From Alphaproteobacteria bacterium LSUCC0684 (GTDB taxonomy: Bacteria; Pseudomonadota; Alphaproteobacteria; Puniceispirillales; UBA1172), in the NCBI GenBank assembly GCA_041228335.1, contig CP166130.1:2008638-2072637 (forward strand): a stretch of DNA of 64,000 bases. The letters run 5' to 3'. Of this stretch, positions 1-64,000 are shown piece by piece. A model generated the notes under the pieces. The model searched no databases. It was not told the DNA's origin and saw only the letters and a list, made by a program, of their open reading frames with translations. The translations under genes and the position numbers were made by a program. Position 1 is the stretch's first letter; each line of letters starts with the position of its first letter.

Positions 1-525
1 CTTGCGGTTGCCGTGCTTGCCTCGGTTTTCCCGGAGATATCCAGCGCCAGCATCGCCCGTGGTCTTGCAAATGCCATCTGGCCCGGCCGGGTACAGCATC
101 TCGCCGAAGGCAGGCTTCGGTCGCTGCTGCCCGAAGGGTGTCAGCTCTGGCTTGACGGAGCACATAACGCCCATGGCGCAAGAGCGCTGGCCACCACTTT
201 AGGCACGATTTCCGATGCGCCATGGATCCTGGTGACCGGCGCCCTCAACACAAGGCCGCCACGTGACTTTCTCGATCAGCTCAAACCATCGATCATGAGC
301 GCAATAACCCTGACTATTCCGGGGCAGGAAGCCAGCCTCAATGCCATCACCATGGCCGAAGCGGCAAGAGACTGCGGGATCAGGGCTGTGACCGCCACCA
401 GTATTGAAGATGCTTTGGAAAAGGCTGCAACTATCAGGGGCGACAGCCGCAGCCATATCGTGATTGCAGGCTCGCTTTACCTCGCCGGGCATGTGCTTGA
501 TGTCAATGAAACGCCACCCCGATAG
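1..525 (+). CDS. folC: Folylpolyglutamate/dihydrofolate synthase, C-terminal part (cut by window edge)
   Basis: The frame is open from base 1 and ends at a TAG, so only the last 174 residues or so are present. The piece is the C-terminal Mur-ligase-type domain: it contains the LDGAHNAHGARAL motif typical of FolC, followed by an alpha/beta domain ending in IVIAGSLYLAGHVL. FolC adds glutamates to dihydropteroate/folate in the cytoplasm. It converges on trxA, which ends 9 bases away. The N-terminal ATP-binding part lies outside the window, so completeness cannot be judged. Confidence 0.9.
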   Translation, partial: LAVAVLASVFPEISSASIARGLANAIWPGRVQHLAEGRLRSLLPEGCQLWLDGAHNAHGARALATTLGTISDAPWILVTGALNTRPPRDFLDQLKPSIMSAITLTIPGQEASLNAITMAEAARDCGIRAVTATSIEDALEKAATIRGDSRSHIVIAGSLYLAGHVLDVNETPPR

Positions 526-534
526 GGTCTGCGC

Positions 535-855
535 TCAAATCGATTCTTCAACCCATTCGCTGAGTTTGCTTTTCGGCAATGCACCGATTTTTTCGGCTTT
601 CACCTGACCATTTTCAAAAATAAGCAACGTGGGAATGCCGCGAACCCCGTATTGCTGAGGGGTTATCGGGTTTTCATCAATATTGAGTTTGACGATTTTG
701 ACCTTATCCGGCATCTCATCGGCGATTTCTTCCAGCGCCGGGCCGATAGCCTTGCAGGGACCGCACCATTCGGCCCAGAAATCAACCAGGACCGGCTTAT
801 CGGACTGGAGCACATCGGCATCGAAATCAGCATCGGTGGTTTTGGTTGTGGGCAT
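535..855 (-). CDS. trxA: Thioredoxin
   Basis: A 106-residue cytoplasmic thioredoxin, of normal length, that reduces protein disulfides. The active site WCGPCK places the redox cysteines at residues 31 and 34, and the cis-proline motif GIPTLLIF follows. The start at 855 is chosen because a GGAGAAG ribosome site sits just upstream; the frame is open further upstream but would add a non-thioredoxin tail. It lies 57 bases downstream of addA on the same strand, an arrangement common in Alphaproteobacteria, and converges with folC. Confidence 0.96.
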   Translation of the reverse strand: MPTTKTTDADFDADVLQSDKPVLVDFWAEWCGPCKAIGPALEEIADEMPDKVKIVKLNIDENPITPQQYGVRGIPTLLIFENGQVKAEKIGALPKSKLSEWVEESI

Positions 856-912
856 GGCACTTCTCCAAAAAATTTGAATCTCATAATAATGTAAGAACTG
901 CCCTCTCAAGCG

Positions 913-3900
913 TCAAGAACCTTGGCAAACACCCTCAAGAGCTTCGGCAAGATCTCCGGGATCACACCACCTGATCGAACCATCTTCGGTAAAGACAAGG
1001 CCAGCCCGGATATCGTGCCCCGGCCAGATCTGGCCGAGAAGATTTGCATATAAGCCCATCTGGGAAAGAAAATGCGGTGGCAGTTTTTCTTCAGGTGGCT
1101 GGCCTGTCTTGAAATCCACCAGCGTGACGGTCTTCTCGGTAATTCTGAGCCGGTCGATAATTCCGGTGACCACTCGCGTTCCGACCAGACCAGAGACCGG
1201 CACTTCGGCGCGGGCATCGGGATGAAATATATCTGCAAGTGCCGGATCTGCCATCACGCGCTCCGCATCAGCAAGCGCTTTTTCCACATCGGCCGGAGAC
1301 AGCATATCTGAAGTCATCACCTCAAGAATGCGCGCAACAGCCCTGTCCCGGGCTTCGCCCTCATGGCGTGGTAGCAGCTCGAGCAGCCGATGGACAAGAC
1401 TCCCGCGCAGCATGGCACGCCGGCGGCTCTCACCCGTCGGGGAAGAGGCCTGTTCCGGAGCAAAATAGGAGGAAGGAGAAAGCGGCCTTGGCGGTGTTTC
1501 TTCAGGAGGCGCCATCGCATCAATCCATTCAGGCTCATGCACAAGTTGAGGCTCGGTGACCACCACATCCTTTTCCGGCACCTGCTCTTCTTGGGATGAG
1601 GTGAGCGTCACGCCGGAAAGCCCGGCTTCGATACAAGGCCCCGGTTTCAACTCGCTCATCGCCGCGGCAATTTTCTCATACCAGCTACCCTCCATCATCC
1701 GGCGAGATTTCGCTTCATATCCCGCGATAAGAAGACCATCTTCGGCCCGGGTCAGGGCAACATAAAGAAGCCTGTTTTCTTCTTCCTCCGCCTTCTGTTT
1801 CTTGGCCTCGATGGCAGCCTCGATGATCGAAGAAAGGCGTCCTGTTCTCGCCGGAAGCACGGGGAAATCCACCCCCTCATGCGATATGGTGACGATCTGG
1901 CCCGCGATGTGGCGATCACGCAGCGTATCGGGCAGAACGATCACCGGCGCCTCAAGACCTTTGGCGCCATGAATGGTCATCATCCGGATTTCATTGCTGC
2001 CCCTTGTCAGGCTTTCGCGGCTGACTTCATCATCGGTGGTTTCCATGGTTTCAATAAACCCAAGCAGGCTTGGCGAATGGAGCTTTTCATGCTGGCGGGC
2101 GGCATCGAGAAACTCGGCCAGCACATCCATGACATGCGCCCCGAGCCGAGTTGCAAATGCCTTGCGGGTATCCTTGTCGAGAACAGCCCGGTAAAACTCA
2201 TAGGGGCGAAAAGACTCCGCTTTTCCCATGAGCGCGAGCAGTTTTTCATGGGCGGCGTCAAACTCCTCATTCTCTTGTGCGAGAGCCGCAAGGCGCTGGA
2301 ACAGTCGGGCCTCTCCCCGATCATGGGCAAGCCTGAAAATATGCTCTTCCCCAAGGCCGAACACCGGCGATTTCAGCACCGCCGCAAGGGTAAGATCATC
2401 TTCAGGCAGCAACATCACCCGCCCAAGCGCAATCAGATCCATTACCGCGATATCATCCCTCAGCCTTACCCTGTCCGCGCCTGCCATCGGCAGGCCGGCA
2501 AGACGGATCTCCCGGTCAAGGATCTGGGCAAATCCCCTGCGCTTGCGAACAAGGATGAGGATATCTTCTGGCCGCATCATCCGGCCTCTTGCGGGCAGAA
2601 ACCTCTTGCCGATCCAGGATTTGAGCACCTCGACAATCTGCCTTGCCATGACAAGTTCAGGCGGAGAATTCCCCGCCTCTTCATCCGAAGTCACCGGATC
2701 AAGCAAGGTGACAAACCCGCTTTCCCCAATCCGGCTGATCCCGTGACGGGCTGCCTGCCCAAGCCCGGGTAATCCTGGTTGGCGCGCGGCATCCTCACCA
2801 CTATTGTCTTCATGAGCAGGGAGAGTTGATGCCCCGATCACCTGATCAACCAGCTGGAGAACCGGGCCCGCACTTCTAAAAGAGGTATCAAGATCGACCC
2901 GGCGGAAAGGTTTACGCGCCTGCGCCGCGCGGCCTTGAAAGGTCACTTCCTGATCATGGAAAAGATCTGGCTCGGCCCCCTGGAAACTGTAGATGGACTG
3001 TTTGTAATCCCCCACCGAAAAAAGGCTGCGGCCTGGCTGGTCTTTCGGGATATCTTCGTCGCCGGTAAAGAACTCTGCCGCCAGCCGGGACAGGATGCGC
3101 CACTGGCTTGGACTAGTATCCTGCGCTTCGTCGATCAGAATATGGGAGATGCCCTCATCAAGCTTGTACCTTACCCAGGCCGCACCGCCATCGGCTTCCA
3201 GCAGCCGCACCGTATCGGTGATCAGGTCGTTGTAATCCATCAGCCCGGCATGGAGTTTTCGCTTCCGATACCCGCGTGACATAGCCTCGGCCACAAGAAG
3301 GAGCGGGAAACTGCGCTCTGCTGTCTGAATGGCATTGATCCGGCTGAAAACATCCACAAGACGGTGAGCTTCCCTTTCAGCAAACAGAACCGCATCGGCA
3401 AAGGCATTCCTGACCGCCTTGGTCGCTTGATTTTTAAGTGGCAAGAAATCTGTTTTGGTGAGGAAAAACATCGAAATATCTTCGAAAGCCGCTTCACGTG
3501 CCTCATCATCCATTTCCATCCATGCCCTGAGCCTGCCTGCTTTTTCTTTCTCCTTATCTGTTCCCGTCTCAAGAGCGGCGGCAAAATATTGAAGCTGCTC
3601 TTTTCGACCTCTCCCCAGTTTGGTGATTTCCTGCCGCAGCTCATCTATTGCTTTTGCGGGATCATCGGCGGCCTCAGGCACTTCAAGGGCCACGAAAAGC
3701 CCGCGCTTTATTCGGACCGGGTCACGCGCCAGTACCTCCATGAATTCAGCATATTCAAAAATGTCTTTGGTCAGTGACATCATCTGGTCCTGCCCGATGT
3801 CTTCGGCAAGCCGTGCCAGTGCCGCCGTGATCACCGGGTCTGCCGAACGCATCACCTCATCCGCGACTTCCATGCGCAGGGTTTTGGTTTGGTTGGTTGT

Positions 3901-4368
3901 CGCCAGATCGAAATACGGCTGGATGCCTGCCTCGATCGGGAACCGCCGCAGGACCGACTGGGCAAAGGCATGCACGGTTTCAATCCGGAGACCGACAGGA
4001 TCGTCAAGCAGAAGGGTGAAGAGCTGGCGGGCCCGGGCAATCTCTTTCTGGGAGGGACGCTCAACCCCGACAAGACGAATAGAATCGGTAAGCTCGCTTT
4101 CCGGGACAACGGCCCATTTTGACAATCGCTCATAAAGGCGGTTGCGCATTTCCGCCGCCGCCGCCCGGGTATAGGTTACCGCCAGAATGTCCGCTGCCCG
4201 CGCGCCGCCAAGAAGAAGACGCAAAATCCGGTTGGTGAGCACCCGTGTCTTGCCAGTTCCGGCATTGGCGGAAACCCAGACCGAGGACATCGGGTCTGCC
4301 GCCGCATGCTGGGCTGCGGTTGCCGAGGCGATCACCTCTTGCCTTAATGAACGCAGGTCCTTTGTCAC
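913..4368 (-). CDS. addA: Double-strand break repair helicase/nuclease AddA
   Basis: A 1151-residue UvrD/Rep-type helicase, the AddA subunit of the AddAB complex that resects double-strand breaks for RecA. Visible motifs in order are the Walker A segment SANAGTGKT near residues 33-41, the DEAQDT Walker B motif, motif V (MMTIHGAKGLEAPV), motif VI (LLYVALTRAEDGLL) and a C-terminal PD-(D/E)XK nuclease with GIIDRL and VDFKTG. The start is a GTG whose GTGA overlaps the addB stop codon, indicating translational coupling. Length and motif set are those of a complete alphaproteobacterial AddA. Confidence 0.95.
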   Translation of the reverse strand: MTKDLRSLRQEVIASATAAQHAAADPMSSVWVSANAGTGKTRVLTNRILRLLLGGARAADILAVTYTRAAAAEMRNRLYERLSKWAVVPESELTDSIRLVGVERPSQKEIARARQLFTLLLDDPVGLRIETVHAFAQSVLRRFPIEAGIQPYFDLATTNQTKTLRMEVADEVMRSADPVITAALARLAEDIGQDQMMSLTKDIFEYAEFMEVLARDPVRIKRGLFVALEVPEAADDPAKAIDELRQEITKLGRGRKEQLQYFAAALETGTDKEKEKAGRLRAWMEMDDEAREAAFEDISMFFLTKTDFLPLKNQATKAVRNAFADAVLFAEREAHRLVDVFSRINAIQTAERSFPLLLVAEAMSRGYRKRKLHAGLMDYNDLITDTVRLLEADGGAAWVRYKLDEGISHILIDEAQDTSPSQWRILSRLAAEFFTGDEDIPKDQPGRSLFSVGDYKQSIYSFQGAEPDLFHDQEVTFQGRAAQARKPFRRVDLDTSFRSAGPVLQLVDQVIGASTLPAHEDNSGEDAARQPGLPGLGQAARHGISRIGESGFVTLLDPVTSDEEAGNSPPELVMARQIVEVLKSWIGKRFLPARGRMMRPEDILILVRKRRGFAQILDREIRLAGLPMAGADRVRLRDDIAVMDLIALGRVMLLPEDDLTLAAVLKSPVFGLGEEHIFRLAHDRGEARLFQRLAALAQENEEFDAAHEKLLALMGKAESFRPYEFYRAVLDKDTRKAFATRLGAHVMDVLAEFLDAARQHEKLHSPSLLGFIETMETTDDEVSRESLTRGSNEIRMMTIHGAKGLEAPVIVLPDTLRDRHIAGQIVTISHEGVDFPVLPARTGRLSSIIEAAIEAKKQKAEEEENRLLYVALTRAEDGLLIAGYEAKSRRMMEGSWYEKIAAAMSELKPGPCIEAGLSGVTLTSSQEEQVPEKDVVVTEPQLVHEPEWIDAMAPPEETPPRPLSPSSYFAPEQASSPTGESRRRAMLRGSLVHRLLELLPRHEGEARDRAVARILEVMTSDMLSPADVEKALADAERVMADPALADIFHPDARAEVPVSGLVGTRVVTGIIDRLRITEKTVTLVDFKTGQPPEEKLPPHFLSQMGLYANLLGQIWPGHDIRAGLVFTEDGSIRWCDPGDLAEALEGVCQGS

Positions 4369-7352
4369 CGGTCATCTCCTTCCCCGGGGCTCGCGTCACT
4401 ATCCGGACTCAGCCGCGACCATTCACGCACCCGCGCCAGATGCTTGTACGGGCTGTAGGGGTTGGCCTGGCCCGGATCCGGCTCCGAGAGATACGGCTCC
4501 TCATCAAGGGCAAAGCGCCGCACCAGATCGGTGATATGCTCTTCGGCGCGGGTGATCCAGTCATCTTCCGGGGTGACATCAATGATCTTCCCGCGATCGC
4601 TTCGCCGCCCCTTGAGCTGCCAGTATTCGATACGCTCAACCAGACAGGGAGCAGGAATTTCAGGAAACCCTCCACGGGCGGCAATAACCGCCTCAACCGG
4701 AAGCTGCAGTGCCTGATTGCGGGCAACATTGCTTCGGCTGGGGATACTTCCCGTCTTGTAGTCAATCACCACCAGACGATTATCGGCGAGGAGATCAAGC
4801 CGGTCCGCCTTGGCGGTCAGTATGATCTCCCCATCCGGGAGGGTGATTCTGATCTCCCCCCGCCTTTCGGCAAAGCTCCGTTGTCGCATTTCCGGTGCTG
4901 TTATTTCCTGTTCGATCCACCACGCGGCAATGTTTCTGAACTGGGAGAACCAGAAGGTCTTCACCCATGGATCACCGCGATAGGCCTTGAACGCTTCTTC
5001 GCCAATAGAGATCAGGCGATCATACGAATCAGCGGGAAATCTGCCCTTGCCAAACTGGTCGATGAAAACTTTCAGCGCTTCATGAACGAGATTGCCCCGA
5101 TCTGCCACCGTCGGCAGTTGGTCGAGCGGATCCAGTGGCTTCAACCTGAGTATCCGTTTAGCATAGATGGCGTAGGGATCACGCTGGAGCATATCAATCT
5201 CGGTGGCGGAATACTGCCTTGGCCGCAACGCAGCAGAGACCCGCGGGGCAGGACACGTATAGGGGCGGAGCGGGCCGGATTGAACATGCAGGCGCCGCAC
5301 AATCTCCCGATAGGCTGGCGGTTCCGGCCAGTTGAGTCCTGCCACATCCAGCACCGCCTCAAGCCGTCGCAACCAGCGTGAAACTTCAGTCGGGCTGCCG
5401 TCTTCGCGTTCAGCGCGGGTGATAAGAACCTCAGGTCTGGCCAGCGCCATCATCACATCATGGGCGGCAAGACCTATCCGCCAGGTTGCCGGCGGCAGAC
5501 CAAACGATGCTCGCATGGCATTGCTCATCCATGGGTCGGGCGGGGGATGGGACGGGAACGTGCCCTCGTTCATCCCGCCCAGTATCACCAGGTCCGCGGT
5601 CTGCATCCGGGCTTCCACGGCTCCAAGGATCGAAAGCCTCGGATGGCCCACCTCTTCGGGATAGACTGTCTCTCCGGCCATCAGTTGGGTGAGCACCGAC
5701 GGCAGATCCTCCGGCGTAAGATTTGTCTTATCACCGCTCACCGTGAGCCGATGCAGAAACCGTGCAAGCCTGACCCCCGCCTGCCCCTGCCAGGGACGAA
5801 GCGGCTCATCCGGGTCGGCCGCGAGCAACTCCGCTGCCTGCCCAAGCGCATCCGTCAGGCGAGATAGCGGCACCTCAACACCAAGGGTGAATTTTGACAG
5901 GGGCTTGAGCGGCGTGATCAGCGCCTCCTCAACAAATCTCCCAAGGTCAGGGCTGACCCGCCCTGCTGCTTCGGCAATACCTTTAAGCCCTCCCGGGATC
6001 CGCTGGCCGCGAAGCACCAGTAATTCGAGCTGCCGCAGGCGCTGGCGAAACTTCACCCGCCCAAGACCGGCCGATGCCAGCCGATGAAACCCCATGGCCA
6101 GAAGTGCCGATGGAGCAAATCCCCCGGTCCAGGCCTCGGCAATCAGCCGCAGAAACTGCGCCTCGTTGGTATCGCCAAGTTTAATGCCTGCGCTGTCGCT
6201 GATGTGAATATTCCAGCGCACCAGCTCCCCTGAAACCATCCGCGCCAACGCACGGTCCGCCGTAATGAGGGTTGCGGTCCGGCCCGGGGTTTCAAGCACC
6301 TCACGCATGGCCAGCGCAATAACCTCGGCTTCCTCGCGCCGATCATAGCAGTCAATCCGGCTGAGCCCCTCAAGACTTGCCACCCCGATCTTGCGGTTGA
6401 GCGGGATTTTCCGCCACGCACCTGCCTGTTCGGCGGGCCGCATCGCTTCACGCAGGAGTACCTGCCGCGCCTTCCGGGCTGAACCTCGATCATCTCCGGT
6501 GGGTTTAGGCCATCTCAGCACCTTTCCCCGGTCAACCCCGAGAGTGCTGAGAAGCCGGGCCAGAGGATATTGCGGATGGCAGATGGTGGTTTCATCCTCG
6601 CCCAGAAGCGCCTGCCAGTCTTCTTCCGGCATGTCCATATCAAGGCCGGGCAGCACGACATGCCCGCGCTCAAGCTCCAGCACCGCACGCATCAGCTCCT
6701 GGGTAGCCGGGATAGACCCGGTGGAGCCCGCGATGATCACCAGGCCGGGTGGTGCTTTTTTCCGCCAGGCCTCAGCCCGGGCGAGAATGGCGGCGTTGCG
6801 CCAGGCAGCAGGGTCACTTCGGTTGAGCTGTTCGAGTTTGAGCGGCCAGTATTCGGTCACAATCCGGAGCACCGCAAGAACTCGCTGCCAGTGGGAGGCG
6901 TATTCATCTTCGGCAAGGGTGTTCAGCCGGTCAAAGGAACATCCCGCTGTCTGTGCCTGATCAAGGAATTCCCCCAGTGCCCGTGCCAGCGCCATGTGAT
7001 CTGCCAGCGCAAGATCTCCTTTCGGGATAAGTCGTGCCAGATGAAGCTGGCGTTCCAGCGGGTCGATCACCGGCGGCAGGTCATCCCGGTCCCAGCCGGA
7101 GATGATCAGTTCTTCGGCATCCGTATCCACATCACCGATCGGCATCAGCCTAGGTAGCAGCATGGCTTTTCCTGATGCCTGGCGCAGGAACGCTCCCCGG
7201 ACTGCATTGGCAAGCCGGCGATTGGGCAACAGGATAAAACTGTCCGCAAGATCTTCCGGGCCTTTGGCGAGTTCCAGCACCCCGCGCACCAGATCATCGG
7301 CAAAGGGTTCACCAGCCTCGATATTATGAATGAATCCCGGTTGTGAGGTCAT
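4365..7352 (-). CDS. addB: Double-strand break repair protein AddB
   Basis: A 995-residue partner of AddA. The N-terminal half resembles a degenerate helicase (FILLPNRRLANAVRGAFL near the start, then LVIIAGSTGSIPATQELM). The C-terminus carries a nuclease domain with GNLVHEALKVFI, ADRLDLL and VIDYKTGSIP. I see no iron-sulfur cysteine pattern like that of Bacillus AddB. It overlaps addA by four bases. In several related alphaproteobacteria I would expect a sugar kinase (amgK) and nucleotidyltransferase (murU) between tsaE and addB; here only a 116-base gap with no gene separates them. Confidence 0.93.
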   Translation of the reverse strand: MTSQPGFIHNIEAGEPFADDLVRGVLELAKGPEDLADSFILLPNRRLANAVRGAFLRQASGKAMLLPRLMPIGDVDTDAEELIISGWDRDDLPPVIDPLERQLHLARLIPKGDLALADHMALARALGEFLDQAQTAGCSFDRLNTLAEDEYASHWQRVLAVLRIVTEYWPLKLEQLNRSDPAAWRNAAILARAEAWRKKAPPGLVIIAGSTGSIPATQELMRAVLELERGHVVLPGLDMDMPEEDWQALLGEDETTICHPQYPLARLLSTLGVDRGKVLRWPKPTGDDRGSARKARQVLLREAMRPAEQAGAWRKIPLNRKIGVASLEGLSRIDCYDRREEAEVIALAMREVLETPGRTATLITADRALARMVSGELVRWNIHISDSAGIKLGDTNEAQFLRLIAEAWTGGFAPSALLAMGFHRLASAGLGRVKFRQRLRQLELLVLRGQRIPGGLKGIAEAAGRVSPDLGRFVEEALITPLKPLSKFTLGVEVPLSRLTDALGQAAELLAADPDEPLRPWQGQAGVRLARFLHRLTVSGDKTNLTPEDLPSVLTQLMAGETVYPEEVGHPRLSILGAVEARMQTADLVILGGMNEGTFPSHPPPDPWMSNAMRASFGLPPATWRIGLAAHDVMMALARPEVLITRAEREDGSPTEVSRWLRRLEAVLDVAGLNWPEPPAYREIVRRLHVQSGPLRPYTCPAPRVSAALRPRQYSATEIDMLQRDPYAIYAKRILRLKPLDPLDQLPTVADRGNLVHEALKVFIDQFGKGRFPADSYDRLISIGEEAFKAYRGDPWVKTFWFSQFRNIAAWWIEQEITAPEMRQRSFAERRGEIRITLPDGEIILTAKADRLDLLADNRLVVIDYKTGSIPSRSNVARNQALQLPVEAVIAARGGFPEIPAPCLVERIEYWQLKGRRSDRGKIIDVTPEDDWITRAEEHITDLVRRFALDEEPYLSEPDPGQANPYSPYKHLARVREWSRLSPDSDASPGEGDDR

Positions 7353-7468
7353 CGTTCCAGTCTAGGGAATTTTACCTGGATTGCCATCGCTTATCGCTGC
7401 ATCCATGGTGATCAATCCTGCATATGGAAAGCCCGTGCTGAACGGCAACCTGTCCGAAAGGACAGGGT

Positions 7469-8011
7469 TTACATCAAACCTGCAGCAACAAGTTTTTCCC
7501 GCCATCTTGATGCGTGTTCCGCCCCGGCAAGGAAACTCACCTGCCGGATCGCCGGTGCCGATGGACCCTCCGCCTCTTCCATCAAGATTGTCAACGCATC
7601 GCCAGGCAGATATCCGGCAATCTTCTCCGGCCATTCGATCAGGGCGATGTGGCGCCCTTCAATCTCTTGAAAACCCAGTTCAAGGATTTCATCCGGGGTT
7701 TCAAGCCGCCAGCAGTCCATGTGCCAGATCTCTGTTTCCCTGTCCCCATCCTTGGCAAAGGGATAGGTCTGCACCAGCGTGAAGGTCGGGCTCGGGATAT
7801 CATCGGTATCAATCCCGAAACGGGCGAGGGCGGCCCGGATCATCCCGCGGGCGAAGGTGGATTTGCCCGCGCCGAGATCACCTTTAAGAGCAAGAATATC
7901 CCCTGGCTCAAGATGCGGGATCAGCGCTTCCCCGATAGCCATCGTGGCCTCGGGGCTTTCGCTCCTCAAGGCGGCGATCTTGTTCAGGTCATCCGCCATG
8001 CTGACCGGCAC
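7469..8011 (-). CDS. tsaE: tRNA threonylcarbamoyladenosine biosynthesis ATPase TsaE
   Basis: A small P-loop ATPase that drives the TsaBD complex in making t6A37 on ANN-decoding tRNAs. It shows Walker A GDLGAGKSTFARGM, the SPTFTLVQTY segment and the Walker B-like WHMDCWRL...IEWPEK. The frame starts with a GTG at 8011 that overlaps the ahcY stop (TAGTG), which suggests coupling. An internal ATG at 7999 is the alternative; neither has a strong ribosome site. About 180 residues, slightly longer than many TsaE proteins because of a C-terminal extension. Confidence 0.93.
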   Translation of the reverse strand: MPVSMADDLNKIAALRSESPEATMAIGEALIPHLEPGDILALKGDLGAGKSTFARGMIRAALARFGIDTDDIPSPTFTLVQTYPFAKDGDRETEIWHMDCWRLETPDEILELGFQEIEGRHIALIEWPEKIAGYLPGDALTILMEEAEGPSAPAIRQVSFLAGAEHASRWREKLVAAGLM

Positions 8012-9405
8012 TAGTAGCGATACTGATCGGACTTGAAGGGCCCCTGGGCGCTGACGCCGATATACCCGGCCTGGGAATCCGTGAGTTTGGTCAGTTTTGC
8101 GCCAACTTTCTCAAGATGGAGCATGGCCACTTTCTCATCAAGATGGCGTGGCAGGGTATAGACCTTGTTCTCATAGGAGGACGCCCGTTCCCAGAGTTCG
8201 ATCTGCGCCAGCACCTGATTGGTAAACGAAGCCGACATCACAAAGGATGGATGCCCGGTGGCACAGCCGAGATTCACCAGCCGGCCCTTGGCCAGAAGGA
8301 TGATCTTCTTGCCATCGGGGAATTCCACTTCATCAACCTGCGGCTTGACCTCACTCCAGCCGAAATTGGCGAGGGCTTCAACCTGAATTTCGTTGTCGAA
8401 ATGACCGATATTGCAGACGATGGCACGATCTTTCATGGCCCGCATATGATCAATGGTCACGACATCCTGGTTGCCGGTCGCGGTCACGAAAATATCAGCT
8501 TTAGCCGCCGCTTCTTCCATGGTGACAACTTCATAGCCTTCCATGGCTGCCTGCAGCGCACAGATCGGGTCAATTTCCGTCACCATCACCCGGGCGCCGC
8601 CCTGGCGGAGCGACGCGGCCGAGCCCTTGCCCACATCACCATAACCGCAGACCACGGCAACCTTGCCCGCCAGCATCACGTCGGTGGCACGGCGAATCCC
8701 GTCAACAAGGGATTCACGGCAGCCATAGAGGTTGTCGAACTTGGACTTGGTCACGCTGTCATTGACATTGATTGCCGGAAAAGGAAGGGCACCCTTTTCA
8801 GCCAGTTGATACAGCCTGAGAACACCGGTGGTGGTTTCTTCCGACACGCCGCGAATGGCATCGCGCTGGGCGGTGAACCAGCCCGGGCTTGTCGCCAGTC
8901 TTTTTTCCAGTTGGGCCTTGAGATATCTTTCTTCTTCCGAAGCAGGGTTTTCCAGAACCTTTTCGCCAGCTTCGGCCCGTGCCCCAAGCAGAATATACAT
9001 GGTCGCATCGCCGCCATCATCGAGGATCATGTTGGCGGGCTTGCCATCGGCCCAGTCAAAGATCTTGTCAACAAAATCCCAGTATTCTTCCAGCGTCTCA
9101 CCTTTATGGGCAAAGACCGGAATGCCAGCTGCCGCAATAGCGGCCGCCGCCTGATCCTGGGTTGAAAAGATATTGCATGATGACCAGCGGATATCGGCAC
9201 CGAGATCAGCAAGAGTTTCGATCAGGACAGCTGTCTGGATGGTCATATGCAGGCATCCCGCAATGCGCGCGCCAGCCAGAGGCTTGCTGCCAGCATATTC
9301 ATCACGCAATGCCATGAGACCGGGCATTTCACCTTCGGCAATGGCAATTTCCTTACGCCCCCAGTCAGCCAGGGTAATGTCAGCAATCTGATAATCTTGT
9401 GTCAT
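8011..9405 (-). CDS. ahcY: Adenosylhomocysteinase (S-adenosyl-L-homocysteine hydrolase)
   Basis: 464 residues, full length for the bacterial enzyme that reversibly splits S-adenosylhomocysteine to homocysteine and adenosine, clearing the by-product of methyltransferases. The NAD-binding motif [20 protein letters not shown], the DDGGD motif and the C-terminal KSDQYRY ending typical of the family are present. It is co-directional with rapZ (66 bases upstream) and overlaps tsaE. A high methyl-transfer load fits an organism using choline, creatine and DMSP. Confidence 0.97.
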
Positions 9406-9470
9406 GCACTAATCCTCATTTCAAATCGATAATTTTGATACCAGAACCCGAAGTCCATTGCAACGGAGGA

Positions 9471-10370
9471 TCAGATCTCAAGATGGTTGAGACGGATGGA
9501 ATATCCCCTATTTTTGAGCGCCTCTGACAATGTCAGGGCAGCAAAGACAGATCGGTGTCTGCCACCAGTGCATCCGGTTGCAAGAACAAATCTTGGCCGC
9601 CCTTCCTGATGATATCGGGGCAGGGTCTCTTCAAGCATGGCAACCGCTGCATCGATGAACGGGCGGAACGCCGGATCTTTTTCGATGAAGGCCTGAACCG
9701 CGCTGTCCTCGCCGGTCAGTTCAGCCATACCCTCTTCCCAATGCGGGTTTTTGAGAAACCTCATATCAAGAACCATATCCGCATCCTGTGGCACGCCCCG
9801 ACGGTAGGAGAAACTTTGCACGGTCACCGACAGCACATCGTGGGAAATGATACCAAGTTTGTCGAGGAGTGTTTTACGGAAATCCGACGGCGATGAGCGG
9901 GTCGTATCAATGAATACATCCGCCAGTTTTTCAAGTGATTCCATATCCTTTCGGTCCTGCCGGATCGCATCGGAAAGGCTGAACCCCGGATATCGGGGCG
10001 CCAGCGGATGCGGCCTGCGTGTCGCGTTGTACCGGCGGTAGAGTTCGTTATCCTCCGCCGTAAGGTAAACAAGACTGACTTTCGGGCCAAGACGACGGCG
10101 GAGATCTTCGAGCAGACCGGCAAGCCCGGCCACATCAAAGCCCGACGTGCGACCGTCAATTGAAACCGCCACTTTCTTGCCGGCTGTTTCCACCTCAACA
10201 CTGATCAGGTGATCCATCAGGGCAAGCGGCAGATTGTCCACGGCAAGAAAGCCCACATCCTCAAGCACGGTCAGTGCCGTGGAATAGCCTGATCCGGCCA
10301 GGCCGGAGATCAGCACAAGCCTTCGCATGTCAGGGGGAACTTCGGCCTCCCATTCCATATCGCTTTTCAT
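9471..10370 (-). CDS. rapZ: RapZ/YvcJ-family nucleotide-binding protein, Walker A lysine replaced
   Basis: A 299-residue RapZ homologue. In enterobacteria RapZ binds small RNAs and RNase E to control glmS; in other phyla the family hydrolyses GTP/ATP. The C-terminal signature CTGGRHRSVFAA is intact. The N-terminal P-loop reads GLAGSGYS (residues 23-30), so residue 29 is Tyr (TAT) where the family normally has Lys, and occasionally Arg; nucleotide binding may be weakened. The start at 10370 has an AGGT-type ribosome site; Met15 would be the alternative. It sits between chvG and ahcY, but hprK and the PTS genes often found here are absent. Confidence 0.9.
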   Translation of the reverse strand: MKSDMEWEAEVPPDMRRLVLISGLAGSGYSTALTVLEDVGFLAVDNLPLALMDHLISVEVETAGKKVAVSIDGRTSGFDVAGLAGLLEDLRRRLGPKVSLVYLTAEDNELYRRYNATRRPHPLAPRYPGFSLSDAIRQDRKDMESLEKLADVFIDTTRSSPSDFRKTLLDKLGIISHDVLSVTVQSFSYRRGVPQDADMVLDMRFLKNPHWEEGMAELTGEDSAVQAFIEKDPAFRPFIDAAVAMLEETLPRYHQEGRPRFVLATGCTGGRHRSVFAALTLSEALKNRGYSIRLNHLEI

Positions 10371-10394
10371 GGGTCATACCTCGCAGACCATGGA

Positions 10395-12077
10395 TTATGC
10401 CACAGGGTCAGGCTCCTGAACATGGGAAATCGGCAGGCTCATCGTCATTCGGGCCCCGGTTCGGGTGCCGCTCGGCCCACCTTTCTTGGCATCACCAATA
10501 TTGGATGCCGTCAGCCTACCGCCATGGACCTCGACGATATGCCGGGAAATGGAAAGCCCCAACCCGGAATGCTGGCCAAATTTCTCTTCCTTGGGACGTT
10601 CGCTGTAAAACCGGTCAAACACCGCCTCAAGCTTGCCTTCGGGAATGCCCGGCCCCTGATCCGACATGGTTACCACGGCTTTATTTTCGTGTTGCTCAAG
10701 AGCAAGGTTGATCTCGCCGCCTTCCGGGCTGAATGATTTGGCATTGGCAAAAAGGTTGTCGAGCACCTGAACAATCCGGTCCACGGCAATATCCGCAAAA
10801 ACCGGCTCATCGGGAAGACTGACGTTGAAATGAACTCGGTCATCCCCAAGCGCCATCCGGCGTGATGCAACGAAATTCCGGAAGAGTTCACAAAGATCAA
10901 CCCGGGTGAATTCCGCCACCGACAAATCGGCATCGAGTCGGCTCGCCGCGGAAATATCCGTGATCAGCCGGTCAAGTCGCTTGACATCTTCAAGCAGGAT
11001 ATTCATGAGCTTCTTCTGCTGATCACGATCATCGATACGGGCGATGGTTTCAACGGCGCTGCGCAGTGAGGTGAGCGGGTTCTTGATCTCATGGGAGACA
11101 TCGGCGGCAAAGGAGGCCGTGGCCTGCATCCTTGTCTGGAGCTCATCGGTCATGGCCGCAAGATCACGGGCCAGATCACCGATTTCATCACGCCTGTCCA
11201 TCATCTTTGGAAGAGAGAGTTTCTGGCCGCTGGATTGGCGCACGTCATCGGCCGCCCGGGCAAGCTGAGAGATGGGGCCGATGATGGAACGTGCCAGATA
11301 GACCCCGAGCCCGATGGTCACCACCATGATCCCGAGAAAGATCTGGATAAAGGTTTGCTGGACGGCCCGGATATCGGCCTCAGCCTGCGCACCCGAGGCG
11401 GTGACGAGCAACGCGCCGCGCACCACGCGAAGATGGCGGATCGGCACCGCAACACCGAGGATTAGCTTGCCTTTGCGATCACGCATGATAAGTCGGCCAG
11501 GCTCACCGCTGAGCGCATTCAGCACCGCCGGAAAATCACTTGCCGACTGGACCGGCTTCTCCTGGTAGAAAGGGTAATTGTCCGGTGGCGCCAGCGCTTT
11601 TGCGATACTGCCGACCATCTTCCGGAACGGCGACATCAGGTCAAGGTCTTCGGTCAGCCTCGGCGTCAGGGTGGTCCGCGGCAGGGCACTGCCGGCGCGT
11701 GCACTGTCGGAAATCATGAGCCCGTCAGGCTGAAAGATCCGGATACGGGCATCAGGAATACTGGCGATGAGTTGCGATGCGCGTTGCAGGGTCAGCGATG
11801 AGATCTTGCGCTGTGCCAGTTCCGAATATTCGCTGTCGGCAAGACCAATGGTCCGGGCCAGGGTATTTCCCTGCCGGTAGAGCGCATCAATTTCCGACTG
11901 CAGGACGGTCTGGCGGTACTGATCAAGGTGGAGCAGGCCGATGAGAAACATGGCCGTCGGGAAAATCACAATAACGAAGATTCGCAACGTAAGTGGCGAA
12001 AACCGCCTTCGATTATGATCCTTGGAGGCCATCTTTTGCGGCGACATGTTTTGTGCGGCCATGAGGTTGGGGTCCAC
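10395..12077 (-). CDS. chvG: Sensor histidine kinase, ChvG/ExoS type
   Basis: A 560-residue membrane histidine kinase, partner of the ChvI-like regulator 5 bases upstream. In rhizobia and relatives ChvG/ChvI senses acid or envelope stress and controls envelope and exopolysaccharide genes. Order seen: cytoplasmic N-terminus, TM1 around residues 30-50, periplasmic sensor region, TM2 (FLGIMVVTIGLGVYLARSII), HAMP, phospho-acceptor ADVSHEIKNPLTSLRSA, then HATPase motifs ending in FGQHSGLGLSISRHIVEVHG. The start codon at 12077 is GTG; an ATG five codons in is possible. It lies 24 bases upstream of rapZ. Confidence 0.93.
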   Translation of the reverse strand: MDPNLMAAQNMSPQKMASKDHNRRRFSPLTLRIFVIVIFPTAMFLIGLLHLDQYRQTVLQSEIDALYRQGNTLARTIGLADSEYSELAQRKISSLTLQRASQLIASIPDARIRIFQPDGLMISDSARAGSALPRTTLTPRLTEDLDLMSPFRKMVGSIAKALAPPDNYPFYQEKPVQSASDFPAVLNALSGEPGRLIMRDRKGKLILGVAVPIRHLRVVRGALLVTASGAQAEADIRAVQQTFIQIFLGIMVVTIGLGVYLARSIIGPISQLARAADDVRQSSGQKLSLPKMMDRRDEIGDLARDLAAMTDELQTRMQATASFAADVSHEIKNPLTSLRSAVETIARIDDRDQQKKLMNILLEDVKRLDRLITDISAASRLDADLSVAEFTRVDLCELFRNFVASRRMALGDDRVHFNVSLPDEPVFADIAVDRIVQVLDNLFANAKSFSPEGGEINLALEQHENKAVVTMSDQGPGIPEGKLEAVFDRFYSERPKEEKFGQHSGLGLSISRHIVEVHGGRLTASNIGDAKKGGPSGTRTGARMTMSLPISHVQEPDPVA

Positions 12078-12082
12078 CCGGG

Positions 12083-12775
12083 TTAGGCTGTCTCCGTATA
12101 TTTATACCCTACCCCGTAAAGTGTCTCAATGCCGTCAAAATCCGGGTCGGTTTCCCGGAACTTGCGGCGCAGCCTCTTGATATGGCTGTCGATGGTCCGG
12201 TCGTCGAGATAGGTGGTCTCGCCATAGGCCGCATCCAGAAGTTGATCCCGGTTCTTGACAACACCCGGGCGCCGGGCAAGCGCCATCAGGATGAGAAATT
12301 CCGTAACGGTGAGCCGCACGTCCTTGCCTTTCCAGCTGCAGGAATGGCGATCCGGATCCATGCTGAGGTGGCCAATGCTGATCGTGCCCTCCCCGCCAGG
12401 CGCGTCGGATTTTTCGGCCCGCCGGAGCACCGCCCGAACCCGCTCCAGCAGGAGACGCTGGGAAAATGGCTTGGTGATGTAGTCATCAGCACCCATGCGA
12501 AGCCCAAGCGCTTCATCAAGTTCGTCATCCTTGCTGGTCAGAAAGATGACGGGCATCATGCTGCTGGCCCGGATCTTTGTCAGCAATTCCATCCCGTCAA
12601 GCCGCGGCATTTTGATATCAAGAATGGCAAGTTCAGCCGGCCGCCGCCTTAACCCGATCAGCGCCTGCTCCCCATCGGTATAGGTGTCAACTTCAAACCC
12701 TTCGGCTTCCAGCAGAAGCGAGACGGAAGTTATGATATTCTGATCATCATCGACAAGAGCAATACGCTGGGCCAT
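12083..12775 (-). CDS. chvI: Response regulator, ChvI type (OmpR family)
   Basis: 230 residues: an N-terminal receiver domain with acidic pocket VDDD (8-11), phospho-acceptor Asp53 in [11 protein letters not shown] and Lys in FLTSKDD, followed by an OmpR-type winged helix ([17 protein letters not shown], then [16 protein letters not shown]). It binds DNA when phosphorylated by the adjacent kinase. It is the first gene of the chvI-chvG-rapZ run. The 106 bases up to the divergent HugZ-like gene should hold its promoter; I do not see a convincing consensus there. Confidence 0.94.
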
Positions 12776-12881
12776 GGCATCCTCACAAGCACTGGTAACT
12801 TGATCATATCATACCATATTAACGGCAAGAACATGGCAAGGCGATGGCACCTGTTGCCGTATTCACAGAGCAGGAAAACCC

Positions 12882-13586
12882 ATGCAGGAAATCCCTCCCT
12901 CACTTCACGCTCGACATCTGATCCGGCGATCCGGCAAAGCCTGTCTGGCCACCCTTGACCGCAACGACGGCTCACCCTATGCGAGCCTGGTTCTGTTTGC
13001 GCCATTGGCTGATGGCAGCCCGGTGATGCTTCTTTCCGATCTTGCCGAACACACCCGGAATATCGCTGCCAACCGGGCTTGCTCGCTCATGATCGATGGC
13101 ATGGACGACGGCAGCGAGACCATGGCCGGCATGCGCCTGACCCTGCAAGGACATATCAGCAGGCTTGAGAATGAGGCGGCCACAAAACGCTTCATCGCCC
13201 GCCATCCGGAAGCCGCGATCTATGCCGGTTTTGCCGATTTCAACCTCTATCTGGTTACGCCTGCCCGCCTGCATCTTATCGGCGGATTTGGCATGATCCA
13301 CTGGATCGATGCCAGGGATGTGCTGGCCTCCGCCCCCCGGCTTGACGAGGCAGCCGATGAGATTATCGAGCACATGAACACCGATCACGCCGACGCCATA
13401 TTTGCCTACGCGAAAGCCCATGGACATCAGGGAGAAAACTGGCGGATGATCGGGATCGACACCGACGGAATTGATCTGCATGACGGCAGCCGGTATCTTC
13501 GCCTTCAGACAGACGAGCGGATGATGAGCCCGGGCGATGCCCGCCGCAACCTTGCCGCTCTTGCCAAAGCGGCCCGAAATTCCTGA
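12882..13586 (+). CDS. HugZ-like pyridoxamine-oxidase-fold protein with DUF2470 domain
   Basis: 234 residues. The N-terminal split-barrel flavin/heme-binding fold (GKACLATLDRNDGSPYASLV) is followed by the DUF2470 module with the IIEHMNTDHADAI motif. This domain pair is typical of HugZ-like proteins, some of which degrade heme, and of related putative FMN oxidoreductases. The start has an AGGA ribosome site and the gene is divergent from chvI. No heme uptake genes are nearby, so a heme role is only a family-based guess. Confidence 0.85.
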   Translation: MQEIPPSLHARHLIRRSGKACLATLDRNDGSPYASLVLFAPLADGSPVMLLSDLAEHTRNIAANRACSLMIDGMDDGSETMAGMRLTLQGHISRLENEAATKRFIARHPEAAIYAGFADFNLYLVTPARLHLIGGFGMIHWIDARDVLASAPRLDEAADEIIEHMNTDHADAIFAYAKAHGHQGENWRMIGIDTDGIDLHDGSRYLRLQTDERMMSPGDARRNLAALAKAARNS

Positions 13587-13603
13587 TCAGCCTCAGCCGA
13601 ACA

Positions 13604-16402
13604 TCAATGCGCTTCGTCCCAGGATTTGCCGAAACTGGCATCGGCAACAAGTGGAACATCCAGCTCCAGTCTGGGGCTGGCGGCATTTTCCATCACCTGC
13701 CGGATCAGCGCCATGGCGTCTTCGGCCTCTGCTTCCGGGCATTCGAAGATCAACTCGTCATGCACCTGCAGCAGCATCCGTGCCGGTGATCCTGCTTCCT
13801 TGAGTACGGGCGGCATCATGACCATCGCCAGTTTGATGATATCCGCCGCCGTTCCCTGGATCGGGGCATTGATCGCCTGACGCTCGGCAAAGCCGCGTTG
13901 CGCCGGATTGGAGGCAGTGATTCCCTGAATATAGAGCCGCCGACCGAAGAGTGTTTCCACATATCCGTCTTCACGGGCTTTGAGCTTCATGTCCTGCATA
14001 TACTGCTTGATGCCGGGGAACCGGTCAAAATAGGCATCGATATAGGATCTGGCTTCGCCTTGCGGAATACCGAGCTGGCGGGCAAGACCAAAGCCGGAAA
14101 TCCCGTAGATAATGCCGAAATTGATGGCTTTGGCCCGCCTTCGTGTTTCCGACGTCATGTCATCGAGCGGTACCCCGAAGACTTCGGAGGCCGTCTGGGC
14201 ATGAATATCAACCCCGGCCCTGAAGGCATCGATCATGCTGGCTTCCCCGGCAATATGAGCCACCAGCCGAAGCTCGATCTGCGAGTAATCCGCCGATATC
14301 AGCACCGCGCCGTCTTCGGGCACGAAAGCTGTTCTGATCTGCCGGCCTTCGGGGGTGCGGATCGGGATATTCTGAAGATTGGGATCACTCGAAGACAGCC
14401 GCCCCGTCGACGCCCCGACCATGGAAAACGACGTGTGGACACGGCGGGTTTCCGGGTTGATGGACGTCACCAGCGCATCGGCATAGGTGGATTTGAGCTT
14501 GGAAAGCTGGCGCCATTCCAGCACTTCTCTTGCAATGTCAACACCGCTCGCGGCAAGGTCGTCCAGAACATCCGCGCCGGTAGACCATGCGCCGGTCTTT
14601 GATTTCTTGCCGCCTTCGAGCCCCATTTTACCGAAAAGGATTTCCCCGAGCTGCTTGGGTGATCCGATATTGAACGTCTCACCTGCCAGGGCGTGTATCC
14701 GTTGCTCAAGTTCCGCGATCCGGGCCGCGAAATGCTGGCTCATGCTGGCCAATGCCTGCCGGTCTACCCGGATGCCCTCGCTTTCCATCTGGACCAGCAC
14801 CGGGATGAGCGGGCGTTCAAGACGTTCATAAACCGATGTTTTTCCTTCCTGCGCTAGCCGTGGCTTCAGGATCTGCCACAGCCGGAGCGTGATATCGGCA
14901 TCCTCGGCGGCGTAGTTCATCGCATCCTCAGGGCTGACCTCGTCAAACGTGATCTTTTTTGCACCCTTGCCGCAGACATCCTCATATTTGATCATGCTGT
15001 GGCCAAGATGGATTTCCGCCAGGTCATCGAGTTTGTGCGAAGACTGCCGCCCCGCATCCAGCACATAGGAAAGGCACATCGTGTCATCCACCGGCGCAAT
15101 CCGGAACTTGCCATTGATGGCCCGGCCGAGCACATGGCCATCGTATTTGAGATTATGCCCGACCTTGAGCACATCGGGTGACGCCAGAAGCGGGGCCAGA
15201 TGCGTTACCACTTCGGCCAGCGGGAGCTGATCCGGCATGTTCGCTGCCTCGGCCCCAAAATCAAGGCCGCCCTGATCATCGCTTCCCTTGCCATGGCGGA
15301 GCGGAATGTAACAGGCCCTGCCCGGTGCGGTTGCCATCGATATCCCCACCAGCATCGCCTGCGATGCCGTAAGCGAGGTTGTCTCGGTATCAATCGCCAC
15401 CACGCCTGCCTCGAACGCCGTCGCCACCCAGGCCTTGAGCTGCTCGATTTTCGTCACCATTTCATAGGACGTTGTTTCAGGTTGCAGCGCCTTGACAGGG
15501 CTTGCCTCTCCCTGCTGAAGACCGGATGTGGCCGTGGCGGGTTTTGCTTCAACCCCGAGGCGGGCCAGAAGACGCTGAAAATTCTGCGCCTCAAGGAAAG
15601 TGGTGAGCGTATCCATCTCCGGCGGCACCCGCCTTGCCTCCTCGAGAGACAGCGGCGTTGGCGCATTTTCCTCGAGCAGAACAAGCTGGCGGGAAAGCCG
15701 CGCCTGATCGGCAAAATTGATCAGGCTTTCGCGTCGCTTGGGCTGCTTTATCTCGCCAGCCCGGTCCAGCAGGGCATCAAGATCACCGAAAGTGTTGATC
15801 AGCTCTGCCGCCGTCTTGACCCCGATCCCCGGAACACCGGGGACATTGTCGGTGGCATCACCGGCAAGCGCCTGCACATCCACCACTCTTTCCGGGCCAA
15901 CGCCGAAACGCTCCACCACTTCATCCGGGCCGATGCGTTTCTGCTTCATCGGGTCAAGCATGGTGACGCCGGGCCGGACCAGCTGCATCAGGTCCTTGTC
16001 CGATGAGACGATGACCACCTCCATGCCTTCGGCAAGCCCCTGTTTCGTGTAGGTGGCGATCAGGTCATCGGCCTCATAGCCGGGCATTTCGGCCATGGCC
16101 AGGTTGAGCGCTTTCGTGGCTTCACGGATGAGCGGGAACTGCGGGATGAGATCTTCGGGCGGCTCGGACCGGTTGGCCTTGTAATCGGGATAGATCGTAT
16201 TGCGGAAGGTCTCCCGGGCCTGATCCAGCACGACAATGGCAAAATCCGGCGCCATATCCTCCATCAGCTTGAGCACCATGGAGGTAAAGCCGAACACCGC
16301 ATTTACCGGCGTTCCGTCTTTTCTGTTCATGGGCGGCAGGGCGTGAAAAGCCCTGAAAATATAGGCCGAGCCGTCAACCAGGATGAGCTGCGTTGATGGC
16401 AT
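13604..16402 (-). CDS. polA: DNA polymerase I
   Basis: 932 residues with all three activities. The N-terminal 5'-3' exonuclease begins LILVDGSAYIFRAFHALPPM and contains YEADDLIATY and GVPGIGVKTA. The proofreading domain near residue 345 has AIDTETTSL and the YAAEDADITLRL motif. The polymerase has motif A SADYSQIELRLVAH, motif B RRRAKAINFGIIYG and motif C LLQVHDELIFE. Proofreading acidic residues are retained, unlike in some Gram-positives. The start overlaps the upstream zinc-finger gene (TGATG). Confidence 0.97.
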   Translation of the reverse strand: MPSTQLILVDGSAYIFRAFHALPPMNRKDGTPVNAVFGFTSMVLKLMEDMAPDFAIVVLDQARETFRNTIYPDYKANRSEPPEDLIPQFPLIREATKALNLAMAEMPGYEADDLIATYTKQGLAEGMEVVIVSSDKDLMQLVRPGVTMLDPMKQKRIGPDEVVERFGVGPERVVDVQALAGDATDNVPGVPGIGVKTAAELINTFGDLDALLDRAGEIKQPKRRESLINFADQARLSRQLVLLEENAPTPLSLEEARRVPPEMDTLTTFLEAQNFQRLLARLGVEAKPATATSGLQQGEASPVKALQPETTSYEMVTKIEQLKAWVATAFEAGVVAIDTETTSLTASQAMLVGISMATAPGRACYIPLRHGKGSDDQGGLDFGAEAANMPDQLPLAEVVTHLAPLLASPDVLKVGHNLKYDGHVLGRAINGKFRIAPVDDTMCLSYVLDAGRQSSHKLDDLAEIHLGHSMIKYEDVCGKGAKKITFDEVSPEDAMNYAAEDADITLRLWQILKPRLAQEGKTSVYERLERPLIPVLVQMESEGIRVDRQALASMSQHFAARIAELEQRIHALAGETFNIGSPKQLGEILFGKMGLEGGKKSKTGAWSTGADVLDDLAASGVDIAREVLEWRQLSKLKSTYADALVTSINPETRRVHTSFSMVGASTGRLSSSDPNLQNIPIRTPEGRQIRTAFVPEDGAVLISADYSQIELRLVAHIAGEASMIDAFRAGVDIHAQTASEVFGVPLDDMTSETRRRAKAINFGIIYGISGFGLARQLGIPQGEARSYIDAYFDRFPGIKQYMQDMKLKAREDGYVETLFGRRLYIQGITASNPAQRGFAERQAINAPIQGTAADIIKLAMVMMPPVLKEAGSPARMLLQVHDELIFECPEAEAEDAMALIRQVMENAASPRLELDVPLVADASFGKSWDEAH

Positions 16403-16629
16403 CAGCCTTTTCCGCCATGGCCGCCATCTGCCGCTGCTCCTTCGATGACAAATTCACGCGAACAATACGGGCACATGATGGCCCCGTCTTCGCCGAGATT
16501 AAGCCAGACCTGCGGATGCCCGAGCGCGCCGCCACCGCCATTGCAGGCGACACGTTTTGTAGTAACGCGCACGATGTCACCGGAAATACCGGTTTCATCA
16601 ACAATCTGGGAAGGAATTTCAGCAGCCAT
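16402..16629 (-). CDS. Small zinc-finger protein (zf-CHCC / NDUFS6-like)
   Basis: 75 residues with the pattern ACNGGGGALGHPQVWLNL then CPYC, giving the C-H-C-C zinc ligands of the zf-CHCC family. That family includes the mitochondrial complex I accessory subunit NDUFS6 and small alphaproteobacterial homologues. The start at 16629 excludes an unrelated upstream extension. Its stop overlaps the polA start (TGATG), so the two are probably co-translated, although no functional link to DNA polymerase I is known to me. Confidence 0.82.
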   Translation of the reverse strand: MAAEIPSQIVDETGISGDIVRVTTKRVACNGGGGALGHPQVWLNLGEDGAIMCPYCSREFVIEGAAADGGHGGKG

Positions 16630-16756
16630 GGGACTCTCGCTCAAGGGGTGATGGGTTCCTCCCATCATCCCCAATACGCGCCGGATTTGCAAGTCATGCC
16701 TGCAGGGTCTATATACGGTTTAAGAATACCATCAGCCCATTGGACCACGTGTTTTC

Positions 16757-17722
<966 letters not shown>

Positions 17723-17758
17723 ATCGATACCTGCAACCTATCCTCCGGCTACCCCGGC

Positions 17759-17888
17759 GGGACAAGCTCTCGGCAGGCGGGAAGGATAAGCCCCGGGTGG
17801 GCGGGAAGCATGAGCTCCGGGAAGGTGGGAGGATAAGCCCTGTGTGAGCAGGAAGGGACAAGCTCTCGGCAGGCGAGAAGGATAAGCC
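17759..17888. repeat. Degenerate intergenic tandem repeat, about 48-bp unit
   Basis: Two 34-base copies at 17759-17792 and 17855-17888 differ at one position and start GGGACAAGCTCTCGG and end GGATAAGCC. A more diverged unit lies between them (about 17803-17846, GGGAAGCATGAGCTCCGG...GGATAAGCCC). Start-to-start distance of the good copies is 96 bases, that is two units of about 48. No credible reading frame crosses the tract. It fills the gap between the ABC ATPase and the tRNA; function unknown. Confidence 0.75.
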
Positions 17889-17941
17889 TTGGCATCGGCG
17901 CCTCATCTGTGTAAAAGGATGGGCAAGGTCGCTCACCTTCA

Positions 17942-18021
<80 letters not shown>

Positions 18022-18067
18022 TTTTCAATGCGTTATGCGGGGTTCCACAAAGGCGTTATTTCATAAA

Positions 18068-18092
18068 TAATCACATAGTAATCACGCAAATC
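18068..18092. repeat. Island-end direct repeat, left copy (possible integrase arm site)
   Basis: TAATCACATAGTAA at 18068-18081, followed after four bases by GCAAATC. The same 14-mer lies at 29487-29500, directly followed by GCAAATC. One copy lies about 50 bases inside the left end and one about 120 bases inside the right end, as expected for arm-type integrase or directionality-factor sites. Confidence 0.5.
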
Positions 18093-18266
18093 AAACCCTA
18101 GCACAATCGAAGCATGTCTACTGTTGAAGTTGCCATCATGATGAAGAGCCTTCAGTTGCACATTTAAAGTCTGTAACAGAATTGTCTTTCACTGATAAAA
18201 CGAGATCAATTCGATATCCTGAACCAATCAGGGACGATTCTATTTCCTATAGTGTGGTGTCTGGTG

Positions 18267-18304
18267 GTTAAAGATACCAGCCACAGTTGGGTGCGGCTGG
18301 TATC
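18267..18304 (-). terminator. Rho-independent terminator of the cargo operon
   Basis: A perfect 10-base inverted repeat, GATACCAGCC (18273-18282) and GGCTGGTATC (18295-18304), with a 12-base loop. Read on the minus strand it is followed by TTTAA. It lies 40 bases beyond the stop codon of the 2OG oxygenase gene, the last gene of the operon. The T-run is short, so strength is uncertain. Confidence 0.7.
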
Positions 18305-18343
18305 CGTTGGGGAGGTTTATATTATGGAATCATTGGAATCATT

Positions 18344-18970
18344 TTACCCTCCTACGGCTAGTTTGGATTCAACAAGATCAGCGCGGGGATTAACCCCACC
18401 AAACTCAGAATAGAAATATACTAAGGAGATACGCTGACCACCCTTTACCCTGAAGACTTCGTGCTCAACATCACATCGAGTCACGACAACATCACCATAG
18501 CCCGTTTTTTTGACTATTGGCTTTTTTGCTCCTTCAGGATAAATAGCGAATTCACCACCGTCATAATCTTTGGATAGTTGAATCACAACGGCTGCATGAT
18601 ATGTGGGGTTAGAAACGGCATCGAGATGGCGGCCGATAAAGGCACCCTCGCCTAATCTATTAACCTGGCATCTACGCAGGTGCATATCGTAACCAAACAA
18701 ATCGGTGAAGATATGGTGTTTGGTAAGAAGTATCTCTATAATTGCCATTGGGGCGGCACCGGGAACAATTCGTGACCACTCGCCAGCGCGATCAATTTTC
18801 ACCCGGCCGACATAAACATCATTTGGTTCGCCGGCATCACCAACGATGACGTGCTCTTCTGGCAGAGTTGAGGCGTGAACACTCAACATATCAACCTCAT
18901 CTTTAGTGAAGATTTCGCCAGCCTTAAAGATGGCTATACCTGTTTTCTTATAATCTTGTATTTTAGTCAT
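18344..18970 (-). CDS. 2-oxoglutarate/Fe(II)-dependent oxygenase
   Basis: 208 residues of the prolyl-4-hydroxylase-like double-stranded beta-helix family. Iron ligands are His115 and Asp117 (GRHLDA) and His170 (CDVEHEVFRVKGGQRISLVYF); Arg180 is the likely 2-oxoglutarate ligand. The start at 18970 is set by an ATGA overlap with the stop codon of the desaturase-like gene, replacing a longer frame. It is the last gene of the five-gene cargo operon and is followed by a hairpin terminator. The substrate is unknown; partners are a desaturase-like protein and an EamA exporter. Confidence 0.85.
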   Translation of the reverse strand: MTKIQDYKKTGIAIFKAGEIFTKDEVDMLSVHASTLPEEHVIVGDAGEPNDVYVGRVKIDRAGEWSRIVPGAAPMAIIEILLTKHHIFTDLFGYDMHLRRCQVNRLGEGAFIGRHLDAVSNPTYHAAVVIQLSKDYDGGEFAIYPEGAKKPIVKKTGYGDVVVTRCDVEHEVFRVKGGQRISLVYFYSEFGGVNPRADLVESKLAVGG

Positions 18971-20007
18971 TGTACTAACTCTCCGGACTTGTTTTTTTGA
19001 ATTGACCACTCCCAAAGCCCGAACGGATCACTTTCCCAGTAACAAACATGGTCGCGAATAACTTTCCAACTCTCTATCAATCCCCATGTTTCAGCCATGG
19101 GACCAAAGCGAGATTTCTTACCCTCGTTCGCTCTGCGCTCTCTTGCTATAGACCAGAAATTCACAAGCGGCGATCTGTGGTGGAAATCGTGAGATGGAAG
19201 ATCTTGCATGAAACTAAACACTTTGATGGGAACATCGATTAGAAATATTGATAGCCACCACACCAGTTTATGAAATACTGATTTCCCGTGAGGGAATGGC
19301 CGCCCCTGAAATCTACCCCAAGTGAGAGATCCGTAGTAGACTAGGGGACTTACGCCATCTGGCTTCTTTGCAAACCATAGATGCTCAGTAGTATGCTGAA
19401 GCCAGGAACTGTATTGGGTTACCAAGAACAAGGGAATCAAATAGAGAATCGCGAACTCTTTCCAAATTTCTAGAATTGAAACGGCCGATAAGGCTAAACC
19501 CCAAAAGCAAACCCTTGAGAAAATCTCGTCTATATTTGCATCATAGAAATTCTGCCTCACTCTAAACCAGATATGAGCCCAAATGTTCTTTGGGTGGAAT
19601 GGGGCTAGAATAAGAGTAGCCCAATATCTCCATTCCGGCATACCGGGATAGAAACCGTGATCTGTAACGAAATTCTCATCTGGATCATCGTCCGTGCAAA
19701 GCGTGTTTAGACCATGATGATCTCGTGCGTGAATCTGGACATAGTTATCCCACGACAAATGAAGTATGGGGATGGACATGAACCACTTTGCCAGGAATTG
19801 AGCAAGGGGCTTATTGGCAATCGCGGCACCATGAGAAGTATAATGGAATGTGTGAAGCAATCCCCTGGTGCGATTTGTCACCATTATCCACGATAATAAC
19901 AGGCAAGGAACCATCACAAGCGGCTCTTGTGAGAGCGACCAATAGCCTAAATAGATAAAAATAGCGATCATTGACCATGAATAAAGAATTTGCAAACAAA
20001 GCTGCAA
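18967..20007 (-). CDS. Fatty-acid-desaturase-family membrane protein, N-terminus interrupted by TGA
   Basis: The open part (346 residues from a TTG at 20007) is a membrane di-iron protein with histidine boxes HTFHYTSH, HARDHH, QHTTEH and HDFHH and several hydrophobic segments. No good ribosome site precedes the TTG. Upstream, the same frame continues as PAQWFWTWLTGK back to a TGA at 20095-20097. Beyond the TGA it runs on to an ATG at 20181, placed one base after the EamA stop codon. The natural gene is therefore probably 18967-20181 (405 codons) with a nonsense codon at position 29: a pseudogene, recoding or sequence error. The reaction is probably desaturation or hydroxylation of a lipid-like substrate. 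Confidence 0.75.
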   Translation of the reverse strand: MQLCLQILYSWSMIAIFIYLGYWSLSQEPLVMVPCLLLSWIMVTNRTRGLLHTFHYTSHGAAIANKPLAQFLAKWFMSIPILHLSWDNYVQIHARDHHGLNTLCTDDDPDENFVTDHGFYPGMPEWRYWATLILAPFHPKNIWAHIWFRVRQNFYDANIDEIFSRVCFWGLALSAVSILEIWKEFAILYLIPLFLVTQYSSWLQHTTEHLWFAKKPDGVSPLVYYGSLTWGRFQGRPFPHGKSVFHKLVWWLSIFLIDVPIKVFSFMQDLPSHDFHHRSPLVNFWSIARERRANEGKKSRFGPMAETWGLIESWKVIRDHVCYWESDPFGLWEWSIQKNKSGELVQ

Positions 20008-20182
20008 CGGAGATAAAAGCGTTTCTTTGGGTTTGCGAGGCTCTAAATCACGGTGATCTTTACCGGTTAACCATGTCCAAAACCACTGAGCCGGTCAATG
20101 TGTATAGGTTTGGCGAACATCAATCCCGTACCCGTATTTGGAATATCGACTAGTATAGTCATTATTTGCCATATTATTCATA

Positions 20183-21097
20183 TCAACCCCCTCGTTCACT
20201 TCTAAGGATCTTTTGAGCCAATGCAATTATGCCCACGATTAACAGGGCAAAGCCCAAGACAACCACATCTTGTTGCTCTCCAAGGAAAATAACAGCGACA
20301 TAATAGGTTAAGAATGGTTGTAATAGTTGCACCTGGCTTGCGGCGCTAACACCGGCAAGAGCCAGCCCCCTGAACCAGAAGAAAAACCCTATCAGTGAAT
20401 TGAATAGTCCGAGAACAAGAAACTGTACCCATGAATGACTATCAAGCCGCAGAACATTGTCTATATCCACTAGAAATAAGCCCAAAGAGATTAGAACGGG
20501 CAAACTGATAATCAGTGTCCAGCATATGACACGCCAGCCGCCCAGATCTCGCGCAAGTATACCGCCTTGGGCATAGCCCAGCCCGGCCAATATCACCGCG
20601 GCTACGAGAGCAATATCACCATGGTAAAAAGACAGATCTGTGCCCTTATTGGTTACAAGGGCAAAGATAACGATTACGCCGAAGCCCAATATGGCAACAG
20701 ATAGAAACGCAGAAGATAGTCTTTTTTTATCAAGAAAAGCACCAAACAGAGCGGTTACGAGCGTTAATCCACCCAGAATAATAGCACCATGACTAGATGG
20801 AACCGATTGCATACCAACCGCAGTCAATATAGGAAACCCGTAGGATATACCTATGGATGTGATCAATAACTTAAACCACTGATTACCCTTTGGAAGTTTA
20901 TCGCCAACACCAAACAACGCGAACGCGATCAGGGCACCGGCAGCCGCTATCAGACTGCGTCCGATTCCAATATCATAATATGAGAGATTATCGGTTAGCG
21001 CACTCGTCAATGGCAGAGTTAGTGAAAACACTGCCACGCCTATAAATGCTAGAAAGAGGCCGTATCCGACCGATTTATTTTCTTCTGTTGTTTGCAT
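20183..21097 (-). CDS. EamA/DMT-family transporter
   Basis: 304 residues with about ten hydrophobic helices and the duplicated EamA architecture (second half ends QLLQPFLTYYVAVIFLGEQQDVVVLGFALLIVG). The start at 21097 (MQTTEENK) is preceded by GGAAGTGGG and lies inside the end of the small 46-residue gene; a longer frame to 21178 lacks this site. DMT proteins export metabolites or amino acids. In this operon it may export the product of the desaturase-like and 2OG-oxygenase enzymes, but that is inference from gene order. Confidence 0.85.
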   Translation of the reverse strand: MQTTEENKSVGYGLFLAFIGVAVFSLTLPLTSALTDNLSYYDIGIGRSLIAAAGALIAFALFGVGDKLPKGNQWFKLLITSIGISYGFPILTAVGMQSVPSSHGAIILGGLTLVTALFGAFLDKKRLSSAFLSVAILGFGVIVIFALVTNKGTDLSFYHGDIALVAAVILAGLGYAQGGILARDLGGWRVICWTLIISLPVLISLGLFLVDIDNVLRLDSHSWVQFLVLGLFNSLIGFFFWFRGLALAGVSAASQVQLLQPFLTYYVAVIFLGEQQDVVVLGFALLIVGIIALAQKILRSERGG

Positions 21098-21215
21098 ATT
21101 TACGCGCCCACTTCCATTTTTCGTAATCAGACCAACGAACCATCTTTCTGGATATCGTAACGACCACGATAAACACAAAGATCAACCATAGAATCACACC
21201 CATCTCGATTATCAT
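21075..21215 (-). CDS. 46-residue single-span membrane protein
   Basis: A short frame starting MIIEMGVILW with one hydrophobic helix (residues 6-21) and a basic, aromatic tail rich in Lys, Arg and Trp (KMVRWSDYEKWKWARKY). Its ATG overlaps the stop of the upstream exported-protein gene (ATGA), and its 3' end runs 23 bases into the EamA gene in another frame. The overlaps on both sides, as for the other operon members, are the main argument that it is real. It may be an accessory subunit of the transporter or desaturase. No family recognised. Confidence 0.55.
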   Translation of the reverse strand: MIIEMGVILWLIFVFIVVVTISRKMVRWSDYEKWKWARKYANNRRK

Positions 21216-21709
21216 TGAACTGCAGCCTGCTTGGAGATTAGAAACTTACAGTTATTTTCTTTATAGGCATCTTGGAGACTGATCCTTTTGTGTTGAGCCT
21301 CTCTTAACGCCTCTGCTTCAGCATCGGCATATAAGATGCCCAAAAAAAATTCTTTATCGTGATAGGGCATCCATTTTCTTAGCTGATGTTCGGGAAAAAA
21401 TGCCTGTAGGAAATTTGTCTCTTTGATCACCTCTTTAATTATAGAATAGCCCGCATCACTGTGAAAAATTGCAGCATCTGAGTCATGCGCTGAATTTGCC
21501 GCACATTTCCAGTGAAGCACACCTAACTCCCATCTCTCCACTACCTGTGGATGATTGGCTATAAATTCTCTTTTTGTTATTGCCGTTATATCTTCAGATG
21601 CATGCGCATAACTGGACATAATCATGATTGTCAGCAAGTACAAAAGAGCAACCAAACCCAGAAAAATAATGGAAGGGAAAACTCTCGCTCCTAACGAATA
21701 CCTTCTCAT
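21212..21709 (-). CDS. Exported or membrane-anchored protein of unknown function
   Basis: 165 residues. An N-terminal hydrophobic segment (IIFLGLVALLYLLTIMIMS) ends in SYAHA before SED, a plausible signal peptidase site. The mature part is soluble and charged with two Cys (HWKCAAN and NNCKFLIS). The ATG at 21709 has GGGAGAG upstream; a GTG two codons earlier is possible. First gene of the cargo operon, with an ATGA overlap to the 46-residue gene. No family recognised. Confidence 0.65.
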   Translation of the reverse strand: MRRYSLGARVFPSIIFLGLVALLYLLTIMIMSSYAHASEDITAITKREFIANHPQVVERWELGVLHWKCAANSAHDSDAAIFHSDAGYSIIKEVIKETNFLQAFFPEHQLRKWMPYHDKEFFLGILYADAEAEALREAQHKRISLQDAYKENNCKFLISKQAAVQ

Positions 21710-22094
21710 TTGCACTCTCCCTCTATTAAATAAAAAGAGAAATACTGCGCTTCAAATGCCCTCTTGATCGTTAATTTACCAAAATGGGTTATTCTATTTT
21801 TGACTCTATCAAGGCACTCAAATTCTTTTTTTTTAATTAACCAACCATCACCATGCCGGAAATCGAACAGACTTTTCCATGTGAAATTATATCAACAAAT
21901 TATAGCGGTCTTTTAACAAGGTTTAACAACGCACGCTTAATTGCATGACCCCAAGCATTTCAAATTATGAGGGGGAACAATTTCAATAAAACCCGCCATC
22001 TGATCTTAAATGGACGAATATTTTTTCACAGAAATTATGCGAATTCTGTTATTTTAAAGACCGCTTATGATTAATCACGCATACAAAAAATGTT
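21710..22094. other. AT-rich intergenic region upstream of the cargo operon
   Basis: 385 bases with no credible gene. It must hold the promoter for the minus-strand cargo operon and the 3' end of the cold-shock gene transcript. A 10-base inverted pair, AGCGGTCTTT (21904-21913) and AAAGACCGCT (22056-22065), is separated by 142 bases. No clear -35/-10 pair could be chosen. Confidence 0.5.
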
Positions 22095-22595
22095 CTACAT
22101 TTTCCTAACTGCTTCTGCCACCTTGGTGACAATTAAAACTTTTGGATGGTCAGACGGGACATAAAAAACTGAAACTTTATTCTCCGGCCTTAAATCCTCA
22201 GAACCAAGCCCCCTGACAGAATCAAAATGAAAAAATACATCTTCATTAATGCTATCTTTAGGGTGTAGGAACCCATATCCACGGCGGATAAGGTAACATT
22301 TAATTCTAAAGAAATCCCAAACTGCAGTTGGGAAACTTTCTAAATATTGTATTTCAGAAATTTCAGGTGCTTTTTCCCAATAGGTTATTTGGCACAATTT
22401 AAAGTGTCCCATTTTTTCAGAAACTAGCGTCCCTAGAAGAACATCATTTTTATTAACATTGTACAGACCTGCTTCTGTCAGGGCTGATCTATGAAAAAAG
22501 ATGTCTCTCTCTATTTTGGAACATTTACAAAACCCATAACCCTTATTTCGGTCAAACCATAAAACTTGGGCGCGAACCTGGTTTTTATCGATCAT
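22095..22595 (-). CDS. Protein with two tandem cold-shock domains
   Basis: 166 residues containing two CSD-like units. The first has VLWFDRNKGYGFC and DIFFHRSAL near residues 11-41; the second has IRRGYGFLHP and EDVFFHFDSV near residues 103-130. Both keep the RNP1-like (GYGF) and RNP2-like (FFH) nucleic-acid-binding motifs. Most bacterial cold-shock proteins have one 70-residue domain, though double-domain forms occur in Alphaproteobacteria. It may act as an RNA chaperone or antiterminator for the element. It overlaps the upstream gene by 11 bases. Confidence 0.78.
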   Translation of the reverse strand: MIDKNQVRAQVLWFDRNKGYGFCKCSKIERDIFFHRSALTEAGLYNVNKNDVLLGTLVSEKMGHFKLCQITYWEKAPEISEIQYLESFPTAVWDFFRIKCYLIRRGYGFLHPKDSINEDVFFHFDSVRGLGSEDLRPENKVSVFYVPSDHPKVLIVTKVAEAVRKM

Positions 22596-22995
22596 CTACA
22601 CCAACCTTGAATGCGAACAGTAAGGCTGCAGCTTCCTCATCTGAAACTGTTTCGAGATACTTTCCAGCCCATATGAGAAGAAACTTTCTTAACTCAGATC
22701 TTAAGACGCTACTTAAAAGCAAATGCTTGCTAGTGGCCTTAAATTCCGAACAAGACTCTAATGCGCCAATTTCTAATAGTTCTCTGACAAACAAATTCAT
22801 ACGGCTGTCTGATTGTGGCGAGGTTCGCAATGAATACAGGTATTTAGAAATGTTCCAATGAAATTCTTTTTCATGTTTTTGGATAATGAAAAGGAGTTCA
22901 AGCTTTATATCGTCATTAAAAAGCTTAAGAAATTGAGTTTGTCTACTCTTATAGTCCAATGCCTTTAGTGGCCATCTAACACGACCCTTTTCCAT
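22585..22995 (-). CDS. Hypothetical island protein
   Basis: 136 residues, basic at the N-terminus (MEKGRVRWPLKALDYKSRQ) and largely helical in appearance, with no motif I recognise. The 11-base overlap with the double cold-shock gene suggests they are expressed together. Just upstream of the start are several ATGCAT/TGCATG palindromic hexamers (22993-23020) that could be an operator. Divergent from the small membrane-protein gene at 23204. Confidence 0.5.
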   Translation of the reverse strand: MEKGRVRWPLKALDYKSRQTQFLKLFNDDIKLELLFIIQKHEKEFHWNISKYLYSLRTSPQSDSRMNLFVRELLEIGALESCSEFKATSKHLLLSSVLRSELRKFLLIWAGKYLETVSDEEAAALLFAFKVGVDDR

Positions 22996-23113
22996 GCATC
23001 AATCATGCAATATGCATGCCTCAAAACTAACATATATAGTGAAGTTTAGATCTGATGGCAGTTTCGAAAAACGATAGAATGGACGGATAAATGTAACCGA
23101 CATTTTCTGATGG

Positions 23114-23196
23114 TATAATTTGTTGATTTTGGATTGCTCAAAACAAGCCATGCTGAGATGACTGCATTTATCATCTCAGGGAAAAATCTTAGGAGG
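23114..23196 (+). promoter_or_regulatory. Extended -10 promoter and leader hairpin before a small membrane gene
   Basis: TGGTATAAT gives a TGn-extended -10 hexamer at 23114-23119. About 35 bases on is a perfect 9-base inverted repeat, CTGAGATGA (23153-23161) and TCATCTCAG (23171-23179), with a 9-base loop. It ends 11 bases before the AGGAGG ribosome site of the gene at 23204. There is no U-run directly after it, so it looks more like a leader structure or operator than a terminator. Confidence 0.5.
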
Positions 23197-23203
23197 GTAA
23201 TTT

Positions 23204-23512
23204 ATGAAAGATCAAAGTGAATGTTGGTTTTGCCTAATAAATCCACAGCTACCTGAATTATATTTGGGTTACATCTTATTGTATGTAACTTTAGGGCTTT
23301 TTATTTCATTGATCCCCCAAATTGACCGGCATGAGTTCAAATTCAGTAACATGAGCCTTATGTTGACTATTTCCGCATTCATACTTGTCTTGATTTTAAT
23401 TGCACGAGACATTTTAGTGGACTGGCGTTATGTACCCCTCTCCATCATAGAAGTTGGAATCGGGTTCGCTATCGGTTCATCTTTGCGAGGATACCTAAGG
23501 ATGATGCGTTAA
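23204..23512 (+). CDS. Small integral membrane protein of unknown function
   Basis: 102 residues with a strong AGGAGG ribosome site. A short polar N-terminus (with CWFC) is followed by about three hydrophobic spans (YILLYVTLGLFISLI, LMLTISAFILVLILIA, IIEVGIGFAIGSSL). It is the only plus-strand gene in the island core, with its own promoter, leader hairpin and terminator, so it behaves as an independent cargo unit. No family recognised. Confidence 0.6.
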   Translation: MKDQSECWFCLINPQLPELYLGYILLYVTLGLFISLIPQIDRHEFKFSNMSLMLTISAFILVLILIARDILVDWRYVPLSIIEVGIGFAIGSSLRGYLRMMR

Positions 23513-23516
23513 TTTT

Positions 23517-23543
23517 CTACGATTTATCGTAGGACGATTTTTT
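23517..23543 (+). terminator. Rho-independent terminator after the small membrane gene
   Basis: CTACGA (23517-23522) and TCGTAG (23527-23532) form a hairpin with loop TTTA, followed by GACGATTTTTT. It begins four bases after the stop codon at 23512. Confidence 0.75.
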
Positions 23544-23911
23544 AGCGAAAATAGTTTGCCAAACTGGCATGTTGTTTCTTCTTTCAAGCCAAAGAAATAT
23601 CTTGCCCCCTGGTGCTGATAACTTAGGTTTCAACACAACATATACTGATTGTTTATTCCTCAATATCGATCGTTTGCTTTTCCAGGCAAAAATTTTCATC
23701 TCTGATCTCAACTAAGACACTAATCATGAAATGAAAATAGATTTCTCATAGTCAGAAACAACGGGAATTTAAATCGATAAATTTTATTTACATTTTCAAT
23801 CTGTCATTTCATAGATTGCGTTATAATTTGAGGTAGAGTGACTTTTCAGGGGAAGGATGGATAAGTTCATATGGTTAAATTAAATCTTTTCTACAAACAA
23901 TTATTTATCCT
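23544..23911. other. AT-rich intergenic region
   Basis: 368 bases. A TATAAT at 23822-23827 and a GGGGAAGG ribosome-like site precede only an 8-codon frame, so no gene is called. A 64-residue minus-strand frame ending at 23517 overlaps the terminator and has no supporting feature. Nothing else recognised. Confidence 0.45.
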
Positions 23912-24511
23912 CTACTTTGAAAGGAACTCAAGATAGACCATCATTTCAGCATGATTATATTTGTCAGAAATCCCACTGTAAGTTTTTGACCACATACCCT
24001 TAGGTCTATCTGGAAAATCAGATCCTAAGCCATTCTCTCCACCAACCTTCAATCTGTACTTGTTAGCTTTTCTCAGCTGTCTTTCCCATTTGGACTCAAA
24101 TTGACTTGAGTATTTTAATTCATGACAGTGTCTACAAAGGAAATATCTATCGATAATGTAAAGTTTTAAAGCCTTTCGGGAACGATGTTTTGGATGGAAC
24201 TGACCTGGGCAAATGAAATAGGGTCTACTCCCACCAAAGCAGCATGGGGTGTGAATTACGGATATATCTTGTTCAACTTTTTCCCAATCACCCTCTCCAA
24301 CTTTTAAACAGTAATTCAACTTCACTCCAATGTTATTCCTATTCATAGAAATTGAACAACTCTTCCCACTCTCATCCTTCCAGGACCAGCATCCATTCCA
24401 ACCTGAATGAAGACATCCGTTCTTGTTCAGTAGACCAACATCAAGAAATATATAATTTTCTATCTTCTTAGTTTCGAAACTACAGAACCTGCCTGACCCC
24501 TTTCCACCCAA
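23912..24511 (-). CDS. Conserved phage/island protein with MGGKGSGR start and cysteine cluster
   Basis: 199 residues beginning MGGKGSGRF, an N-terminus common to uncharacterised phage- and island-encoded proteins of Alphaproteobacteria. A putative zinc-binding core is visible: CCFGG...FICPG and then FLCRHCHELKYSSQ, where CxxCH resembles a zinc ribbon. Many such proteins sit near small regulatory or packaging genes, but no function is established to my knowledge. It is separated from the DUF3987 gene by the iteron-like array. Confidence 0.6.
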   Translation of the reverse strand: MGGKGSGRFCSFETKKIENYIFLDVGLLNKNGCLHSGWNGCWSWKDESGKSCSISMNRNNIGVKLNYCLKVGEGDWEKVEQDISVIHTPCCFGGSRPYFICPGQFHPKHRSRKALKLYIIDRYFLCRHCHELKYSSQFESKWERQLRKANKYRLKVGGENGLGSDFPDRPKGMWSKTYSGISDKYNHAEMMVYLEFLSK

Positions 24512-24644
24512 ACTTATTCTCCTTTTTTATCTAAATTTATTGAAAAGTTTTCCAACTTGATTGGAAATTATGCGACAAATTCAGCGGAGTTGACGACTTA
24601 GGGTACCAGGCCAAGCAACAGCGCTGATACTTACTAACTGCACC

Positions 24645-24711
24645 GCTACTTTTGCTATTGTTGCTACACAAATGAGTTTTGAAGCGATGTAGCAACCGTA
24701 GCATATCGCTA
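24645..24711. repeat. Iteron-like array with 9-bp period (candidate replication origin)
   Basis: The tetramer GCTA or its complement TAGC occurs at 24645, 24654 and 24663 and again at 24690, 24699 and 24708. Spacing is exactly nine bases within each triplet and 27 (three times nine) between triplets. The inner part forms a 9-base inverted repeat, GTTGCTACA (24660-24668) and TGTAGCAAC (24688-24696). It lies in the gap just downstream of the DUF3987 replication gene. Periodic short motifs beside a replication gene are typical of plasmid or satellite origins or of a repressor operator. Confidence 0.5.
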
Positions 24712-24745
24712 TTTGTTATTTTCATTTGATTAGATGGTTAATGCC

Positions 24746-26242
24746 TTACTCCTGTATCTCAAATCCCACAATTTGCCATGCCTCCTTTCTTTGAGTGCCA
24801 CGGATTACAGTTCCAGCAGGAAAACTGATTAACCAACCATTTTCTTCCAGCAATTGAATTGATGCTTTAGCTCTTTTTTTATCTCTATGATTATTTGGTC
24901 CATATTGAAGAACTTCCCTGAGTGTAATTTCAGGATATTTCCAGTTTTGCAAAAGCCAAATCCTAAGTTTTTCTGCATTGAATTTGTCATCAGACAGTTT
25001 TGATTGACCAGTCAGTCGCAAAGCTTCGCTAAGATAGTATTTTGCAAGTTCTATAGCATTGCTCATTATTTGGGCTTCAATTTCAATAGCATTCAAATCA
25101 GCCCATAGAGTTAGAACACCAGCAATGCGGCTGGCTTGCTCTGTTGCCTTTGAAGCTGTGGGAATAACTTCCTCAAATTTACCCCCACAGCATTGATCTT
25201 TCTCAACACTATCTGCAAAATTAACTAGAAGTTTTCTAGATGCTTCAGACATTTTTAAAGTCTTCATCAGACCAATGTCGGAACAGTTTTTCTGAGGCAA
25301 GTCACGATCAAGAATATTTAGGAGATGGTCTGAATATGACTCTAATTCAGGCTCATTAAATCGAACATTTGCCTGGAGTCTTGTTCCGATTGTGCTTGGC
25401 GGATCACACACAAGAAACCGCGACAAAAACCCAATCCCATTTGCAAATTTGTCAGATATCAATTTATGCGCCACATCCGGTTGAATCATGAGATGAATGG
25501 CTAATCGCTTGTTATAATAAGTTCCTAGTGTATCACCCTGCCTAGTTCTCCTTATTGGGTTACCTTGCCAAAGGTCATTCAAGGCGGCCATTGTTTTTTG
25601 CTTGTTTTCTACTTGCATTGCAAAACCACCTAAAAATTGTCCCCCTTCATCTGAAAACATTCCGAGTGACGGCTGGCCCATCGCAAACAATTTGGTTAAA
25701 CCTTCGAATGTAGGTTCAGAGACTATACGATCCGTAATTGGCGGCATTTTTGGCTCATTTTTTATTCTATCTAAATGGCCAATCGGAATTTCATCCTTTT
25801 GAATATCAAAATTGTTGGCTGTTTCCTTTTGAATTTGTTTTAGTTCTGACTCCCACAGAGCATGTTTAACTTTCCATTTTGACATATCCTTTTCACGTTG
25901 CCTTGATTGATCAATCTCAAACCTCCTTAAGGGCGCAAGCAAAATCGAGTCACAAGCCGACTTTCGCTCACCCGACCGTGCTATTGTTAGATTGTACAAA
26001 GACAGAGGCCGAACGCCCCCCAGTGTGCTCACATTACTAAAGCCCTGCACTGCAAGCGAGGCGATAGCAAGTGCGGATTGCCCAGGGATAGCTATGGGAG
26101 CAAGTGTCATACCCTGCACGGTTTCAACAATGCTCTTAAGGGGACCCAATGCATCTGTTGGAAATTCTCTGATATTGTCATCATCGTTGATCAAGGAAAT
26201 CGGATGCTCTGGATGAAAGTTTTCAAGTTCCAGATGAGTCAT
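24746..26242 (-). CDS. DUF3987 family protein (probable replication ATPase)
   Basis: 498 residues of the DUF3987 family found in phages, satellites and islands. A degenerate P-loop is visible in LYNLTIARSGERKSACDS (about residues 85-102), where family members have SGERKS/T. MFSDEGGQFLGGFAM may be the Walker B region. A C-terminal winged-helix-like segment (WKYPEITLREVLQYGPN) follows. The gene overlaps the Toprim gene by ATGA, so the two probably form a primase-helicase-like replication module for the element. Confidence 0.78.
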   Translation of the reverse strand: MTHLELENFHPEHPISLINDDDNIREFPTDALGPLKSIVETVQGMTLAPIAIPGQSALAIASLAVQGFSNVSTLGGVRPLSLYNLTIARSGERKSACDSILLAPLRRFEIDQSRQREKDMSKWKVKHALWESELKQIQKETANNFDIQKDEIPIGHLDRIKNEPKMPPITDRIVSEPTFEGLTKLFAMGQPSLGMFSDEGGQFLGGFAMQVENKQKTMAALNDLWQGNPIRRTRQGDTLGTYYNKRLAIHLMIQPDVAHKLISDKFANGIGFLSRFLVCDPPSTIGTRLQANVRFNEPELESYSDHLLNILDRDLPQKNCSDIGLMKTLKMSEASRKLLVNFADSVEKDQCCGGKFEEVIPTASKATEQASRIAGVLTLWADLNAIEIEAQIMSNAIELAKYYLSEALRLTGQSKLSDDKFNAEKLRIWLLQNWKYPEITLREVLQYGPNNHRDKKRAKASIQLLEENGWLISFPAGTVIRGTQRKEAWQIVGFEIQE

Positions 26243-27135
26243 TTGCTTCTCAAATGTCTCAAAACATCGTTCCAGTCAATCGTCTCAGGAGCTTGCAATT
26301 TAGAAACTGTCCAGCCTGAATGAAATGCTCTTTCCGCCAAAATATAACCAGCATTTCGCCCCGCATCATCGCCATCGGTTGCAACAACAAGATGACCGGC
26401 ATTTTCCGGTAATTTCAGATTTTTCATACCTGATGAAGACAAAGCAGCCCATATTGAGCCAGCGAAATTCAATAAACCACAGCCAAGACTTAGTGCTGTT
26501 TCAATTCCTTCTGCAACCACCAAAGGTCCAGGAGAACCAAACAATCTAACGGCCCCTCCTGCACATTTACCAAGCATCATTTTTGGTGATAAAATGTCAG
26601 CTTTTTGGCTACTACTTCTGTTAAGGTATGTCCTGTGGATTGAAAATGTTTGACACCCTTCAATTTTAGAAATTAGTGCCGGAAGCTTCTGATTTGTTTC
26701 AGAGTGCTTTATTGAGGGGTGATAGCGTATTACAGTGGGAATATTACAATGTATATTTCGATTATGAAAATATGCCTCGGAAGGCGAACCTAAAACAGGT
26801 ATCGATTCTCGCCAAATTTTGTAAGCTAATTTGGAACCAATAGTATTATTATTTCCTACTTCAGGAGCGGGTCTTTCAACTGAGGACTTTTTATTACTTT
26901 TAGGTTCTTGAGAGTGTAATTTGAACAATCCTAAAATATCAATAAAGGGGCATTCTGATTTATGACAGTATAGGAGTAAAACGCCAGTGGCACTATTTCT
27001 TAGCGTTAATGCATTTTGGTCTTTTCTGCCTGTTGGTTGACATATTGGACACGGTCCAGTTCCATAAGAACCATGCCATCGCCCTCCAATCTTAGCAGTT
27101 AGGTGCTTTGCGTTTTGGACAATCGTATCATTCAT
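26239..27135 (-). CDS. Toprim-domain primase-like protein
   Basis: 298 residues. The N-terminal zinc-binding motif GPCPICQPTG...LLYCHKSECPF resembles primase zinc fingers. A Toprim domain follows, with VVAEGIETALSLG (catalytic Glu) and VVATDGDDAGRNAG (DxD-type metal site). Start MNDTIVQ at 27135 lies one base after the AlpA-type gene stop; a longer overlapping frame exists. It probably primes replication together with DUF3987. Archetypes are the satellite and phage primase-helicases of the P4-alpha and T7-gp4 type, here split into two genes. Confidence 0.82.
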   Translation of the reverse strand: MNDTIVQNAKHLTAKIGGRWHGSYGTGPCPICQPTGRKDQNALTLRNSATGVLLLYCHKSECPFIDILGLFKLHSQEPKSNKKSSVERPAPEVGNNNTIGSKLAYKIWRESIPVLGSPSEAYFHNRNIHCNIPTVIRYHPSIKHSETNQKLPALISKIEGCQTFSIHRTYLNRSSSQKADILSPKMMLGKCAGGAVRLFGSPGPLVVAEGIETALSLGCGLLNFAGSIWAALSSSGMKNLKLPENAGHLVVATDGDDAGRNAGYILAERAFHSGWTVSKLQAPETIDWNDVLRHLRSK

Positions 27136-27136
27136 T

Positions 27137-27352
27137 TCAATGATTTCTCCCCTCATACTCGGATGTTGAGAGAAATTGATTTGAGTTAATCCAGTCTGCA
27201 ATATCTTCTAGGGAATAAAATACCCGCCTTCCTAACTTACAGTACTTTGGCCCTCTACCTGACAAGCGCATTTTTGCCAAAGTGGATTTTGAAAGCCCTA
27301 GGTTCTTAGCGGCCTGAGATGTGCTTAGAATTATTGGTTGCTGAGGAAGCAT
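27137..27352 (-). CDS. AlpA/excisionase-like DNA-binding protein
   Basis: 71 residues with a MerR/AlpA-type helix-turn-helix: STSQAAKNLGLSKSTLAKMR, then GRGPKYCKLGRRVFYSLEDIADWI. The ATG at 27352 has GGAG eight bases upstream. In P4-like elements AlpA activates the integrase or acts as directionality factor. It heads an operon with the Toprim and DUF3987 genes and has an inverted repeat in its leader (27362-27398). Confidence 0.82.
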   Translation of the reverse strand: MLPQQPIILSTSQAAKNLGLSKSTLAKMRLSGRGPKYCKLGRRVFYSLEDIADWINSNQFLSTSEYEGRNH

Positions 27353-27361
27353 CGATATATC

Positions 27362-27398
27362 TCCATGAACTAAAAACAATGAGTTGATATTTCATGGA
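27362..27398. promoter_or_regulatory. Operator-like inverted repeat upstream of the AlpA-type gene
   Basis: TCCATGAA (27362-27369) and TTCATGGA (27391-27398) form a perfect 8-base inverted repeat separated by 21 bases, about two helical turns. It overlaps the ribosome-site side of the AlpA-type gene, so a bound protein would block the replication operon. Confidence 0.45.
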
Positions 27399-27478
27399 AG
27401 TTTTATCAATCACTATTGCTGTTGCGCACTCTAAATTTGCAGCAACACCAATTTGGTCTTTGGAGCATTATCGCTACT

Positions 27479-28171
27479 TCATCGATTTTTTTTCGCTAAG
27501 TCTGCAGAAAACTGCCCAAGATGCCTGACTATTGGGAGCAGTTCCTCAGCTTCCCTTTGGAGGGAATTTTCTGGAAACATTCTCGATACTGTTGAAACAT
27601 TCAAACCACATTCAGATGCTAGTTTTCGCATTGTGGGTGTTTGATTATTCATCAAACATTCTATTGCCAAAAACAGTATCGCGAAACGCTTTCCATCGTG
27701 TTCGATGTTTGCATCAAATTTGTTTCCTTCAAATGTTCCGATTTGATAGCCAATCAAAACAATTAAATCAGTTGGAAGTGAATGGATTTCATTTTTAACC
27801 AGTGATTCAAGCATTATCCAAATCAGATAGTTGACCAAAGCATCTGAAATACCTTGCTTAGAACTAACAACGTGTGTTGCGCCACTTTTTTCTAGATCTT
27901 TGCGTTGTAAGACCCTATCCATCAAGTCCAAACAAATTCTTGAAACTGCCTCACTATCACCATCGAGAGATCTAGCAATATCTTGGAGCTGGAGGTCATG
28001 TCTCTCTAGTATTTTTTCATTAGCAAGCAACCAATCCAGTCCAAACGAAAAATTTAATCCAATATATTTCTCTGGCTCTTCCCTTCGTATACGCAGGTAT
28101 TCTCTTAGAGTTCTGATCTTAGGAGATTTATCTACATCAGGCGGATAACCTTGATTCGATGACACTAACAA
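27479..28171 (-). CDS. Island protein with C-terminal helix-turn-helix
   Basis: 230 residues of no recognised family. Residues near 195-213 (TMRKLASECGLNVSTVSRMF) look like a sigma-type or LuxR/MarR-like helix-turn-helix, which suggests DNA binding. The rest is helical and charged. It lies between the integrase and the AlpA-type gene and could be the master regulator of the element. It has its own upstream gap of about 60 bases after the integrase stop. Confidence 0.55.
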   Translation of the reverse strand: MLVSSNQGYPPDVDKSPKIRTLREYLRIRREEPEKYIGLNFSFGLDWLLANEKILERHDLQLQDIARSLDGDSEAVSRICLDLMDRVLQRKDLEKSGATHVVSSKQGISDALVNYLIWIMLESLVKNEIHSLPTDLIVLIGYQIGTFEGNKFDANIEHDGKRFAILFLAIECLMNNQTPTMRKLASECGLNVSTVSRMFPENSLQREAEELLPIVRHLGQFSADLAKKNR

Positions 28172-28230
28172 ATTCTCCCTAAAATGATTGGTAATTCTAA
28201 ATTAATATATCTCGTCAAATGACCAAGTTC

Positions 28231-29451
28231 TTACCCTTTAATTGCTTTGCCAATTGTTGATGCGATGTTTTCACTTACCGCTTTTAATGGGTCATCCTGC
28301 AGATGCGCGTAACGAAGAGTTGTTTCACTATTTGAGTGTCCCAGGAGCGCTCCAATCATAGGAAGACTAGCACCTTCAGAAACAGCGATACTTGCAAAAC
28401 TGTGTCGAAGATCATGCAACCGCACATCTTGAAGTTTCGCATTGTTTCTAATAATTCTCCAGACTTTCGGAGTTCCAGTGTAATAACCTGCTCCACTCTC
28501 GGCAGGAAATACAAATTGAGAAAATTTTGATCTAGGAAACTTGGCTAATATATCGACCGCGTTTGAATTCATAGGCACAGATTTTTGACCTGTTTTTGAG
28601 TCAAAAAATCGAAGAAAGCCAGCACTGAAATCTATTGACTCCCATTTGAGTGTTTCGATCTCCCCTTTTCTAGCGCCTGTGAATATAAGTAATTTAACTA
28701 TGGTCAGCGCCTTTAAATTCAAACCACGCTTCTGGCAATCATCAAGCGCTTTACCAAGACGAATAAATTCATCATGGCTTAAAAAGCGCTCAGATTTTTT
28801 CCCAGGATATTTTTTTACACCATGGACTGGATTAGATGTCAGCATTCCCAAGTCAATTGCATAAGTAAAAATCCCTCCAAGTAATCCTAACGTTCGAGAA
28901 GCTGTTCCTTTCCCACCTGTGACAATTGCACGACCTCTCAATCCAGTTTTCTGATCGACTGCCGTCTTTCCCATCGCCACCGAATTGAGAAATTTCTTAA
29001 TCTCAGCACGGTTAATCTCACTGACCTTTTTCCTGCCTATTAACGGTTTAATATGACGCTCAATACGACCTCTATCAGTGGAGATTGTGCTATCTTTTTT
29101 CGAACCAATCCCGTGTTTAAGATATAGATCACACAATTCTGAGACCGTAATTTCTTTTTTTGCTTCTTGCTTTAATTCCGAAGGATCTTGTCCCTGGGCA
29201 ACCTGCCCAAGAATCTGCTTCGCCTTGACCCTTGCCTGATCAACTGTCCAAGGTGAACCGTGAGCACCTATTGTGTATCTTCGGGACTTTCCAGCGCGCC
29301 CTCCGGCCAGACGATACTGGCATACATATGCCTTTCGACCACCCTTACAAATTTTTATGCCAAATCCCTTTAACTCACCATCCCATAGAAAATAATCCAT
29401 TTCCTTTGGTGCAGCTTGATCAATTTTAATTTTGGTTAATCTTCCAGACAA
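28231..29451 (-). CDS. Tyrosine recombinase (site-specific integrase)
   Basis: 406 residues with the P4-type layout: an N-terminal arm-binding DUF4102 domain (LKGFGIKICKGGRKAYVCQYR), a SAM-like core-binding domain (ITVSELCDLYLKHG) and the catalytic domain. Catalytic residues visible are Arg in FTGARKGEIETLKW, then HDLRHSFAS (His-x-x-Arg), His in LLGHSNSETTLRYAH and the nucleophile Tyr in the same segment. It inserts the element at tRNA-Arg. Its start is 171 bases from the right att copy, with the second arm-like repeat in between. Confidence 0.93.
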   Translation of the reverse strand: MSGRLTKIKIDQAAPKEMDYFLWDGELKGFGIKICKGGRKAYVCQYRLAGGRAGKSRRYTIGAHGSPWTVDQARVKAKQILGQVAQGQDPSELKQEAKKEITVSELCDLYLKHGIGSKKDSTISTDRGRIERHIKPLIGRKKVSEINRAEIKKFLNSVAMGKTAVDQKTGLRGRAIVTGGKGTASRTLGLLGGIFTYAIDLGMLTSNPVHGVKKYPGKKSERFLSHDEFIRLGKALDDCQKRGLNLKALTIVKLLIFTGARKGEIETLKWESIDFSAGFLRFFDSKTGQKSVPMNSNAVDILAKFPRSKFSQFVFPAESGAGYYTGTPKVWRIIRNNAKLQDVRLHDLRHSFASIAVSEGASLPMIGALLGHSNSETTLRYAHLQDDPLKAVSENIASTIGKAIKG

Positions 29452-29486
29452 CTTTTGCTCTCCTGGTCAGATCCTTTACATTAAAG

Positions 29487-29507
29487 TAATCACATAGTAA
29501 GCAAATC
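29487..29507. repeat. Island-end direct repeat, right copy
   Basis: TAATCACATAGTAA (29487-29500) directly followed by GCAAATC, matching the copy at 18068-18092 apart from a four-base insertion there. It lies between the integrase start and the right att copy. A separate AT-rich inverted repeat, AATATTA/TAATATT, is at 29563-29581. Confidence 0.5.
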
Positions 29508-29622
29508 GTTATGCATGTCAATCAAAGCAAATAAATCATAATGTATTTAACTTATTGTATTTAATATTATATAGTAATATTGATCACCTTAAAAATATCA
29601 AAATATCTTTACATCCTCTGCT

Positions 29623-29667
29623 CTCCGAAGGCAGAGGTCAGAGGTTCAAATCCTCTCGGGTGCACCA
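29623..29667. repeat. Middle attachment site (junction of two elements)
   Basis: 45 bases repeating the tRNA-Arg 3' half with two G-to-A differences (one in the T loop, one at the discriminator base). The 5' half of the tRNA is absent, so this is not a functional tRNA. It separates the intact element from the decayed one. Confidence 0.88.
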
Positions 29668-29744
29668 TTTACCCCATGAAACCCTGATGTAACCCATTGG
29701 AATCACGCAGTTCCTAGTGTTTTGCTGTCCAGAGGGTAGACCAA

Positions 29745-30059
29745 ATGGGAGACCATTTTCCGCCGTATATCTATACCAAACGCGGGACCTTTTATTTCTC
29801 CCGGCGTATTCCCAAGGATGTGCAGGGGCATTTCAACACTGAACGCATCATGTGTTCGCTGAAAACCAAAGCACTCTCTCGGGCTTCACGCCTCGCACAG
29901 CGGTTAAATGAAGACCTTGAGGATGAATGGTGGCAGATACGCCGCCGCAATGCAGAGACCATGTTTTCACGGTTCCTGAAGGAGCAAACTGGCCCGCTAG
30001 CTCCTTCTGATTTTCCATCCTTGAGTGATTTGGGGGTTATAAACACAAACACTATCTAA
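29745..30059 (+). pseudogene. Truncated tyrosine integrase (N-terminal fragment)
   Basis: 104 residues starting MGDHFPPYIYTKRGTFYFSRRIPKDVQ, the N-terminal arm-binding region typical of one integrase group (DUF6538-like), with VMCSLKT-like and ASRLAQRLNEDLE segments. The core-binding and catalytic domains are missing: the frame ends after about 100 residues in VINTNTI. It is therefore an integrase remnant adjacent to an att copy. Confidence 0.75.
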
Positions 30060-30215
30060 AGTCTGTGTTGTTTAAGTTTCTCGGGATGAGTTCTAATTGT
30101 AAACAAACTGTAAACAGAATAGATAAAACCAAAAATGCACCTTATGATTTAATTGTATATTTTAAACCAATTTAATGAATTATAACATATTTTTATTTAT
30201 CATTAAGGAACTTGG

Positions 30216-30944
30216 ATGCTTCTTTCTACTTTCTATTTTTTTGCAAAAATATTCAGATATTTGCCAAAGACAAAGAAGGTACATTTGCTTGATATGAATG
30301 CCACTTTCTTTGTTCCGATAAATAACCATTATGTATGTGACGACTTAATTGACATATCAAAACAAAAAAGAGAACCAGTGTTATATGAATGGCTGAATAA
30401 TTTGGACGATGGTTCCATTTTATTTGATATCGGAACAAGTTATGGCCAAGAATCTTCACTAGCGTCATCTTTAACAAATAAAAATGTAAAGGTCTTTGGG
30501 TTTGATTGCAGTCTTTATCAAAGTCACTTTTGTGCATTAAATAAGAAACTCAATAACGACAGATTTAAGTTCATATTTGCCGCAGTTGGGGCAAGATCAG
30601 GGGAATTAATAAATATCACGGCTAACTCTGATACGCATATACCGTCATTACATAAAAAGAATGTCACTTACGAGTATGAAGTAATGTCTCTTGCATTAGA
30701 TGATTTTGCAAAATCAAATAATGTTACGCCAACCCATATAAAGATTGATGTTGATGGAGCGGAAAACGAAGTATTGAAAGGCGCAATTAATATACTTCAA
30801 TCTCAATCAATAAAAGAAGTCTTCATAGAAATAGATAATGATAATCTTGCCATTATAGATTTTATGACTTCACAAGGATTTAAAATCCGTTGGCAAGTTA
30901 GCAAAGACCAGAATGTTGATATTCTTTTTTCAAAATCTTCTTGA
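30216..30944 (+). CDS. FkbM-family methyltransferase
   Basis: 242 residues. The SAM-binding region LFDIGTSYGQESSLAS and the family hallmark HIKIDVDGAENEVLKGA are present, so the protein is probably an active O-methyltransferase of sugars or lipids. The ribosome site AAGGAAC precedes the ATG. Very AT-rich and isolated, it is cargo of the decayed element. The acceptor cannot be predicted. Confidence 0.85.
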   Translation: MLLSTFYFFAKIFRYLPKTKKVHLLDMNATFFVPINNHYVCDDLIDISKQKREPVLYEWLNNLDDGSILFDIGTSYGQESSLASSLTNKNVKVFGFDCSLYQSHFCALNKKLNNDRFKFIFAAVGARSGELINITANSDTHIPSLHKKNVTYEYEVMSLALDDFAKSNNVTPTHIKIDVDGAENEVLKGAINILQSQSIKEVFIEIDNDNLAIIDFMTSQGFKIRWQVSKDQNVDILFSKSS

Positions 30945-31300
30945 TTTGGCATCAAACAAACACCCTTTCCATTGCCTGATGATTTCTAGTCAATATTATT
31001 CACTTTGAAACAAAGTGAGAAACATTTACTCGTATTGACAGCAGGTCTGTGACACCTAAGATGGCCGAACTACTACAGATTGATTGGCCTGTGGTGCATA
31101 ATAAGTGAACCAGCCTCTCGGGTGCGCCAATCAAGTTATGCCCCTCCCGCGAAGCGCTGATTTCAGGCAATACGGGCATAGCATCATCATAAGACCATCA
31201 TTTATTTGATAAATACCGCCGCGATACCCTATGATACCGGTGGTGGCGATATCTGCTTACCCCTTGCCATCCCACGCCTTCCTGATGGAGAACAGAACCC
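30945..31300. other. Right end of decayed element and chromosomal junction
   Basis: 356 bases without a gene. It contains the third tRNA-derived att copy (31113-31131); after it the composition returns to the GC-rich chromosomal level and leads into the promoter of the HAD gene. No other signal recognised. Confidence 0.5.
31113..31131. repeat. Distal attachment site remnant (attR)
   Basis: CCTCTCGGGTGCGCCAATC is identical to the last 16 bases of the tRNA plus three bases beyond it (18003-18021). It marks the original chromosomal sequence displaced by the insertions. Confidence 0.8.
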
Positions 31301-32026
31301 ATGAAGCTGAGCGACTACAAGGCCCTGACCTTCGATGTCTACGGAACCCTGATTGATTGGGAAAGCGGCATGGTTGAGGGGCTGAAACCCCTGACGGATA
31401 AAGTCGGCCGCCCGCTCTCCCGTGATGAAATTCTGGAAGCCCACGCCTATCACGAGTCGTCAACGCAGCGCTGGACGCCGGCGAAAAAATACTCGGATCT
31501 GCTCGGGGTCGTGTATCGCCGGCTGGCCGAGGAATGGGGAGTTGAGGTAACCTGGGAAGAGTGCCAGGCTTACGGCCTTTCCGTCCGGCAATGGCCCGCC
31601 TTCGATGACAGCCGCGCCGCGCTTGCCTACCTGAAACAACATTTCAAGCTGATTGTCCTGACCAACACGGACAATACCAGTTTTTCCGGCTCCAATGCCC
31701 GCCTTGGCGTGGCTTTTGATGGCGTCTTCACCGCCGAGGATATCGGCAGTTACAAACCCGATGACCGGAATTTTGAATATATGCTTGAGACGCTTCGCCG
31801 CCAGGGGATTGAGAAGCGCGAGATCCTGCACACGGCCGAAAGCATGTTCCATGATCACGCACCGGCAAACAGGCATGGACTGGCGAATTGCTGGATTTAC
31901 CGTCGCCACGACAAGGAAGGATTCGGGGCAACCATGAACCCCGGCGATATGCCGCACTATGATTTCTGCTTCAACAGCATGGCGGAACTCGTCAAGGCCC
32001 ACCAGGCGGAACAGGCCGGGGCATAA
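31301..32026 (+). CDS. HAD-superfamily hydrolase, haloacid-dehalogenase type II-like
   Basis: 241 residues. Motif I FDVYGTLIDWE supplies the Asp nucleophile at residue 12, motif II is LTNTDN and the motif III Lys is in SYKPDDRNFEYML. It belongs to the type II dehalogenase-like group. However, the substrate-site segment reads TAESMFHDHAPAN where true L-2-haloacid dehalogenases have SSNAWD, and a family Tyr after the Lys is Phe. Dehalogenation is therefore doubtful. It has a GGAG ribosome site and converges on upp. Confidence 0.8.
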   Translation: MKLSDYKALTFDVYGTLIDWESGMVEGLKPLTDKVGRPLSRDEILEAHAYHESSTQRWTPAKKYSDLLGVVYRRLAEEWGVEVTWEECQAYGLSVRQWPAFDDSRAALAYLKQHFKLIVLTNTDNTSFSGSNARLGVAFDGVFTAEDIGSYKPDDRNFEYMLETLRRQGIEKREILHTAESMFHDHAPANRHGLANCWIYRRHDKEGFGATMNPGDMPHYDFCFNSMAELVKAHQAEQAGA

Positions 32027-32062
32027 ATTACAGAACCCTCCTGGACATTCAGCCAATCCCGT

Positions 32063-32698
32063 CTATTTGGTGCCGTACATCCGGTCGCCCGCATCACCAA
32101 GACCAGGCAGAATATACCCATGGTCATTGAGCTCACGGTCAATGGCGGCGGTGTAGATCGGCACATCGGGATGCTCGGCGGAGAAGGATGCAATCCCTTC
32201 CGGTGCGGCAAGAAGGCAGACAAACTTGATCCGCTTGGCGCCGGCATCCTTGATCCGCTGCACCCCGGCGGCGGCTGAATTGCCCGTGGCCAGCATCGGG
32301 TCAACCACCACGCAGACACGTTCATCAAGGCTTTCCGGCAGTTTCAGATAATATTCCACCGGCACCAGCGTCTTCGGGTCGCGATAAAGACCGACATGAC
32401 CGACACGCGCCGAGGGAACGAGATCAAGCATGCCATCGAGAAGCCCGTTGCCCGCCCTCAGGATGGAGATGAAACACAGTTTCTTGCCCTCAAGCTTGGG
32501 AAGTTTTGCCACTTCAAGCGGGGTCTGGATATCCACCTCTTCGGTTTCCAGATCACGGCAGACCTCATAGGCGAGCAGCAGGCTGATCTCCCGCAGAAGC
32601 TGGCGGAATTTCGCCGTTGGCGTTTCCACATCCCGCATGATGGACAATTTATGCTGGATCAGCGGGTGATGGACGATACTGGCGTTATGGTCGGTCAT
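32063..32698 (-). CDS. upp: Uracil phosphoribosyltransferase
   Basis: 211 residues; makes UMP from uracil and PRPP. The PRPP-binding loop [16 protein letters not shown] and the uracil-binding C-terminus [11 protein letters not shown] are present. The start at 32698 has a GGAGG site; a 21-codon upstream extension is not family-like. It is the last gene of the minus-strand urc-like run, 37 bases after the DUF1688 gene. In the yeast URC pathway this enzyme (URC6) performs the entry step, which explains its place here. Confidence 0.96.
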
Positions 32699-32735
32699 CG
32701 GGGAGTCCTCCTTCTTCAAAAGATCAAGGGAATGG

Positions 32736-33977
32736 TCAGAAAATCGTGCCGCTGCTGTCAAGCGTCAGCGGCGGGCCGCCATCGGGGCGAAACTCTCTTG
32801 CGATCTTTCGTCCAGCGGTCCAGGTACCGCCCTGAAGCACGCTTGCAAGAGGCAGGCTTTCCGCGTCATCGCCTGTATGCTGGCGCACGGCTGCCGCCAC
32901 CTTGTCGAGCAGCGCCACGGTCAGCCCGCGCCATTCCACCACCAGCGGGCTTTTCGGGTGATGCGCCAGAGCCGCCGCGTCGGCATCCTTAAGGGAAAGG
33001 ACTTCCGTGTCGATAAATAGTCCGCCATTTCTGTATTCGGCAAGCCCGGTCAGTGCATCGAGTTCCACCACCCTGATCCCGGCCTCTTCAAGAGGTTCGA
33101 TCAAGGAATAAGCCATCCATTGCGAGAGTTTATGAAAAGGCAGGACACCATTGGTGATATCCTGCCGGATGATCTTCGGATGATGGCCGACATCGCCAAC
33201 CGGGATATCACCCAGACGCACGCCTTCCGGCCAGATGCTGCCGATCCCGCGCAACAGCGCGATGAGAATTTCACGCGCCTTCAGCCCCTCGCCTTCCTGC
33301 CGGGCGGTCAGATAGTCATAGAGATTTCCCGGGCGCAGCTCGCCATCCCGGCCGAACATCTCCGCCGCCCCGCCGAGGGCAGCCCCAAGCCGGTTGAGAA
33401 GCCCTGCCCGTTCTTCCAGCCCGACAAGCGGGTTCTCGGAACTGACCTGGAAGACTTCAGCCAGATCTGCCGCACTTATGGCTTCCAGCGCTACTGCATC
33501 GACACGAAGAGGGTCATCAACTCCATACCGGCTGAGCCTGCCGCTTTCCACCAGACGAATGCTGGCAAGGGCAAGTCCTTCGGATCTGCCGTAGACAAGC
33601 CCGGTTCCGGCATCGGCATACTGCCACTCCGCCCCGGCCCCGGCATCGAGCAGAACCGACACCACCGCAAGATCCATCCGCCGACGTGCCTTCTCTTCTG
33701 GGGATACATCAGCAAGCCCCGCCGCCAGTTCTGCCCAGAGATCTCGGCCACCGAGCTCAAAATGCCGCCACCGGCTGTGGAACGGCACCTTGCCATCAGG
33801 ATAGTTGGTGCGTATTTCCTCAAGCACCAGTTCCGTTGCGGCGTCAAGGTTTTCAAGGTGGAGATGAAAATGATCAACCTCGCCGAGTGTGGCGGCATCG
33901 AACAGCTCATGGCAACGCTGGCGGACAGATTCAGGCGTCAGCAGAGCGGTGACGGCATCTTGATCCCCTGTCATCAT
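32736..33977 (-). CDS. DUF1688 protein, URC4-like (uracil catabolism)
   Basis: 413 residues of the DUF1688 family, whose fungal members (Urc4/Urg3) are required for uracil catabolism. Seen: [26 protein letters not shown] near the N-terminus, [28 protein letters not shown] and [16 protein letters not shown]. Its biochemical reaction is not established to my knowledge. It overlaps the URC1-like gene by ATGA, which supports a shared pathway or complex. Normal length, no disruption. Confidence 0.88.
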
Positions 33978-35215
33978 TCGTCGATTGCCCTGCCCTTGAC
34001 CCCATCGAGATCCTCCCCTTTCTTCGGGGCCTCCTTGGTGAAATATCCGGCCGCTTTCTTGGCTTCCATTTCGACATGCGCATCTTCGGGGATCAACTCT
34101 TCCGGGATATCAAGCCGCTCACCGATTTCGATACCCTGGGCGACAAGTGCATCATGTTTCATGTCGCTCATCGAAGCAAAGCGGTCAATCCGCGTGATCC
34201 CAAGCCAGTGGAAGATATCCGGCATCAGTTCCTGAAAGCGGGCATCCTGAACACCGGCGACGCATTCGGTCCGCTCGAAATACTTGGCGGCGGAATCTCC
34301 GCCTTCCTGGCGTTTGCGGGCGTTATAGACAAGAAACTTGGTCACCTCGCCCAGCGCCCGGCCTTCCTTGCGGTTATAGACCACCAGCCCGTTGCCCCCT
34401 TTCTGGGCCATGTCGACACAGATCTCGATCCCATGGGTAAGATAGGGCCTGCAGGTACAGATATCCGAGCCGAACACATCAGAGCCATTGCATTCATCAT
34501 GCACGCGGCAGGCGAGCGGTACCGCCAGATCATGAAGAGTTTCAGGATCGCCGAAAATATAGGCGGTAATACCGCCGATCGGGGGCAGAAACACCTCAAG
34601 ATCCGATCGCGTCACCAGTTCCGGATACATCCCGCCCATCTGCTCAAAAATCACTCGCCGGAACGCGTGTTCATCGACCCCGAACCGCCGCGCCAGACCC
34701 GGAATATACCAGACCGGATCAATCGCGATCTTCGTGACATTCACATCGCCGTTGCCGAGTAGCACCCGGCCATCCGGCTTCAGCCTGCCCTGATCGATAG
34801 CATCGCGAAGTTCCATCAGTTTGAGCCTGGCCTGGGTGATGGCAATCGTCGGGCGGATATCAAACCCTTCGCTGATCTGTTCCTTGAATTCATCCGCCAC
34901 CACATGCCCCCAGGGATCAAAGGAGACGATTTTCTCCGGTTCACTCCATTGGGGATGCGGGCCGATGCGGGTGACCGGGGAAGTGTTGGTCAGGTCCGGC
35001 ACATGCGCGGGATCAAGCCTGCCAGCAGCAACGGAAACGGCACGATACACGGAATAACTGCCGGAATGCGTCCCGATGACATTTCGATGCATGGGATTGG
35101 ATACGCTGCCAATCACCGGGCCGCGACTGCGCGCGTCTTCCGCACCCCAGTGGATCGGGGAGAAATAGTTCGACCTTGAATGGGACGTCAATACGATATG
35201 GCGAGGGCTGGACAT
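33974..35215 (-). CDS. GTP cyclohydrolase II homologue, URC1-like
   Basis: 413 residues. The GTP-cyclohydrolase-II domain keeps the zinc cysteines in the segment beginning CRVHDECNGSDVFG and ending CTC, and has EGRALGEVTKFL. The N-terminal 150 residues (SHSRSNYFSPIHWGAEDAR...) are not found in RibA but are typical of the Urc1-type subgroup. In yeast, URC1 acts on a uracil-derived nucleotide, not in riboflavin synthesis. The start at 35215 is chosen for its AGAGGT site. A RutR palindrome lies 128 bases upstream. Confidence 0.88.
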   Translation of the reverse strand: MSSPRHIVLTSHSRSNYFSPIHWGAEDARSRGPVIGSVSNPMHRNVIGTHSGSYSVYRAVSVAAGRLDPAHVPDLTNTSPVTRIGPHPQWSEPEKIVSFDPWGHVVADEFKEQISEGFDIRPTIAITQARLKLMELRDAIDQGRLKPDGRVLLGNGDVNVTKIAIDPVWYIPGLARRFGVDEHAFRRVIFEQMGGMYPELVTRSDLEVFLPPIGGITAYIFGDPETLHDLAVPLACRVHDECNGSDVFGSDICTCRPYLTHGIEICVDMAQKGGNGLVVYNRKEGRALGEVTKFLVYNARKRQEGGDSAAKYFERTECVAGVQDARFQELMPDIFHWLGITRIDRFASMSDMKHDALVAQGIEIGERLDIPEELIPEDAHVEMEAKKAAGYFTKEAPKKGEDLDGVKGRAIDE

Positions 35216-35342
35216 CTGATTACCTCTTTCCGAAAGCCTTTCCGCTGGCGCTGTCTTATCCGTTCCAGTTCGGATGGTACCTGGGCCGGATTCCGGCCTT
35301 GCTGCCCCATCCCTGCTGATCATCAACTAGCCTAGATATAAC

Positions 35343-35358
35343 TTGACCATTTGGTCAA
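35343..35358. promoter_or_regulatory. RutR operator palindrome
   Basis: TTGACCATTTGGTCAA is a perfect inverted repeat and matches the known RutR box (TTGACCA, two bases, TGGTCAA). It lies between the RutR-like gene and the URC1-like gene. On the minus strand its TTGACC could also serve as a -35 element for the URC1-like operon, so binding would compete with RNA polymerase. RutR releases DNA on binding uracil or thymine. Confidence 0.88.
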
Positions 35359-35390
35359 CTTTTATTTTTGCACAGGCAGATCAGCAGCTC

Positions 35391-36023
35391 TTATCTTGTT
35401 CCAAGGCCGCGGAGGATCACTTCGGTAACGGTTTCAACGGCTTTTGCGTATTCATCGGCGCTGATCGTCTCGCTCCCGAGCACAGCGGTGATCTGGGTGC
35501 TGAAATCAGCGTATGTCTGGGTAGCCGCCCATATAAGGAAGAGCACATGCCGGGGCGGAACTTCAGCCATCTCCCCGCGCGCCTGCCAGATCTCGAACAC
35601 CTCGGCCTGTTTGCTGACCCAGTCTTTCAGATCATGGGCCAGATAGTCGCCGATGACCGGAGCACCGGCGATAATCTCCATGGCAAAGACCTTGGAGGCA
35701 TTCGGCCGTTTCAGCGACAGATCCATTTTCGCTTCGATATATTTTCGCAAAGCATCCTCCGGCTTGTCCTTCGCCGAAATATCGCCGAGCGCTCCAAGCC
35801 AGGTTTCGAGAATATCCTGGCAGACAGAACGGTAAATCTCTTCCTTGCTGCGGAAGTAATAGAGAAGATTAGCCTTTGGCAGACCGGCTTCAGCGGCGAT
35901 TTCCATCAGCCTTGCTCCGCTGAAGCCCTGCCGGGCAAAAACGGTTTCAGCGGCCTTGAGGATACGGGCCCTCATTTCCGCCCCGCTCCTTGTCCTGGCG
36001 CTATTGGAGGCCGGCCTGGTCAC
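35391..36023 (-). CDS. rutR: TetR-family regulator, RutR type
   Basis: 210 residues. The N-terminal helix-turn-helix (ARILKAAETVFARQGFSGARLMEIAAEAGLPKANLLYYF-type region, residues 19-57) is followed by a RutR-like C-terminal ligand domain (FAMEIIAGAPVIGDYL, FLIWAATQTYADFSTQI). The WAATQTYADF segment is typical of RutR. The start is a GTG at 36023. The matching operator 32 bases downstream of its stop supports the name. It lies 8 bases after the DUF1989 gene and probably senses uracil. Confidence 0.87.
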   Translation of the reverse strand: MTRPASNSARTRSGAEMRARILKAAETVFARQGFSGARLMEIAAEAGLPKANLLYYFRSKEEIYRSVCQDILETWLGALGDISAKDKPEDALRKYIEAKMDLSLKRPNASKVFAMEIIAGAPVIGDYLAHDLKDWVSKQAEVFEIWQARGEMAEVPPRHVLFLIWAATQTYADFSTQITAVLGSETISADEYAKAVETVTEVILRGLGTR

Positions 36024-36031
36024 GTCAGCCC

Positions 36032-36718
36032 CTACGCCTCGACCGTGAAATGCAGTTCGGTGGGCACCGCGTCACGGCCATTGATCGGGTTCTTGTCCTG
36101 CGGGCAGGCGGACATCACGGCAATGGAGTCTTCAAGCGCCCTGAGACCCACCACATCTCCGGGGGATGAGACCGTCGGCTCAAAAGAGGTACGACCTTCA
36201 TCCGTGATGGGAATATTCATCCAGAGATTGAACGGATCGGGAACCAGCGGCGGCGTGAGCCCGATTGCCTTAAGTGCCATCCGCAGATTATCAGCGCAGT
36301 TGTCATGATATTCGTCACATCCCAGCAACTGATACCGCGGCCAGTCGCAGCAGGACATGATCGTATCATGCACCCCCGGCGAGGTGTCGCATTCAATTTC
36401 AAGCAGCGGCTGGCGCCGATTGGTCACAAGCTTGTCCCCGACTTTCGGGAAAACGGACTGAAGCCAGGTCCGGCAATGCGACATGGAAAGAAACTGCCCC
36501 ATATCCGATCCCAGATAGGCCCAGAAGTCACAGACCTGCGTGCCGTGGGTATTCTCTACCCGCAACAACTGCCCTGCCTTGAGGCGGACCGCGACGCCAC
36601 ATCGGGGCGGGATACGGTAACGCATGCCGGTCTCGGGCGTGCCGTCGGGCGAAACAGCTGCGGTCAGGCTGGCATTTACCCCTTCGGAAAAGGCGGGGTC
36701 ATATAAAGGCAGGCTCAT
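36032..36718 (-). CDS. DUF1989 (urea-carboxylase-associated family) protein
   Basis: 228 residues of DUF1989. Family members accompany urea carboxylase, and some are carboxyguanidine deiminase subunits. Conserved-looking residues include CDFWAY, SMSHCRTWLQ, HDTIMSCCDWPRY, CADNLRMAL and NLWMNIPI. Here it is embedded between the cytosine deaminase (3 bases away) and rutR, with no urea carboxylase in sight. It may hydrolyse a ureido or carbamoyl intermediate of ring breakdown; this is inference from family and position. Confidence 0.85.
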   Translation of the reverse strand: MSLPLYDPAFSEGVNASLTAAVSPDGTPETGMRYRIPPRCGVAVRLKAGQLLRVENTHGTQVCDFWAYLGSDMGQFLSMSHCRTWLQSVFPKVGDKLVTNRRQPLLEIECDTSPGVHDTIMSCCDWPRYQLLGCDEYHDNCADNLRMALKAIGLTPPLVPDPFNLWMNIPITDEGRTSFEPTVSSPGDVVGLRALEDSIAVMSACPQDKNPINGRDAVPTELHFTVEA

Positions 36719-36721
36719 CTC

Positions 36722-37171
36722 TCAGTCCTCGGCGATATCTTCGGCCCAGAGTTCGGGTTTCTCGCGGATGAATCTCTCCATCAGCGCGATGCAGTCGGGG
36801 TCATCGGCGATGACGATTTCAACCCCGCGCTGGCGGAGAAACTCTTCATTGCCGCCGAATGTTCTGTTCTCGCCGATCACGACCCGCGGGATACCGAACT
36901 GGACGATGGTGCCGCTGCACATCATGCAGGGGCTCAGCGTCGTATAAAGCACGGTGTCACGATAGGTTTTCTGCCGCCCGGCCTTGCGCAGGGCATCCAT
37001 TTCTCCATGGGCGATCGGATCACCCTGCTGAACCCGCTGGTTATGCCCCCGCGAAACCTCCCGGCCATCGCGCGCCAGTACCGAGCCGATGGGGCAGCCC
37101 CCGGCATCAAAACCTGCCTTCGCCTCGGCATAGGCAATCTTCAGCATTTCCCTGTCGATATCCGTGATCAT
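36722..37171 (-). CDS. Cytosine deaminase, yeast Fcy1-like
   Basis: 149 residues of the CDA fold. Zinc and catalytic residues are His55/Glu57 (HGEMDAL) and Cys82/Cys85 (SPCMMC). The C-terminus (RGVEIVIADDPDCIALMERFIREKPELWAEDI) closely resembles the yeast enzyme Fcy1, which converts cytosine to uracil, rather than tRNA-adenosine or guanine deaminases. This would feed uracil into upp and the urc genes. Gaps to both neighbours are under 15 bases, so it is co-transcribed. Confidence 0.85.
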   Translation of the reverse strand: MITDIDREMLKIAYAEAKAGFDAGGCPIGSVLARDGREVSRGHNQRVQQGDPIAHGEMDALRKAGRQKTYRDTVLYTTLSPCMMCSGTIVQFGIPRVVIGENRTFGGNEEFLRQRGVEIVIADDPDCIALMERFIREKPELWAEDIAED

Positions 37172-37184
37172 GATTTTCCCTTTT

Positions 37185-38075
37185 CTAGCTCGAGCGTCCT
37201 ATTGGTGCGGTGTAATAGGGGAGTTTATCCCGCCGCGGCACATACGCACCACTGGCCACCACCTGATCCAGATGATCGGCGATCTGGTCCAGCCGGGCAA
37301 ACCAGACATGTTTTGAGTTTAGCGTCTCTTCCAGCCAGGCCTCGACCTGTTTCCAGCGGGCCAGCCTGCCGGTGAGGAAAGGATGGAGGATGAGCATGAA
37401 AAAACCTCCGGCCTCATAGGCGGCCTCGAATTCCTCCCAGAAACCGGACAGGCCCACCGACGGCGCCTTGACCGGCATCATATATCCGATTTCGGCGTAA
37501 TGCGCGAAAGGCGGCCAGTCATCGCCCCCCCAATGTACCGGCATTTCCCAGAGCCCGCCATCTTTTGTCTCAAGCCGGTAGGGAATATCATCGGCCATCA
37601 TGGACGAATCATACCGGAAGCCATGTTCGATCAGAAGATCGACGACTTCCTGATTGATGTTATAGACCGGCGCCCGATATCCGGCCGGGGTGCCGCCGCA
37701 GTATTTATGATGCACCGCCAGCGCTTTCTCGAACCAGGCACGCTGGTCCGGTGCGTCAATCGGGTCTTCATGCAGATAGCCGTGATGGCCGATCTCATGC
37801 CCGCCCTCAAGAATGGCCTCAACGGCGTCAGGGTAGGTTTCAATGCACCAGCCGGGAATGAAGAAGGACTGCTTGATGCCCAGCCTCCGATAGGTTTCAA
37901 GAATCCGCGGCACGGCCACGGTCGGCCCGTAACGCCCCATGCTGATTGGATAGAGCCGATCGTTGGAATCATCGGGGCGGGTGATATGAATGAGGCTGTC
38001 CGCATCCATGTCAAAGGATATCACGCAGGCGCAGCGGGCGCCATTCGGCCAGGGTACAGGGTTGCTGATCATCAA
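37185..38075 (-). CDS. Polysaccharide-deacetylase-fold hydrolase (imidase/allantoinase-like)
   Basis: 296 residues, NodB-like fold. The metal site is formed by FDMDAD and GHEIGHHGYLHED, with YRAPVYNIN and a late HPFLTGR His. No signal peptide or lectin domain is present, unlike cell-wall deacetylases. This cytoplasmic subgroup includes PuuE allantoinases and cyclic imidases, which open cyclic amides. Its position between a nucleobase deaminase and the transporter suggests cleavage of a cyclic ureide. The exact substrate is unknown. Confidence 0.83.
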   Translation of the reverse strand: MMISNPVPWPNGARCACVISFDMDADSLIHITRPDDSNDRLYPISMGRYGPTVAVPRILETYRRLGIKQSFFIPGWCIETYPDAVEAILEGGHEIGHHGYLHEDPIDAPDQRAWFEKALAVHHKYCGGTPAGYRAPVYNINQEVVDLLIEHGFRYDSSMMADDIPYRLETKDGGLWEMPVHWGGDDWPPFAHYAEIGYMMPVKAPSVGLSGFWEEFEAAYEAGGFFMLILHPFLTGRLARWKQVEAWLEETLNSKHVWFARLDQIADHLDQVVASGAYVPRRDKLPYYTAPIGRSS

Positions 38076-38090
38076 AATCTCCTCATCTAC

Positions 38091-39179
38091 TTATCCGGCA
38101 CCAATATAATGGGCACGTTCCGATGCCCAAGAAACATAAACCTTGCCCATATGCTTTAAATCCATATCCGCAAGTTCACGTTCCTGGATCTGCACCTTGA
38201 ACTCGCTGCCGTCAGGGGCTTCGAGGAAAAGCGTCACCACCGAGCCGATGAATTCCTCGGAAATCAGCGAGCACTCAATGCTGTTGGCGGCTTTTGGCCG
38301 GGTTGCGGAAAGATGGACAAGATCAGCCGCGATGACGAAACTCCCCGCATCGCCCGGCGCGGGCTTCGGCCTATCCCCGAGATGAAGCGTAAACGTGCCG
38401 AGATCACCCTCAAGGGTCACCGTCTTGCCTTTGGCCGATTTCACCTTGCCGCTGATGATGTTGTTGCGGCCGACAAATTCAGCCACAAACCTGTTGGCCG
38501 GGGCACGATAGATATCCTTTGGCGCACCTATCTGCGCGATATGCCCCCGTGACATGATCACCACCCGGTCAGCCATGGCAAAGGCTTCGGACTGGGAATG
38601 GGTCACATAGACAAAGGTGATCCCCAATTCACGCTGCAGGCGGGTGAGCATCGACTGCATCCGAATGACAAGATTGGCATCGAGCGCTGAAAGAGGTTCA
38701 TCCAGAAGAAGGATTTTCGGTTCCGTCACCAGCGAACGGGCCAGGGCAACACGCTGTTTCTGGCCGCCCGAAAGACTGCTGATGTCACGTTCGGCAAATT
38801 CACCGATTTCAAGCCGGTCAAGCCATTCAAGAGCCTTGCGTCGCCGCGTCGCCGCATCCACCCCGCGCATCTGAAGCCCGAACTCGACATTCTCCCGGGC
38901 GTTCAGGAAAGGAAACAGCGCCAGCGACTGCCAGACCATCGGGGTATCACGCTCATGCGGCGGCACCGTGTTCATGACCCGGCCCTGCATCCGGATCTCT
39001 CCTTCCGACGGTGCCTCAAGCCCTGCGAGCATCCGCAGGGTTGTCGTCTTGCCGCAGCCCGACGGCCCCATGATGGCGATGAACTCACCTTCATCAATGG
39101 TGAAATTCATGGTTTCCACGGCGGTGAAATCACCGAATCTCTTGACCACCGAATCAAATTCTACCAATGCATCAGCCAT
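38091..39179 (-). CDS. ABC transporter ATPase, spermidine/putrescine (PotA) type
   Basis: 362 residues. Walker A GPSGCGKTT, signature LSGGQKQRVALARSL, Walker B LLLDEPLSALDAN, then a C-terminal TOBE domain (GRNNIISGKVKSAKGKTV). It powers the importer formed with the two permeases and the binding protein upstream. It overlaps the PotC-like gene by eight bases and is followed 15 bases later by the deacetylase-fold gene. Although of the polyamine class, the context suggests a nucleobase, nucleoside or ureide substrate. Confidence 0.92.
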   Translation of the reverse strand: MADALVEFDSVVKRFGDFTAVETMNFTIDEGEFIAIMGPSGCGKTTTLRMLAGLEAPSEGEIRMQGRVMNTVPPHERDTPMVWQSLALFPFLNARENVEFGLQMRGVDAATRRRKALEWLDRLEIGEFAERDISSLSGGQKQRVALARSLVTEPKILLLDEPLSALDANLVIRMQSMLTRLQRELGITFVYVTHSQSEAFAMADRVVIMSRGHIAQIGAPKDIYRAPANRFVAEFVGRNNIISGKVKSAKGKTVTLEGDLGTFTLHLGDRPKPAPGDAGSFVIAADLVHLSATRPKAANSIECSLISEEFIGSVVTLFLEAPDGSEFKVQIQERELADMDLKHMGKVYVSWASERAHYIGAG

Positions 39180-39978
39180 GATTTCCCTTTTCTTTCTTTT
39201 GCCGTGTCATCAGCACCACCTGGGCGATGATGACCAGCGTCATGGAGGTCAGGAAGACAAAACTTCCGATGGCGTTGACCTGCGGATCAATATTGCCGGT
39301 CACGATTTCAAGAATGATAACCGGTATCGTCTTGTTGAGGCCTGAGATGAACCAGGCAATGGCAAATTCATCAAAGGATACAGCCGCCGTCAGACAGAAG
39401 GATGAGATAATGGCAGGACGGCAGAAGGGGATGATCACCCGCCTCAGCGCCCGCCACTGATCTGCCCCGAGATTCCAGGCCGCCGCCTCGAGACTTGGAT
39501 CCATCTGGCTCAACCGCAGACGGATGATGGCCATGGCAAAAGGTGCCGTCAGCACGGTATGGGCAATGATGATCGACACGACCTGCCCCGAAAGACCGAT
39601 CTTGGCAAACCATGCCAGCATGGCCAGCGCCATGATGATCAGCGGTATAGTCGGCGGCAAGAGGATCAACGCCAGATAAAGCGGCTTGAGCTTGAACCGG
39701 TAGCGATAATCCGTATAGGCGGTGGTAAAGCCGAGAAAGGTTGCAAGAAAGGCAACCGAGAGCGACACAAGCAGGCTTGTTCTGGCCGCTTCCCAGACAT
39801 CGGGGTCCTGCCAGATTGTCTCATACCATTTCAGCGTGAAACTGCCGAGCGGAATGGTCGGGAACCGGTCCGAATTAAAGGAAAAAATGATGCTGAAGAC
39901 AATCGGCGCGAAGATGAAAACAAAGACAAGCCCGAGATAGCCGAACAGAAACCCTTTGAGCAGACGGTCACTTTTCAT
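39172..39978 (-). CDS. ABC transporter permease, PotC type
   Basis: 268 residues, six predicted transmembrane spans (first: FLFGYLGLVFVFIFAPIVFS) and the cytoplasmic coupling EAA motif EAAAWNLGADQWRALRRVIIP. The start at 39978 is fixed by an ATGA overlap with the PotB-type gene; a frame extending further upstream is low-complexity glycine and not credible. Confidence 0.92.
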   Translation of the reverse strand: MKSDRLLKGFLFGYLGLVFVFIFAPIVFSIIFSFNSDRFPTIPLGSFTLKWYETIWQDPDVWEAARTSLLVSLSVAFLATFLGFTTAYTDYRYRFKLKPLYLALILLPPTIPLIIMALAMLAWFAKIGLSGQVVSIIIAHTVLTAPFAMAIIRLRLSQMDPSLEAAAWNLGADQWRALRRVIIPFCRPAIISSFCLTAAVSFDEFAIAWFISGLNKTIPVIILEIVTGNIDPQVNAIGSFVFLTSMTLVIIAQVVLMTRQKKEKGNHG

Positions 39979-40877
39979 GAAACTCTCCGCCGGTAGGCCG
40001 CCGCAATCCCGGCAAATGCGACGATGAACAGCGTGACCATCATGACCACCGCCACCACCGCCGCCCGGGGCCATTGCTGGCCGGATTTGACCGTATCGAC
40101 AATCAGGATCGGCAGGGTTGGCGGCTTAGATCCGCCGAGATAATAGGGGCTCACGAAATCACCGAAAGACAGGATGAAACAGAACACCGCCGCGATGATG
40201 AGGCCCGTGCGCGCCAGCGGCAGCACGACACGGAAGATGGTGCGCCAAGGCCGGCAGCCGAGGTTATGCGCCGCCTCGACCAGCGACCGGTCAATATTGG
40301 CAAGCGAAAACGTCTGCAGGATGATGACCAGCGGCAGGGTCAGGGTCATGTAGCCGATGATGGTGCCGAATTTGGTATTCAGCATCACATAGGGCCCAAG
40401 CCCGATATAGCCCAGCACGGCATTGATGACACCACTTTCCGCCAGGATCACATACCAGGAAAATATCCGCACAAGATAACTGGTGAAAAAGGGGATGATC
40501 AACAGAAACACCGCCCAGCGGCGGGTGGTCTCCGACACCCGGAAAGCAAGAGTATAGGCGGCCGGAAAGGCAACCGTCATGACCACCAGCGTTGCCAGCG
40601 TCGCAAGACCAAGGGTCAGCGCGTAACTGTCCCAGAAATAGTCCCGGCTCATCATCTTGAGCCAGTTCTTCATCACGAAGGCTTCGGTCATGCGGTAGTT
40701 GCGCACGATGAAGAACGACATCGCCACCATGAAGATCAATGGCGCAATAAAGAAAAGGGCCTGCCATATCACGATCGGCAGACGCAGACTGTACTTGAAA
40801 AGAGACAGGCGCGCGAAAAGCCCCGAAGATCCGGCCTCCGTTATTCCTGTTTCCGATGATTTGCCTGAAACAGGCAT
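39975..40877 (-). CDS. ABC transporter permease, PotB type
   Basis: 300 residues. A 35-residue polar N-terminus is followed by six membrane spans (first: IWQALFFIAPLIFMVAMSFF) and the EAA loop EAAHNLGCRPWRTIFRVVLP. Coupled to the PotC-type gene by a four-base overlap. An 89-base gap separates it from the binding-protein gene, where I see no clear terminator. Confidence 0.92.
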   Translation of the reverse strand: MPVSGKSSETGITEAGSSGLFARLSLFKYSLRLPIVIWQALFFIAPLIFMVAMSFFIVRNYRMTEAFVMKNWLKMMSRDYFWDSYALTLGLATLATLVVMTVAFPAAYTLAFRVSETTRRWAVFLLIIPFFTSYLVRIFSWYVILAESGVINAVLGYIGLGPYVMLNTKFGTIIGYMTLTLPLVIILQTFSLANIDRSLVEAAHNLGCRPWRTIFRVVLPLARTGLIIAAVFCFILSFGDFVSPYYLGGSKPPTLPILIVDTVKSGQQWPRAAVVAVVMMVTLFIVAFAGIAAAYRRRVS

Positions 40878-40966
40878 ATTTCACCACTATCCTGGAATGG
40901 CTGATCTGATATCAGGTCCACAGGACAGGGATTGCTCCCTGCCCTGTATCGCAGTATCGATATCGA

Positions 40967-42103
40967 TCATGCGTTCTTGTATTCGGACCAGAAATCGTTC
41001 CAGTCTTCCAGCGACTGCTGAACAGGAATGTTCCGGTAATGGATACGGCCTTCCTTGACCAGGGTAATCGGATCATTGGACATGCCATCGATCTGGCCTG
41101 TCCGTTCGGCTTCCTTCCGGTCAACCTCGATCAGCTTGGCGCGACCGGATTTGGTGATCGCGAAACCGGGATAGGCGGCCATCTGCGCCGATTTCACCTG
41201 ACCTTCCGGAGACAGCATGTACTGGATGAACTTCTTCACGATATCAGCTTTCTCGGAGCCTTTGCCGATACAGTAGGATTCCGTCCACTGGATGCCGCCT
41301 TCTTTCGGCACCACGGAACCAACCGGCGCACCGTCCTTTTCCAGCACCCCGGTGATCCAGTCACCGATACCGCACATCGCCAGCATCTCGCCGTTCTTCA
41401 GCGAGTTGAATGTCCCGCCGTAATCGAAATACCCGCCAACCTGCGGCCGAAGCGACAGGGTGGTGTCCTGAACCTTGTCCCACTGGCTGTCGGAAAGATC
41501 CCAGAGACCGGCGCCATTGCCGTTGTAAAGGCTCATCATGCCGAGACTTGGAAGATGCCAGTCGAAATGGCCGACCTTGCCCTTGACTTCCGGCTTCCAG
41601 AAGCAGGAATAGCTCATCGCTTCCTCGGCGGTGATGGCGTTCTTGTTATACGACACCCCGAGATGTCCGAAGCGGACCATCATCGAAAAGAGTTTGCCGT
41701 CCTTCCAGTGCCCCGGGAATTTCGTGAAATCCTCATAGAGCATATCGTCAAAAGGATAATCCGCAGCATTGAGCTCTTCGATATATCCCGCCGCGTTGAG
41801 CTGCTGGACAAATTCACCATCGGAAAGAATGACATCATAGGTACCGGGAGGAGACTGGGCGATCAGGCCGAGCATGTTATCGCCGCCAGCATAATATTTC
41901 GGCTTGAACTTGACGTTGTTCGCCGCTTCGAATTCGCTGACGATATCCGGCTCGCCATGGCCGTACCAGGCCAGCATGTTGATCTCAACCGGTGCGGCCC
42001 ATGCGCGTGAGATAAACGGCGTTGAAAGTGCAGTTGCCCCGCCATAAGCCAGTACCTGCCGCCGTGATGGCGTATGCGTCAGAATTGAACTTTTGTTCTT
42101 CAT
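40967..42103 (-). CDS. ABC transporter substrate-binding protein, PotD type, Tat-like signal
   Basis: 378 residues. The N-terminus SRRQVLAYGGATALSTPFISRAWA is a twin-arginine-type signal with cleavage after AWA. The mature part is a PotD-like type II fold (NMLAWYGHGEPDIVSEFEAANNV). The start at 42103 is placed by a GGAGG site nine bases upstream. It is the first gene of the long minus-strand run leading to upp. Ligand residues cannot be assigned from sequence alone. Confidence 0.9.
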   Translation of the reverse strand: MKNKSSILTHTPSRRQVLAYGGATALSTPFISRAWAAPVEINMLAWYGHGEPDIVSEFEAANNVKFKPKYYAGGDNMLGLIAQSPPGTYDVILSDGEFVQQLNAAGYIEELNAADYPFDDMLYEDFTKFPGHWKDGKLFSMMVRFGHLGVSYNKNAITAEEAMSYSCFWKPEVKGKVGHFDWHLPSLGMMSLYNGNGAGLWDLSDSQWDKVQDTTLSLRPQVGGYFDYGGTFNSLKNGEMLAMCGIGDWITGVLEKDGAPVGSVVPKEGGIQWTESYCIGKGSEKADIVKKFIQYMLSPEGQVKSAQMAAYPGFAITKSGRAKLIEVDRKEAERTGQIDGMSNDPITLVKEGRIHYRNIPVQQSLEDWNDFWSEYKNA

Positions 42104-42291
42104 GCCAGAAATCCTCCAAATATTCTTGTTATGCAAACCAAGTTTTCACCAATTCGGTCAGATTTGCAAAAACATTCATCCTGTGGTTAGCATCAGGCAG
42201 GAGAATCTATCCATTAGGGTCAGGGCTTCTGTATCAGATCACCTGGGCCAGGTCCGGCCAGATATCGAGGGAAAAGGCGCCGCAAAATAAG

Positions 42292-43035
42292 ATGAACAGG
42301 TTTGAATTCCATCATTTATTTAACACAAAAGGTCCGGTCATCCTGCCGGTCATTCATGTCATTGACCGCGGCCAGACCGCAGCCAATATCGACAAGCTTG
42401 TCCATGCCGGGATCAGCGGATGTTTTCTGATAAATCATGATTTCGATGTGGCAACCTTCCTGCCCATCATCCGTTCGATTCGTTCCCGCTATCCGGATTT
42501 CTGGATCGGGATCAATTTTCTGGCGGTCACCGGCCTTGAGGCATTTCCTGTACTGGCCTTGCTTGAACGTGACGGGTTCAGGATCGATGCCTATTGGGGA
42601 GACGATGCCCGCATCGACGAAAGAACAGATGATCAGCCCGAAGCAGAAGCCATCAGTAAGACACGGGTTGAATCCGGCTGGAAAGGGCTTTATTTCGGCG
42701 GCACCGCATTCAAGAAGCAGCGTCCGGTCAACCCCGATGATTACGCAACTTCCGCCCACATCGCCGGCGGTTACATGGATGTGGTGACCACCTCGGGCAT
42801 TGCGACCGGCAACGCCGCCGAAATCAGCAAAATCGCGACCTTCCGTTCGGCCTTGCCGGATACACCGATCGCGCTTGCCTCCGGCATTACTCCAGAAAAC
42901 GCCGAAGATTATCGAATGGTTGATTGTTTCATGGTTGCGACCGGCATCAATATTGACAATGATTTTTACAATATTGACCCGGCGAAACTGCACCAGCTTA
43001 TGTTGCGCTGCCAGGAAATGGAGGATCAGATATGA
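42292..43035 (+). CDS. BtpA/SgcQ-family TIM-barrel protein
   Basis: 247 residues of the BtpA family (VILPVIHVIDRG near the N-terminus, YWGDDARIDE, SGWKGLYFGGTAFK, VTTSGIATGNAAEISK, ASGITPENAEDY). Named members include BtpA, linked to photosystem I stability, and SgcQ, a putative nucleosidase; the reaction is unknown. It is divergent from the importer operon, 188 bases from its first gene, and overlaps the phosphoribosyltransferase gene by ATGA. Together they may handle a ribosylated base, which is inference. Confidence 0.83.
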   Translation: MNRFEFHHLFNTKGPVILPVIHVIDRGQTAANIDKLVHAGISGCFLINHDFDVATFLPIIRSIRSRYPDFWIGINFLAVTGLEAFPVLALLERDGFRIDAYWGDDARIDERTDDQPEAEAISKTRVESGWKGLYFGGTAFKKQRPVNPDDYATSAHIAGGYMDVVTTSGIATGNAAEISKIATFRSALPDTPIALASGITPENAEDYRMVDCFMVATGINIDNDFYNIDPAKLHQLMLRCQEMEDQI

Positions 43036-43673
43036 CCGAAACCACCATCACGAAAGATAACGGGGCACGAAAAGACCGCTGGTATCTTCGTATCATGTCA
43101 CCGAATACAAAAGGCGAAAAATTTGCCTGGCTTGATCCAACCTCCATCTATATCAACGGCGAGGCGTTTCATGATCTGCTTGATGACCTCATGGCCGATC
43201 TCGGCGAGGTGAAATGTGATGTGGTGGGCGGGCTTGATGCCATGGGATTTGTCCTTGGCTCGGCACTGGCAACACGTCTTGGCGTCGGCTTTCTGCCGAT
43301 CCGGAAAGCAGGCAAACTCTGCGTTGATACCGACAGCGTCAGTTTCTCGAACTATTCCGGCCGCACCCAGGATATGGAAATCCGCAAACCTGCCTTTGCT
43401 GAAGGCACCCGTGTTCTTCTGGTGGATCAGTGGATCGAAACAGGCGGCACCATGGACGGCGCCATCCGCCTGATTGAAAAACAGGGCGGCAAGGTTGCAG
43501 GGCTCGTTGCCATCGCCATGGAAGGCAACGCCCAGACCGCCGGATACCGAACCCGCTTTCCCTGCATCACCGCGGTTCAGCCTGGCACGGACCTGCAGGA
43601 GCAGTGCAACCGCCAGAATCTTGAAAGTTTTGCTGAATACAAACCTGAAATGGCCTTTCCCCGCTTGCGCTAG
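43032..43673 (+). CDS. Phosphoribosyltransferase (APRT/OPRT-like)
   Basis: 213 residues. The PRPP-binding motif VLLVDQWIETGGTMDGAI is clear, and GGLDAMGFVLGSALATRLGVGF matches the type I PRTase substrate hood region. The 40-residue N-terminal part (DRWYLRIMSPNTKGEKFAW) is unusual for APRT. It may convert a base taken up by the neighbouring importer to a nucleotide. Coupled to the BtpA-like gene; converges with the hydroxypyruvate-isomerase-like gene. Confidence 0.82.
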   Translation: MTETTITKDNGARKDRWYLRIMSPNTKGEKFAWLDPTSIYINGEAFHDLLDDLMADLGEVKCDVVGGLDAMGFVLGSALATRLGVGFLPIRKAGKLCVDTDSVSFSNYSGRTQDMEIRKPAFAEGTRVLLVDQWIETGGTMDGAIRLIEKQGGKVAGLVAIAMEGNAQTAGYRTRFPCITAVQPGTDLQEQCNRQNLESFAEYKPEMAFPRLR

Positions 43674-43722
43674 GGCGGTGGCTTGCGGCATCGGCTTCGC
43701 TGAAAGGGCTGCGGCGCAAGGT

Positions 43723-44505
43723 TCAGGATGACCGCGCCTTTCTGAACGCGTCCAGCCAGTCAAGACTGGCATCCGTATCGCCGCCATCGGGATGATATTC
43801 AGCCCCCAGCGGGGCCGTATACCCCAGTCCTTCCAGATGACGGAACAGGGCCGGATAATCAATATCTCCCCTGTCCGGGTGGCCTCGATCCGGCACGCCC
43901 GCGAACTGGATATGGCCAATCCGGTGCCAGTATTTTTTCAGCAACGGCTCAAGCTCACCTTCCATCAGCGCAAGATGGTAGCAGTCAAACATCAGTTTGA
44001 GATTGGGCGCACCCACGGCAGAGATCACCCGCTCGGCGCGCGCTGTCCCATCAAGAAAATATCCCGGCACATCCCGGGGGTTGAGCGGCTCGATCAGCAC
44101 GGTCAATCCCGCCCCGGCCGCAAGACGTGCCGCATGGTCAAGGTTTTTGCAAAACACCTCCTCAGCATCATCGCCGGCGGCACAGCCCGCCATGACATGC
44201 ACCACTTCGGCGCCGATTGCCTCGGCGTATCTCACCGCCTCTTCGATAGCGGCACATGCCTCGACTTCCCGGCCAGGGAGGGCAGCAAGCCCGAACTCCC
44301 CAGCATCACGATTGCCGGCCGAGGTATTGATCCCGATCATAAAAAGGCCGGTATCGGCCAGCGCCGCCGCAACCTCGCGTGCAGGGGTTGCGTAAGGCCA
44401 GTGGCACTCCACCGCATCAAATCCGGCCCGCGCCGCCTGATGGATGGCAACGGGAAGATCCAGCTCACGCCAGAGCAACCCCAGATTTGCTGAAAACCGC
44501 GTCAC
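43723..44505 (-). CDS. Hydroxypyruvate-isomerase-like TIM-barrel protein
   Basis: 260 residues, xylose-isomerase-like AP endonuclease fold. Seen: FSANLGLLWRELDLPVAI, VECHWPYATPA, INTSAGNRDAGEFGLAALPG, metal-site IEPLNPRDVPGYFL, MFDCYHLALMEG, HIQFAGVPDRGHPDRGDIDY and GAEYHPDG. This matches Hyi/OtnI-type isomerases that interconvert hydroxypyruvate and tartronate semialdehyde or related ketoacids. I chose the GTG at 44505 because the fold starts there and purine-rich sequence precedes it; a frame to 44571 adds non-family residues. Confidence 0.85.
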   Translation of the reverse strand: MTRFSANLGLLWRELDLPVAIHQAARAGFDAVECHWPYATPAREVAAALADTGLFMIGINTSAGNRDAGEFGLAALPGREVEACAAIEEAVRYAEAIGAEVVHVMAGCAAGDDAEEVFCKNLDHAARLAAGAGLTVLIEPLNPRDVPGYFLDGTARAERVISAVGAPNLKLMFDCYHLALMEGELEPLLKKYWHRIGHIQFAGVPDRGHPDRGDIDYPALFRHLEGLGYTAPLGAEYHPDGGDTDASLDWLDAFRKARSS

Positions 44506-44604
44506 GCCCCCAACACCCTCCTGATCCTGCAACCATCCCGCGCCCGCCGCATCCCGGCGCGGACATATCACGTCCTTTTACCAAAAGGATTATAGCAGAT
44601 CAGG

Positions 44605-44985
44605 TCAAGACCAGGAATGCAGACCGATGGAATTGCCTTCACTGTCGCCGATGATGGCGATAAAGCCATATTCCCCGATGGACTGCTTTTCAACAAAGAC
44701 CATGGCACCCTGCCCCCGTGCCCAGTCCACCGCAAGGCCACATTCCTCAACCGAAAAATAGACAAGATTCCCGTCGGTGCTGGGCTGGCGCATCGGATGG
44801 TGGATGAGGGCACCTGTAGCCCCGGCCGCCCCCATTTCAGCAGGAAACATGCGCATTTCCATCTCGCCGCCTGACATTGGCGACGGCGACATTTCAACCC
44901 CGAGCAGACCTTCGTAAAAATCCTGCGCCCGGTCAATGTCATGGACATAGATCTCAAACCAGTTCACCGGATTATGCGTGCTCAT
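44605..44985 (-). CDS. VOC-family (glyoxalase/bleomycin resistance fold) protein
   Basis: 126 residues, single vicinal-oxygen-chelate unit: NWFEIYVHDIDRAQDFYEGLLG at the start and FIAIIGDSEGNSIGLHS at the end. The typical metal triad is incomplete by eye (a Glu-containing FEIYV but no obvious His), so it may be non-catalytic. GGGGGA ribosome site before the ATG at 44985. Unlinked function; it follows the hyi-like gene on the same strand after 99 bases. Confidence 0.85.
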   Translation of the reverse strand: MSTHNPVNWFEIYVHDIDRAQDFYEGLLGVEMSPSPMSGGEMEMRMFPAEMGAAGATGALIHHPMRQPSTDGNLVYFSVEECGLAVDWARGQGAMVFVEKQSIGEYGFIAIIGDSEGNSIGLHSWS

Positions 44986-45106
44986 CTTTCTCCCCCTTTC
45001 CAGCTTTCATGCCTGAAAGAAAAGGTGCAGTTTCTTCAGTCTAGAGAAATACGCAACGCCGCGAAATCTTATGAAGCGCATCTAATATAGGCGCCAGGAA
45101 GGCACA

Positions 45107-45514
45107 TCACCCAAGGGCTTTCATCCCGCTGATATGCAGGTTGAGGGCACGGGTGGAAAAGAAGATCTCCGCCATGAAGAGCAGCATCGCGAGCGTCAGC
45201 GTCGCCGCCGATCCGGAATAGGTGAACAATCCCTTCATCTCCGCCCCATGGGCAAAGAGAAGCACCGAAACAAGGTTGAGCACAAAGGAAACGGCGGCAA
45301 AGAACTGGCTGTATTTCACCAGCTCGATCCGGAGTCTGAGGGATTTGAGCTCCGCCGTCAGCACGTCGGCCGGGCCCGTGGCAGGCGACGCGCCCATGAT
45401 CTGTGTATGAAGCGCCCGTATAAGCCCGGCAACCGAAGTGTACCGCGCACCAATCGCCACCATGGCAAGTGGAATGGCCGGGAACAGAACCCCGGAAATA
45501 TACAAGAGCTCCAT
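45107..45514 (-). CDS. DUF2721 membrane protein
   Basis: 135 residues with three hydrophobic spans (ISGVLFPAIPLAMVAIGARY, SQFFAAVSFVLNLVSVLLFA, ATLTLAMLLFMAEIFFSTRAL) and a charged loop LKSLRLRIELVKY between spans one and two, the typical DUF2721 layout. The start at 45514 follows GGAG; a far longer upstream frame has no membrane or family character. Function unknown. Confidence 0.75.
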   Translation of the reverse strand: MELLYISGVLFPAIPLAMVAIGARYTSVAGLIRALHTQIMGASPATGPADVLTAELKSLRLRIELVKYSQFFAAVSFVLNLVSVLLFAHGAEMKGLFTYSGSAATLTLAMLLFMAEIFFSTRALNLHISGMKALG

Positions 45515-45902
45515 AATCTCCAGCTCCGTGATGTGAGGTTGGTGGCCGTCTTTGGGGCGCGGCCTTTCCCTTCCGTTGAGGCGAGAACAATTTTGTTTTA
45601 TCCAGTAAATGCGAAAACAAATACTGCTTATTTTACGGCAGGGTGATGCGTTTTTTGCACAACCCAGATTTTTCCGCCTGATCACATTTCCTGCGCTGAG
45701 CGCTCTTCCGGTGCATCTGTTTTTATGGTAAATCAAGTTTTGATCGATGGCGTCGATCATTGGCCTCTGGATGCACCACACTTTTGGATGCATCCCTAAC
45801 ATGGCCAGTTACAGCAATATGTAACACATCCTGTACGCCCGGATGAAAACCCCGGGCGTTTGTCTTTTTCGTAAAGCCCGGGCTTCAGGAAAGGACAAGA
45901 CG
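45515..45902. other. Divergent intergenic region between DUF2721 gene and creatinase
   Basis: 388 bases without a supported gene. It holds the promoter regions for both neighbours and short inverted repeats, including GATCGA/TCGATC near 45740-45757 and repeated TGGATGCA at 45770 and 45785, that could bind a regulator of the creatinase gene. No regulator gene is adjacent. Confidence 0.4.
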
Positions 45903-47111
45903 ATGCAACGTCCACAGATCATGCATCTTGAAAATGGTCATAAAGCCCCCCTGCCGTTCAGCGCCCCGGAATACGAACGCCGCCTTGCCGGTCTTCGTGC
46001 AATCCTGGCTGAACGCAACTGTGATGCCGCCGTGCTCACCTCCATGCATAACATCGCGTATTATACGGGCTTCCTCTACTGCTCGTTCGGCCGCCCTTAC
46101 GCGGCGGTTGTGACAGCGGATAAGGTGACTACGGTTTCCGCCGCCATCGATGCGGGCCAGCCCTGGCGGCGTTGCCATGGCGAGAACATCATCTATACCG
46201 ACTGGCAGCGCGGCAATTATTTCCACGCTATCTCAACCCTCATTCCCGGGTCCCGCCGCCTCGGCATTGAAGCTGATCATGTGACTCTTGCCACACGCGC
46301 GGCCATGATGGAGACGCTCGGCCAGCCTGAACTTGTCGATATCGCAGCCGACACCATGTCCAGCCGGATGATCAAATCCACCGAAGAGATTGCCCTGATC
46401 ACCGCCGGCGCCGAGGTTGCCGATATCGGCGGCGCGGCGATCCGTGACGCCATCCGCCCCGGCACCCGCGAGATCGATGTTGCCATGGCCGGTCGTGATG
46501 CCATGGAACTGGCCATTGCCGAACGGTTCCCCGACAGCGAGATGCGCGATTCCTGGGTATGGTTTCAGTCCGGTCTCAACACCGACGGCGCCCATAATCC
46601 GGTGACATGCCGGCAGCTTGAAGCGGGCGATATTCTCTCGCTGAACACGTTTCCGATGATCAGCGGCTATTACACCGCCCTCGAGCGCACCCTTTTCCTG
46701 GGTGAACCCGACGCGGCCAGTCTTGCCTGCTGGCAGGCCAATGTGGCGGTTCATGAAAAGGGCCTCTCCCTGATCCGGCCGGGCATCTCCTGCGCCGAGA
46801 TCACCGCCGAACTCAACGCGCTTTTTGACGAGCTTGGCTATCTTCAATATCGCAGTTTCGGCTACGGCCATTCTTTCGGTGTGCTCAGCCACTATTACGG
46901 CCGCGAAGCGGGGCTTGAGCTGCGCGAGGATATCGACACCGTGCTCGAGCCCGGCATGGTTGTTTCCATGGAGCCGATGATCACCATCCCCGAGGGCATG
47001 CCCGGGGCAGGCGGATATCGTGAACATGATATTCTGGTGGTCACCGAGGCCGGGGCAAGAAATATCACCGGCTTTCCCTATGGCCCGGAGCACAACATCA
47101 TCCCTGCCTGA
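45903..47111 (+). CDS. Creatinase (creatine amidinohydrolase)
   Basis: 402 residues, essentially the length of Pseudomonas creatinase, which splits creatine to sarcosine and urea. Pita-bread (M24) fold; SFGRPYA, GQPWRR and IIYTDWQR in the N-domain and catalytic His231 in NTDGAHNPVT, then YGHSFGVLSHYYGREAGLE and SMEPMI. Overall it follows creatinase more closely than Xaa-Pro peptidases, and metal ligands of the peptidases are absent. Start at 45903 has an AGGA site. Sarcosine oxidation would release formaldehyde, consistent with frmA downstream. Confidence 0.9.
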   Translation: MQRPQIMHLENGHKAPLPFSAPEYERRLAGLRAILAERNCDAAVLTSMHNIAYYTGFLYCSFGRPYAAVVTADKVTTVSAAIDAGQPWRRCHGENIIYTDWQRGNYFHAISTLIPGSRRLGIEADHVTLATRAAMMETLGQPELVDIAADTMSSRMIKSTEEIALITAGAEVADIGGAAIRDAIRPGTREIDVAMAGRDAMELAIAERFPDSEMRDSWVWFQSGLNTDGAHNPVTCRQLEAGDILSLNTFPMISGYYTALERTLFLGEPDAASLACWQANVAVHEKGLSLIRPGISCAEITAELNALFDELGYLQYRSFGYGHSFGVLSHYYGREAGLELREDIDTVLEPGMVVSMEPMITIPEGMPGAGGYREHDILVVTEAGARNITGFPYGPEHNIIPA

Positions 47112-47196
47112 AGGATGGATGCAAACCGAACTGAAATCGGGGCGGCTTGCGCTGATGCTTCCGGCCGCCCTTCTTCCCGAATGCCCGTGACCTCGT

Positions 47197-48147
47197 TCAG
47201 GCCGAACTGCCGCGGTCTATCTGGGCGATGGTGATCACCACCCCTGCCGCAATGATGAGCGCAATGCCGAGAAAGCTCATCACGCCTGGCACAACACCCC
47301 AGAAGAGCCAGCTGAACACCCCGGCCGAAAGCAGATAGGCGTATTCATAGATCGTGGCATAGGACGTCCGGGTCAGCTGATAGGCACGGGTCATCATGGA
47401 AAGGGCTACCGATGCGCCGAGGGCGATGAAGGCCATCCAGACCCAGAACCGCATATCCACGTCCTGCCAGCCGCGGAAAAGAAACGCCGCTTCCTTGAGC
47501 AGCTCCTCTCGCACCGGAAAGGCGGTCATCAGGCTTGTATAAATGCATCCCGCACCGCCGATGGCGATCAGAAAACTCATCAGCAGGGCAAGCGGGCTTT
47601 CCTCGCGGCAATATCGCCAGGTAAGGATGGAGCCGATGGCGTAGCTCGCGCCGGCCAGAACAGGCAGAAGGTGATAGACGCTGAAACCTTCAGCCCCGGG
47701 TTTGAGCACCAGAATAACACCGGCACTGCCAACCGCCACCGCGAGAATGGGCCGAAACCCCACCCTTTCCCGAAAAATCAGGATCGAGAACAGCAAGACG
47801 AAGATGGGAGAGGTGAACAGTCCGGCCCCGGCTTCGGCGATCGGCATCATCGGCAGAACGCTGAAATAGAGCAGCATCGACATCACGATGAACGTGGTCC
47901 GGACCGCCACTGCCTTCAGGTTTTTCGGCACCACCGAAAGCCGGAATATCCGCCCCATCAGCAAGACGAACACGACCGCGATCAGCGACCGGCTGAAATG
48001 AAACTGCCCCACCCCGACCATGTCCGACACCCCAAGGGTTAGATTGTCGGTAAAACCGAAGACCGAAATCCCGGTCACCAGCAGCACAGCCCCTCGGCTC
48101 GCAGGCGGCATCTGGTCTAGAAAACGGGAAACAGGTCCAAAGATCAT
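47197..48147 (-). CDS. EamA/DMT-family transporter
   Basis: 316 residues, ten predicted spans in two EamA repeats (GAVLLVTGISVFGFTDNLTLG at the start; ATIYEYAYLLSAGVFSWLFWG near the end). Probable metabolite exporter or importer of the inner membrane. It converges with creatinase and is divergent from the PhyH gene; no substrate can be deduced. Confidence 0.88.
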   Translation of the reverse strand: MIFGPVSRFLDQMPPASRGAVLLVTGISVFGFTDNLTLGVSDMVGVGQFHFSRSLIAVVFVLLMGRIFRLSVVPKNLKAVAVRTTFIVMSMLLYFSVLPMMPIAEAGAGLFTSPIFVLLFSILIFRERVGFRPILAVAVGSAGVILVLKPGAEGFSVYHLLPVLAGASYAIGSILTWRYCREESPLALLMSFLIAIGGAGCIYTSLMTAFPVREELLKEAAFLFRGWQDVDMRFWVWMAFIALGASVALSMMTRAYQLTRTSYATIYEYAYLLSAGVFSWLFWGVVPGVMSFLGIALIIAAGVVITIAQIDRGSSA

Positions 48148-48328
48148 GACATGCCAACCAAGAGATAGAAACTTCCCCGACTATGCGCTTCCTTGCGGCC
48201 GCCGCCAAGCCGGAATCGCATCATCATATTCCGGCCCTTCAATACCCCCATCAGGGGGGAAGATTCTGTTTGCCCGAATGTTGAAATTTGCCTAGCGTTG
48301 CAGAATATGCCCAATGCAGGAGGCCGCC

Positions 48329-49180
48329 ATGCCCGACAGCATCACCCCTCATGTTTCACCTGCCTTGCGTGATCGGTTCCTTGCCGACGGCTATCTGATG
48401 CCCGTCGATATTTTCACGGAAGAGGAAATCTGCTCCCATCGCCAGGAGTTGGAAGAGCTTGAACAACGTCTACACGCGATCAACGCCGGCAATAAAAGCC
48501 AGCTCAATTATCCCCATGTTCTCTTTCGATTTGCCAATACCATGGCACGGAACCCCCGGCTTCTCGATGTGGTTGAATCGATACTCGGGCCGGATATTCT
48601 CGTCTGGGGTTCCACCTTCTTCATCAAGGAGCCGGAAACCGAAAGCTATGTCAGCTGGCATCAGGACATGAAATACTGGGGGCTCAGCGATACAAACGGC
48701 CAGGTCAGCGCCTGGATCGCGCTGAACAAGGTGGATCAGGAAAACGGCTGCATGCAGTTTCTGCCCGGATCGCATCAAGGCGAGATGCTGGATCACCGCG
48801 ACACTTTCAGCGAGACCAATATCCTGACCCGCGGGCAGGAAGCTGATGTTGAAATCGATCCAGATGCCATCCGGCATGTCGAGCTTGCCCCCGGGCAGGC
48901 CTCGTTTCATCATGGCAAACTTCTCCACGCATCGCCGCCCAATCGATCGAGAAGGCGGCGCATCGGCCTTGCGGTGCAGTTCATCGCCCCCCATGTCCGC
49001 CAGCAGGTGGCAAAGACCGATTTCGCCATGCTTGTCCGCGGGGAAGACAGATATGGATATTTTGAGCTGATCGACCCGCCACAAGATGATCTCAGCCCCG
49101 AGGCGATAGCACTGCATCAACGCATTCTTGCAGCGCAGAACGAAGCGATGTACGAAGGCACCACCAGGCCTCAATCCTGA
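48329..49180 (+). CDS. Phytanoyl-CoA dioxygenase (PhyH) family protein
   Basis: 283 residues, 2OG-Fe(II) dioxygenase. Iron ligands: His and Asp of SWHQDMKYWGL and the distal His of FHHGKLLHAS, with Arg in the RRRRIGLAVQFI segment for 2-oxoglutarate. The ATG at 48329 follows GGAGG; an ATG 15 bases upstream lies on the ribosome site itself. Related enzymes hydroxylate ectoine, mitomycin precursors or phosphonates. Followed 58 bases later by an aminotransferase gene, perhaps one pathway. Confidence 0.87.
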   Translation: MPDSITPHVSPALRDRFLADGYLMPVDIFTEEEICSHRQELEELEQRLHAINAGNKSQLNYPHVLFRFANTMARNPRLLDVVESILGPDILVWGSTFFIKEPETESYVSWHQDMKYWGLSDTNGQVSAWIALNKVDQENGCMQFLPGSHQGEMLDHRDTFSETNILTRGQEADVEIDPDAIRHVELAPGQASFHHGKLLHASPPNRSRRRRIGLAVQFIAPHVRQQVAKTDFAMLVRGEDRYGYFELIDPPQDDLSPEAIALHQRILAAQNEAMYEGTTRPQS

Positions 49181-49238
49181 CCTTGACCATCCCTTTATAC
49201 GGCGCTCTAATCATCGCAGATCAAGTTATGGAGTGTTG

Positions 49239-50408
49239 ATGCTGAACCCTGCCGTAAAAGCCCTCACCGCACCTCCGGTTGCGGTTGTGCAGAACTGGAT
49301 TGCGCAATATTCCGGCGCCCTCGGCCCGCTTGTAGACATGTCCCAGGCGGTGCCCGGCTACCCGCCGCATCCAGACCTGCTTGAGCGTCTCGGCCGGTAT
49401 GCCGCCGATCCGGCCTCGCTTGGCTATGGCGCCATCGAAGGTGAAGATGAACTCCGTGAGGCCTATGCGAGCCATATGAGCTCGGTTTACGCCGCCCCGG
49501 TTGCCGCAGAAGAAACCCTGATCACGTCTGGGTGCAATCAGGCCTTCATCACCGCCGCGCTTACCGTGGCCGCCCCGGGGGATGAAGTGCTGATGATGCG
49601 GCCAAGCTATTTCAACCATGAAGCCACCCTCAAGATGATGGGCATCCGGACAAATTATATCGACGCCGACGCCGCACAGGGTTTCATCCCTGATCCGGCC
49701 CGGATCAGCGCTTCCATCACCCCCGCCACGAGAGCGCTGGCCCTGGTCAGCCCCAACAATCCCACTGGTGCCGTCTACCCCGCCGATGTGCTCGATGCCA
49801 TCCATGAGATTTGCGCAAGCCGCGACATTTGGCTGATCCTTGATGAAACCTATCGGGATTTTCTGCCTGATGCCACCCCGCCGCATCACCTGCTTGCGCA
49901 GGACAGGCCGGATGGCAACTGGCGGGATAACGTCATTCTGCTTTACAGTTTTTCAAAGGCGTATTGTATTCCGGGCCATCGTCTCGGTGCCGTCACCGCC
50001 GGGGCGGATATCATCGCTGAAATGGCCAAGGTGATGGATAATATCCAGATCTGTGCGCCCCGGGCAGCCCAGCGTGCCGTAGCCCCGATGATAGACGCGC
50101 TCACCGGATGGCGGCAGGAGAACAGCCGCATGATCGCCACCCGCGCCCGCCTCTTCAGGGATGTGTTTGAACATCTGGACGGCTGGGAGATTGCCTCGCT
50201 TGGGGCGTATTTCGGCTATGTAAGCCACCCCGGGCAAGGGGACAGTATCAAAGTGGCCGAAGACCTTGTTTCACGCACAGGGGTCCTCACCATTCCCGGG
50301 GGATTTTTCGGCCGTGGTCAGGAAAGATATCTGCGTTTTGCCTTTGCCAATGCCGGAGAGGAGGCCATTTCAAGCCTTCCCCGGCGTCTTGAGGCGTTCA
50401 AGGGCTAG
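49239..50408 (+). CDS. PLP-dependent aminotransferase, class I/II
   Basis: 389 residues. SPNNPTGAVYP, LILDETYRDF and the PLP lysine in YSFSKAYCIPGHRLG mark the aspartate-aminotransferase fold. The start at 49239 has a GGAG site and excludes an upstream extension. It follows the PhyH gene in the same direction. The amino donor and acceptor are not predictable. Confidence 0.88.
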   Translation: MLNPAVKALTAPPVAVVQNWIAQYSGALGPLVDMSQAVPGYPPHPDLLERLGRYAADPASLGYGAIEGEDELREAYASHMSSVYAAPVAAEETLITSGCNQAFITAALTVAAPGDEVLMMRPSYFNHEATLKMMGIRTNYIDADAAQGFIPDPARISASITPATRALALVSPNNPTGAVYPADVLDAIHEICASRDIWLILDETYRDFLPDATPPHHLLAQDRPDGNWRDNVILLYSFSKAYCIPGHRLGAVTAGADIIAEMAKVMDNIQICAPRAAQRAVAPMIDALTGWRQENSRMIATRARLFRDVFEHLDGWEIASLGAYFGYVSHPGQGDSIKVAEDLVSRTGVLTIPGGFFGRGQERYLRFAFANAGEEAISSLPRRLEAFKG

Positions 50409-50409
50409 A

Positions 50410-52227
50410 TCAGGATGCCGCTCTTGCGTATTTCTTGCGCTCATGGGCAAAAAGATGAATTTTCCTGAGCCGCAGATTCTTCGGCGTCACTTCAAGCACT
50501 TCATCTTCGTTGATATAGGCCATCATCTCTTCGAGCGACATGCGCCTGGGCGGGGTGAGCACCACGGCTTCATCGCTTCCCGAAGCGCGGACATTGGTGA
50601 GTTTCTTGCCTTTGAGAACATTGACCTCAAGATCATTGTCGCGGCTGTGTTCGCCCACGATCATGCCCATATAGACCGGTTCCTGCGGGTGAATGAACAT
50701 CATGCCGCGATCCTGCAGGTTGAAAAGGGCATAGGCGACAGCCTCGCCCTGGTCATTGGCAATGAGCGCTCCGTTGCGGCGGCCGGGAATATCGCCCCGC
50801 CATGGCGCGTAGTCGTGAAATAATCTGTTAAGAACTCCGGTTCCGCGGGTTTCGGTAAGAAACCGGGACTGATAGCCGATCAACCCCCGGGATGGTGCAT
50901 GGAAGACAAGACGTGTCTTGCCTGCCCCGGCACTGCGCATATCCACCATTTCACCCTTGCGGCGGTTGAGGCTGTCGATCACCGATGACGCATAGCCTTC
51001 ATCAACATCGATGATGACTTCTTCGACGGGCTCCATCTTCATGCCGCCGTCTTCGCGCAGCAGCACCCGGGGGCGTGATACCGTCATCTCGAACCCTTCC
51101 CGCCGCATGGTTTCGATCAGCACGCCGAGCTGAAGCTCGCCCCGCCCGCCGATCTCGAACGCATCCTTGCCCGCACTTTCGCGAAAGGTGATGGCAACAT
51201 TGGTCTCGGCCTCGGCGAGAAGACGTTCCCGGATCATGGTTGAGGTCACCTTGGTGCCTTCGCGTCCGGCATAGGGGCTGTCATTGACCGTGATCGTCAC
51301 CGCCATGGTCGGCGGGTCGATCGGCGTTGAAGGAACCGGCGCATCCAGCCCCGGCGCGCCCAGCGTATCCGATACGGATGCCTTGGCCAGCCCGGCGACA
51401 CAGATGATATCCCCGGCGGCGGCTTCCTTCACCGGCACCCGTTCCGTGCCTTCAAATCGAAGCAGTTTCGTGAGCCTGCCCTGTTCCACCACCTTGCCGT
51501 CAAGACCGATCGCTTTTACCATGTCATTGACCGAAGCCTTGCCCTGGACAATCCGTCCTGTCAGGCAGCGGCCGAGGAAAGGGTCACGGTCCAGAAGCGT
51601 TGCCAGCATGGCAAAAGGCTTGTCTTCCGGCAGGCCCGGCGGCGGGACATGGGCGATGATCAGATCCAGAAGCGGATGCAGATTCTCCCGCGGCTTGCTC
51701 AGCTCATCGACGCACCAGCCATCACGGCCGGACGCATAGAGAATGGGGAAATCCAGCTGCTCATCGCTGGCATCGAGCGCAACGAAGAGATCAAAGACTT
51801 CATTCACCACCTCATCGGGGCGGGCGTCGCTGCGATCGATCTTGTTGATGATGACGATGGGGCGGAGCCCCTGGGCCAGCGCCTTGCCAAGGACAAATTT
51901 GGTCTGGGGCATCGGCCCTTCGGCGGCATCGGTCAGCAGGATCACGCCATCGGCCATGTGAAGCACGCGTTCAACCTCGCCCCCGAAATCGGCATGGCCG
52001 GGGGTGTCGATGATATTGATTCGCATCTCACCCCAGCGAATTGAGGTCGGCTTGGCCAGAATGGTGATCCCGCGTTCCTTTTCAAGGTCGCCCGTATCCA
52101 TGAGCCGTTCGGCCACGGTTTGGCCTTCGCGGAACATGCCTGCCTGTTTCATGATGCTGTCGATGAGCGTTGTCTTGCCATGATCAACATGGGCGATGAT
52201 GGCAATATTGCGCAAGTTCGGGTTCAT
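50410..52227 (-). CDS. typA: Translational GTPase TypA/BipA
   Basis: 605 residues. G1 [10 protein letters not shown]3 [14 protein letters not shown] and G4 NKIDR, then EF-G-like domains III and V and the TypA-specific C-terminal domain ending [12 protein letters not shown] ribosome-associated GTPase needed under stress or low temperature for ribosome assembly. Full length; it converges with the aminotransferase gene with one base between stop codons, and a divergent dehydratase gene lies upstream. Confidence 0.97.
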
Positions 52228-52334
52228 GCTCTATCCTCGGTGGGCTGGTGCTGGCCGGATACCTACCGCGACTGCCGCCAAAAGGCCAGCGGAAAAGATA
52301 TCGTGGCGCACCGCCACCAGGAAGGAGAGTTCAT

Positions 52335-53252
52335 ATGTTTGATGAAGCCATCGGCCGCAAAGAGACATCCGAAGACAGAATTGACCGGGCGCGCATGGCC
52401 CAGGCCGCGGCGATGCTCGGTCTCGGGGAGGAAGGGATCAACGCCCTTGCCCGTGATGGCGCGCCGTTGCCGCCGCTCTTTCATCTCTTTTTCACCAACA
52501 ACCCCACCGACGCCACGCGGCTTTCCCCCGACGGGCATGAGATTCTCGGCCGTTTCATCCCTGATGTGACGACGGCCGGCCCGTTTCATCGCCGGATGTG
52601 GGCCGCGGGCGACATGCGCTTTGAAGGGTCCATCACCGTGGGGGAGACGATCCGCCGCGTTTCCACCATCACCGCCATTGCCAGGAAGGAGGGCAGCACC
52701 GGCCCGCTTGTTTTCGTGACCGTGGACCGGGAGATGGAAGGCAGAGCCGGAAAGGTGATGGAAACCCGCACCATCGTCTATCGTGAGAAGGGCCAGGGTG
52801 ACGCCCCGGACAGCCTGCCCCTCAAGGGGGATGAGACGCTCACCGAAAAGGCGGCCTGGCGTCCCGATCACGGCCAGCTTTTCCGGTTTTCCGCCCTCAC
52901 CTGGAACACCCACCGGATTCATTACGACGCGGACCATTGCCGCCACACCGAAGGCTACCCCGATATCATCACCCACGGGCCGTTCACGGCGATGCATCTG
53001 GCCCTGCTGGCGGCAGGCGGTCTCGGCCCGGCGGCGGGCGATGCGCTGATCAGCGGTGGCGCGGACCGGATGGCAACCGGGGATGCGTCGGCACGGCGGC
53101 TCAGCCGGTTTCGTTTCCGCGGCACCCAGGCGCTTTATGTTGCGCGCCGGGTCGGGCTCTGCGCGAGCGATGATTTCACCCGTCTTGAAGCCCGCAACCA
53201 TCAGGGCCAGCAGGCCATGACCGCCACAGCCGAATTTACCCCCGCCGGATGA
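52335..53252 (+). CDS. MaoC/HTD2-type dehydratase (mesaconyl-C4-CoA-hydratase-like)
   Basis: 305 residues with an N-terminal FAS1-like dehydratase half (AGPFHRRMWAAGDMRFEG, VGETIRRVSTI) and a C-terminal hot-dog half containing the hydratase motif FSALTWNTHRIHYDADHCR...ITHGPFTAMHL. The layout resembles HTD2 and the mesaconyl-C4-CoA hydratase of the 3-hydroxypropionate cycle; several alphaproteobacteria have homologues acting on other short acyl-CoAs. The ATG at 52335 follows GGAAGGAG. No CoA-ligase or lyase gene is adjacent, so the substrate is open. Confidence 0.82.
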   Translation: MFDEAIGRKETSEDRIDRARMAQAAAMLGLGEEGINALARDGAPLPPLFHLFFTNNPTDATRLSPDGHEILGRFIPDVTTAGPFHRRMWAAGDMRFEGSITVGETIRRVSTITAIARKEGSTGPLVFVTVDREMEGRAGKVMETRTIVYREKGQGDAPDSLPLKGDETLTEKAAWRPDHGQLFRFSALTWNTHRIHYDADHCRHTEGYPDIITHGPFTAMHLALLAAGGLGPAAGDALISGGADRMATGDASARRLSRFRFRGTQALYVARRVGLCASDDFTRLEARNHQGQQAMTATAEFTPAG

Positions 53253-53450
53253 TCCGCCCCTCATCTTAAAAGGGCCGCGGCATTAAGGTTTTGTTAACCT
53301 TACCCTGATAGACTATCCCTTTGCCCGCGCGGGCGGCAGGGAGGAATCCATCTGTCTTCTTCCAGAAGATACGTGTCTTTATTTGCCTGAATGTGTATCG
53401 GCGCCCATCCGTTCTGCTCCGGGAAACCCGTTCTCTGGAGGAGGATACCC

Positions 53451-54374
53451 ATGGGAATATGCAAGAAAACCTTTATCGCCGCAATGATGGCGCTGCTGCT
53501 GGCCCTGCCGGCAATGGCGCAGGACCTTGAGAAGGGACTGGCCGCCCTTGATCGGGGCGATTACGCCACCGCCCTTTCAGTGTTTCGCCCCCTGGCCGAA
53601 CAGGGCGATGCCGAGGCACAGCACAATCTGGGGGTGATGTATGACAAGGGGTGGGGCGTTCCCCAGGATGATGCCGAAGCCGCCAGATGGTATCGCCGCG
53701 CTGCCGATCAGGGGCTTGCCGAGGCACAGTTCAATCTGGGACTTATGTATCGCAAGGGTGAGGGCGTACCCCGGGATTACGCCGAAGCCGCCAGATGGTA
53801 TCGCCTTGCCGCCGATCAGGGATTTGCCAAGGCACAGTATAATCTGGGGTGGATGTATGACAAGGGTGAGGGCGTGCTCCAGGATCATGCCGAAGCCGCG
53901 AAATGGTATCGCCGCGCTGCCGATCAGGGAGATGCCAGCGCACAGCACAATCTGGGGGTGATGTATCTCAATGGTGATGGCGTACCTCAGGATGATGCCG
54001 AAGCCGCCCAATGGTTCCGCCTTGCCGCCGATCAGGGGCTTGCCGAGGCACAGTTCAATCTGGGGGTGATGTATTTTTTTGGGCAGGGCGTACCCAAAAA
54101 TTACGCCGAAGCCGCCCGATGGTATCGCCGCGCCGCCGATCAGGGATTTGCCGAGGCACAGGTCAATCTGGGGGTGATGTATGCTCTTGGGCAGGGTGTG
54201 CCCCGGGATTATGTGGCAGCCTATGTCTGGTTCAATATCGCCGCCACCCATGGGGATGCCACAGCACTAAAGGCCAGGGATATTACTGCCGCAGAACTTT
54301 CCCCCGATGCCCTTCTTGAAGCGCAGCGGCTCTCCCGGCAATGCCTTTCCAGCAACTACCAGAACTGCCCCTGA
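53451..54374 (+). CDS. Exported Sel1-repeat protein
   Basis: 307 residues. Signal peptide ICKKTFIAAMMALLLALPAMA cut before QD, then one partial and six full 36-residue Sel1 units of the form AEAQxNLGVMYxxGxGVPxDxAEAA, ending with a short tail bearing two cysteines. Sel1 proteins are periplasmic or surface scaffolds for protein-protein contacts. GGAGGAGG precedes the ATG. The leader region has a 12-base GC palindrome (53323-53334) and AAGGTT/AACCTT (53285-53301). The TPR gene follows after 23 bases, so they are likely co-transcribed. Confidence 0.88.
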   Translation: MGICKKTFIAAMMALLLALPAMAQDLEKGLAALDRGDYATALSVFRPLAEQGDAEAQHNLGVMYDKGWGVPQDDAEAARWYRRAADQGLAEAQFNLGLMYRKGEGVPRDYAEAARWYRLAADQGFAKAQYNLGWMYDKGEGVLQDHAEAAKWYRRAADQGDASAQHNLGVMYLNGDGVPQDDAEAAQWFRLAADQGLAEAQFNLGVMYFFGQGVPKNYAEAARWYRRAADQGFAEAQVNLGVMYALGQGVPRDYVAAYVWFNIAATHGDATALKARDITAAELSPDALLEAQRLSRQCLSSNYQNCP

Positions 54375-54397
54375 CGGCAGAATAAGGAGGATTTCAC

Positions 54398-56053
54398 ATG
54401 GCCGAAGATGACTGGGAACGTGCCCAGGCCCTTGTTGTTTCCGCCAATGCCAAAATAGAATCCGAGGATTATGAAGGCGCCATCGCTGATCTTGATGAAG
54501 CCATCCGGCTTGATCCGGAAAGTGTCATTGCCTGGAGCAATCGAGGCTTTGCAAAAAATAAACTTGGGCGCCTTGAGGAGACAATTGCTGACCTGGATGA
54601 GTCTATTCGGCTTGATCCCCAAAATACCTATACCTGGAGCAATCGAGGCTTTGCTAAAAGTGAACTTGGGCGTTTTGATGAGGCAATCGTCGATCTTGAT
54701 GAAGCCATCCGGCTTGATCCGGAAAATATCGCCGCCTGGACCAATCGAGGCTTTGCAAAAAGTGAACTTGAGCGTTTTGATGAGGCAATCACTGATCTTG
54801 ACGAATCCATCCGGCTTGATCCGGAAAATACCGCCGCATGGACCAATCGAGGCTTTGCTAAAAGTGAACTTGGGCGTCTTGAGGAGGCAATCGTCGATCT
54901 TGATGAAGCCATCCAAATTGATCCGGAAAATGCCATTGCATGGAATGATCGGGGCACTTATAAACACCGCCTTGGGCGTTACGAAGAAGCGATACCTAAC
55001 CATGATGAGGCTATTCGGCTTGATCGGAAAAATGCCGCCGCCTGGACCAATCGAGGCTCTGCTAAAAGTGAACTTGGACGCTACGAAGAAGCAATACTTG
55101 ACCATGATGAGGCTATTCGGCTTGATCCGGAAAATGCCTCCGCCTGGAACAATCGAAGCTCTGCAAAAAATAAGCTTGGGCGCTTTGATGAGGCCCTTTT
55201 CGACCTTGACGAATCCATCCGGCTTGATCCCGAGAATGCCGCCACTTGGACCAATCGAGGCTTTGTAAAAAATAACCTTGAGCGTTTTGATGAGGCAATT
55301 GCTGACCTGAATGAGGCTATTCGGCTTAATCCGGAATTTGCCAACGCCTGGACCAATCGAGGCTTTGCAAAAACTAACCTTGGGCGTTTTGATGAGGCTA
55401 TAGCTGATTTTCAGGAAGCAATCCGTCTTGACCCACGCAATGAAGACTATGTCAAAAATCTTTCTTTCGCCTTGGCCCGGCAGCAAAGCCAGAAAACCGC
55501 CGAAGGATTAAAACGCACCACTAAAAATCACGAAAAACATCTTGAGACATCAGAAAACCACAGGAAAAAGGCAGAAAAGATAAATCAATCCATTATCGTT
55601 TCCTTCTTCTGCATGTTTATACTGATCTTTTTTCTGCTATGGGATTTCTGTTTTATTGGTTTCTCCGCCGAATGCCCGGGCACGCCAGCAAATACCAGCC
55701 TGAAGGGATGGGATTTCATCGCCAACCGTTTGCCGTATCTAACCACCATTCTGCTTATCACCTTTCCGGTGATCTGGGGTATTCGCCTGCTCATCGAAGC
55801 CCGCGACAACGCCCTGATCCTGAAGGAATTCTATCACCGGCTCAGCATCGTTGAATTCTCCTTCCGGTGGGATTTCCACGGTAACGCATTGAATAATGAA
55901 GAAAAACGGCTCATCGAAGAATTCATGAAGTCATGGACGGCCTATGGCCCCCCGGAATTGCTGATGGAGTTGCGCAAGGGCAAAAAGGCAGATGACCCAT
56001 CCCGGACGATGAAAGGATTTTTCCGGCAACCCGAAACCAGAAAGAGAAAATAG
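54398..56053 (+). CDS. TPR-repeat membrane protein
   Basis: 551 residues: ten 34-residue tetratricopeptide repeats (residues 6-350, pattern AWTNRGFAKSELGRFDEAI), a coiled-coil-like linker (380-410), two membrane spans (IIVSFFCMFILIFFLLWDFC and LPYLTTILLITFPVIWGI) and a cytoplasmic tail. The TPRs probably face the cytoplasm, as there is no signal peptide. It follows the Sel1 gene with a GGAGG site. Strong DNA-level repetition suggests unit gain and loss. Partners unknown. Confidence 0.87.
   Translation: MAEDDWERAQALVVSANAKIESEDYEGAIADLDEAIRLDPESVIAWSNRGFAKNKLGRLEETIADLDESIRLDPQNTYTWSNRGFAKSELGRFDEAIVDLDEAIRLDPENIAAWTNRGFAKSELERFDEAITDLDESIRLDPENTAAWTNRGFAKSELGRLEEAIVDLDEAIQIDPENAIAWNDRGTYKHRLGRYEEAIPNHDEAIRLDRKNAAAWTNRGSAKSELGRYEEAILDHDEAIRLDPENASAWNNRSSAKNKLGRFDEALFDLDESIRLDPENAATWTNRGFVKNNLERFDEAIADLNEAIRLNPEFANAWTNRGFAKTNLGRFDEAIADFQEAIRLDPRNEDYVKNLSFALARQQSQKTAEGLKRTTKNHEKHLETSENHRKKAEKINQSIIVSFFCMFILIFFLLWDFCFIGFSAECPGTPANTSLKGWDFIANRLPYLTTILLITFPVIWGIRLLIEARDNALILKEFYHRLSIVEFSFRWDFHGNALNNEEKRLIEEFMKSWTAYGPPELLMELRKGKKADDPSRTMKGFFRQPETRKRK
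54500..55430. repeat. 102-bp tandem repeats inside the TPR gene
   Basis: Nine copies in register, each one TPR unit. The highly conserved stretches are GACCAATCGAGGCTTTGC and CGGCTTGATCCGGAAAAT. Sequence identity between units is high enough that long open frames appear on the opposite strand and in other frames; these are artefacts. Tracts like this are prone to slippage and assembly collapse. Confidence 0.85.
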
Positions 56054-56072
56054 CCCCCGCGGCGGACTGCCC

Positions 56073-57731
56073 CTAGCGCTGTTTCGTCTGCCAGTCGGGA
56101 TGCTCGAAGGCCGTGAGGTTCGCCCGGGGGAGCGGCGCCCGCCCGAGGATGTGATCAGCCGCCTTCTCCCCGGTCATGATCGACGGCGCGTTGAGATTGC
56201 CATTGGTGATACGCGGGAAGATGGAACTGTCCGCCACCCTCAGCCCTTCAACCCCGATCACCCGGCATTCCGGGTCCACCACCGCCATCGCGTCATCGGC
56301 CTGCCCCATCCGCATCGTGCCGCAGGGGTGATAGGCGCTTTCGGCATGGTCACGGATAAAGGCGTCGATGGCCTCATCCGAGGTGGCCTCGTCACCTGGC
56401 TGAATTTCCCTGCCCCGGAACGGATCCATCGCCTTCTGGTGCAGGATCTCACGGCTGAGCCGGATACAGCGGCGGAATTCCACCCAGTCATCGGGGTGGC
56501 TCATGTAGTTGAACCTGATCTCCGGCGCGTCTTCCGCCCTTGCCGAACGGATCCGCACATGGCCGCGGGATTTTGACCGCATCGGCCCGACATGGAGCTG
56601 AAAGCCATGGCCCTCGGCCGGTGCCGTGCCATCGTAGCGGATGGCCACCGGCAGGAAATGATACTGGATATCCGGATAAGCTATCCCCGCCGCCGAGCGG
56701 ATGAAGCCGAGCGTCTCAAAATGGTTGGTTGCGCCCGGGCCGGATTTCGTCAAAAGCCATTCAAGCCCGATCCTCGCCTTGGAGAAAAGATTGAGATATT
56801 TATAGAGCGTGATCGGCTGCAGGCAGGCAACCTGAAAATAAACCTCAAGGTGATCCTGCAGATTGGCGCCAACCCCTTCCCGCGCCACCACCGGCGTAAT
56901 CCCGTGGGAACGGAGCAGCTCACCGGGGCCGATCCCCGAGCGCTGCAGAATCTGCGGGGAGTTGATGGCGCCTGCGGCGCATATGACCTCACGTTCCGCG
57001 CGCATTTCATGGATCTGGCCGCGATGATGAAAGCGGACCCCGACCGCCCGGAGACCGTCAAAAAGGATACGCTCCACCCGCGCCCTTGTGATCAGCCGCA
57101 GATTGCCGCGCCGCATCGCAGGTTTGAGATAGGCATTGGCCGCCGACCAGCGCCGCCCCTTCCAGACCGTCATATCCGCTGCCCCAAACCCTTCCTGGCG
57201 GAACCCGTTGTAATCCGTGGTGGCGGTGTAGCCTGCCTCTTCGGCGGCCCGGACAAAGGCATCATGGAGCGGGTTGTCCCGCTTGCCCCGGGTGATATGC
57301 AGCGGGCCTTTGCGGCCGCGGAACCCGTCATCGCCTTCATGGGCATGTTCCATGCGCTGAAAATACGGCAGCACATCGGCATAGTTCCAGCCTTTGGCGC
57401 CGCTTTCTTCCCAATGGGCGTAGTCACCGGGGTTGCCGCGCACATAAATCATCCCGTTGATCGAGGAAGACCCGCCAATGACCTTGCCGCGCGGGCAGAC
57501 AAGCCGCCGCCCGCCAAGGCTTTCCTCCGGCTCGGCGAGGTATTCCCAGTCATAGGTTTTCATGTTCATCGGGTAGGACAGCGCCGCCGGCATCTGGATG
57601 AACGGTCCGGCATCGCTGCCGCCGAATTCCAGCACCAGCACGCGGTTGCGGCCATCCTCGCCCAGCCGGTACGCCAGCGCCGAACCAGCCGAACCTGATC
57701 CGATGACGATATAATCGAAGCTTTCCATCAT
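56073..57731 (-). CDS. betA: Choline dehydrogenase (GMC oxidoreductase)
   Basis: 552 residues. FAD Rossmann motif [21 protein letters not shown] signature [20 protein letters not shown], second signature [20 protein letters not shown], and C-terminal active-site [10 protein letters not shown] and [10 protein letters not shown]. It follows E. coli BetA closely along its length, so oxidation of choline to betaine aldehyde at the membrane is likely. It lies 3 bases downstream of the S-formylglutathione hydrolase gene, an unusual pairing that ties choline-derived C1 units to formaldehyde removal. Confidence 0.9.
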
Positions 57732-57734
57732 CCC

Positions 57735-58562
57735 TTACCGCAGATGCGCCATATGCCAGTCGATATGATCCTTGATGAAGCTTGAAACAAACCAGTAGGA
57801 ATGGTCATATCCCGGCTGCATCCTGAGGCTGAGGTCAACCCCTGCCCTTTCCGCCGCCTCGACAAGAAGCCCAGGGCGAAGATGCTCTTCAAGGAACGGA
57901 TCATCCGCCCCCTGATCAACCAGCATCGGCCCCGACCAGCCATGGCTTTCGATCAGCGCCGCGGCATCGTAGAGCGCGTGGCTTTCAGGATCATCCCCGC
58001 GATAGGCCTTGAGCGCGACCTGCCCCCAGGGCACCTGCATCAGGGAGGCAATCGGCGCGAAGGCCGAAACCGAGCGGTACTGCCCCGGGTTTTTCATCGC
58101 CAGGGTCAAGGCGCCATGCCCGCCCATGGAATGCCCGGTGATCCCCGTCCGGTTGACATCGACCGGGGCCAGATCCGCGACCAGCCCAGGCAGCTCGTTG
58201 GTGACATATTGATCCATGGCGTAATGCGGTGCCCATGGCGCCGAGGTTGCCGTCATGTAGAAGCCGGCCCCCTGCCCGAGGGAGAACGCCTCGTCATCGG
58301 CCACATCCTTCCCCCTTGGCGACGTGTCGGGGAAAACCAGCACCATCCCGGCCCGGGCGGCATAGGCCTGTGCCCCGGCCTTGGTGGCGGCGTTCTCCCA
58401 GGTGCAGGTCAGCCCGGAAAGATAGTTAAGACAAGGGAACGGCCCTTCACCCGCAGGGATAAAGAGCGCAAATTCCATATCGCATCCGGTCGCCGAACTG
58501 GCATGGCGGACAACTACATGCCGGCCGCCATGCAGCGCCGTATCAACAAGGATTTCCATCAC
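57735..58562 (-). CDS. fghA: S-formylglutathione hydrolase
   Basis: 275 residues of the esterase-D family. Nucleophile Ser in GHSMGGHGAL, acid DQGADDPF and His in QPGYDHSYWF. It hydrolyses S-formylglutathione to formate and glutathione, the second step after frmA. A six-base gap separates it from frmA upstream and three bases from betA downstream, so all three form one operon. Confidence 0.94.
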   Translation of the reverse strand: MMEILVDTALHGGRHVVVRHASSATGCDMEFALFIPAGEGPFPCLNYLSGLTCTWENAATKAGAQAYAARAGMVLVFPDTSPRGKDVADDEAFSLGQGAGFYMTATSAPWAPHYAMDQYVTNELPGLVADLAPVDVNRTGITGHSMGGHGALTLAMKNPGQYRSVSAFAPIASLMQVPWGQVALKAYRGDDPESHALYDAAALIESHGWSGPMLVDQGADDPFLEEHLRPGLLVEAAERAGVDLSLRMQPGYDHSYWFVSSFIKDHIDWHMAHLR

Positions 58563-58568
58563 CTCTCC

Positions 58569-59681
<1,113 letters not shown>

Positions 59682-59760
59682 TATCCTCCCGACTATTCAG
59701 ATATTTTCCCCAAGACTGGCATGACCGATCTCGCCTTGCCAGATGTTTTTTGATCTTTTT

Positions 59761-60642
59761 TCAAGGTTGCGGCTGGTTGCCGAAAAATTCAAGCAGTTCG
59801 GCCACCGTCCCGTCCGGATCTTCTTCGGGGATGAAATGGCCTGTGGGCATCGCCCGGCCCGAAACTTCTGCCGAGGTGTAGCGCTGCCAGACAGCGACCG
59901 GATCCCACTTGCGGCCGACGACGCCACGCTCCCCCCACAGCACATGAAGCGGGATATCCACCGGCCTTTCTCTATCCTCGCGGTCATGAACCAGATCAAT
60001 CGTGCTGGCAGCGCGGTAGTCTTCGCAGGTTGCGTGGACTTTTTCCGGCGGCGCAAACGCCGCAAGATAGGCCTCCTCCGCCGCACCGAAAGCAAAACCG
60101 CCGGACCATTTCTGCAGGCAGGCATCCATCCATGCCCTTGGATCGGCCAGGATCATGCGTTCAGGCAGGTCATAGGGCTGGATCAGAAAGAACCAGTGAA
60201 AATACGCCGTGGCGAAATCCTGATCGGTGTCTTCATACATATCGAGCGTCGGGCAGATATCAAGCACCGAGAATGCCGGCACCCGGCCGCGATGATCACG
60301 GACCAGCCGATGCGCCACCCGGCCGCCACGGTCATGCCCTGCGAGCAGAAATCTTGGAAAGCCGAGCGCCTCCATCATCTCCACCATGTCGATGGCCATC
60401 TGGCGTTTTGAATAGGGGTAATGCGTGGCATCGCTCGGCGGCACCATGCTGTCGCCGCAACCGCGGATATCGGCGGCAATGACGGTATATTGCTCCGCCA
60501 GCGCCGGCGCGGTCCGGTGCCACATCACATGGGTCTGGGGATGGCCATGGATCAACAGCAACGGCGGGCCATCACCCTTGATCCGGCAGAACATCTCACC
60601 ATCACTCACCTCTATGCGTTCCGATCTGAACCCGTCAAACAT
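59761..60642 (-). CDS. Haloacetate (fluoroacetate) dehalogenase-like alpha/beta hydrolase
   Basis: 293 residues. The residues used by fluoroacetate dehalogenases are all present in register: nucleophile Asp104 and carboxylate-binding Arg105 and Arg108 (AGHDRGGR), triad Asp128 (VLDICPT), halide pocket His149-Trp150 (FHWFF) and Tyr209, and His269 (TGHFIPEE). Epoxide hydrolases lack this His-Trp pair. Haloacetate breakdown is therefore a reasonable prediction, though natural substrates could differ. It lies 79 bases upstream of frmA and could share its transcript. Confidence 0.82.
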   Translation of the reverse strand: MFDGFRSERIEVSDGEMFCRIKGDGPPLLLIHGHPQTHVMWHRTAPALAEQYTVIAADIRGCGDSMVPPSDATHYPYSKRQMAIDMVEMMEALGFPRFLLAGHDRGGRVAHRLVRDHRGRVPAFSVLDICPTLDMYEDTDQDFATAYFHWFFLIQPYDLPERMILADPRAWMDACLQKWSGGFAFGAAEEAYLAAFAPPEKVHATCEDYRAASTIDLVHDREDRERPVDIPLHVLWGERGVVGRKWDPVAVWQRYTSAEVSGRAMPTGHFIPEEDPDGTVAELLEFFGNQPQP

Positions 60643-60801
60643 TGATCCTCTCCCCCTGGCCTCATCCGATTCTCATGCCCTCCAAGGCTGACGGGAACGG
60701 GAATGCGTGTCAACAAGAGAGGTCACCATATCGCATATGATGCTTGATATGGACGGCGAAGCGGGTTTGCGCCATGCTGGCTTGTCCGAGCGGAGGTGGA
60801 G

Positions 60802-61443
60802 ATGAATGTTGCCGATTGGGGATTGCTTGCCCTGACCTGTCTTGCCGGCGCCGCCAGCCCTGGCCCTAGCCTCGCCCTGCTGATCCGCAGCGTGTTGCGT
60901 GATGGCAGGATTGCCGGCATGGTGTTCGGCCTCGCCCATGGCGCCGGGATTCTGCTCTATGCCGGGAGTGTGGCCGCCGGTCTCGGCGCGGCCCTGCTCA
61001 TCGCGCCCATGCTCTTCACCGTGCTGCAGGCCGCCGGAGCCATCTTTCTTCTCTGGATCGCGGGCCAGATGATACGCGCAGGCCTTGCCGCAACCGCCGG
61101 GATGGAAAGCCAAGACGGCGGCGCCCGAAAATCTCTGCCGCTGAAGACCCATGGCATCGACGGGTTCATGATCGTTTTTCTCAACCCCAAGATTGCGGCT
61201 TTCTTTCTGGCGATATTCAGCCAGTTCCTCGATCAGGGTCAGAGCATGGCGACCCGGGCGGGCATGACGGCCCTTGCCTGGCTGATCGATACGGGCTGGT
61301 ATCTGCTCATCGCCGTGATCATTGCCTTTCCGCCCCTGCTGGCACGCCTTGAGCGCCACCAGCAGAAAATCGAGCTCGGCATCGGCTCTATGTTGATGCT
61401 GATCGGCCTCATCCTCGGCGCAAGAATGTTCATGCCGCATTAA
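60802..61443 (+). CDS. LysE/RhtB-family exporter
   Basis: 213 residues with six membrane spans. The family signature AASPGPSLALLIRSVLRDGR is near the N-terminus. It probably exports an amino acid or related metabolite. The ATG at 60802 follows GGAGG; a GTG two codons earlier overlaps that site. Divergent from the dehalogenase gene. Confidence 0.9.
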   Translation: MNVADWGLLALTCLAGAASPGPSLALLIRSVLRDGRIAGMVFGLAHGAGILLYAGSVAAGLGAALLIAPMLFTVLQAAGAIFLLWIAGQMIRAGLAATAGMESQDGGARKSLPLKTHGIDGFMIVFLNPKIAAFFLAIFSQFLDQGQSMATRAGMTALAWLIDTGWYLLIAVIIAFPPLLARLERHQQKIELGIGSMLMLIGLILGARMFMPH

Positions 61444-61511
61444 TTTGGGCTTTAACTCCCGCATGGTGCATGTGTAGTATGGGCATCGCAACGACATGTC
61501 AGGAGAAGAAG

Positions 61512-62507
61512 ATGACCTTTCGCGCGCTTGTGGTTACCCGGGATGAGGATGGCAAGGTAGATGGATCCGTTCAGATGATCACGGAGGCAGACCTGCCCGC
61601 CGAAGGCGAGGTGCTGATCGCCGTTGAATATTCCAATCTGAATTTCAAGGACGGGCTCTGCATGACCGGCGGCGGCCGCCTGGTCCGTGATTACCCGCAT
61701 GTGCCCGGGGTTGATGTTGCCGGCACCGTGCTTTCCTCCGGCGATGAACGCTACAGGGAAGGCGACAGCGTGCTTGTCACCGGCTGGCGCTTCGGGGAGA
61801 TCTGGTGGGGCGGCTACGCCGAACGTGCCCGCGTCAAGGCAGACTGGTGCGTGCCCCTGCCCGATGGCCTGACAACACGTGAAGCCATGTCCATCGGCAC
61901 GGCCGGATTTTCCGCCGTCCTTGCGCTCATGGCGATCGAAGACCACGGGCTTTCCCCTGAAAAGGGTGAGGTGCTGGTCACCGGCGCTGCCGGCGGTGTC
62001 GGCTCGCTTGCCGTCGCCATGCTGGCGGCACGCGGCTACAGCGTTGCGGCGGTCACCGGCCGCCCCGAAACCGCCGACTACCTGACCGGTCTTGGCGCCA
62101 GCCGGATCGTGCCCCGTGAAGATCTTTCCGAGCCGACAACGAAACCGATGGAAAGCGCCACCTGGGCCGGATGCATCGACAATGTTGGCGGCGTCACTCT
62201 TTCGCGGGTGCTGGGCCAGATGGCCTATGGCGCGTCGGTTGCGGCCATCGGCAATGCCAGCGGGATTGAGATCAACACCAATGTCCTGCCTTTCATTCTT
62301 CGTGGCGTAAACCTCCTGGGGATTGACAGCGTTGCCCAGCCCTATGATAACCGCGTCAAGGGCTGGAAGAACGCCGCCTCCTGGATACCCAAAGACAAGC
62401 TTTCCGCGATGGTGACCGAAGCCAGACTTGAAGACATGATGGACCTTGGCCGGTCAATTCTAAACGGCAAGGTGCGGGGACGGGTGCTGGTGAACCCTTC
62501 AGCTTGA
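61512..62507 (+). CDS. acuI: Acrylyl-CoA reductase (AcuI-type MDR protein)
   Basis: 331 residues of the YhdH/AcuI group. VEYSNLNFKDGLCMTGGGRLVRDYPHVPGVD, GWRFGEIWWGGYAERARV, NADPH motif TGAAGGVGSLAVAML and GWKNAASWIPKDKL are as in AcuI. It reduces acrylyl-CoA to propionyl-CoA, detoxifying the acrylate made from DMSP. The start has AGGAGAAG. It lies 54 bases upstream of dmdA, the arrangement seen in marine roseobacters. Confidence 0.9.
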   Translation: MTFRALVVTRDEDGKVDGSVQMITEADLPAEGEVLIAVEYSNLNFKDGLCMTGGGRLVRDYPHVPGVDVAGTVLSSGDERYREGDSVLVTGWRFGEIWWGGYAERARVKADWCVPLPDGLTTREAMSIGTAGFSAVLALMAIEDHGLSPEKGEVLVTGAAGGVGSLAVAMLAARGYSVAAVTGRPETADYLTGLGASRIVPREDLSEPTTKPMESATWAGCIDNVGGVTLSRVLGQMAYGASVAAIGNASGIEINTNVLPFILRGVNLLGIDSVAQPYDNRVKGWKNAASWIPKDKLSAMVTEARLEDMMDLGRSILNGKVRGRVLVNPSA

Positions 62508-62561
62508 ACCGGTTTTGTTGCGCCGGATAATTCAACCTTCTTCTGGACAGGATAATAACAG

Positions 62562-63680
62562 ATGAGTTTTGGCATTGCTCTTGGGCCGCGAATTCGCAAA
62601 TCCCCTTTCTTCAACAGCACCGTCAAGGCGGGGGTGACGCATTTCACCACCTACAACCACATGTATATGCCGGTAACCTATGGTGATCTTGCGGCGGAAT
62701 ACGACCGGCTGATCCATGGCGTCTCGATGTGGGATGTTGCCGCCGAACGTCAGGTCTCGCTCAAGGGGCCTGATGCCGTCACCCTTGCAAGACTGCTGAC
62801 GCCGCGCAATCTCGATACATTGAAATGGGGGATGGGGAAATATGTGCCGATATGCAATTCCATCGGCACGCTGATCAATGATCCGGTCCTGCTCAAGATC
62901 GACGAGGACGAAGTCTGGCTTTCGATCGCCGATACCGATATGAAATACTGGGCCGAAGGCGTGGCCATCGGCCTCGGTCTCGATGTCCGGGTGACCGAAC
63001 CCGATGCGTCGCCCCTGGCCATTCAGGGACCGAAAGCCGAAGATCTGGTTGCAAGTATGCTTGGGGACTGGGTCCGTGAGATCAGGTATTTCGGCTTCAG
63101 GGACACCGTGCTTGACGGCATCCCTTTGCTTGTCGCCCGCTCCGGCTGGAGCAAGCAGGGCGGGTTTGAATTCTATCTTCTTGATGGCAGCAAGGGAGAT
63201 GCGCTCTGGGCGAAGGTGGCCGAAGCCGGCCAGCCTTTCGGCATCGGGCCCGGCGCGCCGAACTATATCGAACGCGTCGAAAGCGGGCTGATTTCGGTTG
63301 GCGCCGATACCGATGATCATTCCAACCCGTTTGAGATGGGGCTCGGCAAATTCATCGACCTTGAACAGGAGGTCGATTTCATCGGCAAAGAGGCGCTGCG
63401 CAAGATCACGGCCGAAGGGCCGAAACGACGCTTCTGCGGCGTCATCATGGACGGGGCACCGCTCACATCCACCAACAGCCATCCCTGGCGCATTACCCGT
63501 GATGGCGTTGATGTCGGCTTTGCGTCGGCCGCCGCCTATTCGCCGCGGCTGGAATGGAATATTGCAACCGCGCTCATTACCGTTGAGGCCGCCGAAGCCG
63601 AAGGCGGGCTTGTGGTCATGGGCGATGATGGCGCACGCAACGCCCGGCCCACCAGTTTACCCTTTCGCAAAGAGACCTGA
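62562..63680 (+). CDS. dmdA: Dimethylsulfoniopropionate demethylase DmdA (or close GcvT-family homologue)
   Basis: 372 residues of the aminomethyltransferase (GcvT) fold. Segments typical of DmdA rather than glycine-cleavage T proteins are present: YNHMYMPVTYGDL, SMWDVAAERQVSLKG, SPLAIQGPK, ARSGWSKQGGFEFY and NPFEMGLGKFIDL. DmdA moves a DMSP methyl group to tetrahydrofolate, giving methylmercaptopropionate. Linkage to acuI and a metY-like gene supports the role. Related demethylases for other methylated compounds exist, so a tree is needed to fix the clade. Confidence 0.85.
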   Translation: MSFGIALGPRIRKSPFFNSTVKAGVTHFTTYNHMYMPVTYGDLAAEYDRLIHGVSMWDVAAERQVSLKGPDAVTLARLLTPRNLDTLKWGMGKYVPICNSIGTLINDPVLLKIDEDEVWLSIADTDMKYWAEGVAIGLGLDVRVTEPDASPLAIQGPKAEDLVASMLGDWVREIRYFGFRDTVLDGIPLLVARSGWSKQGGFEFYLLDGSKGDALWAKVAEAGQPFGIGPGAPNYIERVESGLISVGADTDDHSNPFEMGLGKFIDLEQEVDFIGKEALRKITAEGPKRRFCGVIMDGAPLTSTNSHPWRITRDGVDVGFASAAAYSPRLEWNIATALITVEAAEAEGGLVVMGDDGARNARPTSLPFRKET

Positions 63681-63707
63681 GACAGGCAGAAGGATCAACC
63701 GAACCTC

Positions 63708-64000
63708 ATGACAGACTATAAATTCGACACCCTAAGCCTCCATGCCGGGCAGTCTCCGGATGACCGTCATGGTTCAAGGGCCGTGCCCATCCACCAGACG
63801 ACATCCTATCTTTTTGAGAGTACCGAACAGGCCTCGGCCCTCTTCAATATGGAAGTTGGCGGCCATATCTACTCACGCCTGACCAACCCCACCGTGGCGG
63901 TGCTGGAACAACGCCTGGCGGCGCTGGATGGCGGCGTGGCGGCGGTGGCGGTCTCATCGGGCATGGCGGCGCTCTTCCTCACCGTGCTGGCGTTGACATC
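63708..64000 (+). CDS. metY: O-acetylhomoserine sulfhydrylase-like enzyme, 5' part (cut by window edge)
   Basis: The frame starts at 63708, 27 bases after dmdA, and stays open to the window end (97 residues). It has the Cys/Met-metabolism PLP fold start: TLSLHAGQSPDDRHGSRAVP, HQTTSYLFESTEQASALF and HIYSRLTNPTVAVLEQRLAALDG. This is most like O-acetylhomoserine aminocarboxypropyltransferase, which can assimilate methanethiol, the later product of DMSP demethylation. A cystathionine-synthase relative cannot be excluded without the rest. Confidence 0.82.
   Translation, partial: MTDYKFDTLSLHAGQSPDDRHGSRAVPIHQTTSYLFESTEQASALFNMEVGGHIYSRLTNPTVAVLEQRLAALDGGVAAVAVSSGMAALFLTVLALT

Follow-up and report, generated by a model that had tools for sequence, protein, structure and literature searches.

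The URC pathway of uracil degradation is known mainly from yeast, the fungal regulator being the zinc-finger factor URC2, and bacterial versions have been little studied. The gene set comprises URC1, URC4 and a uracil phosphoribosyltransferase, UPP (PMC3869809; PMC2174524), and the products formed from uracil are urea and 3-hydroxypropionate (PMC3869809; PMC7530994). The same three families (a GTP cyclohydrolase II-like URC1, a DUF1688 URC4 and a uracil phosphoribosyltransferase) are encoded by the Lachancea kluyveri URC genes and by urg1-3 in Schizosaccharomyces pombe, and in the latter yeast uracil induces urg1-3 (PMC2174524).

RutR of Escherichia coli, a regulator with a TetR fold and a PF08362 domain, has 16-bp boxes of the consensus TTGACCANNTGGTCAA at rutA and carAB, and uracil impairs its binding to DNA (PMC10891134). 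Its uracil pocket is formed by W77, W167, Q171, Y97 (via a water molecule) and, from the partner subunit, Q179; two lysines, K52 and K62, take part in DNA binding (PMC10891134). RutR regulons with taxon-specific changes of the motif were reconstructed in 68 genomes in the RegPrecise collection (Leyn et al., 2016; PMC5343134); the main text of that study names pyrimidine degradation and no URC genes, and the RegPrecise tables outside the main text may already list URC genes as predicted RutR targets, for example in Cupriavidus or Ralstonia. No paper in the literature searched names RutR together with URC1.

Here we describe a locus of the marine Alphaproteobacteria bacterium LSUCC0684, contained in a window of 64,000 nucleotides (the whole stretch of DNA analysed, to which coordinates refer unless stated otherwise). 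The locus shares with the E. coli system the TetR fold with PF08362, the uracil- and DNA-contact residues and the 16-bp box, and with the RegPrecise regulons the regulator group and motif family (PMC5343134). Unlike in E. coli, the predicted target is URC1-URC4-UPP and not rutABCDEFG, and the regulator gene lies upstream of the target and co-directional with it. From the sequence and its conservation, synteny, the association of the site with the regulator gene, conservation of the ligand pocket and the genome's complement of uracil-degrading enzymes we infer, with considerable confidence, that the 16-mer at 35343-35358 serves as operator for the RutR-family repressor encoded next to it, which would block the URC1-URC4-UPP promoter until released by uracil. 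The parts are known; what is new is that they occur in combination, that SAR116-type bacteria conserve this combination and that it recurs.

Candidate operator site and URC operon

The candidate operator and the genes on either side of it are:

35343 to 35358, no strand assigned: RutR-type operator (putative) TTGACCATTTGGTCAA, reading TTGACCAAATGGTCAA on the minus strand, two 7-bp arms with a central TT
35391 to 36023, minus strand: RutR-family TetR regulator of 210 amino acids with a GTG start (PF08362, PF00440), its stop codon 32 nt before the operator
33974 to 35215, minus strand: URC1-like gene, GTP cyclohydrolase II-like with N-terminal domain PF12471 (NF005536, 749.8 bits at a cut-off of 403; PF12471 and PF00925)
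32736 to 33977, minus strand: URC4-like gene (DUF1688; PF07958, 449.6 bits), overlapping the end of URC1 by 4 nt
32063 to 32761, minus strand: uracil phosphoribosyltransferase, UPP (URC6 role; TIGR01091, 273 bits at a cut-off of 208; PF14681)

The recognisable domain of UPP starts about 25 residues in, so that the true start is probably near 32692. The 16-mer matches the consensus with zero mismatches and occupies the gap between the RutR-family gene and URC1-URC4-UPP, where the preliminary description had placed a perfect RutR palindrome between a RutR-like and a URC1-like gene; location, neighbouring genes and identity to the consensus were exact, and the 7-base arms match, but because the TT between them is not palindromic the word perfect is true of the arms only. 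The same description had proposed a genome scan for further copies of the 16-mer. Scanning the whole genome (2,704,644 bases) identified this site as the single exact match. Base composition predicts 0.008 such matches per genome; for the interval from the rutR stop codon to the URC1 ATG the expectation is about 5e-7. Two matches with one mismatch, at genome positions 814402 and 1873957, are both intragenic.

The match at 814402 (genome G000) lies about 190 nt into an M20 amidohydrolase gene; in one checked Rhodobacteraceae genome (L278), a gene of this type is the neighbour of rutR and its boxes. The match is absent from three relatives and is therefore probably due to chance. Further RutR targets in this genome were accordingly rejected, as both one-mismatch sites are coding and the M20 site is not kept in relatives.

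No RutA and no dihydropyrimidinase scored over the respective family cut-offs in the genome, and hence URC is the sole uracil-degrading route found in a search that covered RutA and dihydropyrimidinase; control of a rutABCDEFG operon by the regulator does not apply in a genome without RutA over the cut-off. To judge from their families, the downstream enzymes would have URC activity.

Beyond the URC cluster, a tyrosine integrase (28231-29451, minus strand), a Toprim/DUF7146 primase-like gene (26239-27201, minus strand) and an FkbM methyltransferase gene (30216-30944, plus strand) were observed. This stretch (26239-30944) is a mobile-element remnant adjoining the catabolic cluster.

Conservation within the order

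Among 136 genomes of the same order, full-length relatives of URC1 with 84-87% identity were found in three (G482, G473, G483) and relatives cut by contig ends in two (G314, G474). RutR relatives of at least 63% identity occurred in exactly the URC1-bearing genomes, six including the present one, and nowhere else in the order. One of these loci (L208, on a contig in common with L138) belongs to SAR116 cluster bacterium AG-325-I21. The gene order is the same in all five related genomes, and in each the box lies between RutR and URC1, exact in four and with one mismatch in L137 (last A to G).

When the six intergenic regions were aligned, 13 of the 14 specified box positions were invariant and the two N positions read TT or AA. 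The rest of the spacer has diverged, except that the box is preceded by A-rich sequence and that a T-A pair stands exactly 18 nt past TTGACC.

More distant RutR proteins (40-46% identity) are encoded at loci L305-L317 of the same order, and some 100 nt ahead of the gene stands a variant of the site, TTTACCGNNTGGTCAA (read on the opposite strand as TTGACCANNCGGTAAA); this is apparently a diverged operator class.

The regulator, its upstream cluster and its predicted ligand

Both domains of the regulator exceed the gathering scores (TetR_N, PF00440, 48.1 bits; TetR_C_3, the YcdC-type C-terminal domain PF08362, 166.3 bits), and the nearest solved structures are those of E. coli RutR (3loc, E 6e-44), with which identity is about 35-40%. 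RutR remains the best family match in NCBIfam, with scores under the equivalog cut-offs (TIGR03613, 189.3 of 368 bits; NF011584, 173.9 of 230 bits), and the protein is therefore a member of the RutR family and not an equivalog of the rut-operon regulator. All five uracil-contact residues of E. coli RutR (W77, Y97, W167, Q171, Q179) are identical in the regulator (W75, Y95, W165, Q169, Q177), as are the DNA-contact residues K52 and K62 (K50, K60). This predicts that the regulator binds uracil. The seven residues are common to all 120 RutR-family rows compared, and their invariance is thus neither proof of a uracil ligand for this branch nor a means of separating sub-branches.

Upstream of and co-directional with rutR, the following genes were annotated:

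36032 to 36718, minus strand: DUF1989 protein (PF09347), resembling urea-amidolyase-associated proteins
36722 to 37171, minus strand: yeast-type cytosine deaminase, predicted to convert cytosine to uracil (PDB 1uaq/1ysb family, E ~1e-41, residues 5-148)
37185 to 38075, minus strand: polysaccharide-deacetylase-fold (PuuE-like) hydrolase (PF01522; weak TIGR03212)
38091 to 42136, minus strand: ABC importer genes ahead of the same cluster, their gene order conserved in the order
38091 to 39179, minus strand: ABC importer ATPase
39172 to 40074 and 39975 to 40877, minus strand: ABC importer permeases
40967 to 42136, minus strand: ABC importer solute-binding protein

In the direction of transcription on the minus strand, the order is thus solute-binding protein, two permeases, ATPase, PuuE-like hydrolase, deaminase, DUF1989 protein, RutR-family regulator, box, URC1, URC4 and UPP. 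With a deaminase of the type found in yeast for cytosine, the cluster could plausibly convert cytosine to uracil. An alphaproteobacterial URC locus with no RutR gene in view (L071:1507-1935) carries, directly after UPP, a deaminase 67% identical to that of the window, which supports cytosine-to-uracil conversion as a feed of the URC pathway.

Two further observations concern this neighbourhood. At 42022-43673 (plus strand), divergent from the importer operon, a gene for a BtpA-like TIM-barrel protein overlaps one for a phosphoribosyltransferase; the pair possibly shares the same nucleobase metabolism. Box-like matches with three mismatches number 13 in the window, compared with 2.5 expected from shuffles, and six of them cluster in the importer genes (39142-41811), possibly as a result of codon composition.

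The same RutR-family operator could respond to an effector other than uracil, such as thymine, cytosine, an intermediate of the URC pathway or a compound derived from purines and tied to the upstream genes. The uncertain substrates of the ABC importer, the PuuE-like hydrolase and the DUF1989 protein speak for this reading, as does the distant relationship of the SAR116-type regulator to E. coli RutR. We nevertheless consider it unlikely, since all five uracil contacts are conserved, the controlled genes act on uracil or UMP and a cytosine deaminase belongs to the same cluster.

Candidate promoter of URC1

Two elements of a candidate URC1 promoter were identified:

35353 to 35358, minus strand: candidate -35 element TTGACC, within the operator; TTGACC-N18-TA invariant in six loci
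35329 to 35334, minus strand: candidate -10 element TAGGCT, 18 nt past TTGACC, a weak match to the consensus

The -10 variants among the six loci are TAGGCT, TAGCAT and TAAAAA. A sigma-70 consensus scan did not call the candidate URC1 promoter, because the -10 element is poor. The suggestion that TTGACC serves as a -35 element is plausible given the TAGGCT downstream of it on the minus strand and the T-A pair invariant at that spacing, and an overlap of the operator with the URC1 -35 element is likewise plausible, because TTGACC and the TA stand at a fixed distance.

No autoregulatory box was found, in the window or in the relatives, before the importer operon that carries rutR. Unlike in many relatives, rutR is thus perhaps not autoregulated here, and transcription of the upstream operon could read through the operator. 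RutR might act as an activator, or as a road-block to such read-through, and not as a repressor of a promoter. The operator does lie between two co-directional transcription units, the -10 element is weak, and E. coli RutR indirectly activates carAB (PMC10891134). Against this, the putative -35 element is overlapped at fixed spacing in six loci, which is the usual place of a repressor, and the box of betaproteobacterial loci is close before URC1; a role as activator or road-block is, in our judgement, quite unlikely.

Association of box and regulator in Pseudomonadota

Of 385 genomes sampled from the class, 38 carried URC4, as did 26 of 398 sampled from the phylum. Most of these URC4-bearing genomes keep the order URC1-URC4-UPP and lack both the box and a RutR gene within 8 kb; in L192, L193 and L202 a RutR gene follows UPP and the box precedes URC1. 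A scan for relatives of these regulators, with one genome per species, returned 80 loci, among which 14 had the arrangement URC1-URC4-UPP-RutR with the box before URC1 (Cupriavidus species, Zoogloea, Caldimonas and two MAGs; L212-L214, L217, L219-L223, L225, L230, L231, L235, L238). In the remaining loci RutR is located elsewhere, and in many Rhodobacteraceae and Mesorhizobium the box lies in front of rutR itself; in the one case checked, the gene on the other side of the box encodes an M20 amidohydrolase.

For a count over all URC1 loci, a box was scored when the 12-base core TGACCA-NN-TGGTCA occurred, with no more than one mismatch, less than or equal to 150 nt from the start of URC1, and duplicates were removed. 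The box was present before URC1 in 21 of 21 loci with an adjacent RutR gene and in 0 of 52 without one (Fisher p 9e-19, a value inflated by related species, the loci not being independent; some linked loci came from the RutR search, none chosen because a box was present). The box therefore tracks the regulator gene and not URC1 itself. A general association of RutR with URC operons was rejected, the 52 distinct unlinked URC1 upstream regions lacking the box, with best core matches at 3-6 mismatches of 12.

One structural rival has to be taken seriously, namely that the repeat, which can form a hairpin and has T-rich sequence following it, ends the rutR transcript as an intrinsic terminator. 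The repeat lies 32 nt past the rutR stop codon, its hairpin reaches -9.1 kcal/mol with flanks (z -3.6), a T-rich stretch follows in some relatives and a terminator scan lists it as terminator-like on both strands. The fold computed for L192 is left aside, as the sequence folded does not include the box. However, the stem has just 6-7 bp with 3 G-C pairs and is not the GC-rich stem of a terminator, and across loci base identity is kept and not pairing alone, the change in L137 being uncompensated. In betaproteobacteria, where the RutR gene comes after UPP, the core is found 11-48 nt ahead of URC1, and many alphaproteobacteria have it ahead of rutR, where it cannot end the rutR transcript. Together with the association of the site with an adjacent RutR gene, this makes a terminator very improbable. 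Chance occurrence of a common motif can practically be dismissed, because the roughly 31 genome matches at up to two mismatches (14 for the reversed control) are outweighed by the low expectation of an exact match and by conservation in six diverged loci.

Proposed control of the URC operon

According to the operator reading, an apo-RutR dimer on 35343-35358 would cover the -35 element of URC1 on the minus strand and block RNA polymerase. Uracil would be supplied by import, or from cytosine through the upstream cytosine deaminase, and on accumulating would enter the conserved W-Y-W-Q-Q pocket, whereupon RutR would leave the DNA and the URC genes would be expressed, with transcription of URC1-URC4-UPP probably starting near 35321. 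The uracil would then be degraded by URC chemistry and not by the Rut or the reductive (Pyd) pathway.

The earlier proposal that RutR has been adapted to a chemically different uracil pathway gains support from four independent lines, namely the conserved box, the 21 of 21 against 0 of 52 loci, the contact residues and a URC gene set in a genome without RutA or dihydropyrimidinase over the cut-offs. It requires amendment in two respects: the regulator is not a RutR equivalog, and the arrangement is not a one-off, as it recurs in Cupriavidus, Zoogloea and Caldimonas.

Origin of the RutR-URC pairing

The RutR-URC operons of these three genera resemble that of the window in having the box directly before URC1, the order URC1-URC4-UPP and an adjacent RutR gene. 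They differ in that RutR follows UPP, whereas it precedes URC1 in the SAR116-type loci, and in that the box, mostly CTGACCANNTGGTCAG (CTGACC...GGTCAG), stands ahead of the URC1 start at the distance given above, whereas TTGACC...GGTCAA overlies the candidate -35 element in SAR116-type loci. A tree of 120 RutR rows unites the SAR116-type regulators in a single clade (support 100/94) and places the URC-linked regulators of betaproteobacteria on another branch, in a well-separated group; given the starred branches, the URC label must have changed two or more times. The URC1 tree likewise separates the two lineages.

A shared single origin of the alpha- and betaproteobacterial pair is thus disfavoured by the trees, but a single clade of RutR-URC regulators was not rejected by the AU test (p 0.109), so that separate origins are likely and not proven. 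Two separate couplings would, on these sequences, be likelier than one. We lean slightly towards a coupling of RutR to URC at least twice, in SAR116-type alphaproteobacteria and in betaproteobacteria, each time with a new operator before URC1, which would make RutR a general uracil switch re-plugged onto Rut, Pyd or URC. It was also considered whether the outermost base of the operator (T or C) goes with a residue of the helix-turn-helix motif (NLLYYF or NLHYYF, L versus H); Caldimonas (L225) breaks this link.

Implications

The window encodes the same enzyme set as the fungal URC and urg systems. Unlike these, it is a bacterial operon under a putative RutR-family repressor, to which the fungal regulator is unrelated; in contrast to E. 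coli, the genome holds a single exact site. A conserved, putatively uracil-responsive repressor together with its operator before URC1-URC4-UPP provides strong genomic evidence for a role of bacterial URC genes in uracil degradation. The inducer it implies, uracil, is testable, and Cupriavidus offers an easily handled test bed. RutR would appear to follow the ligand and not the pathway: sensor and site stay constant, and the chemistry predicted to be under their control differs.
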